Shown here one piece after another: positions 1 to 38,497 of a stretch of DNA of 38,497 nucleotides. The stretch comes from Myxococcales bacterium (lineage in GTDB: Bacteria > Myxococcota > Polyangia > Polyangiales > Polyangiaceae): positions 1 through 38,497 of the forward strand of contig PLXW01000076.1 in the NCBI GenBank assembly GCA_003151595.1. Direction: 5' to 3'. The notes below the pieces were generated by a model that saw only the letters and a program-made list of their open reading frames with translations, searched no databases and was not told where the DNA came from. Each line of letters opens with the position of its first letter. Within the stretch, counting starts at the first letter, position 1. Made by a program: the position numbers and the translations under genes.

Positions 1-348
1 GTCTCGATCCCACGGCACGAGCCGTCCGCACATCCGGACGCCGCGAAGCCCGCTCGTCTCGGCGATCCGCCTCCAGACGCGCAGCGCCGTCTGAGGCCTA
101 AGCAGCGCGAACTTGATCATCGCGAGTCCATCGTCGGCGACTCCCGACAAGGTCGAGATCTCTTCGTCCCAGCGATCTGGCGGGCCGCACTCCTCGTAAG
201 AGACTCGGATCAACGTGCGCCCGGCCTCGGCCACGTCGCGCTGAACGCCCGCGGCGATCGCCTGGGCGTTCCAGTCGATCCACCAGGCCGGGTCAGCTGG
301 GAGCTCCTCGATGCCTTCGGGCAGCGGCTCGTCCTTCATGTTCGCCAT
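1..348 (-). CDS. Hypothetical protein, cut by the left edge
   Basis: An open frame runs from an ATG at 348 leftward off the window, so at least 116 residues are present and the C-terminus is missing. The visible part begins MANMKDEPLPEG and is acidic and Trp-rich (PAWWIDW near residue 20), with no signal peptide or membrane segment. I recognise no family. A second in-frame ATG at 340 is an equally possible start, because neither has a good Shine-Dalgarno sequence. The upstream neighbour on the plus strand is an antitoxin-like remnant, so the two are divergent. The frame is assigned from continuous openness and high GC at third positions only. Confidence 0.5.
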   Translation of the reverse strand, partial: MANMKDEPLPEGIEELPADPAWWIDWNAQAIAAGVQRDVAEAGRTLIRVSYEECGPPDRWDEEISTLSGVADDGLAMIKFALLRPQTALRVWRRIAETSGLRGVRMCGRLVPWDRD

Positions 349-494
349 CCCGTTCTTCAACAGATGGCGGCCTCGGTCTCTTCCGTGAAGCGCGTCTACT
401 CGGGCTGCCGCCTCGACCCAGATCACGTTCCCTCCGTGCCTGTTCGCGGCGTCGTCGTCAGCAGCGACGGTAGGCCGTCGATCCGAGCCGCGCC

Positions 495-537
495 TTGTCC
501 GTATGGTCTCCGAACCATAGAGTTCAGGTGGACGGAG
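495..537 (+). promoter_or_regulatory. Promoter, operator and RBS of the antitoxin-like remnant
   Basis: A perfect inverted repeat TATGGT (502-507) and ACCATA (514-519) with a 6-nt spacer lies between a -35-like TTGTCC (495-500) and a -10-like CATAGA. It is followed by GGAG at 534-537, seven bases before the ATG at 545. An operator overlapping its own promoter is the usual layout of autoregulated antitoxin genes. The parts are seen; their function is inferred. Confidence 0.5.
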
Positions 538-544
538 CGTCACG

Positions 545-751
545 ATGGTCACCAAATTCAGCGCCTTCGTGGGCGAGATCGCGGACGAAGCGAAGGCTGA
601 AGGGCCTGAGGCTGTGAAAGAGCTCGTGGCTCTTCGCGCTCATTTTCGTTTGGGCCGTCGCATCGCGCAGTCTCGCCGAGCGCGAGGTGGTCCAGCTTCC
701 CAGCGAACCAGAGATCAGCGAAGAGCCGCCCGAGTGAGCCGGCCAGACTGA
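545..751 (+). pseudogene. Truncated XRE/HigA-like antitoxin remnant
   Basis: The first 45 or so residues (MVTKFSAFVGEIADEAKAEG, then a segment ending RLGRRIAQSRRARG) match the N-terminal layout of single-domain XRE antitoxins: an acidic helix, then the first helix of the HTH. The expected rest (Q-x-x-LA, GV-x-x-x-x-ISRIERG) is absent. From about 690 the frame becomes Arg-rich filler and no other frame restores the HTH. The gene keeps a strong RBS and a palindromic operator, so it looks like a real gene that lost its 3' part. No partner toxin is present. The lost segment is now occupied by the end of a minus-strand frame, suggesting a recombination junction near 655-690. Family assignment is from pattern memory. 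Confidence 0.45.
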
Positions 752-872
752 GAACCGCTTCTGGGTCCTCGCAGGTGAGCTCGCACACGACGTCCACGTC
801 GCGCGAACGCGGCTCCCTACCGCTCTTGGTCGTTCTTTGCGGCTTCGCGGCGAGCTTTGGGCGAGCGCTCAT
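558..872 (-). CDS. Small hypothetical protein with chimeric C-terminus
   Basis: A 104-residue frame. Residues 1 to about 72 look like ordinary coding sequence (a basic N-terminus, then DVDVVCELTCEDPEAVLSLAG and LFADLWFAGKLD). The last 30 residues are simply antisense to the antitoxin-like remnant and are Pro/Arg-rich, so the original C-terminus is probably lost. The start overlaps the end of the upstream minus-strand gene by 56 bp, suggesting a two-gene operon. Both proteins contain an LFADLxxA stretch, which may mean a distant relationship or coincidence. I recognise no function. The chance that the frame is spurious is real. Confidence 0.4.
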   Translation of the reverse strand: MSARPKLAAKPQRTTKSGREPRSRDVDVVCELTCEDPEAVLSLAGSLGRLFADLWFAGKLDHLALGETARCDGPNENEREEPRALSQPQALQPSLRPRSRPRRR

Positions 873-1143
873 CGTGCGAGCCTACGCCAACCGGCCCGAA
901 CAACTCGCGAGCGCGCGACGGATCCATCCATTCCGGCGGATGCCTTGCGAGATCGGCCCAGAGGAGGTCCGCGAAAAGCTCCGCGAGTCGGTGCCTCTCC
1001 TCGGCGGACATGCGCGAGCGGTCGATCGGCTCCTCCATGCAGGGAATCGGCGGAGGGGTCGCGGTCGTCCGCGTGTCGAGAGACTCACCCGCCAGTGGCT
1101 TCGTCTTCCGGGGCGACTCCTGGTCGGTCGTGCGGCGGCGCAT
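817..1143 (-). CDS. Small hypothetical protein
   Basis: A 108-residue frame with a helical, charged centre (MSAEERHRLAELFADLLWAD, then HPPEWMDPSRARELFGPVG) that looks translated. No known domain, signal peptide or membrane segment is seen. A start at the internal ATG at 1038 (MEEPIDRSR) is a plausible alternative, since the first 35 residues are low-complexity and Pro/Thr/Arg-rich. It overlaps the next minus-strand frame by 56 bp, so the two are probably co-transcribed. No function can be proposed. Confidence 0.45.
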   Translation of the reverse strand: MRRRTTDQESPRKTKPLAGESLDTRTTATPPPIPCMEEPIDRSRMSAEERHRLAELFADLLWADLARHPPEWMDPSRARELFGPVGVGSHDERSPKARREAAKNDQER

Positions 1144-1178
1144 GGCGCGGACCCTAGATGGTTGCGCACGGCCTTCCG

Positions 1179-1608
1179 GTAACGCGACGGTAACGGCTGA
1201 GCCTCGAATGCGCGGGGCGGCTTTCCGGATAACCGCCGGCCTCGCCCGGACGAGATCGGGTCGTCCGGGTTCGTCGGCGAGGTCGGTTCCGTTACCGCGC
1301 CGTTACCGTGACCCCGATGCCAAGTCGTTCTTCGGAGTGCCGTCGTGTGCTCTCACCGAGGTCGCGAGCAAGCACCACGAGCCGCAGAAGCACACGCCAG
1401 TTAGATGGGATTTTCGTGGGTTTTGCCCGCGATCCTCGATGGCGATCACACGTCGGGTGGCGAAGTCTCGTTACCGCGGTTTTGCGTTTTCAAAACCGCT
1501 GCCTTAGACCACTCGGCCACTCCTCCAAACATTCAGTATCGTGCAGCAATCCCGCCCGTCACCTCGCGTCGCATCGTCGTTCAAGCGTCCAGTTACCCCA
1601 CTGTTACC
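1179..1608. repeat. Helically phased pairs of GTTACC repeats
   Basis: The gene-free stretch 1144-1667 holds seven copies of GTTACC. Two are inverted (GGTAAC at 1179 and 1189) and five are direct (1291, 1302, 1470, 1592, 1603). Six of the seven form pairs whose members start 10 or 11 bp apart, about one helical turn. A truncated tRNA lies among them. Such arrays resemble binding sites for a recombinase or a cooperative DNA-binding protein, but no such gene is adjacent. Apart from these repeats and the tRNA piece I see nothing coding here. Confidence 0.5.
1482..1526 (-). pseudogene. Truncated tRNA-Ser(UGA), 5' half only
   Basis: Read on the minus strand from 1526, the sequence has a seven-base acceptor strand GGAGGAG, then TGGCCGAGTGGTCTAAGGC, which is the D-arm of a class II tRNA. 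It continues into an anticodon loop TTTGAAA with anticodon TGA at 1490-1492. The 3' anticodon strand then reads ACGCA instead of the needed ACCGC. There is no variable arm, no GGTTCGAATCC T-arm and no matching CTCCTCC acceptor strand in the following 1.4 kb. It is therefore a fragment rather than a working gene. A 9-bp inverted repeat (GCGGTTTTG and CAAAACCGC) spans the break. A remnant like this commonly marks a past integration event. Confidence 0.6.
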
Positions 1609-1667
1609 CCAAGTCGAGCATCTCCGTGGAGGTCGAACTCGGCAAGTCAGTGCCACGCGGGTATCGG

Positions 1668-4600
1668 CTACGCCACCGCGGCCGCGAACGCACTGAAAAG
1701 GTCTCCTGGAAGCGAATGAGCCAGCCGCCACGTGACGGCCATCGGAAGCTCGGACTCGTGCTTGACGTACGAGGCCGGGCCGAGGAAGTAGAACGCGCGC
1801 TCGTCGCTCCGCAGGCGTGCGAACAGGAGGACGCTCGAACCGGTCTGCGCGTGCCGCTGGTACCTGACGCCCGTTTCGCTATCGGCGCGCGTAACCGACT
1901 GGCTCTCCCAGTGAATGAGATCGCGGCTGATCGCGTAATCTCGGTACCGGGTCGTCGGCGAGAACTGCCCGGAAGTCTTGTCGAGGGTGAACGCGAGCAA
2001 GTCCGCCTTCGACTCCTTCGCCCAATAGACTCCGGTCTGCCATGGCGCGACCTTGGCGCCATCGCCCACACCGAAGGCCGCGAGGATCTCAAGGCGTGTG
2101 TAGCGCGCATGTACCTGAAGCGGCACGTCGGGGTGTGTCGCGAGCGGCAGGGGAACGTGCTCCAGCCGGTCGACGAGGACCTCAAGAAGGGCGCGCAGCT
2201 CCGCGCGCACCTGGGGATGGGACCACAGCAGGTTGCAGCCGTCCTCGAGGGACATCGTCTTCGTAATCGCTTTGTCGACCACCGGGGCAACGAGCATGCG
2301 AAGGAGTCGCCGCTCCCGTGATGGCAGACGTTGCGGATCGGGCGCACGCTCAAGCGCCAGGAGACGTCGGTAGGCCTCGATCCGAACCATGTCGTCCACG
2401 TGGTGGAGCCTGCCGCACGCGCGACGAAGCGTCTGTTCCTGCGGCCCCGACGCATCCACGGAGAGGCCGGCCCCCTCACACAGGTCGGACCAGCTCTTGT
2501 TGTCACGATAGATGTCCTCTAGCTCGAGACCGGTCGCCTCAAGATAGGAGCGGAGCGGAAACGTCGTTCCCCCCTTTGCGAGGTCCCGCAACTCAGTGAC
2601 CTTCGCGGTCCATCGCGAGGGAACGGCCTCGCGAATACTCCGGAGCACGATCTCGCGCGCGATGTGATCCAGTTCCATGTGGCAGCCCGCGGGCAAGAAC
2701 GGAAAGCCCGCCTGCACCTGCTCCGCGAGGTCGCTACGGCTTCCGCCGAGCAAGGCGCGGAAGCGGCGATCGAACCGGAATTCGCTGGCGTGATGCCCCA
2801 CGAAATCGAGGACGGTGCAGACCGTCTTCCCGATACTGCGGCGCAGTCCTCGACCGAGCTGCTGCAGAAACAACGTAGGACTGTCCGTCGGGCGCAACAT
2901 CAGCAATGTGTCCACCGTCGGAACGTCGACGCCCTCGTTGAAGAGGTCGACCGAGAACACGACGTTGACCCGGCGCGCTGACAGATCCGCCAGCGCCTTG
3001 CGCCTCTCCTCCGCGGGGGTGTCGGACCAGATCGCGGTCGATTCGACGCCTGCGTCGCGAAACACGCGCGCCATGAAACGCGCGTGCTCGACGCTCACAC
3101 AGAAGCCAAGCGCCCGCATTCGCGACGGGCTGTCGACGCGCCGAGCAAGCTCCTTGAGGACGATGCGGGCCCAGGCGTCGTTGCCCGTGAGTAGGTTCGA
3201 GAGACCCTCGATGTCGTAGCCCCGTCCACGTCGCCAGGGAATCTTTGAGAGATCGAGTCCGTCGTGGACTCCGTAATAGGTGAACGGCACCAGACGATGT
3301 TGATCGATCGCGTCCCAGAGTCGAAGCTCGGCCGCGATCCGGCCATCGAACCACTCAAGGATCGGCAGCCCGTCGCTTCGCTCGGGCGTCGCGGTGAGCC
3401 CCAGCAACTCGACGGGGCGCACGTGATCGAGGAGCCCGCGATAGGAGGCGGCCGCCGCGTGGTGGAACTCGTCGACGACGACTATATCGAAGTGAGCAGC
3501 ACTAAGGTGTGCGAGGCCGGCGGCGTTGAGACTCTGGATCGAGGCAAACACATGATCGAACCGCTCGGGGCGACGACCTCCGACCCACAGCTCGCCGAAG
3601 GCATGATCGCGGAGCGCCTGACGAAACGTGGCCATGCTTTGCGCCAGGATCTCTTCGCGATGAGCAACGAAGAGGAGTCGCGCTCGCGGCAGCGCTTCCC
3701 GCAGCGCGGCATAGTCCAGCGCCGCCATCACGGTCTTGCCGGTGCCGGTCGCTGAGACGAGCAGATTGCGGTGGTGCCCTTGCTCGCGCGAGAGCGCGAT
3801 CTGCTCAAGGAGTCGCTCCTGGAATGGCTCCGGGCGCAAGTCCGTCGGGCTCATGACGATCGTCGGGCCCGAGCCCTGTGCGCTCTCACTGCGCGCCGCG
3901 AACTCGGCGCTGTCATAAGGGACGAAGTCTCCGTTGCTCCAATAGCTCTCGAAGACCGCGGCGACCTTCTCGACGACGCTCCGATTGCGTGCCCCCGAAA
4001 CGCGGACGTTCCATTCGAGGCCGCTAATTTGCGCCGAGTGAGTGAGATTTGACGATCCGATGTACGCGGTGGAGAAGCCGGAGCCGCGATGGAATAGCCA
4101 CGCCTTGGCGTGGAGGCGCGTGCCGGTCAGGTCGTAAGACACTCGAACGTCCGCTCCGATCTCGCGCAGCTCGTCGAGAGCATGTGCTTCGGTTGATCCG
4201 GTGTACGTCGTCGTTAGGACCCGCAGGTTCCGCGCCGCGCCGCAGTGCGCGCGAAGCGCCTCCAGCATTGGTGCAATCCCGCTGCGCCGGATGAACGCCA
4301 TCACGAGATCGATTCGATCCGCGGAGTGGATCTCAGCCAGGATCTGACTACCAACACGCGGCTCGCCCGGCGCGTTCGTCAGCAGCGTCGTATCGAGGAG
4401 CGGGATGAGCGGCTCAGGGATCGATTCGGGTTGGCCGTCGGGAAGATACGCGCGCAGAGCGCGCAAGACTTCCCCAGGTTCGATGGGGCGCTGACGCGTC
4501 ATGTCCGATGCGCCGGACACCTGACCGATGATGTCGATCAACGTGCGAGCCAGGGACGTGCCGACCGCAACACGGTCCTTCTCGTCGACGCTCGCAATCG

Positions 4601-4763
4601 CTGCTTCGATGACGTGAGCGAGATGCAGCGCGATACGATCGCCCGCTTCGGCCACACGCAGACCAGCACGGTGGGGCACGAGGCGATCGGCGAGCTCGCC
4701 GAGCTGCGCGTCGAGCGCCTCCGTGATCAGGACTTCGTAGAGGCCGCGTTCAGAGAGGGCCAT
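1668..4763 (-). CDS. PLD-nuclease / SF2 helicase / DUF3427-type protein
   Basis: A 1031-residue multidomain protein. Residues about 120-280 form a phospholipase D-type nuclease domain with the HxK motif at H208-A-K210 and GSSNLTHS at 226-233. Residues about 300-640 are an SF2 helicase: Walker A ATGTGKT at 328-334, DEFH at 421-424, TATP at 447-450 and QLGRGLRR at 625-632. The remaining 390 residues match the position and length of the DUF3427 C-terminal region in such proteins. The predicted role is ATP-driven DNA translocation coupled to phosphodiester cleavage, as seen in many defence-island proteins; the exact substrate is unknown. The ATG at 4763 starts the typical N-terminus (ALSERGLYEVLITEAL) but lacks a clear Shine-Dalgarno. 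It is divergent from the hypothetical gene at 4890. Confidence 0.9.
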   Translation of the reverse strand: MALSERGLYEVLITEALDAQLGELADRLVPHRAGLRVAEAGDRIALHLAHVIEAAIASVDEKDRVAVGTSLARTLIDIIGQVSGASDMTRQRPIEPGEVLRALRAYLPDGQPESIPEPLIPLLDTTLLTNAPGEPRVGSQILAEIHSADRIDLVMAFIRRSGIAPMLEALRAHCGAARNLRVLTTTYTGSTEAHALDELREIGADVRVSYDLTGTRLHAKAWLFHRGSGFSTAYIGSSNLTHSAQISGLEWNVRVSGARNRSVVEKVAAVFESYWSNGDFVPYDSAEFAARSESAQGSGPTIVMSPTDLRPEPFQERLLEQIALSREQGHHRNLLVSATGTGKTVMAALDYAALREALPRARLLFVAHREEILAQSMATFRQALRDHAFGELWVGGRRPERFDHVFASIQSLNAAGLAHLSAAHFDIVVVDEFHHAAAASYRGLLDHVRPVELLGLTATPERSDGLPILEWFDGRIAAELRLWDAIDQHRLVPFTYYGVHDGLDLSKIPWRRGRGYDIEGLSNLLTGNDAWARIVLKELARRVDSPSRMRALGFCVSVEHARFMARVFRDAGVESTAIWSDTPAEERRKALADLSARRVNVVFSVDLFNEGVDVPTVDTLLMLRPTDSPTLFLQQLGRGLRRSIGKTVCTVLDFVGHHASEFRFDRRFRALLGGSRSDLAEQVQAGFPFLPAGCHMELDHIAREIVLRSIREAVPSRWTAKVTELRDLAKGGTTFPLRSYLEATGLELEDIYRDNKSWSDLCEGAGLSVDASGPQEQTLRRACGRLHHVDDMVRIEAYRRLLALERAPDPQRLPSRERRLLRMLVAPVVDKAITKTMSLEDGCNLLWSHPQVRAELRALLEVLVDRLEHVPLPLATHPDVPLQVHARYTRLEILAAFGVGDGAKVAPWQTGVYWAKESKADLLAFTLDKTSGQFSPTTRYRDYAISRDLIHWESQSVTRADSETGVRYQRHAQTGSSVLLFARLRSDERAFYFLGPASYVKHESELPMAVTWRLAHSLPGDLFSAFAAAVA

Positions 4764-4889
4764 TAAACCGAGTCTACGCCCCCGAGCGGGCCTCGTGCTC
4801 GGGGCGTGACGCCAAATGCTCGTCCACGCTACTCTCGCCGCGCTCGAAGGGGCTCGTAGATTGAGCCCCCACGTGAACGGGATTCAGAC

Positions 4890-5420
4890 ATGACGAAGAC
4901 TCCCAAAGTTGCCGCGAGAGAAACCCATTCCGTCGTCGAGCCTTCCTTCGGCGACCAGCCCCTGAGCATCTCGCAACTCATTGGCCTGCTCGATGCGCGC
5001 ACCGGGGGCCCTCCGAAGAGTGCCCCGGCCATCGCGGTCCTCGCCGACTGTCGGTACGAGCGCGCGTTGATGCTTGCAGCAGCCCTAGTGAATTGGGAGA
5101 AGAGCAGCTGGAAGCGGCACCGCGAGCCCACGCGCGCCGAGCTGCACCAGACGCTGTCGGAGTTGCACGAACGCATGTACCTCGGCTGGGTGCCATTCGC
5201 GTTCGCGATCCAAACCGTACCCCTTACGCTTCTGGGGTTCGGCGCAGAGACGCCGGAACGCGTCGCGATGACCCAGTCGCTCGGTGCGGAGTTGCGGCGC
5301 GCTTCGCAGATTGGCCGCGCTGATCTGGTCGTCGCGCTCGTGCTGGATCGAAGCGTCAGGGTCGAGGGGTTTACGAGGGAGGGAGGGCTGCGAATCATCT
5401 CCGGTGGGGGCGATGGATAG
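4890..5420 (+). CDS. Hypothetical protein, 176 aa
   Basis: A soluble protein of 176 residues with regular coding character: a polar N-terminus, then alternating helical segments (YERALMLAAALVNWEKSSWKRH and ELHQTLSELHERMYLGWVPF). A small hydrophobic stretch (FAFAIQTVPLTLLGFG) is too short for a confident membrane helix. No motif of a known enzyme is visible. It is transcribed away from the PLD-helicase gene across a 126-bp gap and converges with the M41-like peptidase gene. Its placement beside a helicase-nuclease could mean an accessory role, but that is only guilt by association. Confidence 0.7.
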   Translation: MTKTPKVAARETHSVVEPSFGDQPLSISQLIGLLDARTGGPPKSAPAIAVLADCRYERALMLAAALVNWEKSSWKRHREPTRAELHQTLSELHERMYLGWVPFAFAIQTVPLTLLGFGAETPERVAMTQSLGAELRRASQIGRADLVVALVLDRSVRVEGFTREGGLRIISGGGDG

Positions 5421-5466
5421 GTCTTGCCGCAGGCTCCCTATTCAGTCGCGACCGCGCCGCCCCGTT

Positions 5467-5964
5467 TCAAGCGGCCTCGGGCAAATCCTCATATCCATCA
5501 ATGGACCTGGGATCAATCCCATGAACCGATGCGGCGTGAACAACCTCGCTCTCGAGTAGCTCGCCTCGCTCGCGCAGAAGCTGTGCAATCGCTTCAATGA
5601 GGTTCCAACGCTCCACAACCGTGCGGTGCGACGTTCGGAAGCAACGAGAGCAGCTGACGTCTCCCAGGCTCGAGAGAACGAGCGCTTCCGCGTTGCCAAA
5701 GTCGGTCTCGGCACCGCTCCGCGCCCATTCGCGGTCGAAGGGAAACCGCCGCCGCTCCGCGATGTACCCCGCGTACTCGACGGCGACCCTCCGCTCCGTC
5801 TCCCGCGCGTCGAACGGTGGCCCGTGTTCCCTCCGATGAGCGGTGGTCGTCATGACCTCTTCGTCCTCCACGCGCACCCGTCTCACGCGGATCCCGAGCG
5901 CCAGTGCGACGGCCGCGTGCCCCGCTTCATGCACGAGCGCTCGCTCGAAGTAAGCCGGGTTCAT
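5467..5964 (-). CDS. Stand-alone M41 (FtsH-type) zinc peptidase domain
   Basis: A 165-residue protein starting MNPAYFERALVHEAGHAAVA. The HEAGH motif (H12, E13, H16) is the HExxH zinc site, and the downstream GAETDFGNAEAL segment carries D88 at the place of the third zinc ligand in FtsH (SNDFxxAT). FtsH itself is about 640 residues with membrane helices and an AAA ATPase; all of that is absent here. The product is thus a free, ATP-independent peptidase domain, perhaps acting on unfolded or partner-delivered substrates. The start at 5964 lies 5 bp after the exonuclease stop, so the two form an operon. A longer in-frame extension upstream lies inside the exonuclease gene and is rejected. Biological substrate unknown. 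Confidence 0.8.
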   Translation of the reverse strand: MNPAYFERALVHEAGHAAVALALGIRVRRVRVEDEEVMTTTAHRREHGPPFDARETERRVAVEYAGYIAERRRFPFDREWARSGAETDFGNAEALVLSSLGDVSCSRCFRTSHRTVVERWNLIEAIAQLLRERGELLESEVVHAASVHGIDPRSIDGYEDLPEAA

Positions 5965-5969
5965 CGTGT

Positions 5970-6605
5970 TCAAGCGTCCACCTCCGCGGGTCGCTCGGTA
6001 GCTTCGTGCGCGCGCAGCACGATCTGCGCGCACGCTTCGGCATCCGAGGCCGCGTTGTGATGCTCGAGCGGAATTCCCAGCCGCTTCGCAACGACTGCGA
6101 GCCCCGTCGGGTAGATGCCGAGTGACCGCCGCGCCATCTTGACGGTGCACTCGAAACGCAGCGCAGGGACCTCGATCCCTGCCCGCGCGCAGCACGCCCG
6201 GAGCACCCCTTCATCGAAGTCCGCGTTGTGCGCGGCCACGAAGTCGACGCCCCGGCACATCTCCACGATGAGCGGCCAAGCGTCCGCGAACGGCGGCGCG
6301 CTCGCGACATCACTCCACGCGATGCCGTGGAGGTACGTGAACTCGAAGTGCTGGGTCCACGGCCGGATCAGCCGGGATTCGCTCCGCACGATGCGTCCGT
6401 CTTCGACGCGCACGAGACCGACCGCGCACGCGCTGTCGGCGTCGCAGTTCGCCGTTTCGAAATCGATGGCCGTGAACGCCGGCGGCCGCGTAACCGCGCG
6501 CGTCGCGTCCGCCGCTACGTTGATACTCGTTCGCGCCGACCAGGTGCTCGTCCTCTGCTGCATGAGGACCATGCTGCGGCACTCGATCGCGCGAACGGCT
6601 CGCAC
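5970..6605 (-). CDS. DnaQ-like 3'-5' exonuclease (DEDDh)
   Basis: A 211-residue exonuclease domain with all four acidic residues and the histidine of the DEDDh class: D48 and E50 in AIDFET, D129 in HNADFD, and H183 and D188 in HNAASD. The family removes nucleotides from DNA or RNA 3' ends with two metal ions; without a polymerase or other fused domain the role may be proofreading, repair or degradation. The GTG at 6605 gives a 40-residue extension before the fold; ATGs at residues 12 or 15 are alternatives. It is followed 5 bp later by the M41-type peptidase gene, an unusual pairing. Confidence 0.85.
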   Translation of the reverse strand: MRAVRAIECRSMVLMQQRTSTWSARTSINVAADATRAVTRPPAFTAIDFETANCDADSACAVGLVRVEDGRIVRSESRLIRPWTQHFEFTYLHGIAWSDVASAPPFADAWPLIVEMCRGVDFVAAHNADFDEGVLRACCARAGIEVPALRFECTVKMARRSLGIYPTGLAVVAKRLGIPLEHHNAASDAEACAQIVLRAHEATERPAEVDA

Positions 6606-6607
6606 GG

Positions 6608-7018
6608 TTGGACATCACTGAACACGGATGCATTTGCGACCGGTCGGAAGTCGCGGAGACTGAAGCGAGCCGCCATGTGGGAACACGATCTTCCGAAGGT
6701 GAAAGGGGCGCTCCCCAGTGGCGCTCCTCTGCGACGCACCGATCCAGGCGGTTCCTTCGACGCCGCGCTCCTCCGCGGAGCGCGTACCGTACGGTCCGTC
6801 CCGAGACCCACGCCCGCAGCTGGTGGCACCACACTGGGAGCGCCTTCCGTATCGACGTCGCCTTCGCGAGTCCCGGGTTCCGCGGCAGCGTGCGCTCAGC
6901 AGAGTATGCGACCTCGGCGGGGGAGCACCGTCTCGCCTGGGACCGTCAAGGCACGAAGCCGGCAACGACGCTCTCGGACCACGCCGCTTTCATCGTCGAC
7001 CTCGACATGTCCGCGTAG
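6608..7018 (+). pseudogene. C-terminal remnant of an EEP-family (XthA-like) nuclease
   Basis: The last 65 or so residues of this frame (SWWHHTGSAFRIDVAFASP, then SDHAAFIVDLD at the end) match the C-terminal part of exonuclease III-type enzymes: the Trp-rich strand, the RIDxxxAS segment and the terminal SDHxA motif holding catalytic Asp and His. The first 70 residues are Arg/Ser-rich and show none of the expected N-terminal metal-binding motifs, so only about 6810-7018 is meaningful. I read it as the leftover 3' end of a deleted gene. The region 6606-6810 otherwise shows nothing recognisable. Confidence 0.45.
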
Positions 7019-7085
7019 GTGCGCGCACGCCGAACGGCGATCGTTTTCGGCAGGCCTCGTATCGAGGCCGTATCGTGGCTAAGGC

Positions 7086-8765
7086 ATGGCTACTCGATAC
7101 TTCCTCGACATCCATCATCCGGGGCTGTGCTTGTCGAAGCGTGTGATCGGTCCCAGCGAAGACACGGTTCACTGGAAGGCGCAGAACCAGCTCGCGGTGT
7201 GGGAACAGCGCTGGTCGAGGATGCAGGACGCGGAGCAGAAGCGAGCGACGCGCGAACGCTCCCGCGAATCGAAAGCCGCTGAGCGTGCCTACAAGGAGTC
7301 GCGAAAACAGGAGGCGCTGGACACGACGGCGGCGGCGGAACACGAGCTCGAAAGCCTCGAGCGGATCCTGACGGGAGCACTCGGAAAGAGTGCGAAGGTC
7401 GACTTCAAGGAACTGTCGGCTCGCGACCCCGCGCCGCCACCCCCGATCCTCCTTGCGGTCCCGCCGGCACCGAGCCCGACGTGCAGAGACTACGTCGCAC
7501 CGCCCGTGACGTTCTTCACGTCGGTGATGGAGCTCGTCAGCAGCAAAGCGAAAGCGGAACGTCTTGCACGTCAGGCCGCCGAGGCCCTTGCCCTCCGCGC
7601 GGAAGACGATCACCGCAACGCGGGCGCTCACGCTGACTGGCAGCGGCGAGTGCTGGACATCGAGAAAGAGAACGCGCGCAGGAAAGTGGCCTTCGATGCT
7701 GCGGGAAAGCAGTGGCAACAGCGGAGGAACGAGCTGGAGCAGCGAAGGGCCGCTTATCTCGCCGGAGACGCCGGTGCGGTCGAGCACTACTGCGATATGG
7801 TTCTGTCGAAGTCTGTCTACGCCGACTATTTCCCGAAGACGTTCGACGCGCAGTACGCAGCCGCGGAGCGCCTCCTCGCCATCGAGTACGTTCTGCCCGA
7901 ACCGGACGACCTTCCCCGGACAAAGGCAGTCAAGTACGTGGCCTCGAACGACGACATGGTCGAGTCCGAGATCTCGGAGGCAGCGGCGAAGAAACTCTAT
8001 GACTCGGTCGTGTACCAGGTGATTCTGCGCACCGTTCACGAGCTCTTTGATGCCGATGTCGCGAACGTGCTCGATGCGGTCGCCATGAATGCGATCGTCG
8101 AGACGATCGATCGGGCGACAGGGAAGCCGGTGCGCCCATGCATCGCCTCTATCCACGTCACCAAGTCCGAGTTTCAGACGTTCCAGTTGAAGTCGCTCGA
8201 GCCAAAGGCCTGCTTCCGAAGACTCAAGGGAGTCGGCAGCTCCGAGCTCGTCGCGCTCGTACCGGTTGCTCCGATCGTTCAGCTCTCTCGTGACGACGCT
8301 CGCTTCATCGACGGTCGCGAAGTTCTTTCCGGTGTTGGCGCGGGCACGAACCTCGCCGCAATGGACTGGCAGGAATTCGAACACCTCGTCCGCCAGCTTC
8401 TCGAATCCGAGTTCGCTACGGGTGCCGCCGAGGTTCGGGTAACGCAGGCAAGCCGCGACGGGGGCGTTGACGCAGTCGTGTTTGACCCGGATCCGCTCCA
8501 TGGCGGCAAGTTCGTCGTTCAGGCGAAGCGCTACACCAACACCGTGCCGGTAGCCGCCGTCCGCGAGCTATGGGGCACGATGAATCACGAGCACGCCGCG
8601 AAAGGGATCTTGGTGACGACGGCGAGTTACGGACCAGACTCGTACGAATTCGCGAAGGACAAGCCGATCACGCTCATCGACGGATCGAACTTGCTCTTCC
8701 TTCTGCAGAAGCATGGGACCCGGGCGTTCATCGACATCAAGAAGGCCCGCGCGGCGAGCGCGTAG
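7086..8765 (+). CDS. Mrr-type restriction endonuclease with coiled-coil N-terminus
   Basis: A 559-residue protein. The C-terminal 130 residues (from MDWQEFEHLV at 426) are a PD-(D/E)xK nuclease of the Mrr_cat type: DGGVD with D462, then QAKRY with Q479 and K481, followed by a conserved helix and the LVTT segment. Residues 40-100 and 150-250 are strongly charged, heptad-like helical regions, separated by a Pro-rich linker (APPPPILLAVPPAP). The middle (250-425) is unassigned and could be the sensor. Mrr-type enzymes act as type IV restriction enzymes on modified DNA, so a defence role is likely. The ATG at 7086 follows AAGG closely. It converges with the lipoprotein gene at 8808. Confidence 0.85.
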   Translation: MATRYFLDIHHPGLCLSKRVIGPSEDTVHWKAQNQLAVWEQRWSRMQDAEQKRATRERSRESKAAERAYKESRKQEALDTTAAAEHELESLERILTGALGKSAKVDFKELSARDPAPPPPILLAVPPAPSPTCRDYVAPPVTFFTSVMELVSSKAKAERLARQAAEALALRAEDDHRNAGAHADWQRRVLDIEKENARRKVAFDAAGKQWQQRRNELEQRRAAYLAGDAGAVEHYCDMVLSKSVYADYFPKTFDAQYAAAERLLAIEYVLPEPDDLPRTKAVKYVASNDDMVESEISEAAAKKLYDSVVYQVILRTVHELFDADVANVLDAVAMNAIVETIDRATGKPVRPCIASIHVTKSEFQTFQLKSLEPKACFRRLKGVGSSELVALVPVAPIVQLSRDDARFIDGREVLSGVGAGTNLAAMDWQEFEHLVRQLLESEFATGAAEVRVTQASRDGGVDAVVFDPDPLHGGKFVVQAKRYTNTVPVAAVRELWGTMNHEHAAKGILVTTASYGPDSYEFAKDKPITLIDGSNLLFLLQKHGTRAFIDIKKARAASA

Positions 8766-8807
8766 CTCAGGGGCGCTTCGGTTACGCGCTGCCTCTCGGG
8801 CGCCAGG

Positions 8808-9263
8808 CTACCTGACCCGCTTTTCAATCCGCTCCCGCGCCAACCCAAGCACGCGCTTCATCTCCGCGAAGCTCGTCGCCGGATCGTTGTTGAACCCCAT
8901 CAGCCTGTGCTCGTACTCCCTCCCCCGCTCCTCGATCACGAACCGAACTTCTTGAAGCGCCGCCCGTCGGTGGTCGTAGTGACCAATCACTTCGATCGTG
9001 GCCTTCTGCAGCGCGCAGAACATGCTGAAGGTCGTCGCGCTCCCCGGACACTCCCGCGTGTCGGCACGATTCCAAACAGCTTCGCTCGACAAGATCGCAT
9101 CGGCCCGCTGAAGGATGCGAACGTCCTCCGCAGTCACGGGGAGGTCGTGTCGTTCCTCCTCAGCCGTCGCGTCGTGCGCCTGACCATGGCAGCCGGGCAC
9201 CGTGAGCGCGAGCCCAAGAGCGAGCGCGCTCAGACACGTCTGAAACGTGACCCACGCCCTCAC
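8808..9263 (-). CDS. Small predicted lipoprotein
   Basis: A 151-residue protein with a signal peptide (RAWVTFQTCLSALALGLAL) ending in the lipobox LTVPGC, so it should be lipidated and anchored outside the cytoplasmic membrane. The mature part is charged and mostly helical (ALQKATIEVIGHYDHRRAAL, then EEMKRVLGLARERIEKRVR-like ending) and has one internal cysteine pair (ECPG and MFCAL). I recognise no named domain. The start codon overlaps the stop of the upstream HAD gene by 4 bp (ATGA), indicating translational coupling in one operon. No function is proposed. Confidence 0.75.
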   Translation of the reverse strand: MRAWVTFQTCLSALALGLALTVPGCHGQAHDATAEEERHDLPVTAEDVRILQRADAILSSEAVWNRADTRECPGSATTFSMFCALQKATIEVIGHYDHRRAALQEVRFVIEERGREYEHRLMGFNNDPATSFAEMKRVLGLARERIEKRVR

Positions 9264-10204
9264 AACTCCACATCCTCAGCAATGCGCGCCTCGCGCCAGT
9301 CTGACGCGGAAGGCGTCGCGGCTTGAGGCGCCGCGAATGCAAGTCGCTCGACCACCTCCCCAAACCCCCTCTCCAAGATCAAATCCGGCACCACCTCCCC
9401 CTTCCCGTCTCCTTCTCTCGCCTCCCTCGCCCGCGCCGCCCTCTCCACCATCTCCTCCGTCCAGTGCGTCACGCGCGTCAGCGTCTCCCACCGCTCCTTC
9501 TCATACACAGTCCCGTACTTCGCCCACGCCGCCCAGACCCCCGCCCCCTTCGCCATCGCCATATCGCTCACCAGCGAATCCCCCACGTACAGCGCATCCC
9601 CCGGCGCGACCCCATGGTCCCTGCAGATATCCAGCAGCACCCGCGTATCCGGCTTTCGCTCATGGTGCCCCAGCACGCGCACGCGCTCTCGATGCTCCGG
9701 CGCCGCCGGGTCTCTCCCGCTCGGGTGCCCGTCGCCTGAATCTTCGATGGCGTAGACGCGGTCGATCCACCGAAACAACCCGAGCTTGCCGAGACGAAAC
9801 AGCGCGTTCGCGACCGACGCCTCCGTATGGCCGATCACGACCGCGCCACTCGCGCGAATCGTCTCCAGCGCCGCTTCGACGCCCGGGTACAACCGGAGCG
9901 ACTCCTTGCGCGCGCGGTTGAAGGCGTAGAACGCGTCATCGAGCGCCGCCTTCCGCTCCAGGCGCGTCGCGTTCGGAAACCGGCGCACGACGATGTCCGT
10001 CTCGAGCAGCGCGAACGGATGCTCCGAGTTGTGATGGCGCTGATGCACGCGCTTCACGTCGTCGAGCAGCACCTCCTCACTCACATCGAGGATCGCCGCC
10101 GCGCGCTTCGTCATCGCGTCGAACGAGCGCGCGAAGAAGGTCACCCAGTCGTAGAGGGTGTTGTCGAGATCCGTGATGACGAGACGAACGCGGTCGTGGA
10201 GCAT
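9260..10204 (-). CDS. HAD-superfamily hydrolase
   Basis: A 314-residue haloacid dehalogenase-type phosphatase. Motif I is D12-L-D14-N-T in VITDLDNTLYDW, motif II is GHTEAS, the motif III lysine sits in ERKPD, and motif IV is GDSLVSDMAMA. A large helical cap lies between motifs I and II. These enzymes hydrolyse phosphate esters through an aspartyl-phosphate; the cap size suggests a small soluble substrate, but which one cannot be read. The last 70 residues after the core are a charged extension not needed for the fold. It is the first gene of a two-gene operon with the downstream lipoprotein. Confidence 0.85.
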   Translation of the reverse strand: MLHDRVRLVITDLDNTLYDWVTFFARSFDAMTKRAAAILDVSEEVLLDDVKRVHQRHHNSEHPFALLETDIVVRRFPNATRLERKAALDDAFYAFNRARKESLRLYPGVEAALETIRASGAVVIGHTEASVANALFRLGKLGLFRWIDRVYAIEDSGDGHPSGRDPAAPEHRERVRVLGHHERKPDTRVLLDICRDHGVAPGDALYVGDSLVSDMAMAKGAGVWAAWAKYGTVYEKERWETLTRVTHWTEEMVERAARAREAREGDGKGEVVPDLILERGFGEVVERLAFAAPQAATPSASDWREARIAEDVEL

Positions 10205-10356
10205 TTCGGCGGCGGGCGAGGTAGCACGGGGGGCATGGCGCGAAAATGCGGCAGCTCCTTCCTCGCGAGACCTCTCGAGCGAAGAGCTCGCGCGTTCGCC
10301 CGTCCTTGCGAAAGGCTCGGATCTCGAGCGCTGCTCCGGAATCGGGCGCGGCGCGG

Positions 10357-10385
10357 TTGCCTACTGAACAAAGGTGACCTACATT
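10357..10385 (+). promoter_or_regulatory. Promoter of the Fic module
   Basis: TTGCCT (10357-10362) and TACATT (10380-10385) are separated by exactly 17 bp, a good sigma-70-type arrangement. A Shine-Dalgarno AAGGGG follows at about 10395-10400, 8 bp before the ATG at 10408. Confidence 0.55.
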
Positions 10386-10407
10386 CTCCCGTCGAAGGGG
10401 TGAAGTC

Positions 10408-10596
10408 ATGAGCGAGAGGACCTACGAAGAGCTGCTCGCCGAGGTGACGCGGCTCCAGGACCAGGGCGAGCTCCCGCTTCATCCGACGCGCGATCAGCGG
10501 ATCGATTGGGCGTACGGAAACACGAAGATCGAGAACGCTGACATCACGCGGGAGATGGCTGAGCGCGCCGTGGATTCGAAGTTGTCGTCTCGCTGA
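10408..10596 (+). CDS. Small Fic-associated protein, putative class I antitoxin
   Basis: A 62-residue protein with a strong RBS (AAGGGG). It ends 6 bp before the Fic gene, the usual order of class I Fic antitoxin and toxin. Residues 38-43 read NTKIEN. The antitoxin inhibitory motif is [S/T]xxxE[G/N], whose glutamate blocks ATP gamma-phosphate binding; here E42 and N43 fit but the position four before the glutamate is Asn rather than Ser/Thr. A helix follows (ITREMAERAV). I infer that it inhibits the Fic partner; a simple structural partner role is the alternative. Confidence 0.7.
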   Translation: MSERTYEELLAEVTRLQDQGELPLHPTRDQRIDWAYGNTKIENADITREMAERAVDSKLSSR

Positions 10597-10602
10597 CGCG
10601 GC

Positions 10603-11259
10603 GTGATCGTGTCACAAGCCGATCACGGCCCTCTGCTCTGCGCGCCGGACGAGAAAGCTGCGCTCGAAGCGCGCAACGGCGTCGAGCAGCTCGACTACAT
10701 CACCGAGCTCGTTGAGAACGGTGCGCGCGAGCTTCGCGAATCGCATGTGCTCGGGTTGCAAGACATCGCGATTCGCGACGTGTACCCGTGCGGAGGCAAG
10801 TATCGAACGGCGCTTCAGCACGTCGTGATCGCGAACAGCGCTCACACGCTGCCGGAAGCCGCATTCGTTCCGTCGCTCGTTCGCGACGCGGTCGATTGGA
10901 TCAATCTCGGACGCGGGCAACGTTCCGCGCTCGAGCGGGCGGCGTATGCACTCTGGCGATTCAATTGGATCCACCCCTTCGCGGGCGGAAACGGGCGCAC
11001 TTCGCGAGCCGTCGCGTATCTGATCGTGTGCATGGACGCCGGACGAATGCTGCCGGGTGTGCCGTCGATGCCGTCACTGATTTACGATCATCGCGACGAG
11101 TATCTCGTCGCTTTGCGCGCCGCGGACGCATCGCTTCGCGGCGATGACAGCGAGGATGCTCCGGCGCGCGAGCCCGACACGATCGAGATCACGACGTTCC
11201 TGAAAAGGATGCTGACGCGGCAGCTGGCAAGCGTGATCGATCGGCTGTCCTCCCCTTGA
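10603..11259 (+). CDS. Fic-domain protein with altered catalytic motif
   Basis: A 218-residue Fic protein starting at a GTG just after the small upstream gene. The core motif is HPFAGGNGRTSR (H124-R135), against the usual HxFx[D/E]GNGRxxR. The catalytic His, the GNGR anion hole and the last Arg are intact, but the metal-binding acid is glycine (G128). The beta-flap region preceding it (GKYRTALQHVVI) is present. Classical Fic enzymes transfer AMP from ATP to Ser, Thr or Tyr hydroxyls of target proteins. Loss of the acid could weaken AMPylation or point to another donor or reaction, as Doc uses a diverged motif to phosphorylate. A frameshift is unlikely as the frame is intact. Confidence 0.85.
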   Translation: MIVSQADHGPLLCAPDEKAALEARNGVEQLDYITELVENGARELRESHVLGLQDIAIRDVYPCGGKYRTALQHVVIANSAHTLPEAAFVPSLVRDAVDWINLGRGQRSALERAAYALWRFNWIHPFAGGNGRTSRAVAYLIVCMDAGRMLPGVPSMPSLIYDHRDEYLVALRAADASLRGDDSEDAPAREPDTIEITTFLKRMLTRQLASVIDRLSSP

Positions 11260-11377
11260 ATTGAAGCGGCGCATGACGGCCACTCGCGCGCGTGCTGCCG
11301 TCGTTGCGCGCCATGTCGGCGACCGAGGCTCGGTCTCGCGCTCTGCTCGCCGCCCGCGCTAGAACCCGTTCTCCCGA

Positions 11378-12631
11378 ATGTTGAAGCAACTCCGCGCCCT
11401 CTTCAGCAAGGCACCTACGCCTCCCGCCGATCCGAAGGCGCTCTTCGCGACCGAAGTGGAGACCTTCCTTCGCTCGACGCCCAGCATTACGACCGTCACG
11501 CGCGTTCCCGGGGACTTTGCGTTCGAGGTCGTCGCTTCGTCGGGATCGCACCGGGTCTTTCTCGACAACGTGTTCGCCGAGACGCGCGAGATGTCACCCG
11601 AGCAGCGGCAAGAGAAGATCGCCTTCTTCTTCTCGTCCGTGGTCGGCCCGGACCAGAACGAATCGTGGGACGTAGCTCGTGAGATTCTCGTGCCGGTCCT
11701 TCGCGGCGCGACGTATGGAATCGAGCTGTGGGTGAAGCGGCCGGAGGCGGCGTTCGTGCGTCGCCCCTTCCTGCCGTACGTAGACCTCGCGGTCGCCGTG
11801 GATCGCCCAACCTCGATGAGCTTCGTGAGCCGGGTGACGGTCGAGGGCTGGAAGGTGGAAGAGCGCGAGGTCTTCGAGGCTGCGGCAGCGCGCGCTGCCG
11901 TCCTCGCGAGCGCGAGCGTCGAGCTGTACGACGAGACGTACGGCCCCCTCTGGATCGTCACCTCGAATGACTCGTACGAGTCGTCGCGACTTGCCGTCCC
12001 TGGATGGCTCGCGTCCTTCAGGGGCAAGGTCGAAGGAAACCCGATCGCGATCATCCCCGAACGCGCGACGCTCATGATCGCGGGCGACGCTCGCGCGGAG
12101 ATGATCGAGAGACTCCTGGACAAGGCCGACCGGGAGTTCATGGCATCCAACCGCCGCCTCTCGCCCGCGCTCTACAGCGTGAACGACGAGGGGAGAGTCG
12201 TGCCGTGCGTTCTTCCGGACGATCATCCGCTCGCAGCGAAGGTGAAGATCGCGCACGAGAGACTTGCGCTGTACGAGTACGAGCAGCAGAAGAAGGCGCT
12301 CGAAGAGCTCTACGCAGCGACGGGCTTCGATGTGTATCTGTCGAGCTATTCCGTCTTCAAGGACACACGAGGGGAGCCGCGCTCTCTGTGTTTCTGGCCG
12401 AAGGGGGTTCGCTCCTACCTCCCGCGAACGCAGAGCGTGATGGCCGGTATACCGGGAGCGAACGGCGCCAAGTCGGCGCCCCCTTTCGAGATCCCTTTCG
12501 AAGCGATCGAAGGGCGACTCACTGCGGTGCCTGATCTGCATCCGCCGCGGTTCGAAACGACCGGCGAATTCCCGAACGACGACGAATTGCGTGCGATGGC
12601 CGAAGCGATGGCAACGCCTCGTAAAGCGTAG
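11378..12631 (+). CDS. DUF1444-like protein
   Basis: A 417-residue soluble protein. Several segments resemble DUF1444 (Bacillus YtpQ-type) proteins in order: an N-terminal phosphate-like fold, LVPVLRGATYG (about 108-118), SFVSRVTVEGWKVEEREVFE (about 148-167), YGPLWIVTSNDSYESSRL (about 188-205) and a strand-rich part with IAIIPERATLMIAG (about 223-236). It is longer than the usual 270 residues because of a C-terminal extension (about 280-417) with no recognised fold. The family has no established function. It has its own short upstream region after the Fic gene (118 bp). Its last codons abut the 21-bp repeat tract on the opposite strand. Confidence 0.7.
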   Translation: MLKQLRALFSKAPTPPADPKALFATEVETFLRSTPSITTVTRVPGDFAFEVVASSGSHRVFLDNVFAETREMSPEQRQEKIAFFFSSVVGPDQNESWDVAREILVPVLRGATYGIELWVKRPEAAFVRRPFLPYVDLAVAVDRPTSMSFVSRVTVEGWKVEEREVFEAAAARAAVLASASVELYDETYGPLWIVTSNDSYESSRLAVPGWLASFRGKVEGNPIAIIPERATLMIAGDARAEMIERLLDKADREFMASNRRLSPALYSVNDEGRVVPCVLPDDHPLAAKVKIAHERLALYEYEQQKKALEELYAATGFDVYLSSYSVFKDTRGEPRSLCFWPKGVRSYLPRTQSVMAGIPGANGAKSAPPFEIPFEAIEGRLTAVPDLHPPRFETTGEFPNDDELRAMAEAMATPRKA

Positions 12632-13452
12632 GCCAGCCGCGCCACGGTTCGACGCCCTTTCGCATTCGCCCTCGCACCTCGCGCCGTCTTCCCGCCCTCG
12701 CGCGCCAACCCGCCGCCCCGCTCCGCCAGCGCCCCGCCCCCTCGCGCCACGACGAAGGCGCCGTCAGACCTCACCTCGGCCCACGCCGCCACGCCGATCC
12801 CCGCCCGTGCCACGGCGGCCCCCTCGCGCGCCATCCCGTCGCCCTCGCGCGCCAACCCGATGCCCGCTTCCGCCACGCCGTCGGCACGCCCGGACGACGC
12901 TTTGGCCGCGTGAGCCATGGTGCCGACGCCACTCGCCAACTCCTTCCCCCACTCCGCCATCGTGTTGGCGCAGCTCGCCGACGTGCTGGCAGCGCGCGCC
13001 CTCACCTCGGCATGCGAGGCCACCGGCTTGGCGCAAGCGGCGATCGCGTCGCCCTCGCTGGCCATAGCGTCGGCACCCGCAGCCGTCGCCTCGTCTCCCG
13101 TTGCCATGACGTTGGCGCGCGCCGCCACCACCTTGTCTCCCGTTGCCATGACGTTGGCCCACGCCGCCATCGTCTCGCCACTCGCGGCCACGACGTTGGC
13201 GCACGCCGCCATCGTTTGGTCTCCGCGTGCCGTCACCATGGCGCGAGCCGCCATCACCTTGGCGCGACCGGCCGTCACGTCGGCATGCGCAGCCCTCGCC
13301 TGGTCTGCGTGAGCCAACGCGTCGGCGCGCCCGGCCATCACGTTTCCGGCCGCTGACGCACGCCGTCCCCCCGTCCGAGCGCCATCGCACTCGGCAACCG
13401 TTTCGCCCGCCGCGCCGGACCACGCGTTTTCCCGCACGAAACGCGTGCTCAC
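12415..13452 (-). CDS. Predicted Ala-rich heptad-repeat (coiled-coil) protein
   Basis: A 345-residue frame starting at GTG 13452. Residues 33-277 are about 35 consecutive seven-residue units with small A/G/D at position 4, M/V/L at position 7 and almost invariant Ala at position 1, for example AARANVM and ATGDKVV. This is an a/d/e heptad pattern of a continuous coiled coil with scattered charges. The other strand, read in a similar phase, gives only hydrophobic residues and a stop, so this frame is the better candidate. The C-terminal 70 residues overlap the DUF1444-like gene antisense by 217 bp, which counts against the full length. It faces promoter module 1 divergently. It may instead be a non-coding repeat tract. 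Confidence 0.4.
   Translation of the reverse strand: MSTRFVRENAWSGAAGETVAECDGARTGGRRASAAGNVMAGRADALAHADQARAAHADVTAGRAKVMAARAMVTARGDQTMAACANVVAASGETMAAWANVMATGDKVVAARANVMATGDEATAAGADAMASEGDAIAACAKPVASHAEVRARAASTSASCANTMAEWGKELASGVGTMAHAAKASSGRADGVAEAGIGLAREGDGMAREGAAVARAGIGVAAWAEVRSDGAFVVARGGGALAERGGGLAREGGKTARGARANAKGRRTVARLAYALRGVAIASAIARNSSSFGNSPVVSNRGGCRSGTAVSRPSIASKGISKGGADLAPFAPGIPAITLCVRGR
12622..13356. repeat. Tract of about 35 degenerate 21-bp repeats
   Basis: A 735-bp array with 21-bp period. The plus-strand consensus is roughly GCCATCACGTTGGCGCGCGCC, and neighbouring units differ at several positions. Units alternate in type in part of the tract (GTTGCCATGACGTTGGC versus GCCACCACCTTGTCTCCC). 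One end lies at the stop of the DUF1444-like gene, the other about 120 bp before promoter module 1. The tract fills most of the gap 12632-13546, which otherwise holds only the palindrome at 13422 and the promoter. In-register 21-bp repeats would change length by slippage without shifting a reading frame. Confidence 0.85.
13422..13446. other. Long inverted repeat ACGCGTTTtC / GAAACGCGT
   Basis: ACGCGTTTTC (13422-13431) and GAAACGCGT (13438-13446) pair with a single bulged T across a 6-nt loop. It lies between the heptad repeats and promoter module 1, near the predicted GTG start of the minus-strand frame. It could be an operator or a transcript hairpin. The same GAAACGCGTG word recurs at the matching place upstream of promoter module 2. 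Confidence 0.45.
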
Positions 13453-13475
13453 TCCCCCCGTCGACGCCCCAGCCC

Positions 13476-13539
13476 GGTTTCACAGCCAAAAACCCCAGGC
13501 GCGGTGGTTTCAGGATCTGAAACACGCCCCCCGTATCGT
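13476..13539 (+). promoter_or_regulatory. Promoter module, copy 1
   Basis: Contains GTTTCAG (13507-13513), GAT, CTGAAAC (13517-13523), an inverted repeat shared with the other two copies. A second GTTTC element lies exactly 30 bp upstream at 13477. A -10-like TATCGT (13534-13539) begins 10 bp after the repeat. No good -35 box is seen; the inverted repeat occupies its place. An ATG at 13547 is where the transcript start would be predicted. Confidence 0.7.
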
Positions 13540-13624
13540 TTTGGACATGGAGCCAACGCAGTCGGCCGCGAGCCGAACCATCCACCGAAGCGAAACCGCC
13601 ACCGCCAACCAGGAGTCCTCGAAC

Positions 13625-13960
13625 ATGAACACGTCCACCTCTCCGTCTCTCGTCCACGTCACCGTCACCGCCGTCGTCCCCTCCAACAACCAGGCTCGCC
13701 ACGGGAGCCGTCGCAGCCGCCTCCGCGCTCAGCTGAACGTCGAAACGATCCGTCACGCGAACGCGCGCCGGCGACTCCAGATCGGCGCCGACTCGATGGA
13801 GCTGCTCCGCGAGCTCGAGAGCGCGGAGAGCAACACGACTCGGCACTACCCGTCCGTCGTCGCGCGCGTGGCCCGCGCGATGTCGGACGAGGAAGAACGC
13901 ATCTTCCATATCGGAGAACGCGTCGGGATCCTCCGCGCGAAGCTGGCGGTGTTCCAATGA
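13625..13960 (+). CDS. Small uncharacterised protein A1, first gene of four-part operon
   Basis: A 111-residue protein with an AGGAG Shine-Dalgarno (13609-13613) before the ATG. An in-frame ATG at 13547, at the predicted transcription start, would add 26 residues and could be a leaderless start. The first 24 residues (MNTSTSPSLVHVTVTAVVPS) match the N-terminus of the gene at 19550, and the homology includes the promoter and 5' region. After that the two diverge. The body is Arg-rich and helical (RRSRLRAQL, ARRRLQIG, MSDEEERIFHIGERVGILR). No family is recognised. Its stop overlaps the next gene start (ATGA). I infer control by the shared promoter module. Confidence 0.7.
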   Translation: MNTSTSPSLVHVTVTAVVPSNNQARHGSRRSRLRAQLNVETIRHANARRRLQIGADSMELLRELESAESNTTRHYPSVVARVARAMSDEEERIFHIGERVGILRAKLAVFQ

Positions 13961-14262
13961 GCGCCCTCTGGTCGTGGGGCGACGCGCGGAAGGCAGCACC
14001 CGTGTGGGACTCGCTGCGGCGTCCGTTGGCCGGCGGGCGAAAGAAGCCCGCCGGCATCTCGATGCATCAGTCGCGCAAAGAGCTCTACGGCGCGCAGCAG
14101 CGCGAGTTCACCCTGATGGACAAGCAGCAGCAGGCGGCAATCGAGGGGAGGCGGTTCGGGCCTCGTCTCGAGCGCGAGCTCGAAAAGCTCCGCGAGCGGA
14201 TGGACGAGATCCGACTCGAGATCCTCGCGCTCGAGGATCAGTTTCGAGGAGGTGCGCAATGA
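13957..14262 (+). CDS. Small uncharacterised coiled-coil protein C1
   Basis: A 101-residue protein translationally coupled to the preceding gene by a 4-bp ATGA overlap and to the next by another. A basic N-terminal part with a SWGDARKAAPVWDSLRRP segment is followed by a long charged helix (ERELEKLRERMDEIRLEILA, about residues 75-94) that should form a coiled coil. No enzyme motif, signal or membrane segment is visible. Small size, coupling and charge suggest a subunit of a complex with its operon partners. The family is unknown to me. Confidence 0.7.
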   Translation: MSALWSWGDARKAAPVWDSLRRPLAGGRKKPAGISMHQSRKELYGAQQREFTLMDKQQQAAIEGRRFGPRLERELEKLRERMDEIRLEILALEDQFRGGAQ

Positions 14263-15029
14263 ACGCCGTGCTCTCGACCAGCTCGATGCACGACGAGCCG
14301 CGCCGCGCGCACGTCGGGACGACGTTTCTGCTCCGCGAGCTGCGAGAGCTTCGCGAAGCCCCGATACGAAAGCGACTCGCGCGACTCCGCCGCGTGATGG
14401 ACGTCCTGGAGGAACGCGATGGCCGGCTCGCGGCGGGTCGGTGGGATCCACGGGCCGTCTGGGGACGTGCCGAGCGCGACGCCTGGGACGCCAATCGCGC
14501 GCAGATGGCGCGCCCCCAGCTCGAAATCGATGCGCTCGAAGCCATGCTCCGCCGAGGTGCGCGCGGCACCGTCGGCTCGCAGGTCACGGCCGGCTCCTGG
14601 GTGAAGAAAGAGAAGAAGATCATGAGAAACGCTTCCACCAACAACGACACGACGATCGACCTCTACGAGCAACGCATCGCTGCAATGAAGGACCACGTCT
14701 GCGGTGCGAGGTACCAGATTCCCGTCACCGGACAGGTGCTCACGCCGGCCCGGGTCGTGCGAACACTCGAGGACTGTCTGCGCCGGCGCACGGCCGTCGC
14801 CGACGCGCTCGCGGCCTACAAGGCTGCCCTGGCCGAACGGGACGAGGGCGACGCGCGGTTCCGCGGGGTCGACGACGCCTTGAAGAACTGGGTACTCAAC
14901 ACGTTCGGCGCCGGAAGCACCGAAGCCAAGGCGTTCGGATACGAGCCTCGCAAGATGCCGACGCGAGCGGTCGCGCCGGTCGAGATGACGCCTGCGGTGA
15001 ACGCGCCGGCGGCAGGAGGGGACGCCTAG
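14259..15029 (+). CDS. Fused D1-B1 protein (small helical protein joined to B-type protein)
   Basis: One 256-residue frame starts at ATG 14259 in a 4-bp overlap with the preceding gene and has no stop before 15029. Residues 1-110 are a charged helical protein (LLRELRELREAPIRKRLARL, then RRVMDVLEERDGRLA). Residues 122-256 are a complete B-type protein, paralogous to the gene at 22406. A TGA at the junction (about 14601) is out of frame here but sits at the same distance from the B start as the stop of the leader ORF before the 22406 gene. The join may therefore be a recent read-through fusion, or translation may also restart at ATG 14622. Confidence 0.6.
   Translation: MNAVLSTSSMHDEPRRAHVGTTFLLRELRELREAPIRKRLARLRRVMDVLEERDGRLAAGRWDPRAVWGRAERDAWDANRAQMARPQLEIDALEAMLRRGARGTVGSQVTAGSWVKKEKKIMRNASTNNDTTIDLYEQRIAAMKDHVCGARYQIPVTGQVLTPARVVRTLEDCLRRRTAVADALAAYKAALAERDEGDARFRGVDDALKNWVLNTFGAGSTEAKAFGYEPRKMPTRAVAPVEMTPAVNAPAAGGDA
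14622..15029 (+). CDS. B1 protein, internal-start product, paralogue of the 22406 gene
   Basis: A purine-rich RBS (AAGAGAAGAAG, 14608-14618) precedes this ATG just as AGAAGAGAAGAA precedes the homologous start at 22406, so separate translation from here is likely. The 135-residue product begins MRNASTNNDTTIDLY and shares with its paralogue NDTTxxLY, IxAMKxxV, the LEDCLRRRTAV-like segment, a WVLNxFGxGSTEAxxFGY block and the C-terminal VNAPAAGG(D/S)A. The paralogue has a 100-residue Ala/Pro/Val insert that this one lacks. I recall this kind of protein as a recurrent uncharacterised myxobacterial family; no function is known. Confidence 0.5.
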   Translation: MRNASTNNDTTIDLYEQRIAAMKDHVCGARYQIPVTGQVLTPARVVRTLEDCLRRRTAVADALAAYKAALAERDEGDARFRGVDDALKNWVLNTFGAGSTEAKAFGYEPRKMPTRAVAPVEMTPAVNAPAAGGDA

Positions 15030-15049
15030 GCAGCAAGGCGCGTGTCGAA

Positions 15050-15078
15050 GGCCCGCTCACCTGACGGGTGGGCGGGCC
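15050..15078 (+). terminator. Rho-independent-like hairpin after the four-part operon
   Basis: GGCCCGCTCACC and GGTGGGCGGGCC form a 12-bp stem with one G-U pair around a TGACG loop. No T-tract follows. The same stem sequence recurs after the paralogous gene at 22406. Confidence 0.65.
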
Positions 15079-15098
15079 CGCGGTATAGGGCTCGCGCC

Positions 15099-15459
15099 AT
15101 GACCGACCCGATGAAGACCAGCGAGGCCTGGAACGCGGCCGCACGCGATCTGGGCATCGACGTCGCCGCACCGTTTGCCTTGCGCATCGACGATGCACGC
15201 TCATGAATTCCTCGCCTACGTTCCGCACTTCGGCGGCGGAAACGGCATCGTCGTCGCGGCGCTGCCCTCGGATGGAGCGCAGTACGCGACTGCCGAGCGC
15301 GCGGGCTACCGGTGCTCCTTCGTGAACGCCGACCTGTACGGCACCTACGATCGAGCGCTCTTCGTGGAGACGCTGACGGAGTGGGGCTTCACCGGGCCCG
15401 CAGAGAAGCGTCCCGAGTGGATGGCCGCGGGAACTGTTGCACCATATGGCGTGCGCTAG
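15099..15459 (+). pseudogene. Small gene split by a one-base frameshift
   Basis: From ATG 15099 the frame reads MTDPMKTSEAWNAAARDLGI and on to IDDARS, then stops at 15206. In the next frame the sequence carries on smoothly from HEFLAYVPHFGGGNGIVV to a stop at 15459. Removing one base near 15201 gives a single protein of about 119 residues, so I treat it as one gene broken by an indel (or a base error in the sequence). The second part includes GYRCSFVNADLYGTYDRALF and PAEKRPEWM. A shorter intact gene starting at about 15193 is the alternative. Product family unknown. It lies just after the operon terminator. Confidence 0.5.
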
Positions 15460-15478
15460 CGCCGTTTGTGCACCATAT
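15438..15478 (+). promoter_or_regulatory. Direct-repeat operator before the XRE gene
   Basis: TGCACCATAT occurs at 15438-15447 and again at 15469-15478, 31 bp apart (three helical turns). A perfect palindrome GCGCTAGCGC lies between them. The repeats are upstream of the likely GTG start at 15493 and overlap the end of the preceding broken gene. Autoregulation by the XRE product is a natural reading. Confidence 0.5.
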
Positions 15479-15492
15479 TTGGCCCGCTAACC

Positions 15493-15867
15493 GTGAAGTC
15501 CTCCCGCGCGATCCCCGCCCTGCCGCTCCCCCTGAAGCGGGCCCTGGCCAAGCTCGGTGCCGACATCTCCTCGGCGCGCCGCCGGCGTCGCATCCCGATG
15601 CAGCTCATGGCGGAGCGCGCGTTCGTTGGCCGCAATACGATCACCCGCGTCGAGAGAGGCGACCCCCGCGTTTCGATGGGGATCTACGCAACCGTCCTGT
15701 TCGTGCTCCGGCTGGCGAATCGGTTGTCCGAGCTCGCCGATGCATCCGTCGACGAGATCGGCCTCGACCTCGAGGCGGAGCGACTGCCGCAGCGGATTCG
15801 CTCCTCGCGCCACACCCCAGCCACGAAGCCGAAGGGTTCGAGAGCGGTAGGCCGTACGAGGGCATAG
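15493..15867 (+). CDS. Orphan XRE-family HTH regulator
   Basis: A 124-residue protein from GTG 15493 (a TTG at 15466 would extend it through the operator and is less likely). The HTH lies at about residues 20-75: LGADISSARRRRRIPMQLMA, FVGRNTITRVERGDPRVSMG. Its layout resembles the HipB-like antitoxins that precede hipA kinase genes, where the recognition helix is NTITRVERG. No hipA follows; the next gene is convergent. It may be an orphan antitoxin, or a regulator of neighbours through the TGCACCATAT repeats. The C-terminal 35 residues are basic and disordered. Confidence 0.75.
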   Translation: MKSSRAIPALPLPLKRALAKLGADISSARRRRRIPMQLMAERAFVGRNTITRVERGDPRVSMGIYATVLFVLRLANRLSELADASVDEIGLDLEAERLPQRIRSSRHTPATKPKGSRAVGRTRA

Positions 15868-15881
15868 GGCGTCGGTGCCAA

Positions 15882-18800
15882 TCACACGGCGCCCGCCCCC
15901 TCCTCCATCACCCTGCAGATCAAGTTCACCAGCTTCATCTGCCCCACGCTCGTCACCCGCGTGCTCCCCAGCTCCGGGCTCCCGACCACGATCGCCAGAC
16001 TCTGCGCCCGCGACAGCGCGACGTTGATCCGGTTCGGGCTGAACAGGAACTCGATCCCCCGCGGCGATCCATCCCCCGCACTCGCGCACATCGACACGAT
16101 CACGACCGGCGCCTCTTGCCCTTGAAACTTGTCGACCGATCCGACGCGCACGTTCGGCAACGCGGCACGCAGCGCGCGCACCTGCATGTTGTACGGCGCG
16201 ACCACGAGCAGATCGTCCTCGTCGAGCGCGCTCGCGCGCTTCGCCCGCTCTCCCGTCGTCCCCGTGAGATCGCGCCCGCGCAGCTGGCCAATGATCGCCG
16301 CGATCGCCTCCACTTCCTCTTCGCTCGCCTGCGCGTTCCCTTCGTGCGCCACCGGCACGAAGACGATCCCCGCTTCCTTGGTCACGATCTCGGCCGTGCT
16401 CCTTCGCGTCACCGTTCGCGTCGACGCGCTCGCTTCGGCCTTCAGCTTGTCGTCGTAGACCGCGCCCGAAATGAACCGACACAGCTCCGGATGAAGCCTC
16501 CACGTCGTCCCCAGGAAGATCCCGAGCGACGCGGGAATCGTCCGGTGCTCCTGCAGCAAATACTCGAGCGCCGACTTCCCGCTCTCGCCGGGATGCGATC
16601 CCTTGATGGGTTGCCCCAGCTGCATCTGATCGCCGAGGAGCACGAGGTTGCGCGCGCACGGGCTCATGCCGACGAGGTTGGCGAGTGACACCTGGCCGGC
16701 TTCGTCCACGAAGAGGTAGTCGAACTGGCCAACCGCGTTTTCATGCGCGAACGCCCATGCCGTCCCGCCGACGATCTGCGGCGCGTCCGGGGCACTGAAG
16801 TCGACGTCCTTTATGCTCTCCGCGCCCTGCACGAGCCCATGGACGACGAGCTCATCGTCCGACGCGCTGTTGATCTTCGTGACCCGCAGCGGCGCACCGG
16901 CGGGCGCCTTCTTCAAGGCCTCCTCGATCAGCTTCTGGATCGCCTTGTGGCTGTTCGACGAGATGCCGATCCGGAGACCACGCGCGGCCAGCTCCACGAT
17001 CGCCGCCGCCGCCATGCGCGTCTTGCCCGCGCCGGGCGGGCCTTGCACCGCGATCGCGCTGTCGCTCACGCGCGAGAGGATCGCCGTGACGGACGCTTCG
17101 TTCGGAGCCTCCGTGAGAAACGCATCGCCCTCGGTCACCCCCGTCACGCGCGGCGGCGAGCGTCGGAGAAATGTATCGAGCGCAGGAGAGAGGCGCCCGG
17201 TCTGCTCCCACGCTCGCGCAATCGCGCAGACGGACTCGGCGATCGCATCGGCGGAGACATGCTCGTCCGGCGTGAGCGAGATCCGCTCCGGGGGCTCGAG
17301 GTGCTTCGGCCCCAGCTTGATCTGGAGGATCCCGGTATCGCCGTCGAACGTCTCGATCGTCGTCTTGACGCGCGTCTCCGCGATGAAGCACTTGCTCCCT
17401 TCGCGGAGCTTCGAGTCCTGTTCGGGGTCGAAGCGGTACTCGTAGAGGTGCGACTTTTTGATCGGGATCCGCGCGGTCTCGGTTCGTTCGAGCCCACCCA
17501 GGCAATCGCCGTCCTCGGAGAGCTCGGCGTGCGTCTTCGTTTCGCGATCGAACACCGCCCACCAGACCGGCTTGGCCTCGCGCCGATGAAACCCGACGAG
17601 GTGCGCGAGGAGCTCTTGAATGCGCCAGCGCGACGGATCCCCGCTTCGGTCGGCCGGAATCGCCGCGAGCAGTCGCGCCGCCAGCTCGTCCGCCGCAGTC
17701 ACGGCCGCCTTTCTCTTCTCGTCGACGCCGTCCTTCCTCTCCCGCGGAGGGACGTACGCGATCTCCGCCTCCGCCTGCCGCTCACGAAGCCACGTACACA
17801 GCCCCAGCGTCGACTCGCAGTCGTCCCGATTGTAATCGCGGATCCCCGCGAGGATCGCCGAGCTCTCCCACGAGTCGCCGTCCTGTTCCTCGAGCCAGCG
17901 CGCGTACTCCACCACCGACTGGGCCGCGGTGGCCACGCTCCCTTCGCGCGCCGGCCGATAGAGCCGCTCGACGTTCTTCAGCGAATACCTGGGCTCACCG
18001 ATCCGGAGCGACTGCGTGACGACGCGGTACAGATCGACGAAGACCTCGGCGGTGAGCAGCTGATCGATCTGCTCCTCGCGCGTTCCGTGTTGCCCCATCA
18101 GCCGCCGGAGCGCCGACACCTCGTAGCTCGCGTAGTGATAGACGTGCATCGACGGGTCCGCCTTGAAGCGCACGTAGACCCAATCGACGAACTTCTCGAA
18201 CGCTGCCCGCTCGCTCGCCCGATCGTGCGCCCAGAAATCGTGAAACGCGGGCGCGCCGTTCTCCACGACGACGGCGCCGAAGAGGTACTCGAGTCCGCCC
18301 TCCGTGAGCGGATACCCCTCCATGTCGAAGTAGACGTCCATCGGAGACCCCGGCGGGAGCAGCGCCAGCCCGAGGCGCGCGGCCTGCCCGTCGCGCGGCG
18401 CAAGCTCGTACTCCGGCGCGCTCTTCCCCTTCGACGCGAGCTGCAACCGAGCCTGCGTTCGTAGGCGCGCGAAGATCGGCGCATCCAGCTTCGCGACGCG
18501 CGCGAGCGCCGTCGTCGCCAGCTCGGTCAGCGTCTGGATACCGGCGTCGCGCAGCCGGCGAATCTGATGACGCGTGATCCCGGCGACCCGTGATGGGTGA
18601 TCCATCGCCTCGAGGATCGCGTCGGCCTCTCCCTGCCATCGGCCGTGATCGCCGTGCGCGTCCGGAACGGGCCGCGCTTCGGCGTCGAAGGTGCGGTGCG
18701 CCTCGAGGAAGCGACGCTCCAGGTTCGCGAAGTAGAAGAAGTAGTCGTCGGTACGGAACGCGATCTCTTCTCCGTCGCCGTTGACGATGAAGAGCCGCGC

Positions 18801-19295
18801 CGGCCGCACCCCTTGCGCGTGCTCGAGCATCTTGGCGTACGCGCACAGCTGAATGAGAAAGAGCGGCTTCGCCCTTCGCGCGAGCTTGGTATCGGCGACC
18901 TCGTAGCTCCACGCACCGAGCTGCGACGGCCTCTCCTCGCGGTAGAGAAAATCGGCGTACCCCGAGACATCGTCGCGCCGGAGCGCGGCTTGATAGAGCA
19001 CGTCGTACCCCGCGCGCATCGCGCCGAGCGTCGCCTCGTGCTTCTCGTCGAATGAGCGGAGCGCGCTCGGCGGCATCCACACGCGCTTCCCCGCGGCACG
19101 AAGCGTCTCGAGATGACGCGTCTCGTGCGCCGTCCCCATCTCCGCGAGGAGCTTCAGCTCGGGCGCCACCTCGTCGGGCACCTGCAACCCGGGGCGTTCG
19201 AGCTCGAGCCGATCCATCCACGACGCGAACGGGCTCTCGTAGAACCGACAAAGGTCCCCCGGAGAGAACACCAGCCGGCCGCCACGCCTGTGCAT
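15882..19295 (-). CDS. TM0106-type RecB-like nuclease fused to SF1 helicase
   Basis: A 1137-residue protein. The N-terminal RecB-like PD-(D/E)xK nuclease has D115 in YADFLY and D135-T-K137. A second, RNase H-like (YprB-type) nuclease spans about 318-500, with DMEG at 324-327 and DYNRDD at 487-492. The C-terminal half is an SF1 helicase: GPPGAGKT (752-759), DEAG (864-867), GDQMQLGQP, VDKFQGQE and NVALSRA. Such fusions are known and are assigned to DNA repair or processing; some sit in defence loci. The start at ATG 19295 (MHRRGGRLVFSPGD) fits the family; an in-frame upstream GTG at 19355 is less likely. It is divergent from promoter module 2, about 110 bp away. Confidence 0.88.
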   Translation of the reverse strand: MHRRGGRLVFSPGDLCRFYESPFASWMDRLELERPGLQVPDEVAPELKLLAEMGTAHETRHLETLRAAGKRVWMPPSALRSFDEKHEATLGAMRAGYDVLYQAALRRDDVSGYADFLYREERPSQLGAWSYEVADTKLARRAKPLFLIQLCAYAKMLEHAQGVRPARLFIVNGDGEEIAFRTDDYFFYFANLERRFLEAHRTFDAEARPVPDAHGDHGRWQGEADAILEAMDHPSRVAGITRHQIRRLRDAGIQTLTELATTALARVAKLDAPIFARLRTQARLQLASKGKSAPEYELAPRDGQAARLGLALLPPGSPMDVYFDMEGYPLTEGGLEYLFGAVVVENGAPAFHDFWAHDRASERAAFEKFVDWVYVRFKADPSMHVYHYASYEVSALRRLMGQHGTREEQIDQLLTAEVFVDLYRVVTQSLRIGEPRYSLKNVERLYRPAREGSVATAAQSVVEYARWLEEQDGDSWESSAILAGIRDYNRDDCESTLGLCTWLRERQAEAEIAYVPPRERKDGVDEKRKAAVTAADELAARLLAAIPADRSGDPSRWRIQELLAHLVGFHRREAKPVWWAVFDRETKTHAELSEDGDCLGGLERTETARIPIKKSHLYEYRFDPEQDSKLREGSKCFIAETRVKTTIETFDGDTGILQIKLGPKHLEPPERISLTPDEHVSADAIAESVCAIARAWEQTGRLSPALDTFLRRSPPRVTGVTEGDAFLTEAPNEASVTAILSRVSDSAIAVQGPPGAGKTRMAAAAIVELAARGLRIGISSNSHKAIQKLIEEALKKAPAGAPLRVTKINSASDDELVVHGLVQGAESIKDVDFSAPDAPQIVGGTAWAFAHENAVGQFDYLFVDEAGQVSLANLVGMSPCARNLVLLGDQMQLGQPIKGSHPGESGKSALEYLLQEHRTIPASLGIFLGTTWRLHPELCRFISGAVYDDKLKAEASASTRTVTRRSTAEIVTKEAGIVFVPVAHEGNAQASEEEVEAIAAIIGQLRGRDLTGTTGERAKRASALDEDDLLVVAPYNMQVRALRAALPNVRVGSVDKFQGQEAPVVIVSMCASAGDGSPRGIEFLFSPNRINVALSRAQSLAIVVGSPELGSTRVTSVGQMKLVNLICRVMEEGAGAV

Positions 19296-19403
19296 CGCTC
19301 GTCTCGTTTCCGCCCGCGCGAAGATTCGCCGCAGAGACCTTACCGGAGCGCGCACTTCCCGGCGCGAAACGCGTGGTCGCGCCCGCCTTCGACGTCCGAG
19401 GCC

Positions 19404-19467
19404 GGTTTCGCAGGGAAAAACCCGAGGCGCCGTGGTTTCAGGATCTGAAACAAGCCCCCCGTAACTT
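19404..19467 (+). promoter_or_regulatory. Promoter module, copy 2
   Basis: GTTTCAG (19435-19441), GAT, CTGAAAC (19445-19451), a second GTTTC at 19405 exactly 30 bp upstream, and a -10-like TAACTT (19462-19467) starting 10 bp after the repeat. An ATG at 19475 coincides with the predicted transcript start. It lies between the nuclease-helicase gene (minus) and the small gene at 19550 (plus). Confidence 0.7.
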
Positions 19468-19549
19468 CCGGGTCATGAGCCAAGCGCAAACGGCCGATCG
19501 CCGAACCACCACCCCTGCATCCACCACCGCCAACCCGGAGTCCTCCCCC

Positions 19550-19927
19550 ATGAACACGTCCTCGCCATTCAACCGCGTGACCGTCACCTCCGTCGCCCCC
19601 TCCAACAGCCAGAGCCCCAGCGACCAGCGGCGTCGCTATGTGCTCGCGGACTCGAGCCTCGAATCGGCACTTGGCAAACCGCCGGCGCCTCCCTCCTGGA
19701 GTCGGCGAGGCCGTGACTGGGAAGAGGCGCTCACCGAGGAGTCGTCGCAGCTGGAGGACGCGCTCGCTCACGCCGAGAAGGTCGAACAGTTCCTCATCGC
19801 GCGGATTGCTGGATGCGAGGACGCCGGCCGCCCTGTCCCGGAGCGCATGCTCGAGAACCTGGAGAGGATGCGCGCGCGCATCGAGTGGCTTACCCGCCGG
19901 ATCGGCGAGATCGAGGACGACGGGTGA
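19550..19927 (+). CDS. Small uncharacterised protein A2
   Basis: A 125-residue protein with GGAG (19537-19540) before the ATG; an in-frame ATG at 19475 would add 25 residues. Its promoter, leader and first 22 residues (MNTSSPFNRVTVTSVAPSN) are homologous to the gene at 13625, while the rest is different: an Arg/Trp-rich linker, then charged helices (WEEALTEESSQLEDALAHAE and LENLERMRARIEWLTRRI), probably coiled coil. The in-frame leader of the two genes differs by one codon without breaking the frame. No family is recognised. A hairpin terminator follows, so it is monocistronic. Confidence 0.7.
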   Translation: MNTSSPFNRVTVTSVAPSNSQSPSDQRRRYVLADSSLESALGKPPAPPSWSRRGRDWEEALTEESSQLEDALAHAEKVEQFLIARIAGCEDAGRPVPERMLENLERMRARIEWLTRRIGEIEDDG

Positions 19928-19939
19928 GAGCGCAAGAAT

Positions 19940-19976
19940 GCCTCGGCCCGCCCGACGAGCAGCGGGCGGCCGAGGC
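19940..19976 (+). terminator. Hairpin terminator after A2
   Basis: Arms at 19940-19954 and 19963-19976 (GCCTCGGCC and GGCCGAGGC cores) form a stem of about 14 bp with one bulged C and an 8-nt loop. Only TT follows the stem. Confidence 0.6.
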
Positions 19977-19998
19977 TTCGCCCCATCCGTATTCACGA

Positions 19999-20027
19999 TT
20001 TGCGATTTGAAAAACATTAGCTATCTT
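19999..20027 (+). promoter_or_regulatory. Promoter of the HTH / nucleotidyltransferase pair
   Basis: TTTGCG (19999-20004) and TATCTT (20022-20027) lie 17 bp apart in a locally AT-rich stretch. The predicted start of transcription, about 20034, coincides with the GTG start codon, suggesting a leaderless message. Confidence 0.5.
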
Positions 20028-20033
20028 GATGAT

Positions 20034-20552
20034 GTGGAGCTTCGCCTCAAACCGCAGGACGTCGTCTTGGCCCTCAAGCTCGCCGCGCTTGGATCGGCTG
20101 GATGGACGCAGCCCGAGCTCGCCCGGTCGCTGCACTTCAGCGTCGGTGAAGTGAACCACGGCCTGAAGAGGCTCGCAGCCTGCCACCTCTTCAACGCACA
20201 CGAGCGCCGCGTCGTTCGCGCGGGCCTGCAGGAGTTCTTGGTGTCGGGGCTCCGATACGTATTCCCGACGCAGCTGGGTCTCTTCGGCGAGGGGATGCCG
20301 ACCGCATTCAGCATCGGCCCGCTCGCAGAGAAACTGCGCATGGGTGATGACGACCGCGTCGTCTGGGCGACCGGCAAGGCGAGCGGCGTGCGTGGGCGTG
20401 TCATCACTCCGCTCTACCCGACCGCGCCGCTTGCCGCGGCCGAGGACTCGGCGCTCTACGAGTACCTGGCTCTCGCGGACACGATGAGGATCGGAAGGGC
20501 ACGCGAGCGCGCGTTGGCGAAAGAGGAGCTTTCGAAGAGGCTCTTGTCGTGA
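20034..20552 (+). CDS. Winged-HTH protein, putative antitoxin of the pair
   Basis: A 172-residue protein. The N-terminal 75 residues (VELRLKPQDVVLALKLAAL, then WTQPELARSLHFSVGEVNHG) form a MarR-like winged HTH. The rest (GLRYVFPTQLGLFGEGMPTA and a helical C-terminus) resembles a partner domain seen with nucleotidyltransferase genes. I chose GTG 20034 because it sits at the predicted transcript start; a TTG at 20007 is the alternative. The stop overlaps the next gene start (GTGA), so the pair is coupled. By analogy with AbiE, this would be the autoregulating antitoxin and its partner the toxin. The upstream 35 bp are unusually AT-rich. Confidence 0.75.
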   Translation: MELRLKPQDVVLALKLAALGSAGWTQPELARSLHFSVGEVNHGLKRLAACHLFNAHERRVVRAGLQEFLVSGLRYVFPTQLGLFGEGMPTAFSIGPLAEKLRMGDDDRVVWATGKASGVRGRVITPLYPTAPLAAAEDSALYEYLALADTMRIGRARERALAKEELSKRLLS

Positions 20553-21244
20553 CCGGAGCCCGGGCGAGCTCTCTCGGTGCGATCGCCACGATCGCGCGCG
20601 CGCTCGGCGAGGAACGACCTCGCGTCGTCTTCGTCGGAGGCACGGTCACCGCGCTCTACGCTCTCGAAGGAGGTCTCGACGTGCGGCCCACCGTCGACGT
20701 CGACTGCGTCGTCGATGTGGCGACGACCTCCGAGTACTACGCATTCATCGAGCGTCTGCGCCCCCGAGGCTTCAGCGAATGCATGGATGAGGGGGCGCCG
20801 CTCTGTCGACTCGTCCATGCCGGCATTCGCGTCGACCTCGTCGCGACAACGGCAACCGGCGTTGGTCCGACGAACCGCTGGTACCGAGCGGCTGTGGACG
20901 CCGCCGCGGTGTACCCGCTCGCGTCGGGCCTGGATGTCCTCGCGATCACGCCACTGTATTTCGTGGCGACGAAGCTCGACGCGTTCCAAGGGCGCGGCGG
21001 CGGTGACTACCAGGCCAGCCACGATCTCGAGGATGTCCTCGCCGTCCTCGCCGGATTGCCCACTCTCCGCGAGCAGATCGCACGCGGAGCGTCACCGACG
21101 GAACGGACCATCCGCTCCGAGCTGCGAGCGCTCGGCGCAAGGGAAGCGTTCGTCGACGCGGTCCGAGGACACTTCGAGGCTGACGAAGCTGGCGACGCGC
21201 GCGCAGGCCTGATCGTCAGGTGGCTTCGTTCGCTCACTACGTGA
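20549..21244 (+). CDS. AbiEii-like nucleotidyltransferase, putative toxin
   Basis: A 231-residue protein with a minimal nucleotidyltransferase core: GGTVTALY (G30-G31) followed by TVDVDCVV, whose D50 and D52 are the metal ligands. A helical C-terminal half contains ATKLDAFQGRGGGDYQASHD, a signature of AbiEii-type enzymes, where the Lys and Asp are active-site residues. Related toxins transfer nucleotides to tRNA or other acceptors; the target here is unknown. It starts at a GTG overlapping the HTH gene stop, and it converges with the WYL gene. An antibiotic nucleotidyltransferase is a less likely alternative because of the HTH partner. Confidence 0.8.
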   Translation: MTGARASSLGAIATIARALGEERPRVVFVGGTVTALYALEGGLDVRPTVDVDCVVDVATTSEYYAFIERLRPRGFSECMDEGAPLCRLVHAGIRVDLVATTATGVGPTNRWYRAAVDAAAVYPLASGLDVLAITPLYFVATKLDAFQGRGGGDYQASHDLEDVLAVLAGLPTLREQIARGASPTERTIRSELRALGAREAFVDAVRGHFEADEAGDARAGLIVRWLRSLTT

Positions 21245-21266
21245 CCCGCGTCGTCGCCCGCGATCC

Positions 21267-22256
21267 TCACTCCCCCTCGTACACCCCGCTCATCGCCGCG
21301 ATCTCCGCCCTCACCCGCGCCCTCAGCTCCGCGGGCTCCACCACTTCCACGTTCCTCCCCCAGCTCAAGATCCAGTTCTGCACCTCGAACGTCGGTGCGC
21401 ACTTCATCTCGAAGGCGCACCATCCGCCGCGCTCTTCGCCGATCTTCTGCGACGAGTGCCAGTGCCGCCGCTTCACCGAGCGGAGCACCTCTTTCCGGAA
21501 CCGCAGGCGAATCGTGACCGCCTCGCCGCGCACGATCCCGAACGCGCCGCGGATCTGTCGCTCGGGCGTGTACGTCGACGGGTATTCGAACGAGTCACCT
21601 CTGCACCAACGCAGAGAGCGAATGCCGTCGAACGCGAACGAACGAATCTCCCCCTTGTGCTTCTCGAGGTGAGACTTGCCGACGAGGTACGGCCCCTTCT
21701 TGTGAAAGAGAAGCGTGTACGGGTCCACGCGAAACTCGAGCTGCCCGTCCTCGACCCGTTCGTGCTTCACGGCGACCTGGTGATCGCGGAGGAGCGCGTC
21801 GAGTAGCTCTTGGATGTTGGCGTTGTCGCGCTTGCCGAAGCGCATGGCCCCCTCGTTGACGTCGAAGATCTTGCGCTGAAGGTTCGAGACCATGTCGGGA
21901 CGCTTCAGCGCGGCCGAGATCTTGGCGAAGACGCCGTCGAGCCCTTCGTACATGGGCGTGCCTTCGAGGTACCGCGCGATCTGCTGGGCGACCGCGACGC
22001 CGATCATCTCGAACTGCGTCATCGTGATCGTCGCCCCACGCGAAGAGGCCGGGACGCAGTAGCGCGTCCGTTCGCCCTGCTTGTCTTCGTCGATCGGCGT
22101 CCCTGAAGCGCGGATCTCGTTCAGGAGGCGCCACACGGTGATCCGCGAAACGCCGAGTTTCTCGATCAGCTCGGCGAGCGAGGCGCCACCGGCGCGGGAC
22201 ACCATCGATTTCGCGAGAAGTAAGCGGGTCGTTTTGGTCGTCGCGCTGTCAGCCAT
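21267..22256 (-). CDS. WYL-domain transcriptional regulator
   Basis: A 329-residue protein. Residues about 8-65 are a DeoR-like winged HTH (LAELIEKLGVSRITVWRLLN). A linker leads to a WYL domain with the core segment PYTLLFHKKGPYLVGKSHL, in which the name motif reads PYL, followed by a WCX-like C-terminus. WYL regulators sense ligands such as nucleic-acid fragments; several repress defence operons from divergent promoters. Promoter module 3 begins at this gene's start codon: a TTTCAnnnnTGAAA element lies right before the ATG and the main inverted repeat 30 bp further. I infer that it binds these repeats and controls all three modules. Confidence 0.85.
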   Translation of the reverse strand: MADSATTKTTRLLLAKSMVSRAGGASLAELIEKLGVSRITVWRLLNEIRASGTPIDEDKQGERTRYCVPASSRGATITMTQFEMIGVAVAQQIARYLEGTPMYEGLDGVFAKISAALKRPDMVSNLQRKIFDVNEGAMRFGKRDNANIQELLDALLRDHQVAVKHERVEDGQLEFRVDPYTLLFHKKGPYLVGKSHLEKHKGEIRSFAFDGIRSLRWCRGDSFEYPSTYTPERQIRGAFGIVRGEAVTIRLRFRKEVLRSVKRRHWHSSQKIGEERGGWCAFEMKCAPTFEVQNWILSWGRNVEVVEPAELRARVRAEIAAMSGVYEGE

Positions 22257-22319
22257 GTTTCACCGCTGAAAAGAAGGGGTGCCGTGGTTTCAGGATCTGA
22301 AACCGACCACCCGTATTCT
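22256..22319 (+). promoter_or_regulatory. Promoter module, copy 3
   Basis: The best-formed copy: GGTTTCAG (22286-22293), GAT, CTGAAACC (22297-22304). A second element GTTTCACCGCTGAAAA starts 30 bp upstream at 22257, touching the WYL start codon. A -10-like TATTCT (22314-22319) starts 10 bp after the 7-bp arms. It separates the WYL gene (minus) from the leader ORF and B-type gene (plus). Confidence 0.75.
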
Positions 22320-22325
22320 TCTCTC

Positions 22326-22388
22326 ATGTTGAGAACGAGAACAAGTCACTGCGTGAGCGTCACGGACTCGAAACCGATTCATCACTGA
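22326..22388 (+). CDS. Possible 20-codon leader ORF
   Basis: An ATG at the predicted transcription start opens a 20-residue frame (MLRTRTSHCV to KPIHH) that stops 17 bp before the B2 start codon. The equivalent ATG in modules 1 and 2 is in frame with the main gene. It could be a leader peptide coupling translation to the next gene, or a chance frame. Confidence 0.3.
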   Translation: MLRTRTSHCVSVTDSKPIHH

Positions 22389-22405
22389 AAGAAGAGAAGA
22401 ACATC

Positions 22406-23116
22406 ATGTCCAAGATCAACAACGACACGACGGTCACCCTCTACGCGAAGCGCATCGGCGCGATGAAGAAGTACGTCTCGAATCAGAAGTCCGAAATCCC
22501 GGTCGGTGGGGAAGTGCTCAAACCGAGCGGGGTGCTGCAGGCCTTTCAAGATTGTCTCGACGTGCGGACGGCCGTCTCCGTCACGCACGCCGCGTACAAG
22601 TCGGCTCTCGCCGATCGCGTCGAAGCCGACGAGCGGTTTCGCGTGACCGACGAAGCCATGAAGGGGTGGGTGCTCAACAGGTTCGGTGTCGGCAGCACCG
22701 AAGCCATCGAGTTCGGGTACTCGGTCCGAAAGGCGCCGGCCGTTTCGGCGGCCGATCGGGCGACTGCGGTCTTGCTCAATCAGGCCACGCGCAAGGCGCG
22801 CGGCACGATGGGCAAGCGGGAGAAGCTGAAGATCAAGGGGACGCTGGATGTCCCCACCGCGCCGGCGGCCCCGGCGATCGTCTCGGCGCCTGCGGCCGCG
22901 ACTTCCGCGACGGCCGCTCCGACGGCTGGCGCGGCGGTCCATGCACCGGTGGCAGCGCCGGCCGTGATGACGGGGTCCGCGCCGGCCGTGGTGACGGGGT
23001 CCGCGCCGGTCGCGGCTCCCGTGATCACGGCGGTCGCGGCTCCGGTGGTCGCGCCGATCGCGGCTCCCGTTGCCGCGCCGGTGGTCAACGCCCCTGCGGC
23101 AGGAGGTAGCGCCTAG
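22406..23116 (+). CDS. B2 protein, paralogue of B1 with Ala/Pro/Val-rich tail
   Basis: A 236-residue protein. The N-terminal 110 residues are the B-type domain shared with the gene at 14622 (MSKINNDTTVTLY, GWVLNRFGVGSTEAIEFGY). Residues 110-150 are basic (KARGTMGKREKLKIKG). Residues 150-230 are low-complexity Ala/Pro/Val, with repeated VTGSAP and VAAPV words. The C-terminus VNAPAAGGSA is again shared. The composition of the basic segment plus Ala/Pro tail resembles DNA-associated or linker proteins, but that is a weak inference. An AGAAGAGAAGAA ribosome site precedes it. It is the only gene after promoter module 3 and ends before a hairpin. Confidence 0.8.
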   Translation: MSKINNDTTVTLYAKRIGAMKKYVSNQKSEIPVGGEVLKPSGVLQAFQDCLDVRTAVSVTHAAYKSALADRVEADERFRVTDEAMKGWVLNRFGVGSTEAIEFGYSVRKAPAVSAADRATAVLLNQATRKARGTMGKREKLKIKGTLDVPTAPAAPAIVSAPAAATSATAAPTAGAAVHAPVAAPAVMTGSAPAVVTGSAPVAAPVITAVAAPVVAPIAAPVAAPVVNAPAAGGSA

Positions 23117-23142
23117 GCGTAAGCCGCAGTAGGCCGGGCGAG

Positions 23143-23172
23143 GGCCCGCTCACCTGACGGGGTGGGCGGGCC
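23143..23172 (+). terminator. Rho-independent terminator after B2
   Basis: GGCCCGCTCACC and GGTGGGCGGGCC (12-bp stem, TGACGG loop) followed by TTT. The stem is the same as that after the paralogous operon at 15050. Confidence 0.7.
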
Positions 23173-23216
23173 TTTGCGCGTCGGGGCGATGGCTTCGATC
23201 GCGCCACCGCTCCCCC

Positions 23217-24629
23217 CTACTCCGAAATCCCCGGAGCCGCCCGATACACCCACGTCGCAAAGAACGACTCGAGGTCCCTCCCCGACGACGACTCGAACGC
23301 CATCCGAAGATCCGACGTGCGCGCGCCCTTGCCCGCCCGATCCCTCGTGTACTTCCGAATCCCGTTCCAGAAAGCGTCGTCCCCGATCTCGCGACGGAGC
23401 TTGTCGAGGACGAGCGCACCGCGAAAGTACGTGACGCCACGAGCCTGAAGATCCGACTCGGCGACCGGACGAGAGAGGGATCCGTCCGGGTTCGAGAGGG
23501 CGATCGGCGCGTCCTTCCCCGCGGCGTGAGCTTTCGCGGACCGCGCGCGAAAGTTCTTCATCTCTCCGTCGTAAGCCGCGCGGCCCCACCGATCTTCCTT
23601 CGTGGCGGCGACGAAGTACGTCGCGAACGCTTCGTTCAACCAGAAGTCGGCGAAGTCGGCGCACGGGATCGAAATGCCGAACCACTCGTGCGCGAGCTCG
23701 TGCGTGAAGATCCAGTCGTCCGTCTCGTCCCTCTTCAGATCGTCGACCGAGCTCGCGCCGAGAAGAGAGAGACCTGCGGCCTCCTGGGCCGCGTCGCCGG
23801 AGACGAAGACCTGCGTGTACTCCGCCGCCGGCAAAGGCGACCCCGTGTGCGCCTGGAGAAACGCGAGGCTCGCGGCCGTCGCGCGCAGCGCGGGCTTCAA
23901 GTCAGTGCCTTCGGGGCCGAGGGCGCGAAGCGCGACGCCGCCTGCGTCGAGGTCTTCTTCGTGGAACATGCCCGCCGCGAACGCGTAGAGAAACGGCGGC
24001 GTCGGCACGTCGAGCACGAACGAGTGAACGGCGAGCGCCGCTCCGCCCGCCGCGGCGGATTCGCTCGCGCGCCGCCCGCTCGCCGCCACGCGCAACGCGG
24101 GAGGAGCCGAGACTCGAAGTGCGAGCGTCGCGCGCTGCGCCGGGTCCTGAAGCGTCGGCATCCATGCCGAGGTCAGGTAGCCGCCCCACACGTCGCTCGG
24201 AGAGAAATGCGGCGTGTCCCGATCCGTCGCCCCCCTCCACGTGACGTGCAGCTCGATCGACGAGCCCTTGCGCACCGGCTTCTCGAGGAGCGCGCACAGA
24301 CGCTCGTCCTTCACCCGAAACGGGAGCGGCTTCCCGGCGAGCGAGACGGCTCCGATGGCGAGGTGATTCGCGTCGAGCACCACGACGCCGGTGTCTCGCG
24401 TGGCGCGGAGCTGCAGGTCACCGCTGCCGGACAAGCTCGGCGGCGCGATCGCGAGAGTCAGATCGACCGAGTGATGAACGACGTCGAAGCCTCGTTCGGC
24501 GTCGCACTCGGAGAACGACAGCGCGGGCGCGGGCTGCGAACGAGTCGGGACCCGCACGTCCTTCGAAGCGGGACGCGCGCACGAGAGAGTCAGAGCGATG
24601 GCGAAGAGCAAGAGCGAGCTCGAGGACAT
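23217..24629 (-). CDS. M1-family metallopeptidase-like lipoprotein
   Basis: A 470-residue protein from ATG 24629, with a signal peptide (SSSLLLFAIALTLSC) whose cysteine is in a lipobox. The zinc site is complete: HELAH at 310-314 and E333 in LNEAFATYF, 18 residues later. The usual GxMEN aminopeptidase loop is replaced by QEAAGLSLL (about 282-290), so substrate-end recognition may differ. The N-terminal 200 residues form the beta-rich M1 saddle domain. It should act outside the cytoplasmic membrane on peptides. It is separated by 16 bp from the upstream histidine kinase gene and may share its transcript. Confidence 0.85.
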   Translation of the reverse strand: MSSSSLLLFAIALTLSCARPASKDVRVPTRSQPAPALSFSECDAERGFDVVHHSVDLTLAIAPPSLSGSGDLQLRATRDTGVVVLDANHLAIGAVSLAGKPLPFRVKDERLCALLEKPVRKGSSIELHVTWRGATDRDTPHFSPSDVWGGYLTSAWMPTLQDPAQRATLALRVSAPPALRVAASGRRASESAAAGGAALAVHSFVLDVPTPPFLYAFAAGMFHEEDLDAGGVALRALGPEGTDLKPALRATAASLAFLQAHTGSPLPAAEYTQVFVSGDAAQEAAGLSLLGASSVDDLKRDETDDWIFTHELAHEWFGISIPCADFADFWLNEAFATYFVAATKEDRWGRAAYDGEMKNFRARSAKAHAAGKDAPIALSNPDGSLSRPVAESDLQARGVTYFRGALVLDKLRREIGDDAFWNGIRKYTRDRAGKGARTSDLRMAFESSSGRDLESFFATWVYRAAPGISE

Positions 24630-24645
24630 GGGATTGCGCGGTCCA

Positions 24646-26520
24646 TCAAGAGGAGAAGGGAGCGGCGAGCCGCCGGATCGCGTCTCCGATCTCCTCCGCG
24701 GTGAACGGCTTCGGGACCGCACCGGCGAACCCGAATCGCGCGCAGTCGGCCATCACCGGGTCGTCGGAGTACCCGCTCACCACGATCGCCTTCACGGCCG
24801 GATCGATCGCGCGCAGCCTGGCGAGGGCCTCGACTCCGCCGACGCCGCCGCGGACCACGAGATCGAGCACGACGGCCTGGAACGGCCTCCCCGCCGCCCG
24901 CGCCTGGTCGTACTCGACCGCCGCGACCGCGCCGTCCGCGCAGTCCACCACCTCGAACCCCTGCGACTCGAGCACGCGCCTCGACATCCGGCGGACAGCC
25001 TCGTCGTCGTCCATCAGGAGCACGCGGAGCCGCGTCGTCGCCGGCGGGGCCGGCTCCTCGGAGCTCGCGGGGATCGGCGCCTGCGAGGCGGGGAGGAACA
25101 CGAGGAACGTCGCTCCTCGTCCGAGCGCGCTCTCGACGGTGATGTGGCCGCCGTGACGGTTGACGATCGAGTGAGCCGTCGCGAGCCCGAGGCCGGTGCC
25201 CGACGACTTCGTCGTGAAGTACGGATCGAAGAGGCGGTCGATGTGCTTCGGATCGACGCCCATCCCCTCATCGATCACGCGCACGCGCACGTAGCGCCCC
25301 GGAGGGAGCGGGACGCTCGAGACCGACCCGAGCACGGCGTTGTCCGCCGCGACGCGCACGCGCCCGCCGCCCGGCATGGCCTGCGCCGCGTTCAGGAGGA
25401 GGTTGTGGAACACCTGGTTCATCTGAGCGGCGTCGATGTCGACGAGCCAGAGATCGTCCGGCAGCTCCACGTCGAAGCCGACGCTCGCGGAGACGGCGCG
25501 CGCGCAGAAATGCGCCGCCTCTCGGACGACGGGCGCGATCGAGGCGACCCGCTTCACGGGCGTCCCCCCCTTCGCGAACGTCACGAGCTGCTTCGCCAGG
25601 CCGCGCGCGCGGTCCGCCGCCTGCTCGGCCTCCGCGAGGAGCGCGCGCGTCGCCGGCCCCGCGTCGGGCTGCCGCGCCGCGAGCGAGAGCGTTCCGAGGA
25701 CGACCGCGAGCACGTTGTTGAAGTCGTGCGCGATGCCGCCGGCGAGCACGCCCAGCGACTCCAGCTTCGCGGCGCGGAGCAGGTGCTGCTCGGCCAGCTT
25801 TCGCGCCGTCACGTCCTGCACGACCACGACGGCGCTCGGATTCCCGTGGTCGTCCGTGATCGGCGACCAGGTCATCCTCCCCCACGCCGTCGCGCCGTCG
25901 CCGCGCGCGAAGCGTCTCTCCTCGAGGGAAGCCTCGCGATCGCTCTCGTGCACGAAGGAGAAGACGTTCGCGCCGACGAGCGACGCCTCGCCGCGCCCGA
26001 GGAACCGACAGAGGGCCGCGTTCACGCGCGACAGGGATCCGTCCACCTGCGCGAGCGCCATCGGCACCGTCGTCGTGTCGAAGAGCGCGCGAAACCTCTT
26101 CTCTCCCAGCCGGAACGCCTCCTCGGCCGCCGACGGCGCGCCGATCTTCATGATCGTCCCATCGAGGAGCGTCGCGCGACCCGACGCATCCATGGTCGCC
26201 TTGAGGCAGATCAGCGCGTCGAACGGCTCCCGCGTGTCGATGCGCACCCGGCGCCCTTCGAGCCGCGCGATCCCCGTCCGCCGGAACTCCTCGCTCGAAG
26301 CGAAGCGCGTCGCGGTCTCTTGCCGCTCCTTGGGATCTTCGTACATCTCCAGCGCGCTGAAGCCGACGGCGTCCTCCGGCCGGGCGAACCCGTAGATCCT
26401 CGCGCAGGTCTCGTTGACGCGGAGGATGCGCTGGGTGGTGTTGTCGACGCGAAAGACGCCGATGCCGAGCGCGTCGAGGATCTCGCCCACCCAGCCGTCG
26501 TGATCGCTCGGCACGCTCAT
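24646..26520 (-). CDS. PAS hybrid histidine kinase with C-terminal receiver
   Basis: A 624-residue cytoplasmic kinase without membrane segments. Two PAS-type domains (about 10-125 and 138-240) precede HisKA with H265 in GGIAHDFNN. The ATPase domain has N373 (FHNLLLNAAQ), D417 (DEGMG), FDPYFTTK and GTGLGLA. The receiver (from about 498) has acidic pair D504-D505, phosphoacceptor D553 and the PKPF lysine. It should autophosphorylate in response to a PAS-sensed signal and pass phosphate to its own receiver. No separate response regulator is next to it. The peptidase gene downstream may be co-transcribed. Confidence 0.9.
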   Translation of the reverse strand: MSVPSDHDGWVGEILDALGIGVFRVDNTTQRILRVNETCARIYGFARPEDAVGFSALEMYEDPKERQETATRFASSEEFRRTGIARLEGRRVRIDTREPFDALICLKATMDASGRATLLDGTIMKIGAPSAAEEAFRLGEKRFRALFDTTTVPMALAQVDGSLSRVNAALCRFLGRGEASLVGANVFSFVHESDREASLEERRFARGDGATAWGRMTWSPITDDHGNPSAVVVVQDVTARKLAEQHLLRAAKLESLGVLAGGIAHDFNNVLAVVLGTLSLAARQPDAGPATRALLAEAEQAADRARGLAKQLVTFAKGGTPVKRVASIAPVVREAAHFCARAVSASVGFDVELPDDLWLVDIDAAQMNQVFHNLLLNAAQAMPGGGRVRVAADNAVLGSVSSVPLPPGRYVRVRVIDEGMGVDPKHIDRLFDPYFTTKSSGTGLGLATAHSIVNRHGGHITVESALGRGATFLVFLPASQAPIPASSEEPAPPATTRLRVLLMDDDEAVRRMSRRVLESQGFEVVDCADGAVAAVEYDQARAAGRPFQAVVLDLVVRGGVGGVEALARLRAIDPAVKAIVVSGYSDDPVMADCARFGFAGAVPKPFTAEEIGDAIRRLAAPFSS

Positions 26521-26609
26521 CTCTCCCGCTTTCTATCGGCGCGCCCGCGACACCGCAACGGCCGCCGCCCCGCATGGAGGAGCTCATCGTTCCGTTTCGA
26601 GGCGTCCGC

Positions 26610-26755
26610 ACGGACGGGACGTAACGCCCGTGCCGATCGCCACGGGGCGCTCCCGGCCGAATCAGATCGCGGTGAACGGAACGAGCGTGTACTGGACCGA
26701 GGTGCTCGGAACCGGAACGCACGACGGCGTCGTGATGAAGATGACGCCGAAGTGA
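26610..26755 (+). pseudogene. C-terminal remnant of a YWTN-repeat protein
   Basis: A short open stretch ends DVTPVPIATGRSRPNQIAV, then NGTSVYWTEV, then GVVMKMTPK before a TGA at 26753. The motif IAVxxTxVYWTxxxxGxVMKxP is the repeat unit of secreted beta-propeller-like proteins common in myxobacteria. Only one unit is left, with no start. The final TGA overlaps the GTG of the next gene. Confidence 0.4.
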
Positions 26756-27153
26756 ACAGAAGAGCCGTCTGCCGCCTCGCACTCGCGCTCGCCGTCTGCC
26801 TCTCTTGCGGCGGCAAGGCCACCCCGCCCGATCCCTCGCTCTTCGTCGGCCATTGGGTGTGCCCCTCCGCGACCGCAGCAACCGGGTACATCGGCATTCT
26901 CCTGGCGACGAACAAGACCGACATCTTCGCGTCGAACGGCGAAGACGTGTGCAGCTACCGCTACGTCATCTCCGGCTCCACGGCCACGGCGTCCAGCTGC
27001 GGAGAGCCTCCTTCCGGCCAGCTCACGGGGTGCAATCTCCTCTGCGGCACGCTGACCGTGAACGGCAACACGCTCGAGGCCTCGTTCACCTTCAGGCAAC
27101 CCGACGGAGGAGCGCCCCTCGAGGAGACGCTCTCCTGCGTGCGATCGGACTGA
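26752..27153 (+). CDS. Small predicted lipoprotein
   Basis: A 133-residue protein from GTG 26752, which overlaps the stop of the upstream remnant. A signal peptide (RRAVCRLALALAVCLSC) ends in the lipobox LSC-GG. The mature part looks like a small beta-sheet domain with several cysteines (VCPS, DVCSY, SSCGE, GCNLLCGTL, LSCVRSD), probably disulfide-bonded in the envelope. Thr/Gly-rich strands such as YVISGSTATASS and LTVNGNTLEASFTF suggest an immunoglobulin-like or lipocalin-like fold, similar in style to the lipoprotein at 35095. Function unknown. Confidence 0.7.
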   Translation: MNRRAVCRLALALAVCLSCGGKATPPDPSLFVGHWVCPSATAATGYIGILLATNKTDIFASNGEDVCSYRYVISGSTATASSCGEPPSGQLTGCNLLCGTLTVNGNTLEASFTFRQPDGGAPLEETLSCVRSD

Positions 27154-27188
27154 CGCTCACCTCCCCCTCGCCTCTCCCCGCGCAGCCG

Positions 27189-27872
27189 CTACCGCGCGCC
27201 CCCCGCGCGCGGCATCAGCAAGCTCGTCACGAGGCTCCTCCCGCTCGGCAGCACGCCAGCCTCGCGCGGATCACGAATGCGAAGCCTGCGGCGGACCTCC
27301 GCCAACGGCTCCTCGAAATAGGACTCGATGGGTGAGGCGATCACCAGCTCGGCGCTCTCACCCATCGCGAGCCCGACGCGCACGTTGTTCGCGATGGCGC
27401 TCGCCTGCGTGGGCGACGCGATCGAGTAGAGAACGCGCACGAACGACAGCATCGCGCGGCCCACCGGAGCGGCGCCCTGCCCGACGTTGAACGCCAGGAC
27501 TCCCGCTTCGCCCGCGAGGCCGGTGTCGAAGCCGGCCAGCACGTGATGAATGTCGTGCGTCGCCGTGTAGCGAAGCGCGTACGGGTCGTGACGGAACTGC
27601 TCCCGCACGCCGGGACTCACGACGAGCGGCGTGATGCCGTTGGCGTCGAGAAAGAGCGCGTACTCCCGGCCGAGGGTGCCCGACGGCAGCCGGCGAAGGA
27701 TCGCGAGGTCCTGCTCGGGCGCGTACCCGTGCATCGCCTCGAGCTTGTCGGCCACCCCCTTCGGCACGCCCGAGAGCGCGGCGAGCTTCCACACCACTAC
27801 GTCACCGAGCGGAGCGCCCGAGCGGTAGGCGCGGTACGCGCGAAGCAGCTTTGCGAGGTCCATCACGCTCAT
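27189..27872 (-). CDS. Coq4-family-like protein
   Basis: A 227-residue protein starting MSVMDLAKLLRAYRAYRSG. The central HDxxH motif (H106-D107-I-H-H110) followed by E122 is the metal-binding signature of Coq4, which scaffolds or catalyses a decarboxylation-hydroxylation step in ubiquinone synthesis. The flanking VLAGFDTGLAGEAGVLAFNV segment also fits. No other quinone genes are near, and many bacteria carry stand-alone homologues of unknown role. An in-frame upstream start at 27950 is possible but its residues are low-complexity and unlike the family. Confidence 0.75.
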   Translation of the reverse strand: MSVMDLAKLLRAYRAYRSGAPLGDVVVWKLAALSGVPKGVADKLEAMHGYAPEQDLAILRRLPSGTLGREYALFLDANGITPLVVSPGVREQFRHDPYALRYTATHDIHHVLAGFDTGLAGEAGVLAFNVGQGAAPVGRAMLSFVRVLYSIASPTQASAIANNVRVGLAMGESAELVIASPIESYFEEPLAEVRRRLRIRDPREAGVLPSGRSLVTSLLMPRAGGAR

Positions 27873-27909
27873 GAAGTTAAGGCGCGGGGGGATGCCGGCA
27901 AGGCCTCCC

Positions 27910-29472
27910 CTAGTCACACCTCCCCGACAGCCCACACTCCCCACTCTCACAATCCGCCGCCTTCCCGCAAAACGCTCCGGCCGCGCACTTCCCGCACGCC
28001 CCTCCGCAATCCACGTCGCTCTCCCCCCCGTTCTTCACCCCGTCGCTGCACGCGGGCGCAACGCACAGTCCAGCGCTGCCACATCGCTTGCTCGCGCAAT
28101 CCATGTCCTCCCTGCACCCGGCGCCGCCCCCGCACCGCGTGCAGCGCCCTCCGCAGTCGACGCCGGTCTCCTCTCCATCGCGCACGCCGTCGCGGCACGT
28201 CTGCGGGAACGCCTTCGCGAGCGCGCTCCCGCTCACCACGAAGAGCACGAGCGCCATCGCCGACGCCGCTCGCCACGTGCGCCTTCGTGCCAATCGTGCG
28301 CGCAGCTCCCCCTCCAACCCGCCGGCCTCTGCGACGCGCTCATCGGCCTCTCCGCGAAGGTCGATCCCCGTGACGTTCTCCGCCCGGCAATACCGGCACA
28401 TCACGACGACGTGCGCGTCCGACTCGCCCGCCAGCGTGAGCGACGCGCCGCACACACGGCAGATCCAGCCGTCGCGCCCATCGCCCTCGCGTCGCGGCAC
28501 CGACGGATCGCGGCGCGCCCCGTAGCGCGACGCGACGAGACGGATCGCCTCCCGACCAGACACCTGCGCGCGCAGCCACAGGTAGAGCCCGAGCGAGAAC
28601 GCGCTGGCGAACGCGAAGAGCCAGATGGAGTGCCACGGACGGAGCACGTGGCGCGTCACGAAGAGCTCGTTGAACGCGATCGCGGTCAGCGGGAACGCGA
28701 GCAAGAGCGGCGCCGCGGCGACGACGAGCACCAGGTTGCTGAAGCGCGCGCGCGGTTGTCGGAGGAGCGATCCAAGCAGTCGCTCGCTCCGATCGCGCGC
28801 CTCGGTGAGGGAGCCGGCGTCGACGAACCGCGAGCGAACCTCCTCGGGCACTGCGACCTGCGCGCGGCAGTGTCGACACCTCACGTGCGCCTCGGGCGAC
28901 GGCGGAACGGGCGCGCCGCACTGCGCGCACGACAGCACCGTGGGCGACCCCGCCGCCGGGATCGACGGCCGGTCGCGCCCCACGGACGCGAGCGTCTCGA
29001 CCAGCACGCCGAACGACCGCAGCTCGTCGGCGTCGGTGCTCTCGGCGACGACGCTCCCATCGATGCGAAGCACGCCCCCCGTCACACCATCCACCTCGGT
29101 GAGCTTGGTGTCGGCCGTCACGCTCTTCCACGCGACACGCAGCCCGTGCGCGGGCCCGCCCCACACCTCGACCCCCTGCGGCGACATGCGCACGTCGCTG
29201 CATCGCCGCTTCCACGCCGCCATGAGCGAGCCGATGACGGCGAAGAACCACACGGCCCAGAGGAGCCCCAGCACGATCACGATCGCCCCGCCCACCCAGT
29301 GAGGAACCCAATCGGGAACCTCGGGAATGAAGAACGGCCCGAACGCGATGAGCTGCAACACGCCGACCGTCGCGGTGAGCGCGGCGAGCGCGCTGCGACC
29401 GGTGGCGAGCGGCATGTACATCGCGGATGCGCGTGGCGGCGAAGCGGTGGGTAGCGGAGCGGGCAGCGGCAT
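27910..29472 (-). CDS. Zinc-ribbon membrane protein with cysteine-rich C-terminal repeats
   Basis: A 520-residue membrane protein. Hydrophobic segments lie at about 28-50, 58-85, 250-270, 285-310 and 400-415. Two zinc ribbons are visible: CAQCGAPV with CRHC (about 182-205), and CRVCGASL with CRYC (about 355-380). The C-terminal 100 residues hold two copies of a DGxxxGxExxVDCGG-CxxC motif, each followed by a CxxDxDCxSxxCG unit, typical of secreted or surface myxobacterial proteins. A basic cytosolic linker (RARLARRRT) precedes the last helix. It may span the membrane with an extracytoplasmic disulfide-rich tail. Function not recognised. Confidence 0.8.
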   Translation of the reverse strand: MPLPAPLPTASPPRASAMYMPLATGRSALAALTATVGVLQLIAFGPFFIPEVPDWVPHWVGGAIVIVLGLLWAVWFFAVIGSLMAAWKRRCSDVRMSPQGVEVWGGPAHGLRVAWKSVTADTKLTEVDGVTGGVLRIDGSVVAESTDADELRSFGVLVETLASVGRDRPSIPAAGSPTVLSCAQCGAPVPPSPEAHVRCRHCRAQVAVPEEVRSRFVDAGSLTEARDRSERLLGSLLRQPRARFSNLVLVVAAAPLLLAFPLTAIAFNELFVTRHVLRPWHSIWLFAFASAFSLGLYLWLRAQVSGREAIRLVASRYGARRDPSVPRREGDGRDGWICRVCGASLTLAGESDAHVVVMCRYCRAENVTGIDLRGEADERVAEAGGLEGELRARLARRRTWRAASAMALVLFVVSGSALAKAFPQTCRDGVRDGEETGVDCGGRCTRCGGGAGCREDMDCASKRCGSAGLCVAPACSDGVKNGGESDVDCGGACGKCAAGAFCGKAADCESGECGLSGRCD

Positions 29473-29628
29473 GGTTACGCGGGTGACGCGTCGAACGTGG
29501 TGGATGTGAAACGTAACTCACCCGTGCGTCGGCGGGCTCGAGCGAGGAACCGTCCTTCGCCCGCGTCCCACCGCGGTCGCGACGATCGCGAAGTCGCGCG
29601 CCGGTGCTATGGGGATCGCGAGGCCCCC

Positions 29629-30255
29629 ATGATCAAGCTCTACGGCTTCCCCCCAACCCGTTCGCTCCGCGTGCTCTGGACCCTTCGCGAGCTGGGCGTC
29701 GACTTCGAGTTCATCACCGTGAATCTCGTCGCTGGCGAGAACCGCACCCCCGAGTTCCTCGCCATCAACCCCGCGGGCAAGCTCCCCGCGCTCGTCGACG
29801 GCGACTTCGTGCTCACCGAGTCCGTGGCCATCGTCCTCTACCTGGCCGAGAAGTACGCCGACCGCGGCCTTCTACCCGCCGAGCTCGAGCCACGAGCGCA
29901 GGTCAATCACTGGCTCCTCTTCACGGCGACGGAGCTCGAGCAGCCTCTGTGGCGCATCGCGCGACACACGTCGATCTATCCGAAGGACAAGCGCTTGCCC
30001 GCCGAAGTCCCTCTCGCTCGCCAGGATTTCCGGGACATGGCAGCCGTCATGGAGAAGCACATGACGGGGCGGCAGTTCCTCGTCGGCGACGCCGCGACCG
30101 TCGCCGATCTCGTGGCGGCGTACACGCTCGACTGGGCAAACGAGGTGCACCTGCTCGACGCCTCTCCGCAGCTCCGGAGTTACATGGAGCGGATGTACAC
30201 GCGCCCGATGGCACCGCCGCGCATCGCCACGGCGCTCGCTAGCATCGGGGCGTGA
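29629..30255 (+). CDS. Glutathione S-transferase family protein
   Basis: A 208-residue protein starting MIKLYGFPPTRSLRVLWTLR. The thioredoxin-like N-terminus has the cis-proline segment GKLPALVDGDFVLTES, with the glutathione-binding ES pair. The all-helical C-terminal domain has the FLVGDAATVADLVAAYTLDW N-capping motif. The SRS-like catalytic site (TRSLR) suggests the serine type common in bacteria. It should conjugate or reduce with glutathione in the cytoplasm. The frame extends upstream but this ATG matches the family start. It converges with the hydrolase gene at 30281. Confidence 0.9.
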   Translation: MIKLYGFPPTRSLRVLWTLRELGVDFEFITVNLVAGENRTPEFLAINPAGKLPALVDGDFVLTESVAIVLYLAEKYADRGLLPAELEPRAQVNHWLLFTATELEQPLWRIARHTSIYPKDKRLPAEVPLARQDFRDMAAVMEKHMTGRQFLVGDAATVADLVAAYTLDWANEVHLLDASPQLRSYMERMYTRPMAPPRIATALASIGA

Positions 30256-30280
30256 GGGCTCGGCGGCGCTACGCCCCCGC

Positions 30281-31249
30281 TCACTCCCCCCGCGCGAGCC
30301 ACCCCACCACGTGCTCCCAGACCCGCTCCCCGCGTTCCTCACTCAGCAGATCGAACGCATCGAAATCCCATCCCAACCCGTTCTCCCTCCCCGCCAGGAA
30401 GAACAGCTTCGGCACCTTCCCCGCGTCGCTCTCCTCGCTCCCCCACAGCGAGTACACCGGGAAGATCGCCTCCGACGGCGCGAGCCCATCGGCCTTCCCC
30501 GCCACGAACAGCACCGGCAAATGCATGAAGCGCCCGACGAACGGAAAGCGCTCGCGCGCGCCCAGCAACTCGTCATCGTCCGCCACCGGGATCGCCCCGA
30601 GCCACGGCACCGCCGTCGCTGCCGCATGAAACTCGCGCGCGCAGCCGACGTCTCCGTCGAGCGAGCACATCGCGCTCGCGGGGCCGCCGCGTACGCTCGC
30701 CACGCGCGACGCGAAGCTGTGCGGGTAAGCGAAGTCGAGCCCTCCGCCAAGGAACACCACGCGCCGGATCTCCACCGCGGAGCCCGGCGCCGTGAGCGGC
30801 TCGAGCGCGCGTAGCGTCGCCTCCGCACCGAGCGAGAGCCCGATCAGATCGACGCGGCGCACGCCGCTCTCCTTCGCGATCGACGCCACCGTCTCCGCGA
30901 TCCCGCGCGACAGTGATCGCGCATCGGGGGGCGACGGCGCATCGATCCACACCAGCCACACCGGGAACCCTTCGCTCTGGAGATACGAGACGAGGCCTCC
31001 GTCGCCGCCGCGGTACAGGAGCTCGCGCCGAAACAGGATCGGCTCCACGACGACGAGCGGCACGTCGCGCCTTCGCGTGCGCGGCGCGGTCGACGGAAAG
31101 TACGTCGCGCGCATCGGCGTCGCTTCGTTCGTGATCGTCGCGCGCAGCGTCCGCGCATCGAACGTCGTCACGCTCGTCCCGTGCACGCACGCCGCCGACG
31201 ACAGCGCCGCCGCGAATCCGAGGAGCGAGAGCGCGGCGCGAGCCTTCAT
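30281..31249 (-). CDS. Alpha/beta hydrolase, putative lipoprotein
   Basis: A 322-residue protein with signal peptide (RAALSLLGFAAALSS) and a lipobox SAAC. The nucleophile elbow is GLSLG (in DLIGLSLGAEA). Strand and turn PLVVVEPILFRRELLYRGG precedes it, LPVLFVAGKADG carries the acid strand, and the final His is not certain (a Trp/Glu-rich end, WEHVVGW, may hold it). Its start overlaps the stop of the upstream hydrolase gene by 4 bp, so the two are translated together. The substrate is probably an ester or a polyester, not readable here. Confidence 0.85.
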   Translation of the reverse strand: MKARAALSLLGFAAALSSAACVHGTSVTTFDARTLRATITNEATPMRATYFPSTAPRTRRRDVPLVVVEPILFRRELLYRGGDGGLVSYLQSEGFPVWLVWIDAPSPPDARSLSRGIAETVASIAKESGVRRVDLIGLSLGAEATLRALEPLTAPGSAVEIRRVVFLGGGLDFAYPHSFASRVASVRGGPASAMCSLDGDVGCAREFHAAATAVPWLGAIPVADDDELLGARERFPFVGRFMHLPVLFVAGKADGLAPSEAIFPVYSLWGSEESDAGKVPKLFFLAGRENGLGWDFDAFDLLSEERGERVWEHVVGWLARGE

Positions 31250-32298
31250 CCGCCGTCGTGCGCTTCCAGCCACCGCACGATGCGCGGAAAGATCTCGCGC
31301 CGTGCCGCGGACCCCACCAGCAGATCGACGTGTCCAAAATCGGTGGAGAACCCCTCGGCCCTCCCCGCGACGACGAGCTCCTTGTCGCTCGATCCGAGGC
31401 GCTCGTACACGCCGCGCCCCACGAGCGGATCGGTCACCTCGTCGCCGCGCCCGACGATCACGAGCGACGGCGTGCGAATCGCGGCCAGCGTCTGCGTGTA
31501 CGAGACGCGCCCGTCGGCGGAGACGAACTCGCCGCGCCGTATCCCGCGCAGCAGCTGCCGCAGCTCGGCGTTCGAAGCGTCGTTCACCGCGAGCTCTTCG
31601 AGCGCGTCGTACGTCGCAGGCGGGATGTTCTCCGACGTGAGGATCGTGTCCGTGAGTACGCTCGGCGCCAGCGAGAGGCGCACCTTCGCATCGACCCACG
31701 CCGGCGCCTGCGCCGGGAGCGCGGGCAGCAAGCCCAGCGCCGGCGAGATCCCGTAGAAGCGCAGCAGGTTGCGCGACGCGGGCGCGAAGAACCCGGGCGA
31801 GCCGACCGTCACCAGCGCGCCCACGCGCGACTCACCCATCGCGCCCATGCGTGCGTACGCGATCATCCCTCCAAGGCTATGACCGACCCACGCCACGTCG
31901 TGCGCGCCGGTCTTCTCGAGGACGTACGTGAGCAGCGCGTTCATGTCCTCGCGCGCGAACGAATCGACGTCGTAGTCGTACGTGTGCTCGCCGAAGAACC
32001 ATCCGGGCGCTCCGGCGTCGGGTCGTCCGCGCAGATCGACGAGCCACACGTCGAAGCCGTCGCGCGCGAGGACGATCGGAAGCGAGCCTTCTCCTTCCAG
32101 CTCGAAGAAGCGCCGGTTCGACAGGATCCCGTGGCAGAGAACCACCGGCCGCTTTCGCGCTTTCGTCCCCGGCGCCGGCGCGAAGTGCTCGACCGTGAGC
32201 GCCCACCCGTCGCGCGTGACGGGGTGCGCGACCTCGCCGTGAATCGACACGGGGAGCGACGCGCACGCCGTCGTGGCGAGCGCGATCGTCGTCGCCAT
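31246..32298 (-). CDS. Alpha/beta hydrolase (lipase-like), putative lipoprotein
   Basis: A 350-residue protein from ATG 32298 (MATTIALATTAC), a short signal with a TTAC lipobox. The oxyanion-hole segment is LCHGILSNRRFFE, the nucleophile elbow GHSLGG in WVGHSLGGMI, the acid strand LVIVGRGDEVTD, and the His in FGHVDLL, giving a complete catalytic triad. The layout resembles bacterial lipases related to the abhydrolase/PHA-hydrolase group. It is followed by a second, shorter hydrolase with a 4-bp overlap, and preceded 7 bp by a beta-barrel-like protein, so the three form one operon acting at the cell envelope. Confidence 0.88.
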   Translation of the reverse strand: MATTIALATTACASLPVSIHGEVAHPVTRDGWALTVEHFAPAPGTKARKRPVVLCHGILSNRRFFELEGEGSLPIVLARDGFDVWLVDLRGRPDAGAPGWFFGEHTYDYDVDSFAREDMNALLTYVLEKTGAHDVAWVGHSLGGMIAYARMGAMGESRVGALVTVGSPGFFAPASRNLLRFYGISPALGLLPALPAQAPAWVDAKVRLSLAPSVLTDTILTSENIPPATYDALEELAVNDASNAELRQLLRGIRRGEFVSADGRVSYTQTLAAIRTPSLVIVGRGDEVTDPLVGRGVYERLGSSDKELVVAGRAEGFSTDFGHVDLLVGSAARREIFPRIVRWLEAHDGG

Positions 32299-32305
32299 CA
32301 GAGCT

Positions 32306-32866
32306 CTAGAAATAGACACCGAGTCTCCCGTCGAACGACGCCCCGCTCGCGTCCCTCTCCACGCCTCCGCGCCCGTACCGCACGAGATCGAATCCGCCTG
32401 CGAGCTGCGCGAAGAAGAGCCCGAAGTAATAGAAGGCCACGCCGGCACGCGCCTCGGCGATCGGCGCTGCCGCTGCACTGAGCCCCGGCAGCGCGAGCCA
32501 CGCCACGCCGCCCGCGACACCGACGAACGGATCGACCGGGAACTTCGGCACGAAGTGAAACCGCAACCCGAGCGTCGCCGGCGCGACCCACGTGCCTTCC
32601 ATCGGAATCGCCACGGCACCGACGAGTCCCCAGCGCCGCCGCAGCAGATGCTCGAATTCGAACCCGAGGCGCAGCGTGTGGTCCGACGATCCCACGCGCG
32701 CGTAGTCAATCCCGGTTGCGAGCTTCGTCATCCCCTCGACGACGCCGTCGCGCGCGTCGTCGTCCCACTGGTTCCAGTTGTTCGTACGCGGAGGCTCGGC
32801 GCGCGCGCTCCCCGCTTCGAGCGCGAGGAGCACGAGAGCTGCGAGTGTCGTAACGAGAGGCCGCAC
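32306..32866 (-). CDS. Predicted outer-membrane beta-barrel protein
   Basis: A 186-residue protein with a signal peptide cleaved after ARA (LALEAGSARA-EPP). The mature part alternates polar and hydrophobic residues (LRLGFEFEHLL, WGLVGAVAIP, ATLGLRFHFV, AGVAFYYFGLFFA) and ends in phenylalanine (RLGVYF), the mark of an outer-membrane barrel. About eight strands fit. It is the first gene of the operon with two hydrolase lipoproteins. No specific transport function can be told. Confidence 0.75.
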   Translation of the reverse strand: MRPLVTTLAALVLLALEAGSARAEPPRTNNWNQWDDDARDGVVEGMTKLATGIDYARVGSSDHTLRLGFEFEHLLRRRWGLVGAVAIPMEGTWVAPATLGLRFHFVPKFPVDPFVGVAGGVAWLALPGLSAAAAPIAEARAGVAFYYFGLFFAQLAGGFDLVRYGRGGVERDASGASFDGRLGVYF

Positions 32867-32905
32867 GCCGTCTACGTTACGTGCCCGCGCCGCGGCCGGG
32901 CAGGC

Positions 32906-34438
32906 CTACTTCTTCGCGACGCGCGCGACGAGCGCGTACTGCGGATCGGTCAGAGGCCTCGCGAGCACGTCCTTCCGCACCTGGTCGGCCGTCGCCTTGT
33001 CCCCCGCGCTCTCGATCTGCCGGAGGAGGGCGAGCTTGAACAGGAAGTCGTCGGGGGGACACTTGGCGAGGACGGCGGCCGCGGCCTTCGCGTTCTTGCT
33101 CTTCAGCGCCGCGACCTGGTCGGAGAGCATGTCGACCTCGACGTGCACCCACTCGTTGCCTTGCCAGTTCTTCGTCTCGTCCTGGAGCTTCGCGACGGTC
33201 TTCTGCGCGTCGGCGACCTTCTTCGCCTGGACCTGCGCCAGAGCCTCGAGCGTGAGGAGGTCGCGGCGACAGTCCGCCTTGTAGGCGGCGGAAGACTCCG
33301 GGCGATCGCAGCGGGGCATCGCCGCTTCGGCCACCTTCAGCGCATCGGCCGGCTTGCCGAGGACCCAGAGCGCCCACGCGCGGGTCGACGCCGCGGAGGC
33401 AGGCCACACGAGCTTGCGCGCGTCCGAGTCCTTCTCGGTCACGTCGAGCAGCGAGAGCGCTTCGCCGTTCTTGCCTGCGGCGAAGAGCACCCACGCCGTC
33501 CTCGTCGCCCGGTCGAGCGCCTGCGACGGCAGCGCCTCGGCCCCCTTCGATCGCTCGAGCACGTCGCGCGCCGCGGCGAAGTCCCCCTCGATCGCCTTGA
33601 CCGACGCGAGGTCGTAATAGACCGGGCGCGCCTTGGGCCCGAGCTCCACGGCCTTCGACAGCTCGGCGTCGGCTTCCTTCGTTCGATTGAGGTTCAGGAG
33701 CGCCATGGCGACGGTCTGGTGCGCGGCGGCCTCGTTCGGCGACCCGTCCACGTACTTCTTCGCGGAGGCAAGCGCGTCGTCGTATTCACGGAGCTGCGTG
33801 TGCGTCCACGCGAGAGGCCCCTGGATGAAGACCGCGCTCGAATCGAGATCGATCACCTTCGTGAACGCGGCTTCGGCCCCCTTGAAATCGCGCTGATTGA
33901 TGAGCATGTAACCGAGCCACAGCTGCGCGTGGACGTCGTCCGGCGCGAACTCGGCGACGCGCTTCAGGTTGCCGGAGGCTTTGACCATGTCCTGGTGGCG
34001 AAGCGCGGCCCACGCTTCGATGAAGAGCCGCTCGGCATCGGGCAGCTTCACGGCGAGCTCCGCACCTTTGTCGAGCTCCACCTGACCCTCCGCGCCCGGC
34101 ATCAGGTTGCCGACGCAGCTATGGCCGAACGCGAAGTCGGGGTCGGCGGCGACGGCCTGCTTGCACAGGTCCAGCGCCTCGCCCTCGCGATTGTTGTCCA
34201 TGAGGCCGAGCGCCTTCACGAACGCCGCCCTCGCGTCGGGCGACTTCGTAGTGATCGTGATGAGCTGCTTCTGAGGCGCCGCCGGAGCGGGCGTCGGTTC
34301 GGCGACCGGCGCGGGCGGCGCCACGTCTGCCGCGGGTGGCGGTGCCGCGGGCGTCGCGGGCGGCGCCGTCGGCGACTCACCGCCGCACCCCGTTGAAGCA
34401 AGGATGACCGTCGCAACCAAAGCGAGCTGGTTTCTCAT
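32906..34438 (-). CDS. TPR-containing lipoprotein
   Basis: A 510-residue protein from ATG 34438 with a good RBS (AGGGAAAGG). A signal with lipobox STGC is followed by a 40-residue Pro/Ala linker. The rest is a solenoid of helix pairs: DARAAFVKALGLMDNNREGE, AERLFIEAWAALRHQDMVKA, AHAQLWLGYMLINQRDFKGA-like, then further TPR units (YVDGSPNEAAAHQTVAMALL, ARPVYYDLASVKAIEGDFAA). TPR lipoproteins act as scaffolds at the envelope. The last part (about 400-510) has less regular helices. It is monocistronic as far as can be seen. Confidence 0.85.
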   Translation of the reverse strand: MRNQLALVATVILASTGCGGESPTAPPATPAAPPPAADVAPPAPVAEPTPAPAAPQKQLITITTKSPDARAAFVKALGLMDNNREGEALDLCKQAVAADPDFAFGHSCVGNLMPGAEGQVELDKGAELAVKLPDAERLFIEAWAALRHQDMVKASGNLKRVAEFAPDDVHAQLWLGYMLINQRDFKGAEAAFTKVIDLDSSAVFIQGPLAWTHTQLREYDDALASAKKYVDGSPNEAAAHQTVAMALLNLNRTKEADAELSKAVELGPKARPVYYDLASVKAIEGDFAAARDVLERSKGAEALPSQALDRATRTAWVLFAAGKNGEALSLLDVTEKDSDARKLVWPASAASTRAWALWVLGKPADALKVAEAAMPRCDRPESSAAYKADCRRDLLTLEALAQVQAKKVADAQKTVAKLQDETKNWQGNEWVHVEVDMLSDQVAALKSKNAKAAAAVLAKCPPDDFLFKLALLRQIESAGDKATADQVRKDVLARPLTDPQYALVARVAKK

Positions 34439-34547
34439 GACCTTTCCCTCCCCTTGTGAGGCGCCCTCCTCGCAGGGAGCGACGCGCGCGTCGAATCGAC
34501 GACGCGAGAGGCTCGCGCACGATCTCGGCCCCGTCAACGGACTGCGG

Positions 34548-35057
34548 CTACCGAAAGAACCTCTTCCACGCTTCCGGCAGCGCTCCGCCGAGCATCTTCT
34601 CCGCTCCAGCTTCGTTCAGCACGATGAAGCTCATCGTGCTCGTGAAGCAATCGATCCCCTCTTGCAGCATCCGCACATCGACGTGAATCACGCGCGTGCT
34701 CTCCTTCGAAATCTTCGCGCGCCCTTCGAGCTCCACGCCGACGCGCACCGGCCGCGGGAACCGCGACGTCATCGTCCCGGTGAACCCGAACTTCCCGCGT
34801 AGCGCGATGAGCGCCCAGCAGCCGACTTCATCGGCGACCGTCGTCACCAGCCCCCCGTGCATCACGTTCGGCGCCCCTTCGTGCGCGCGGCTCGGCGTGA
34901 AGCGCGTGACCACGTCGTCCCCCTCGACGTGAAACTTCAGATGAAGCCCCGTCGGGTGATCGGGGCAGCACGCAAAGCAGCGGTTGTTCGGCCCGAACAG
35001 GCTGCCGTCGAGCCGCGTTCCGGGAGCCTCGGTGGTACCGATGGGGTGCTGAGTCAT
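34548..35057 (-). CDS. PaaI-type hotdog thioesterase
   Basis: A 169-residue protein from ATG 35057 (MTQHPIGTT; an upstream start at 35069 adds four residues). The hotdog fold shows NVMHGGLVTTVADEVGCWAL, the conserved HGG-x6-DE segment of the PaaI group, and the strand LEGRAKISKEST. The N-terminus has a CFACCPDHPTGLHLKF segment like acyl-CoA thioesterases with a cysteine-rich lead. It should hydrolyse acyl-CoA thioesters in the cytoplasm; the natural acyl group is unknown. Confidence 0.85.
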   Translation of the reverse strand: MTQHPIGTTEAPGTRLDGSLFGPNNRCFACCPDHPTGLHLKFHVEGDDVVTRFTPSRAHEGAPNVMHGGLVTTVADEVGCWALIALRGKFGFTGTMTSRFPRPVRVGVELEGRAKISKESTRVIHVDVRMLQEGIDCFTSTMSFIVLNEAGAEKMLGGALPEAWKRFFR

Positions 35058-35094
35058 CACGGCGCGCAAGATAGCGCGCCACGCGCGCCGCGCA

Positions 35095-35643
35095 TTACTC
35101 GCTGAGCGTTCCCGTATCCGCGAACGTGCACGTGAGGTCCGTCGCTCCGGTCGAAGGGATCGTGTAGATCGACGCGCCCGAGAACTGCAGCGACGCGCTC
35201 CTGCCCGAGCCGAGCGTGAACTTCCCGGTCTTGTACGTGACCGCGTCGTCGTCGCCGTTGCTCGATACCTGCTTGCAGGTGACTTCCGCGGCGAGCGTCG
35301 CCGTCGTCGGGCTCGTGATCTGGAGGGGGACGAGACACGACGCGGTGACCGAGGCGACGAGATCCGCTGCCGTCCCCTTGGCGACCGCGAGCGTCAGAGT
35401 GCCGGTCTGCGGAGTCGCGGTCGACCCATTGCACTCGCCCGTCTCGGTCACGCTCCCGCTCCACGTTCCGATGAAGGCCGCAGGGTCCCCGGAGCCCCCG
35501 CTGCTCGATCCGCTCCCCGATCCCGATCCGCCGTCGGCCAGCGTCGACGGGAGATCCGTGATCCCCACGATCGTGCTGCACGCCGACAGATACGCGACGC
35601 CGATGCCCGCGGCGATGAACCCAAAACTGACCAGCGGCTTCAT
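35095..35643 (-). CDS. Small predicted lipoprotein, last gene of the kinase operon
   Basis: A 182-residue protein with signal peptide (VSFGFIAAGIGVAYLSAC, lipobox LSAC), then a Gly/Ser linker (GGSGSGSGSSSGGSG), then a beta-sheet domain with AAFIGTWSGSVTETGEC and TLTLAVAKGTAADLVASVTA. Three further cysteines may form disulfides. Its start overlaps the stop of the PEGA-like gene by one base, so it is in the kinase operon. Function unknown; similar in style to the lipoprotein at 26752. Confidence 0.75.
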   Translation of the reverse strand: MKPLVSFGFIAAGIGVAYLSACSTIVGITDLPSTLADGGSGSGSGSSSGGSGDPAAFIGTWSGSVTETGECNGSTATPQTGTLTLAVAKGTAADLVASVTASCLVPLQITSPTTATLAAEVTCKQVSSNGDDDAVTYKTGKFTLGSGRSASLQFSGASIYTIPSTGATDLTCTFADTGTLSE

Positions 35644-36566
35644 CAGAACGTCCCTCGCAGCGTCAACCCCATCGACTGCCCACCTTGCCCCGCGACCCCT
35701 GGAGCCACTTGCACCTGCGAGCCCGAGGGAGCCGTGAACCACAGCACCGCCGCCCCCACGAGCGCCGCGCCGCCGACCGCGAACGCCACGGTCGACAGCG
35801 TCGCCGCGCTCTGCGCGTCGCTCTTCAGCGACTGCGCCGGATCGTTCGGCCCGCAGATCGTTCCGCACGCCGCCTTCGCGTCCGACCACTTCGAGAACGC
35901 CGACGCTCCGAAGATCGATCCCAGCGCGACCCCCACGAGCCCCACGCCCCCGACGACGACCGCCGCCGTCTTCTGCCCGCTCCACGACGACGTCCCTTGA
36001 TCGGCCGCAGGTGCTGCGGGCGTCGCGGTCGTCGCACCCGGAACCGCCGCAGCCGCAGGCGCCGCCGCAGGCGCCGCCGCAGGCGCGTCCGATCCGCCGA
36101 GCGTGATCGCGACGTGACGGCTCTTCTCCCCTTCGTGAATCACGAGCTTCTTCTCGACCGCAGGCGAGGCCGCCGCTTCGAAGCGGAACGTGTGCTCGCC
36201 CGGGTCGACCGTGATCGCCGCGCCGCCGAGACGATCGGTGAGCAGCGCTCCATCCATCGTCACGTGCACCGCCGCCACGTCGTTCCCCGCCGCGTCCTTC
36301 ACGTCGAACACGACGCTCGGGATCGACTCGGTGAGCTCGGTCATTCGCCGCGCGCACTCGTCGCGCACTTCGGCCGGGCACGTCGGCGCCGAGCAGACGA
36401 GCAGACGGTCCTTCGCGTCTTTGAGCTTCTCTTGTTTGCGAAGCGTGAGCGCGTCTTCACTCGCGGTCGCGCAGTCGCGCGCCGTGGGATCGGCGAACGC
36501 CGCACCCGACACCGCGAGCACCGAGCTCGCGAGGAGAATCGAAACGACGGATCGCGAGCTGAGCAT
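35643..36566 (-). CDS. PEGA-like envelope protein with two membrane segments
   Basis: A 307-residue protein with a cleavable signal (LLASSVLAVSGAAFA). A short Cys-rich N-terminal part is followed by a PEGA-like domain at about 85-150 (VTMDGALLTDRLGGAAITVD, then PGEHTFRFEAAASP), an Ala/Pro linker and two hydrophobic segments, about 208-228 and 262-285. PEGA domains are cell-surface domains often linked to kinases in myxobacteria. The gene begins two bases after the kinase stop; an upstream ATG at 36578 would overlap the kinase gene. Confidence 0.75.
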   Translation of the reverse strand: MLSSRSVVSILLASSVLAVSGAAFADPTARDCATASEDALTLRKQEKLKDAKDRLLVCSAPTCPAEVRDECARRMTELTESIPSVVFDVKDAAGNDVAAVHVTMDGALLTDRLGGAAITVDPGEHTFRFEAAASPAVEKKLVIHEGEKSRHVAITLGGSDAPAAAPAAAPAAAAVPGATTATPAAPAADQGTSSWSGQKTAAVVVGGVGLVGVALGSIFGASAFSKWSDAKAACGTICGPNDPAQSLKSDAQSAATLSTVAFAVGGAALVGAAVLWFTAPSGSQVQVAPGVAGQGGQSMGLTLRGTF

Positions 36567-36568
36567 GA

Positions 36569-37999
36569 TTAGAAGCATTCCGGTTTGAAGTGCTTGTTGC
36601 CGTCTTTGTCGAAGTAGTAGTTCGGGCTGCAGTTCTTCGCGGGCGCGGCCGGCGTCGCGGGGACGTGCGGCGCGGCGGGGGTGGCCGCGGGAGGCGATGG
36701 GGGCGGCGTATCCTTCTTGGGCGTCGGCGGCGTGACCACGGCGTGTGAAGGCTGCCCGGCGTCTTTGGTCGCGACTGCCGTGTCGGCCGCAGAGGCAGGG
36801 ATCACCGCGGCGGGCGCGATCGAAACGGCGGGTGGCGCGTTGCCGTTCGAGGTCGCGTTGCTCGAGGTCTCGGCAGCCGGCGCGTCGTGGCTCATCGCCG
36901 CGCGCACGAGGAGCGACGACACCACGCCCCCCACGCCCAACCCGAGAATGCTCACGGCGATGATCGCCACCTTGCGCGATCGCTTCGCCTCGGGCGGCTG
37001 CCCCATCGTCCCCGCCCACGGCGCGGCGGTGTTCGCCGTCGTGGCGATGGCCGGCATCGCAGGCCCGCTCGGCTGCATCGATCCGCGAAGCCCCGGCGCC
37101 GACCCGCGCGCGAACGCCATGGCGCGCGCTTGATCCGACGCGAAGAACATCAGCTCGCCTTTGAGCTCGTTCACGTTCTGGTAACGCCCCGCCGGATCGC
37201 GCGTCATGCACCGCGCGATCACGATCTCGAGCGCGGCGGGAATTTCGGGGCGAATCGTGCGCACCGGCGGCGGCACCGTCTCCAGGATCTGCACGAACAG
37301 CTCGGCCAGCGACTCGCCGGTGAACGGCATCCGCCCCGTGAGCAGCTCGTACAGGATGACGCCGAGCGACCAGATGTCCGTCCGCGCATCGACGCCGCGC
37401 GGAGTGCGCAGCTGCTCGGGCGACATGTACTCGGGCGAGCCGAGCACCGCGCGCGTCGAGGTCATCCCCTGCGCGCCGACCGCCGCGAGGTTCTTCGAGA
37501 TCCCGAAGTCGAGCACCTTCACGAGGCTCGTGCCGTCGTGACGCCGCGTGAGAAACAGGTTCGCCGGCTTGAGATCGCGATGAACGATCCCCGCCGCGTG
37601 CGCCTGCGCCAGCGCGTCGAGCGCCTGGAGCGCGTAGTCCGCCACCTCGGCCACCGGGAGCGGCCCGCGCTGATGCAGCACCCCCGAGAGGTCCGACCCC
37701 TCGAGGTACTCGAGCACCATGAACGGCGCGCCCGTCGGCAGCTGCCCGATGTCGAGCACGCGCGCCACGTGCTCCCCCTGAATTTGCGCCGCGGCCCGCG
37801 CCTCGTTCAGGAAGCGCGCGCTCGCCTCTTTCGAGTCAGCGAGCTCACCCAGAAGCAGCTTCAACGCGACGCGCTGATTGAGGAGCATGTGCTGCGCCGC
37901 GAACACCGCGCCCATGCCGCCGCGCCCGATCAATCGCTCGATCTGGTATTTGCCCGCGAGAACGTCGCCGGGTCCGGGGAGGGTCGTGTCCTGCGTCAT
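36569..37999 (-). CDS. Transmembrane Ser/Thr protein kinase
   Basis: A 476-residue eukaryotic-type kinase: Gly-rich loop GRGGMGAVF (25-33), ATP lysine K47, HRDLKPAN (140-147), DFG (164-166) and the activation-segment GSPEYMSPE (187-195). The kinase domain ends near 285. A single membrane helix (about 335-360) and an Ala/Pro-rich, then Cys-containing outer part (NCSPNYYFDKDGNKHFKPEC) follow. It heads an operon with the PEGA-like protein and a lipoprotein and is divergent from uvrA. It should sense or act at the envelope and phosphorylate unknown substrates. Confidence 0.93.
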   Translation of the reverse strand: MTQDTTLPGPGDVLAGKYQIERLIGRGGMGAVFAAQHMLLNQRVALKLLLGELADSKEASARFLNEARAAAQIQGEHVARVLDIGQLPTGAPFMVLEYLEGSDLSGVLHQRGPLPVAEVADYALQALDALAQAHAAGIVHRDLKPANLFLTRRHDGTSLVKVLDFGISKNLAAVGAQGMTSTRAVLGSPEYMSPEQLRTPRGVDARTDIWSLGVILYELLTGRMPFTGESLAELFVQILETVPPPVRTIRPEIPAALEIVIARCMTRDPAGRYQNVNELKGELMFFASDQARAMAFARGSAPGLRGSMQPSGPAMPAIATTANTAAPWAGTMGQPPEAKRSRKVAIIAVSILGLGVGGVVSSLLVRAAMSHDAPAAETSSNATSNGNAPPAVSIAPAAVIPASAADTAVATKDAGQPSHAVVTPPTPKKDTPPPSPPAATPAAPHVPATPAAPAKNCSPNYYFDKDGNKHFKPECF

Positions 38000-38147
38000 A
38001 CTTCCTCGCGGAAACCACGGGGAAGCGGCTCACCCTCCCCCATCACCAGCCAAACCGAAGCCGAGACTGCGGCCTTGGTTATACGCGGCAATTTGGCGCT
38101 CGCCATAGCTTTCCTCCCGCCGCTGCTACTGTGCCCGGCGCCGCGCC

Positions 38148-38497
38148 ATGACGACCAAGACCCCCACTCGTTTCGTTGCGGCCCGCGAGCCCGACTTCGT
38201 CGAAGTCACGGGCGCGCGCGAGCACAACCTCGCCATCGATCACCTCTCCATCCCCAAGCGACAGCTCGTCGTCTTCACGGGCCCCAGCGGCTCCGGAAAG
38301 TCGAGCCTGGCCTTCGACACGCTCTACGCCGAAGGGCAGCGCCGCTACGTCGAGACGCTGAGCGCGTACGCGCGGCAGTTCCTGGGGCAGCTCGATCGCC
38401 CGAAGGTCGATCACCTCCGCGGCCTCTCGCCGACGATCGCCATCGAGCAGAAGAGCGCGTCGTCGAACCCGCGATCGACCGTGGGCACGGTCACCGA
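38148..38497 (+). CDS. uvrA: UvrA excinuclease subunit, N-terminal part
   Basis: The frame from ATG 38148 runs off the right edge (116 complete codons). It reads [20 protein letters not shown], then [20 protein letters not shown] (first Walker A), [20 protein letters not shown], and [21 protein letters not shown], all classic UvrA. UvrA is the ATP-driven damage sensor of nucleotide excision repair. It is divergent from the kinase operon, with 148 bp between them. Confidence 0.95.

Follow-up and report, generated by a model that had tools for sequence, protein, structure and literature searches.

In the stretch of DNA analysed here (38,497 nucleotides in its full length, hereafter the window), one promoter module occurs three times, and we read it, with a confidence that we would put at about even, as an activator-dependent promoter that would unite three promoters in a regulon of the adjacent WYL protein and switch them on together. 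A three-promoter regulon of this protein had been proposed in the initial annotation; it remains the best reading and is partly supported, by the divergent WYL gene, by the apparent co-retention of a relative of one target (P0057) with a WYL homologue (P0004) and by an architecture resembling that of the activator DriD.

Each module contains a strong operator, O1, a 17-bp palindrome of which a window search found three exact copies, all on the forward strand, in agreement with the coordinates first given for the repeat:

13507..13523 (+) strong operator O1 of module 1, exact GTTTCAGGATCTGAAAC
19435..19451 (+) strong operator O1 of module 2, exact GTTTCAGGATCTGAAAC
22287..22303 (+) strong operator O1 of module 3, exact GTTTCAGGATCTGAAAC

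With up to three mismatches allowed, the search returned six matches, which are the same three sites on both strands, and no further site in the window, and shuffled sequence gave a mean of 0.05 matches of this type. An Rfam search gave no match and a tRNA search found none. The neighbouring elements described alongside the repeat were likewise present in all three modules, namely a GTTTC element starting exactly 30 bp 5' of O1 (at 13477, 19405 and 22257) and a -10-like hexamer 10 bp 3' of the repeat, and the third module was indeed found at the WYL start, with the start codon at 22256-22254 on the reverse strand and the upstream element beginning at 22257. The hexamers, all of which fit TANNNT, are as follows:

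13534..13539 (+) predicted -10-like hexamer TATCGT of module 1; the ATG at 13547 lies where transcription is predicted to start
19462..19467 (+) predicted -10-like hexamer TAACTT of module 2; ATG at 19475
22314..22319 (+) predicted -10-like hexamer TATTCT of module 3; ATG at 22326

The repeat had also been said to cover the place of a missing consensus -35, and this holds: with a 17-bp spacer assumed, bases 5-10 of O1 (CAGGAT) take up the -35 position and match the consensus at 1/6 positions. A scan for consensus sigma-70 promoters over 12600-24800 returned 0, against a mean of 0.6 in shuffles, so that this result says little alone. In all three modules an ATG lies 10-11 nt past CGTA, at the predicted start site. 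In modules 1 and 2 this ATG shares the reading frame of the first gene, and in module 3 it opens a 20-codon frame. Such an ATG raises the idea of a leaderless mRNA, against which the purine-rich, ribosome-binding-like sequence 5' of each of the downstream starts (13625, 19550 and 22406) speaks.

The upstream GTTTC element heads a second, degenerate 17-bp copy of the strong site, O2:

13477..13493 (+) degenerate operator O2 of module 1, 11/17 matches to O1
19405..19421 (+) degenerate operator O2 of module 2, 9/17 matches to O1
22257..22273 (+) degenerate operator O2 of module 3, 9/17 matches to O1, abutting the WYL start codon

At least 9/17 matches to O1 are reached at 0.7% of window positions and at least 11/17 at 0.036%. 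The unit may therefore be one of two operators, 30 bp apart from centre to centre, or about three helical turns. This is weakened by the copies being barely palindromic, with self-complementarity at 8/17, 10/17 and 6/17 positions in modules 1, 2 and 3 against 14/17 in O1, and the matrix used to score O2 had O2 itself in its training set. In module 3, O2 directly adjoins the start codon of the WYL gene and thus covers the place of its ribosome-binding site, so that this site may in addition restrict production of the WYL protein by autoregulation.

The three copies are not independent witnesses, since modules 1 and 2 form a duplicated pair, and the duplication extends past the module: 49/70 upstream bases are identical, a stretch of 166 nt agrees at 78% and the N-termini of the first genes are similar. 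This raises the question whether the repeat has no regulatory role and its three copies are remnants left by duplication of a single promoter region. The duplicated flanks of modules 1 and 2 would speak for this, together with the upstream match of module 3 to module 1 (30/70, reached by 0.4-2% of window positions), which is above chance and makes a weak old kinship of these two modules possible. Module 3, however, is at chance level against module 2 upstream (24/70, reached by 12-22% of window positions) and against modules 1 and 2 downstream (7/31 and 8/31; 23/107 and 25/107), yet its O1 (17/17), the GTG ahead of O1 and the CxCCCGTA block of the -10 (6/7) are retained, and we consider the remnant explanation very improbable. 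With all of O1 kept despite chance-level similarity downstream and at most weak similarity upstream, the O1 site is under constraint. Columns identical in all three modules number 17/17 in O1, 11/17 in O2, 18/85 further upstream and 9/107 downstream; three unrelated stretches give a mean of 7.4, which the 18/85 exceeds, but here two of the three, modules 1 and 2, share kinship. The same kinship counts against our preferred reading in one respect, in that the fixed distance from O1 to the -10 could be inherited, by duplication in modules 1 and 2 and perhaps as old paralogues in modules 1 and 3.

The proposed owner of the operators is encoded divergently from the module 3 gene:

21267..22256 (-) WYL regulator P0002, DriD-like, with HTH_11, WYL and WCX domains

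Pfam scores for these domains were 27.5, 37.3 and 71 bits (cut-offs 25, 21.8 and 23.9), and P0002 thus has the N-terminal HTH, WYL and WCX composition of the WYL transcription factor family. Its nearest solved relative, by sequence and by fold, is Caulobacter DriD, at about 22% identity and on a predicted model of medium confidence (pLDDT 73.5, pTM 0.49), in which pLDDT falls below 50 at residues 74-88 and 90-106, part of a putative three-helix bundle, and which superposes on full-length DriD with a whole-chain rmsd of 13-16 A. BrxR and CapW are both more distant in fold than DriD and PafBC, and no chain titled BrxR or CapW was among the six structure profile matches of P0002.

According to the available excerpts of a preprint on DriD in Caulobacter crescentus (PMC12340889), its palindrome covers the -35 and keeps a constant distance to the -10, in promoters with 1-2/6 matches to the -35 consensus, and the protein anchors the polymerase mainly via its three-helix bundle; its regulon comprises didA, bapE, recJ, dnaG and CCNA_03891/CCNA_01149, with one DriD-activated promoter divergent from driD. 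Besides the HTH-WYL-WCX composition, the locus shares with these parts of the DriD account the palindrome over the -35, the constant distance to a weak -10, the poor -35, the small regulon and the site in a divergent promoter. This geometry is found at 3/3 promoters, where the -10 itself is predicted and the copies are not independent. Unlike the DriD operator, given there as ATACGAC-N7-GTCGTAT, the operator here is GTTTCAGGATCTGAAAC, a second site, O2, possibly lies at -30, the targets are unrelated and two arginines of the WYL domain are absent. The mycobacterial regulators PafBC and SiwR are, in the excerpts available, also WYL activators that act at the -35/-26 region (PMC11804915, PMC10693628), the SiwR palindrome lying between -35 and -10 (PMC10693628); PafBC differs in being a heterodimer and in having R201/R204 of PafC where P0002 has A208/G211.

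On these grounds we infer that the WYL protein binds O1 and activates from it. A homodimer of P0002 would occupy O1 at the place of the -35 box, perhaps with a second dimer on the weaker O2, some three turns of the helix 5' of it, and cooperation between the two, and from O1 it would anchor the housekeeping RNA polymerase at promoters that offer a TANNNT -10 and lack a usable -35, much as DriD does. The genes switched on jointly would be P0001 from module 3, the operon of a P0001 paralogue from module 1 and a candidate defence pair, PDC-M21A/B, from module 2, and the inducer may be an infection or stress cue that is sensed otherwise than ssDNA is by DriD.

The same regulon could also be of opposite sign, with a BrxR/CapW-like WYL repressor that occupies the -35 region of three weak promoters until infection releases it; both readings alike assign the operators to the WYL protein. 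A palindrome across the -35 is an equally classic place for a repressor. O1 spans that place here, the tandem operators would suit cooperative repression, O2 of module 3 adjoins the WYL start as autoregulation would have it, and the window holds defence-type genes. The available part of PMC9122601 describes a defence island in which a WYL repressor has inverted repeats at two sites, and BrxR resembles the present case, so far as the excerpts go, in that its inverted-repeat operators stand at two or more positions within a defence region and adjoin the regulator gene. BrxR and CapW are, however, known as repressors, whereas P0002 is closer in sequence and fold to the activators DriD and PafBC; moreover, the modules have no -35 match that could give basal activity, and their constant spacing from O1 to the -10 is required for activation, not for repression. 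Activation is at least as likely as repression of the BrxR/CapW type, and since both the geometry and the divergent gene are as in DriD, we rate it higher and regard repression as a serious but rather unlikely alternative.

The genes that follow the modules, and two hairpins near their ends, are these:

13625..13960 (+) first gene of module 1, 111 aa, no assigned function, with a relative (P0065) elsewhere
14259..14621 (+) module 1 frame from the ATG at 14259, which is preceded by GAGGAGGTG
14622..15029 (+) P0001-like gene of the module 1 operon, by sequence likeness to P0001
15050..15078 (+) hairpin with no T-run, where transcription of the module 1 operon may end
19550..19927 (+) first gene of module 2, 125 aa, no assigned function, N-terminus like that of the module 1 first gene
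19938..20552 (+) PDC-M21A-type protein of module 2, 116.8 bits, start codon uncertain
20549..21244 (+) PDC-M21B-type nucleotidyltransferase of module 2, 161.9 bits, Pfam AbiEii
22406..23116 (+) P0001, module 3 target of no recognised family, predicted to be helical with a low-confidence Ala/Pro-rich tail
23143..23172 (+) hairpin past P0001, followed by TTT and near-identical to 15050..15078

P0001 had no match in Pfam (E 0.1), NCBIfam (E 0.1) or PADLOC (E 0.01), and its predicted fold of long helices (pLDDT 63.6) had none in the PDB at E 0.001. The frame at 14259..14621 reads into the P0001-like sequence without a stop and may thus be the N-terminal extension of that gene. Both hairpins are absent from the terminator scan, which gave 5 sites against 6.4 in shuffles. 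The initial annotation had further linked WYL proteins to the control of defence genes, and for this locus that holds in part: recognisable defence content is confined to one of the three operons, that of module 2, the only one where both members of the PDC-M21A/B candidate pair occur together, and the repression that the suggestion implied fits less well with DriD and PafBC being the nearer relatives. Genes resembling those of restriction and defence are also present further left, and no copy of the module in the window belongs to them.

Module 2 also lends itself to the reading that another regulator owns the operators, for example its own PDC-M21A, through AbiEi-like autoregulation on inverted repeats, or an unlinked factor, and that the WYL neighbour is coincidental. 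Its operon encodes the PDC-M21A/B pair, with PDC-M21B as the AbiEii-type nucleotidyltransferase, and the AbiE type IV toxin-antitoxin systems likewise have inverted repeats 5' of such an operon, through which AbiEi antitoxins autoregulate (PMC7319586, in the part available). Unlike in AbiE, the same operator here also precedes two operons where no such pair was found, and PDC-M21A was not matched among the scanned proteins of modules 1 and 3. Module 3, in addition, abuts the WYL gene and seems to be kept together with a WYL homologue and a P0001 relative on another contig. Such palindromes do occur elsewhere with no WYL gene noticed nearby, as described below, and on balance we hold this reading to be improbable, though less so than the remnant explanation. 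PDC-M21 was not mentioned in any of the papers listed by a literature search.

That other contig emerged from the relatives of P0001, of which seven were found besides itself. One of them, P0057, is predicted with a 5' extension and could be tested for the operator (1/7); the other six begin downstream of the operator place, and the test covers P0057 only. P0057 starts with VVSGSETTHRYSLLHG, which fits GTG and O1 through GAAAC codon by codon, with TAY at the -10 place in the same register, and its forced codon positions (18 codons) match modules 1, 2 and 3 at 20/27, 18/27 and 16/27. It seems, from these codons, to retain the operator and the -10 in register, and it apparently shares its contig with P0004, a WYL homologue of 86% identity, as the longest contig of each has a length of 98,900, in keeping with the regulon of the WYL protein that we prefer. 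The contig of the window itself appears, from the lengths given for P0002 and P0001, to span 102,044 bp, of which 38.5 kb were analysed.

A more distant WYL homologue (55%), on the contig L001, has no such operator, and the repeats 5' of it look different. L001, the only contig returned by a scan of genome contigs, is a 5.6-kb contig binned as Gemmatimonadaceae, in which a ParA-like protein and an integrase were recognised by eye, and the WYL protein was matched in 3/51 genomes of its phylum, one being L001's own and two being weak (1.7e-5 and 4.8e-5). Among mobile elements, no WYL relative was confirmed in viral contigs, plasmids gave 55 records, all below 60% and the 20 listed at about 24-27%, and phages gave three partial matches; the viral contigs and plasmids searched contained no P0001 relative. 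O1 had 13 exact matches in viral contigs of 23-54% GC and looser operator searches of these contigs gave 34 and 5 matches, with the full module in none. The most similar was L056, a viral contig of 64% GC with two copies of GTTTCAG-N3-CTGAAAC 35 bp apart, 5' of a quinone-oxidoreductase-like gene; by eye, the ORFs listed for 3800-7000 showed no WYL protein, and judged by these copies the motif is not WYL-specific. The literature searched contained no occurrence of the operator string, and its available excerpts on WYL proteins in myxobacteria or on anti-phage activators of DriD type held nothing resembling the locus.

Further evidence concerns the signal to which the WYL protein would respond. 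In the accessible text on PafBC, exchange of PafC R201/R204 abolishes ssDNA binding (PMC11804915), and in SiwR the pair R204/R207 is said to be required for it (PMC10693628). The equivalent positions in P0002, read from the PafC and DriD alignments, are A208 and G211, and the arginine pair of DriD-type ssDNA sensing is absent from P0002 and its aligned homologues. In an alignment of 26 sequences including P0002, drawn from 54 WYL relatives at an identity of at least 43% (P0020, P0025, P0028, P0030 and P0034 were omitted, though of that range or source), position 208 is A in 23, S in 1, V in 1 and G in 1, with R in 0/26, and position 211 is G in 26/26; R205 and R213 are retained in all 26. Among 23 remoter WYL proteins, 21 have R at position 211, one has A and one has G; at position 208, 14 have A and 2 have R. 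As alanine at 208 is thus common in remote WYL proteins, the loss at 211 is the telling change, and with both arginines replaced P0002 is no plain DriD and probably answers to a signal other than the ssDNA sensed by DriD.

Taken further, and put forward here as a tentative idea that we think less probable than not, P0002 may represent a DriD-like clade in which the ssDNA pocket has been swapped for that of another ligand and in which a tandem operator replacing the -35 activates a defence pair and the P0001 family as an inducible immune regulon. If true, this would be an immune regulon induced by an activator and not one held by a repressor. The WYL regulators of defence in the available excerpts of the literature, BrxR and CapW, are repressors, and the WYL activators DriD, PafBC and SiwR answer genotoxic stress and bind ssDNA. 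In this locus a candidate WYL activator whose signal pocket is changed lies next to defence-type genes and comes with a precisely delimited operator. With it, the question of the WYL-domain ligand would become testable, and the operator would help to trace the remaining members of the regulon, the undescribed P0001 family among them.

Upstream of two of the three promoter copies, modules 1 and 2, a weaker GTTTC..GAAAC-like element may lie 81 bp before the palindrome O1, the 17-bp inverted repeat proposed as operator of the adjacent WYL regulator (13426-13442 in module 1 and 19354-19370 in module 2). These would be a possible third element in these modules; their matrix scores (11.3 and 5.4, respectively) lie in the chance-level range, and the two are not independent, as modules 1 and 2 are a duplication. 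The repetitive stretch at 12640-13400 features 21- and 42-nt spacings and is open on both strands, for example at 12415-13452 (-) and 12917-13312 (+), and may be either a candidate gene or a candidate non-coding array.

Divergently oriented to module 2 is a fusion gene identified from domain matches, with its RecB-like nuclease part matching TIGR03491 at 256.8 bits, and the left part of the window carries two genes that match type IV restriction models of PADLOC, with a Fic protein after them:

15882-19355, minus strand, fusion of TM0106-type RecB-like nuclease, RNase H-like domain and AAA_11/AAA_12 helicase
1668-4763, minus strand, PLD-ResIII-helicase-DUF3427 protein (PADLOC type IV restriction model)
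7086-8765, plus strand, Mrr-domain protein (PADLOC type IV restriction model)
10603-11259, Fic protein, after the Mrr-domain gene

Outside the window, a viral contig (L056, 64% GC) holds two GTTTCAG-N3-CTGAAAC palindromes 35 bp apart (5356-5407), with a gene downstream that by eye resembles a quinone oxidoreductase. A 55% WYL homologue resides on L001, a contig binned as Gemmatimonadaceae, where GCACTCC-type repeats form an array and inspection by eye indicated a ParA-like protein and an integrase.

For the family of P0001, the uncharacterised protein encoded downstream of module 3, eight proteins were found including P0001 itself, all sharing the motif ARGT...KLKI(K/R)G, which is missing from the P0001-like copy at 14622-15029; the Ala/Pro-rich tail frequently ends in NAPAAGG. 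Strong hairpins, neither listed by the terminator scan, follow both genes and are near-identical to each other:

15050-15078, hairpin after the P0001-like gene of module 1, -26.5 kcal/mol
23143-23172, hairpin after the P0001 gene, -27.9 kcal/mol
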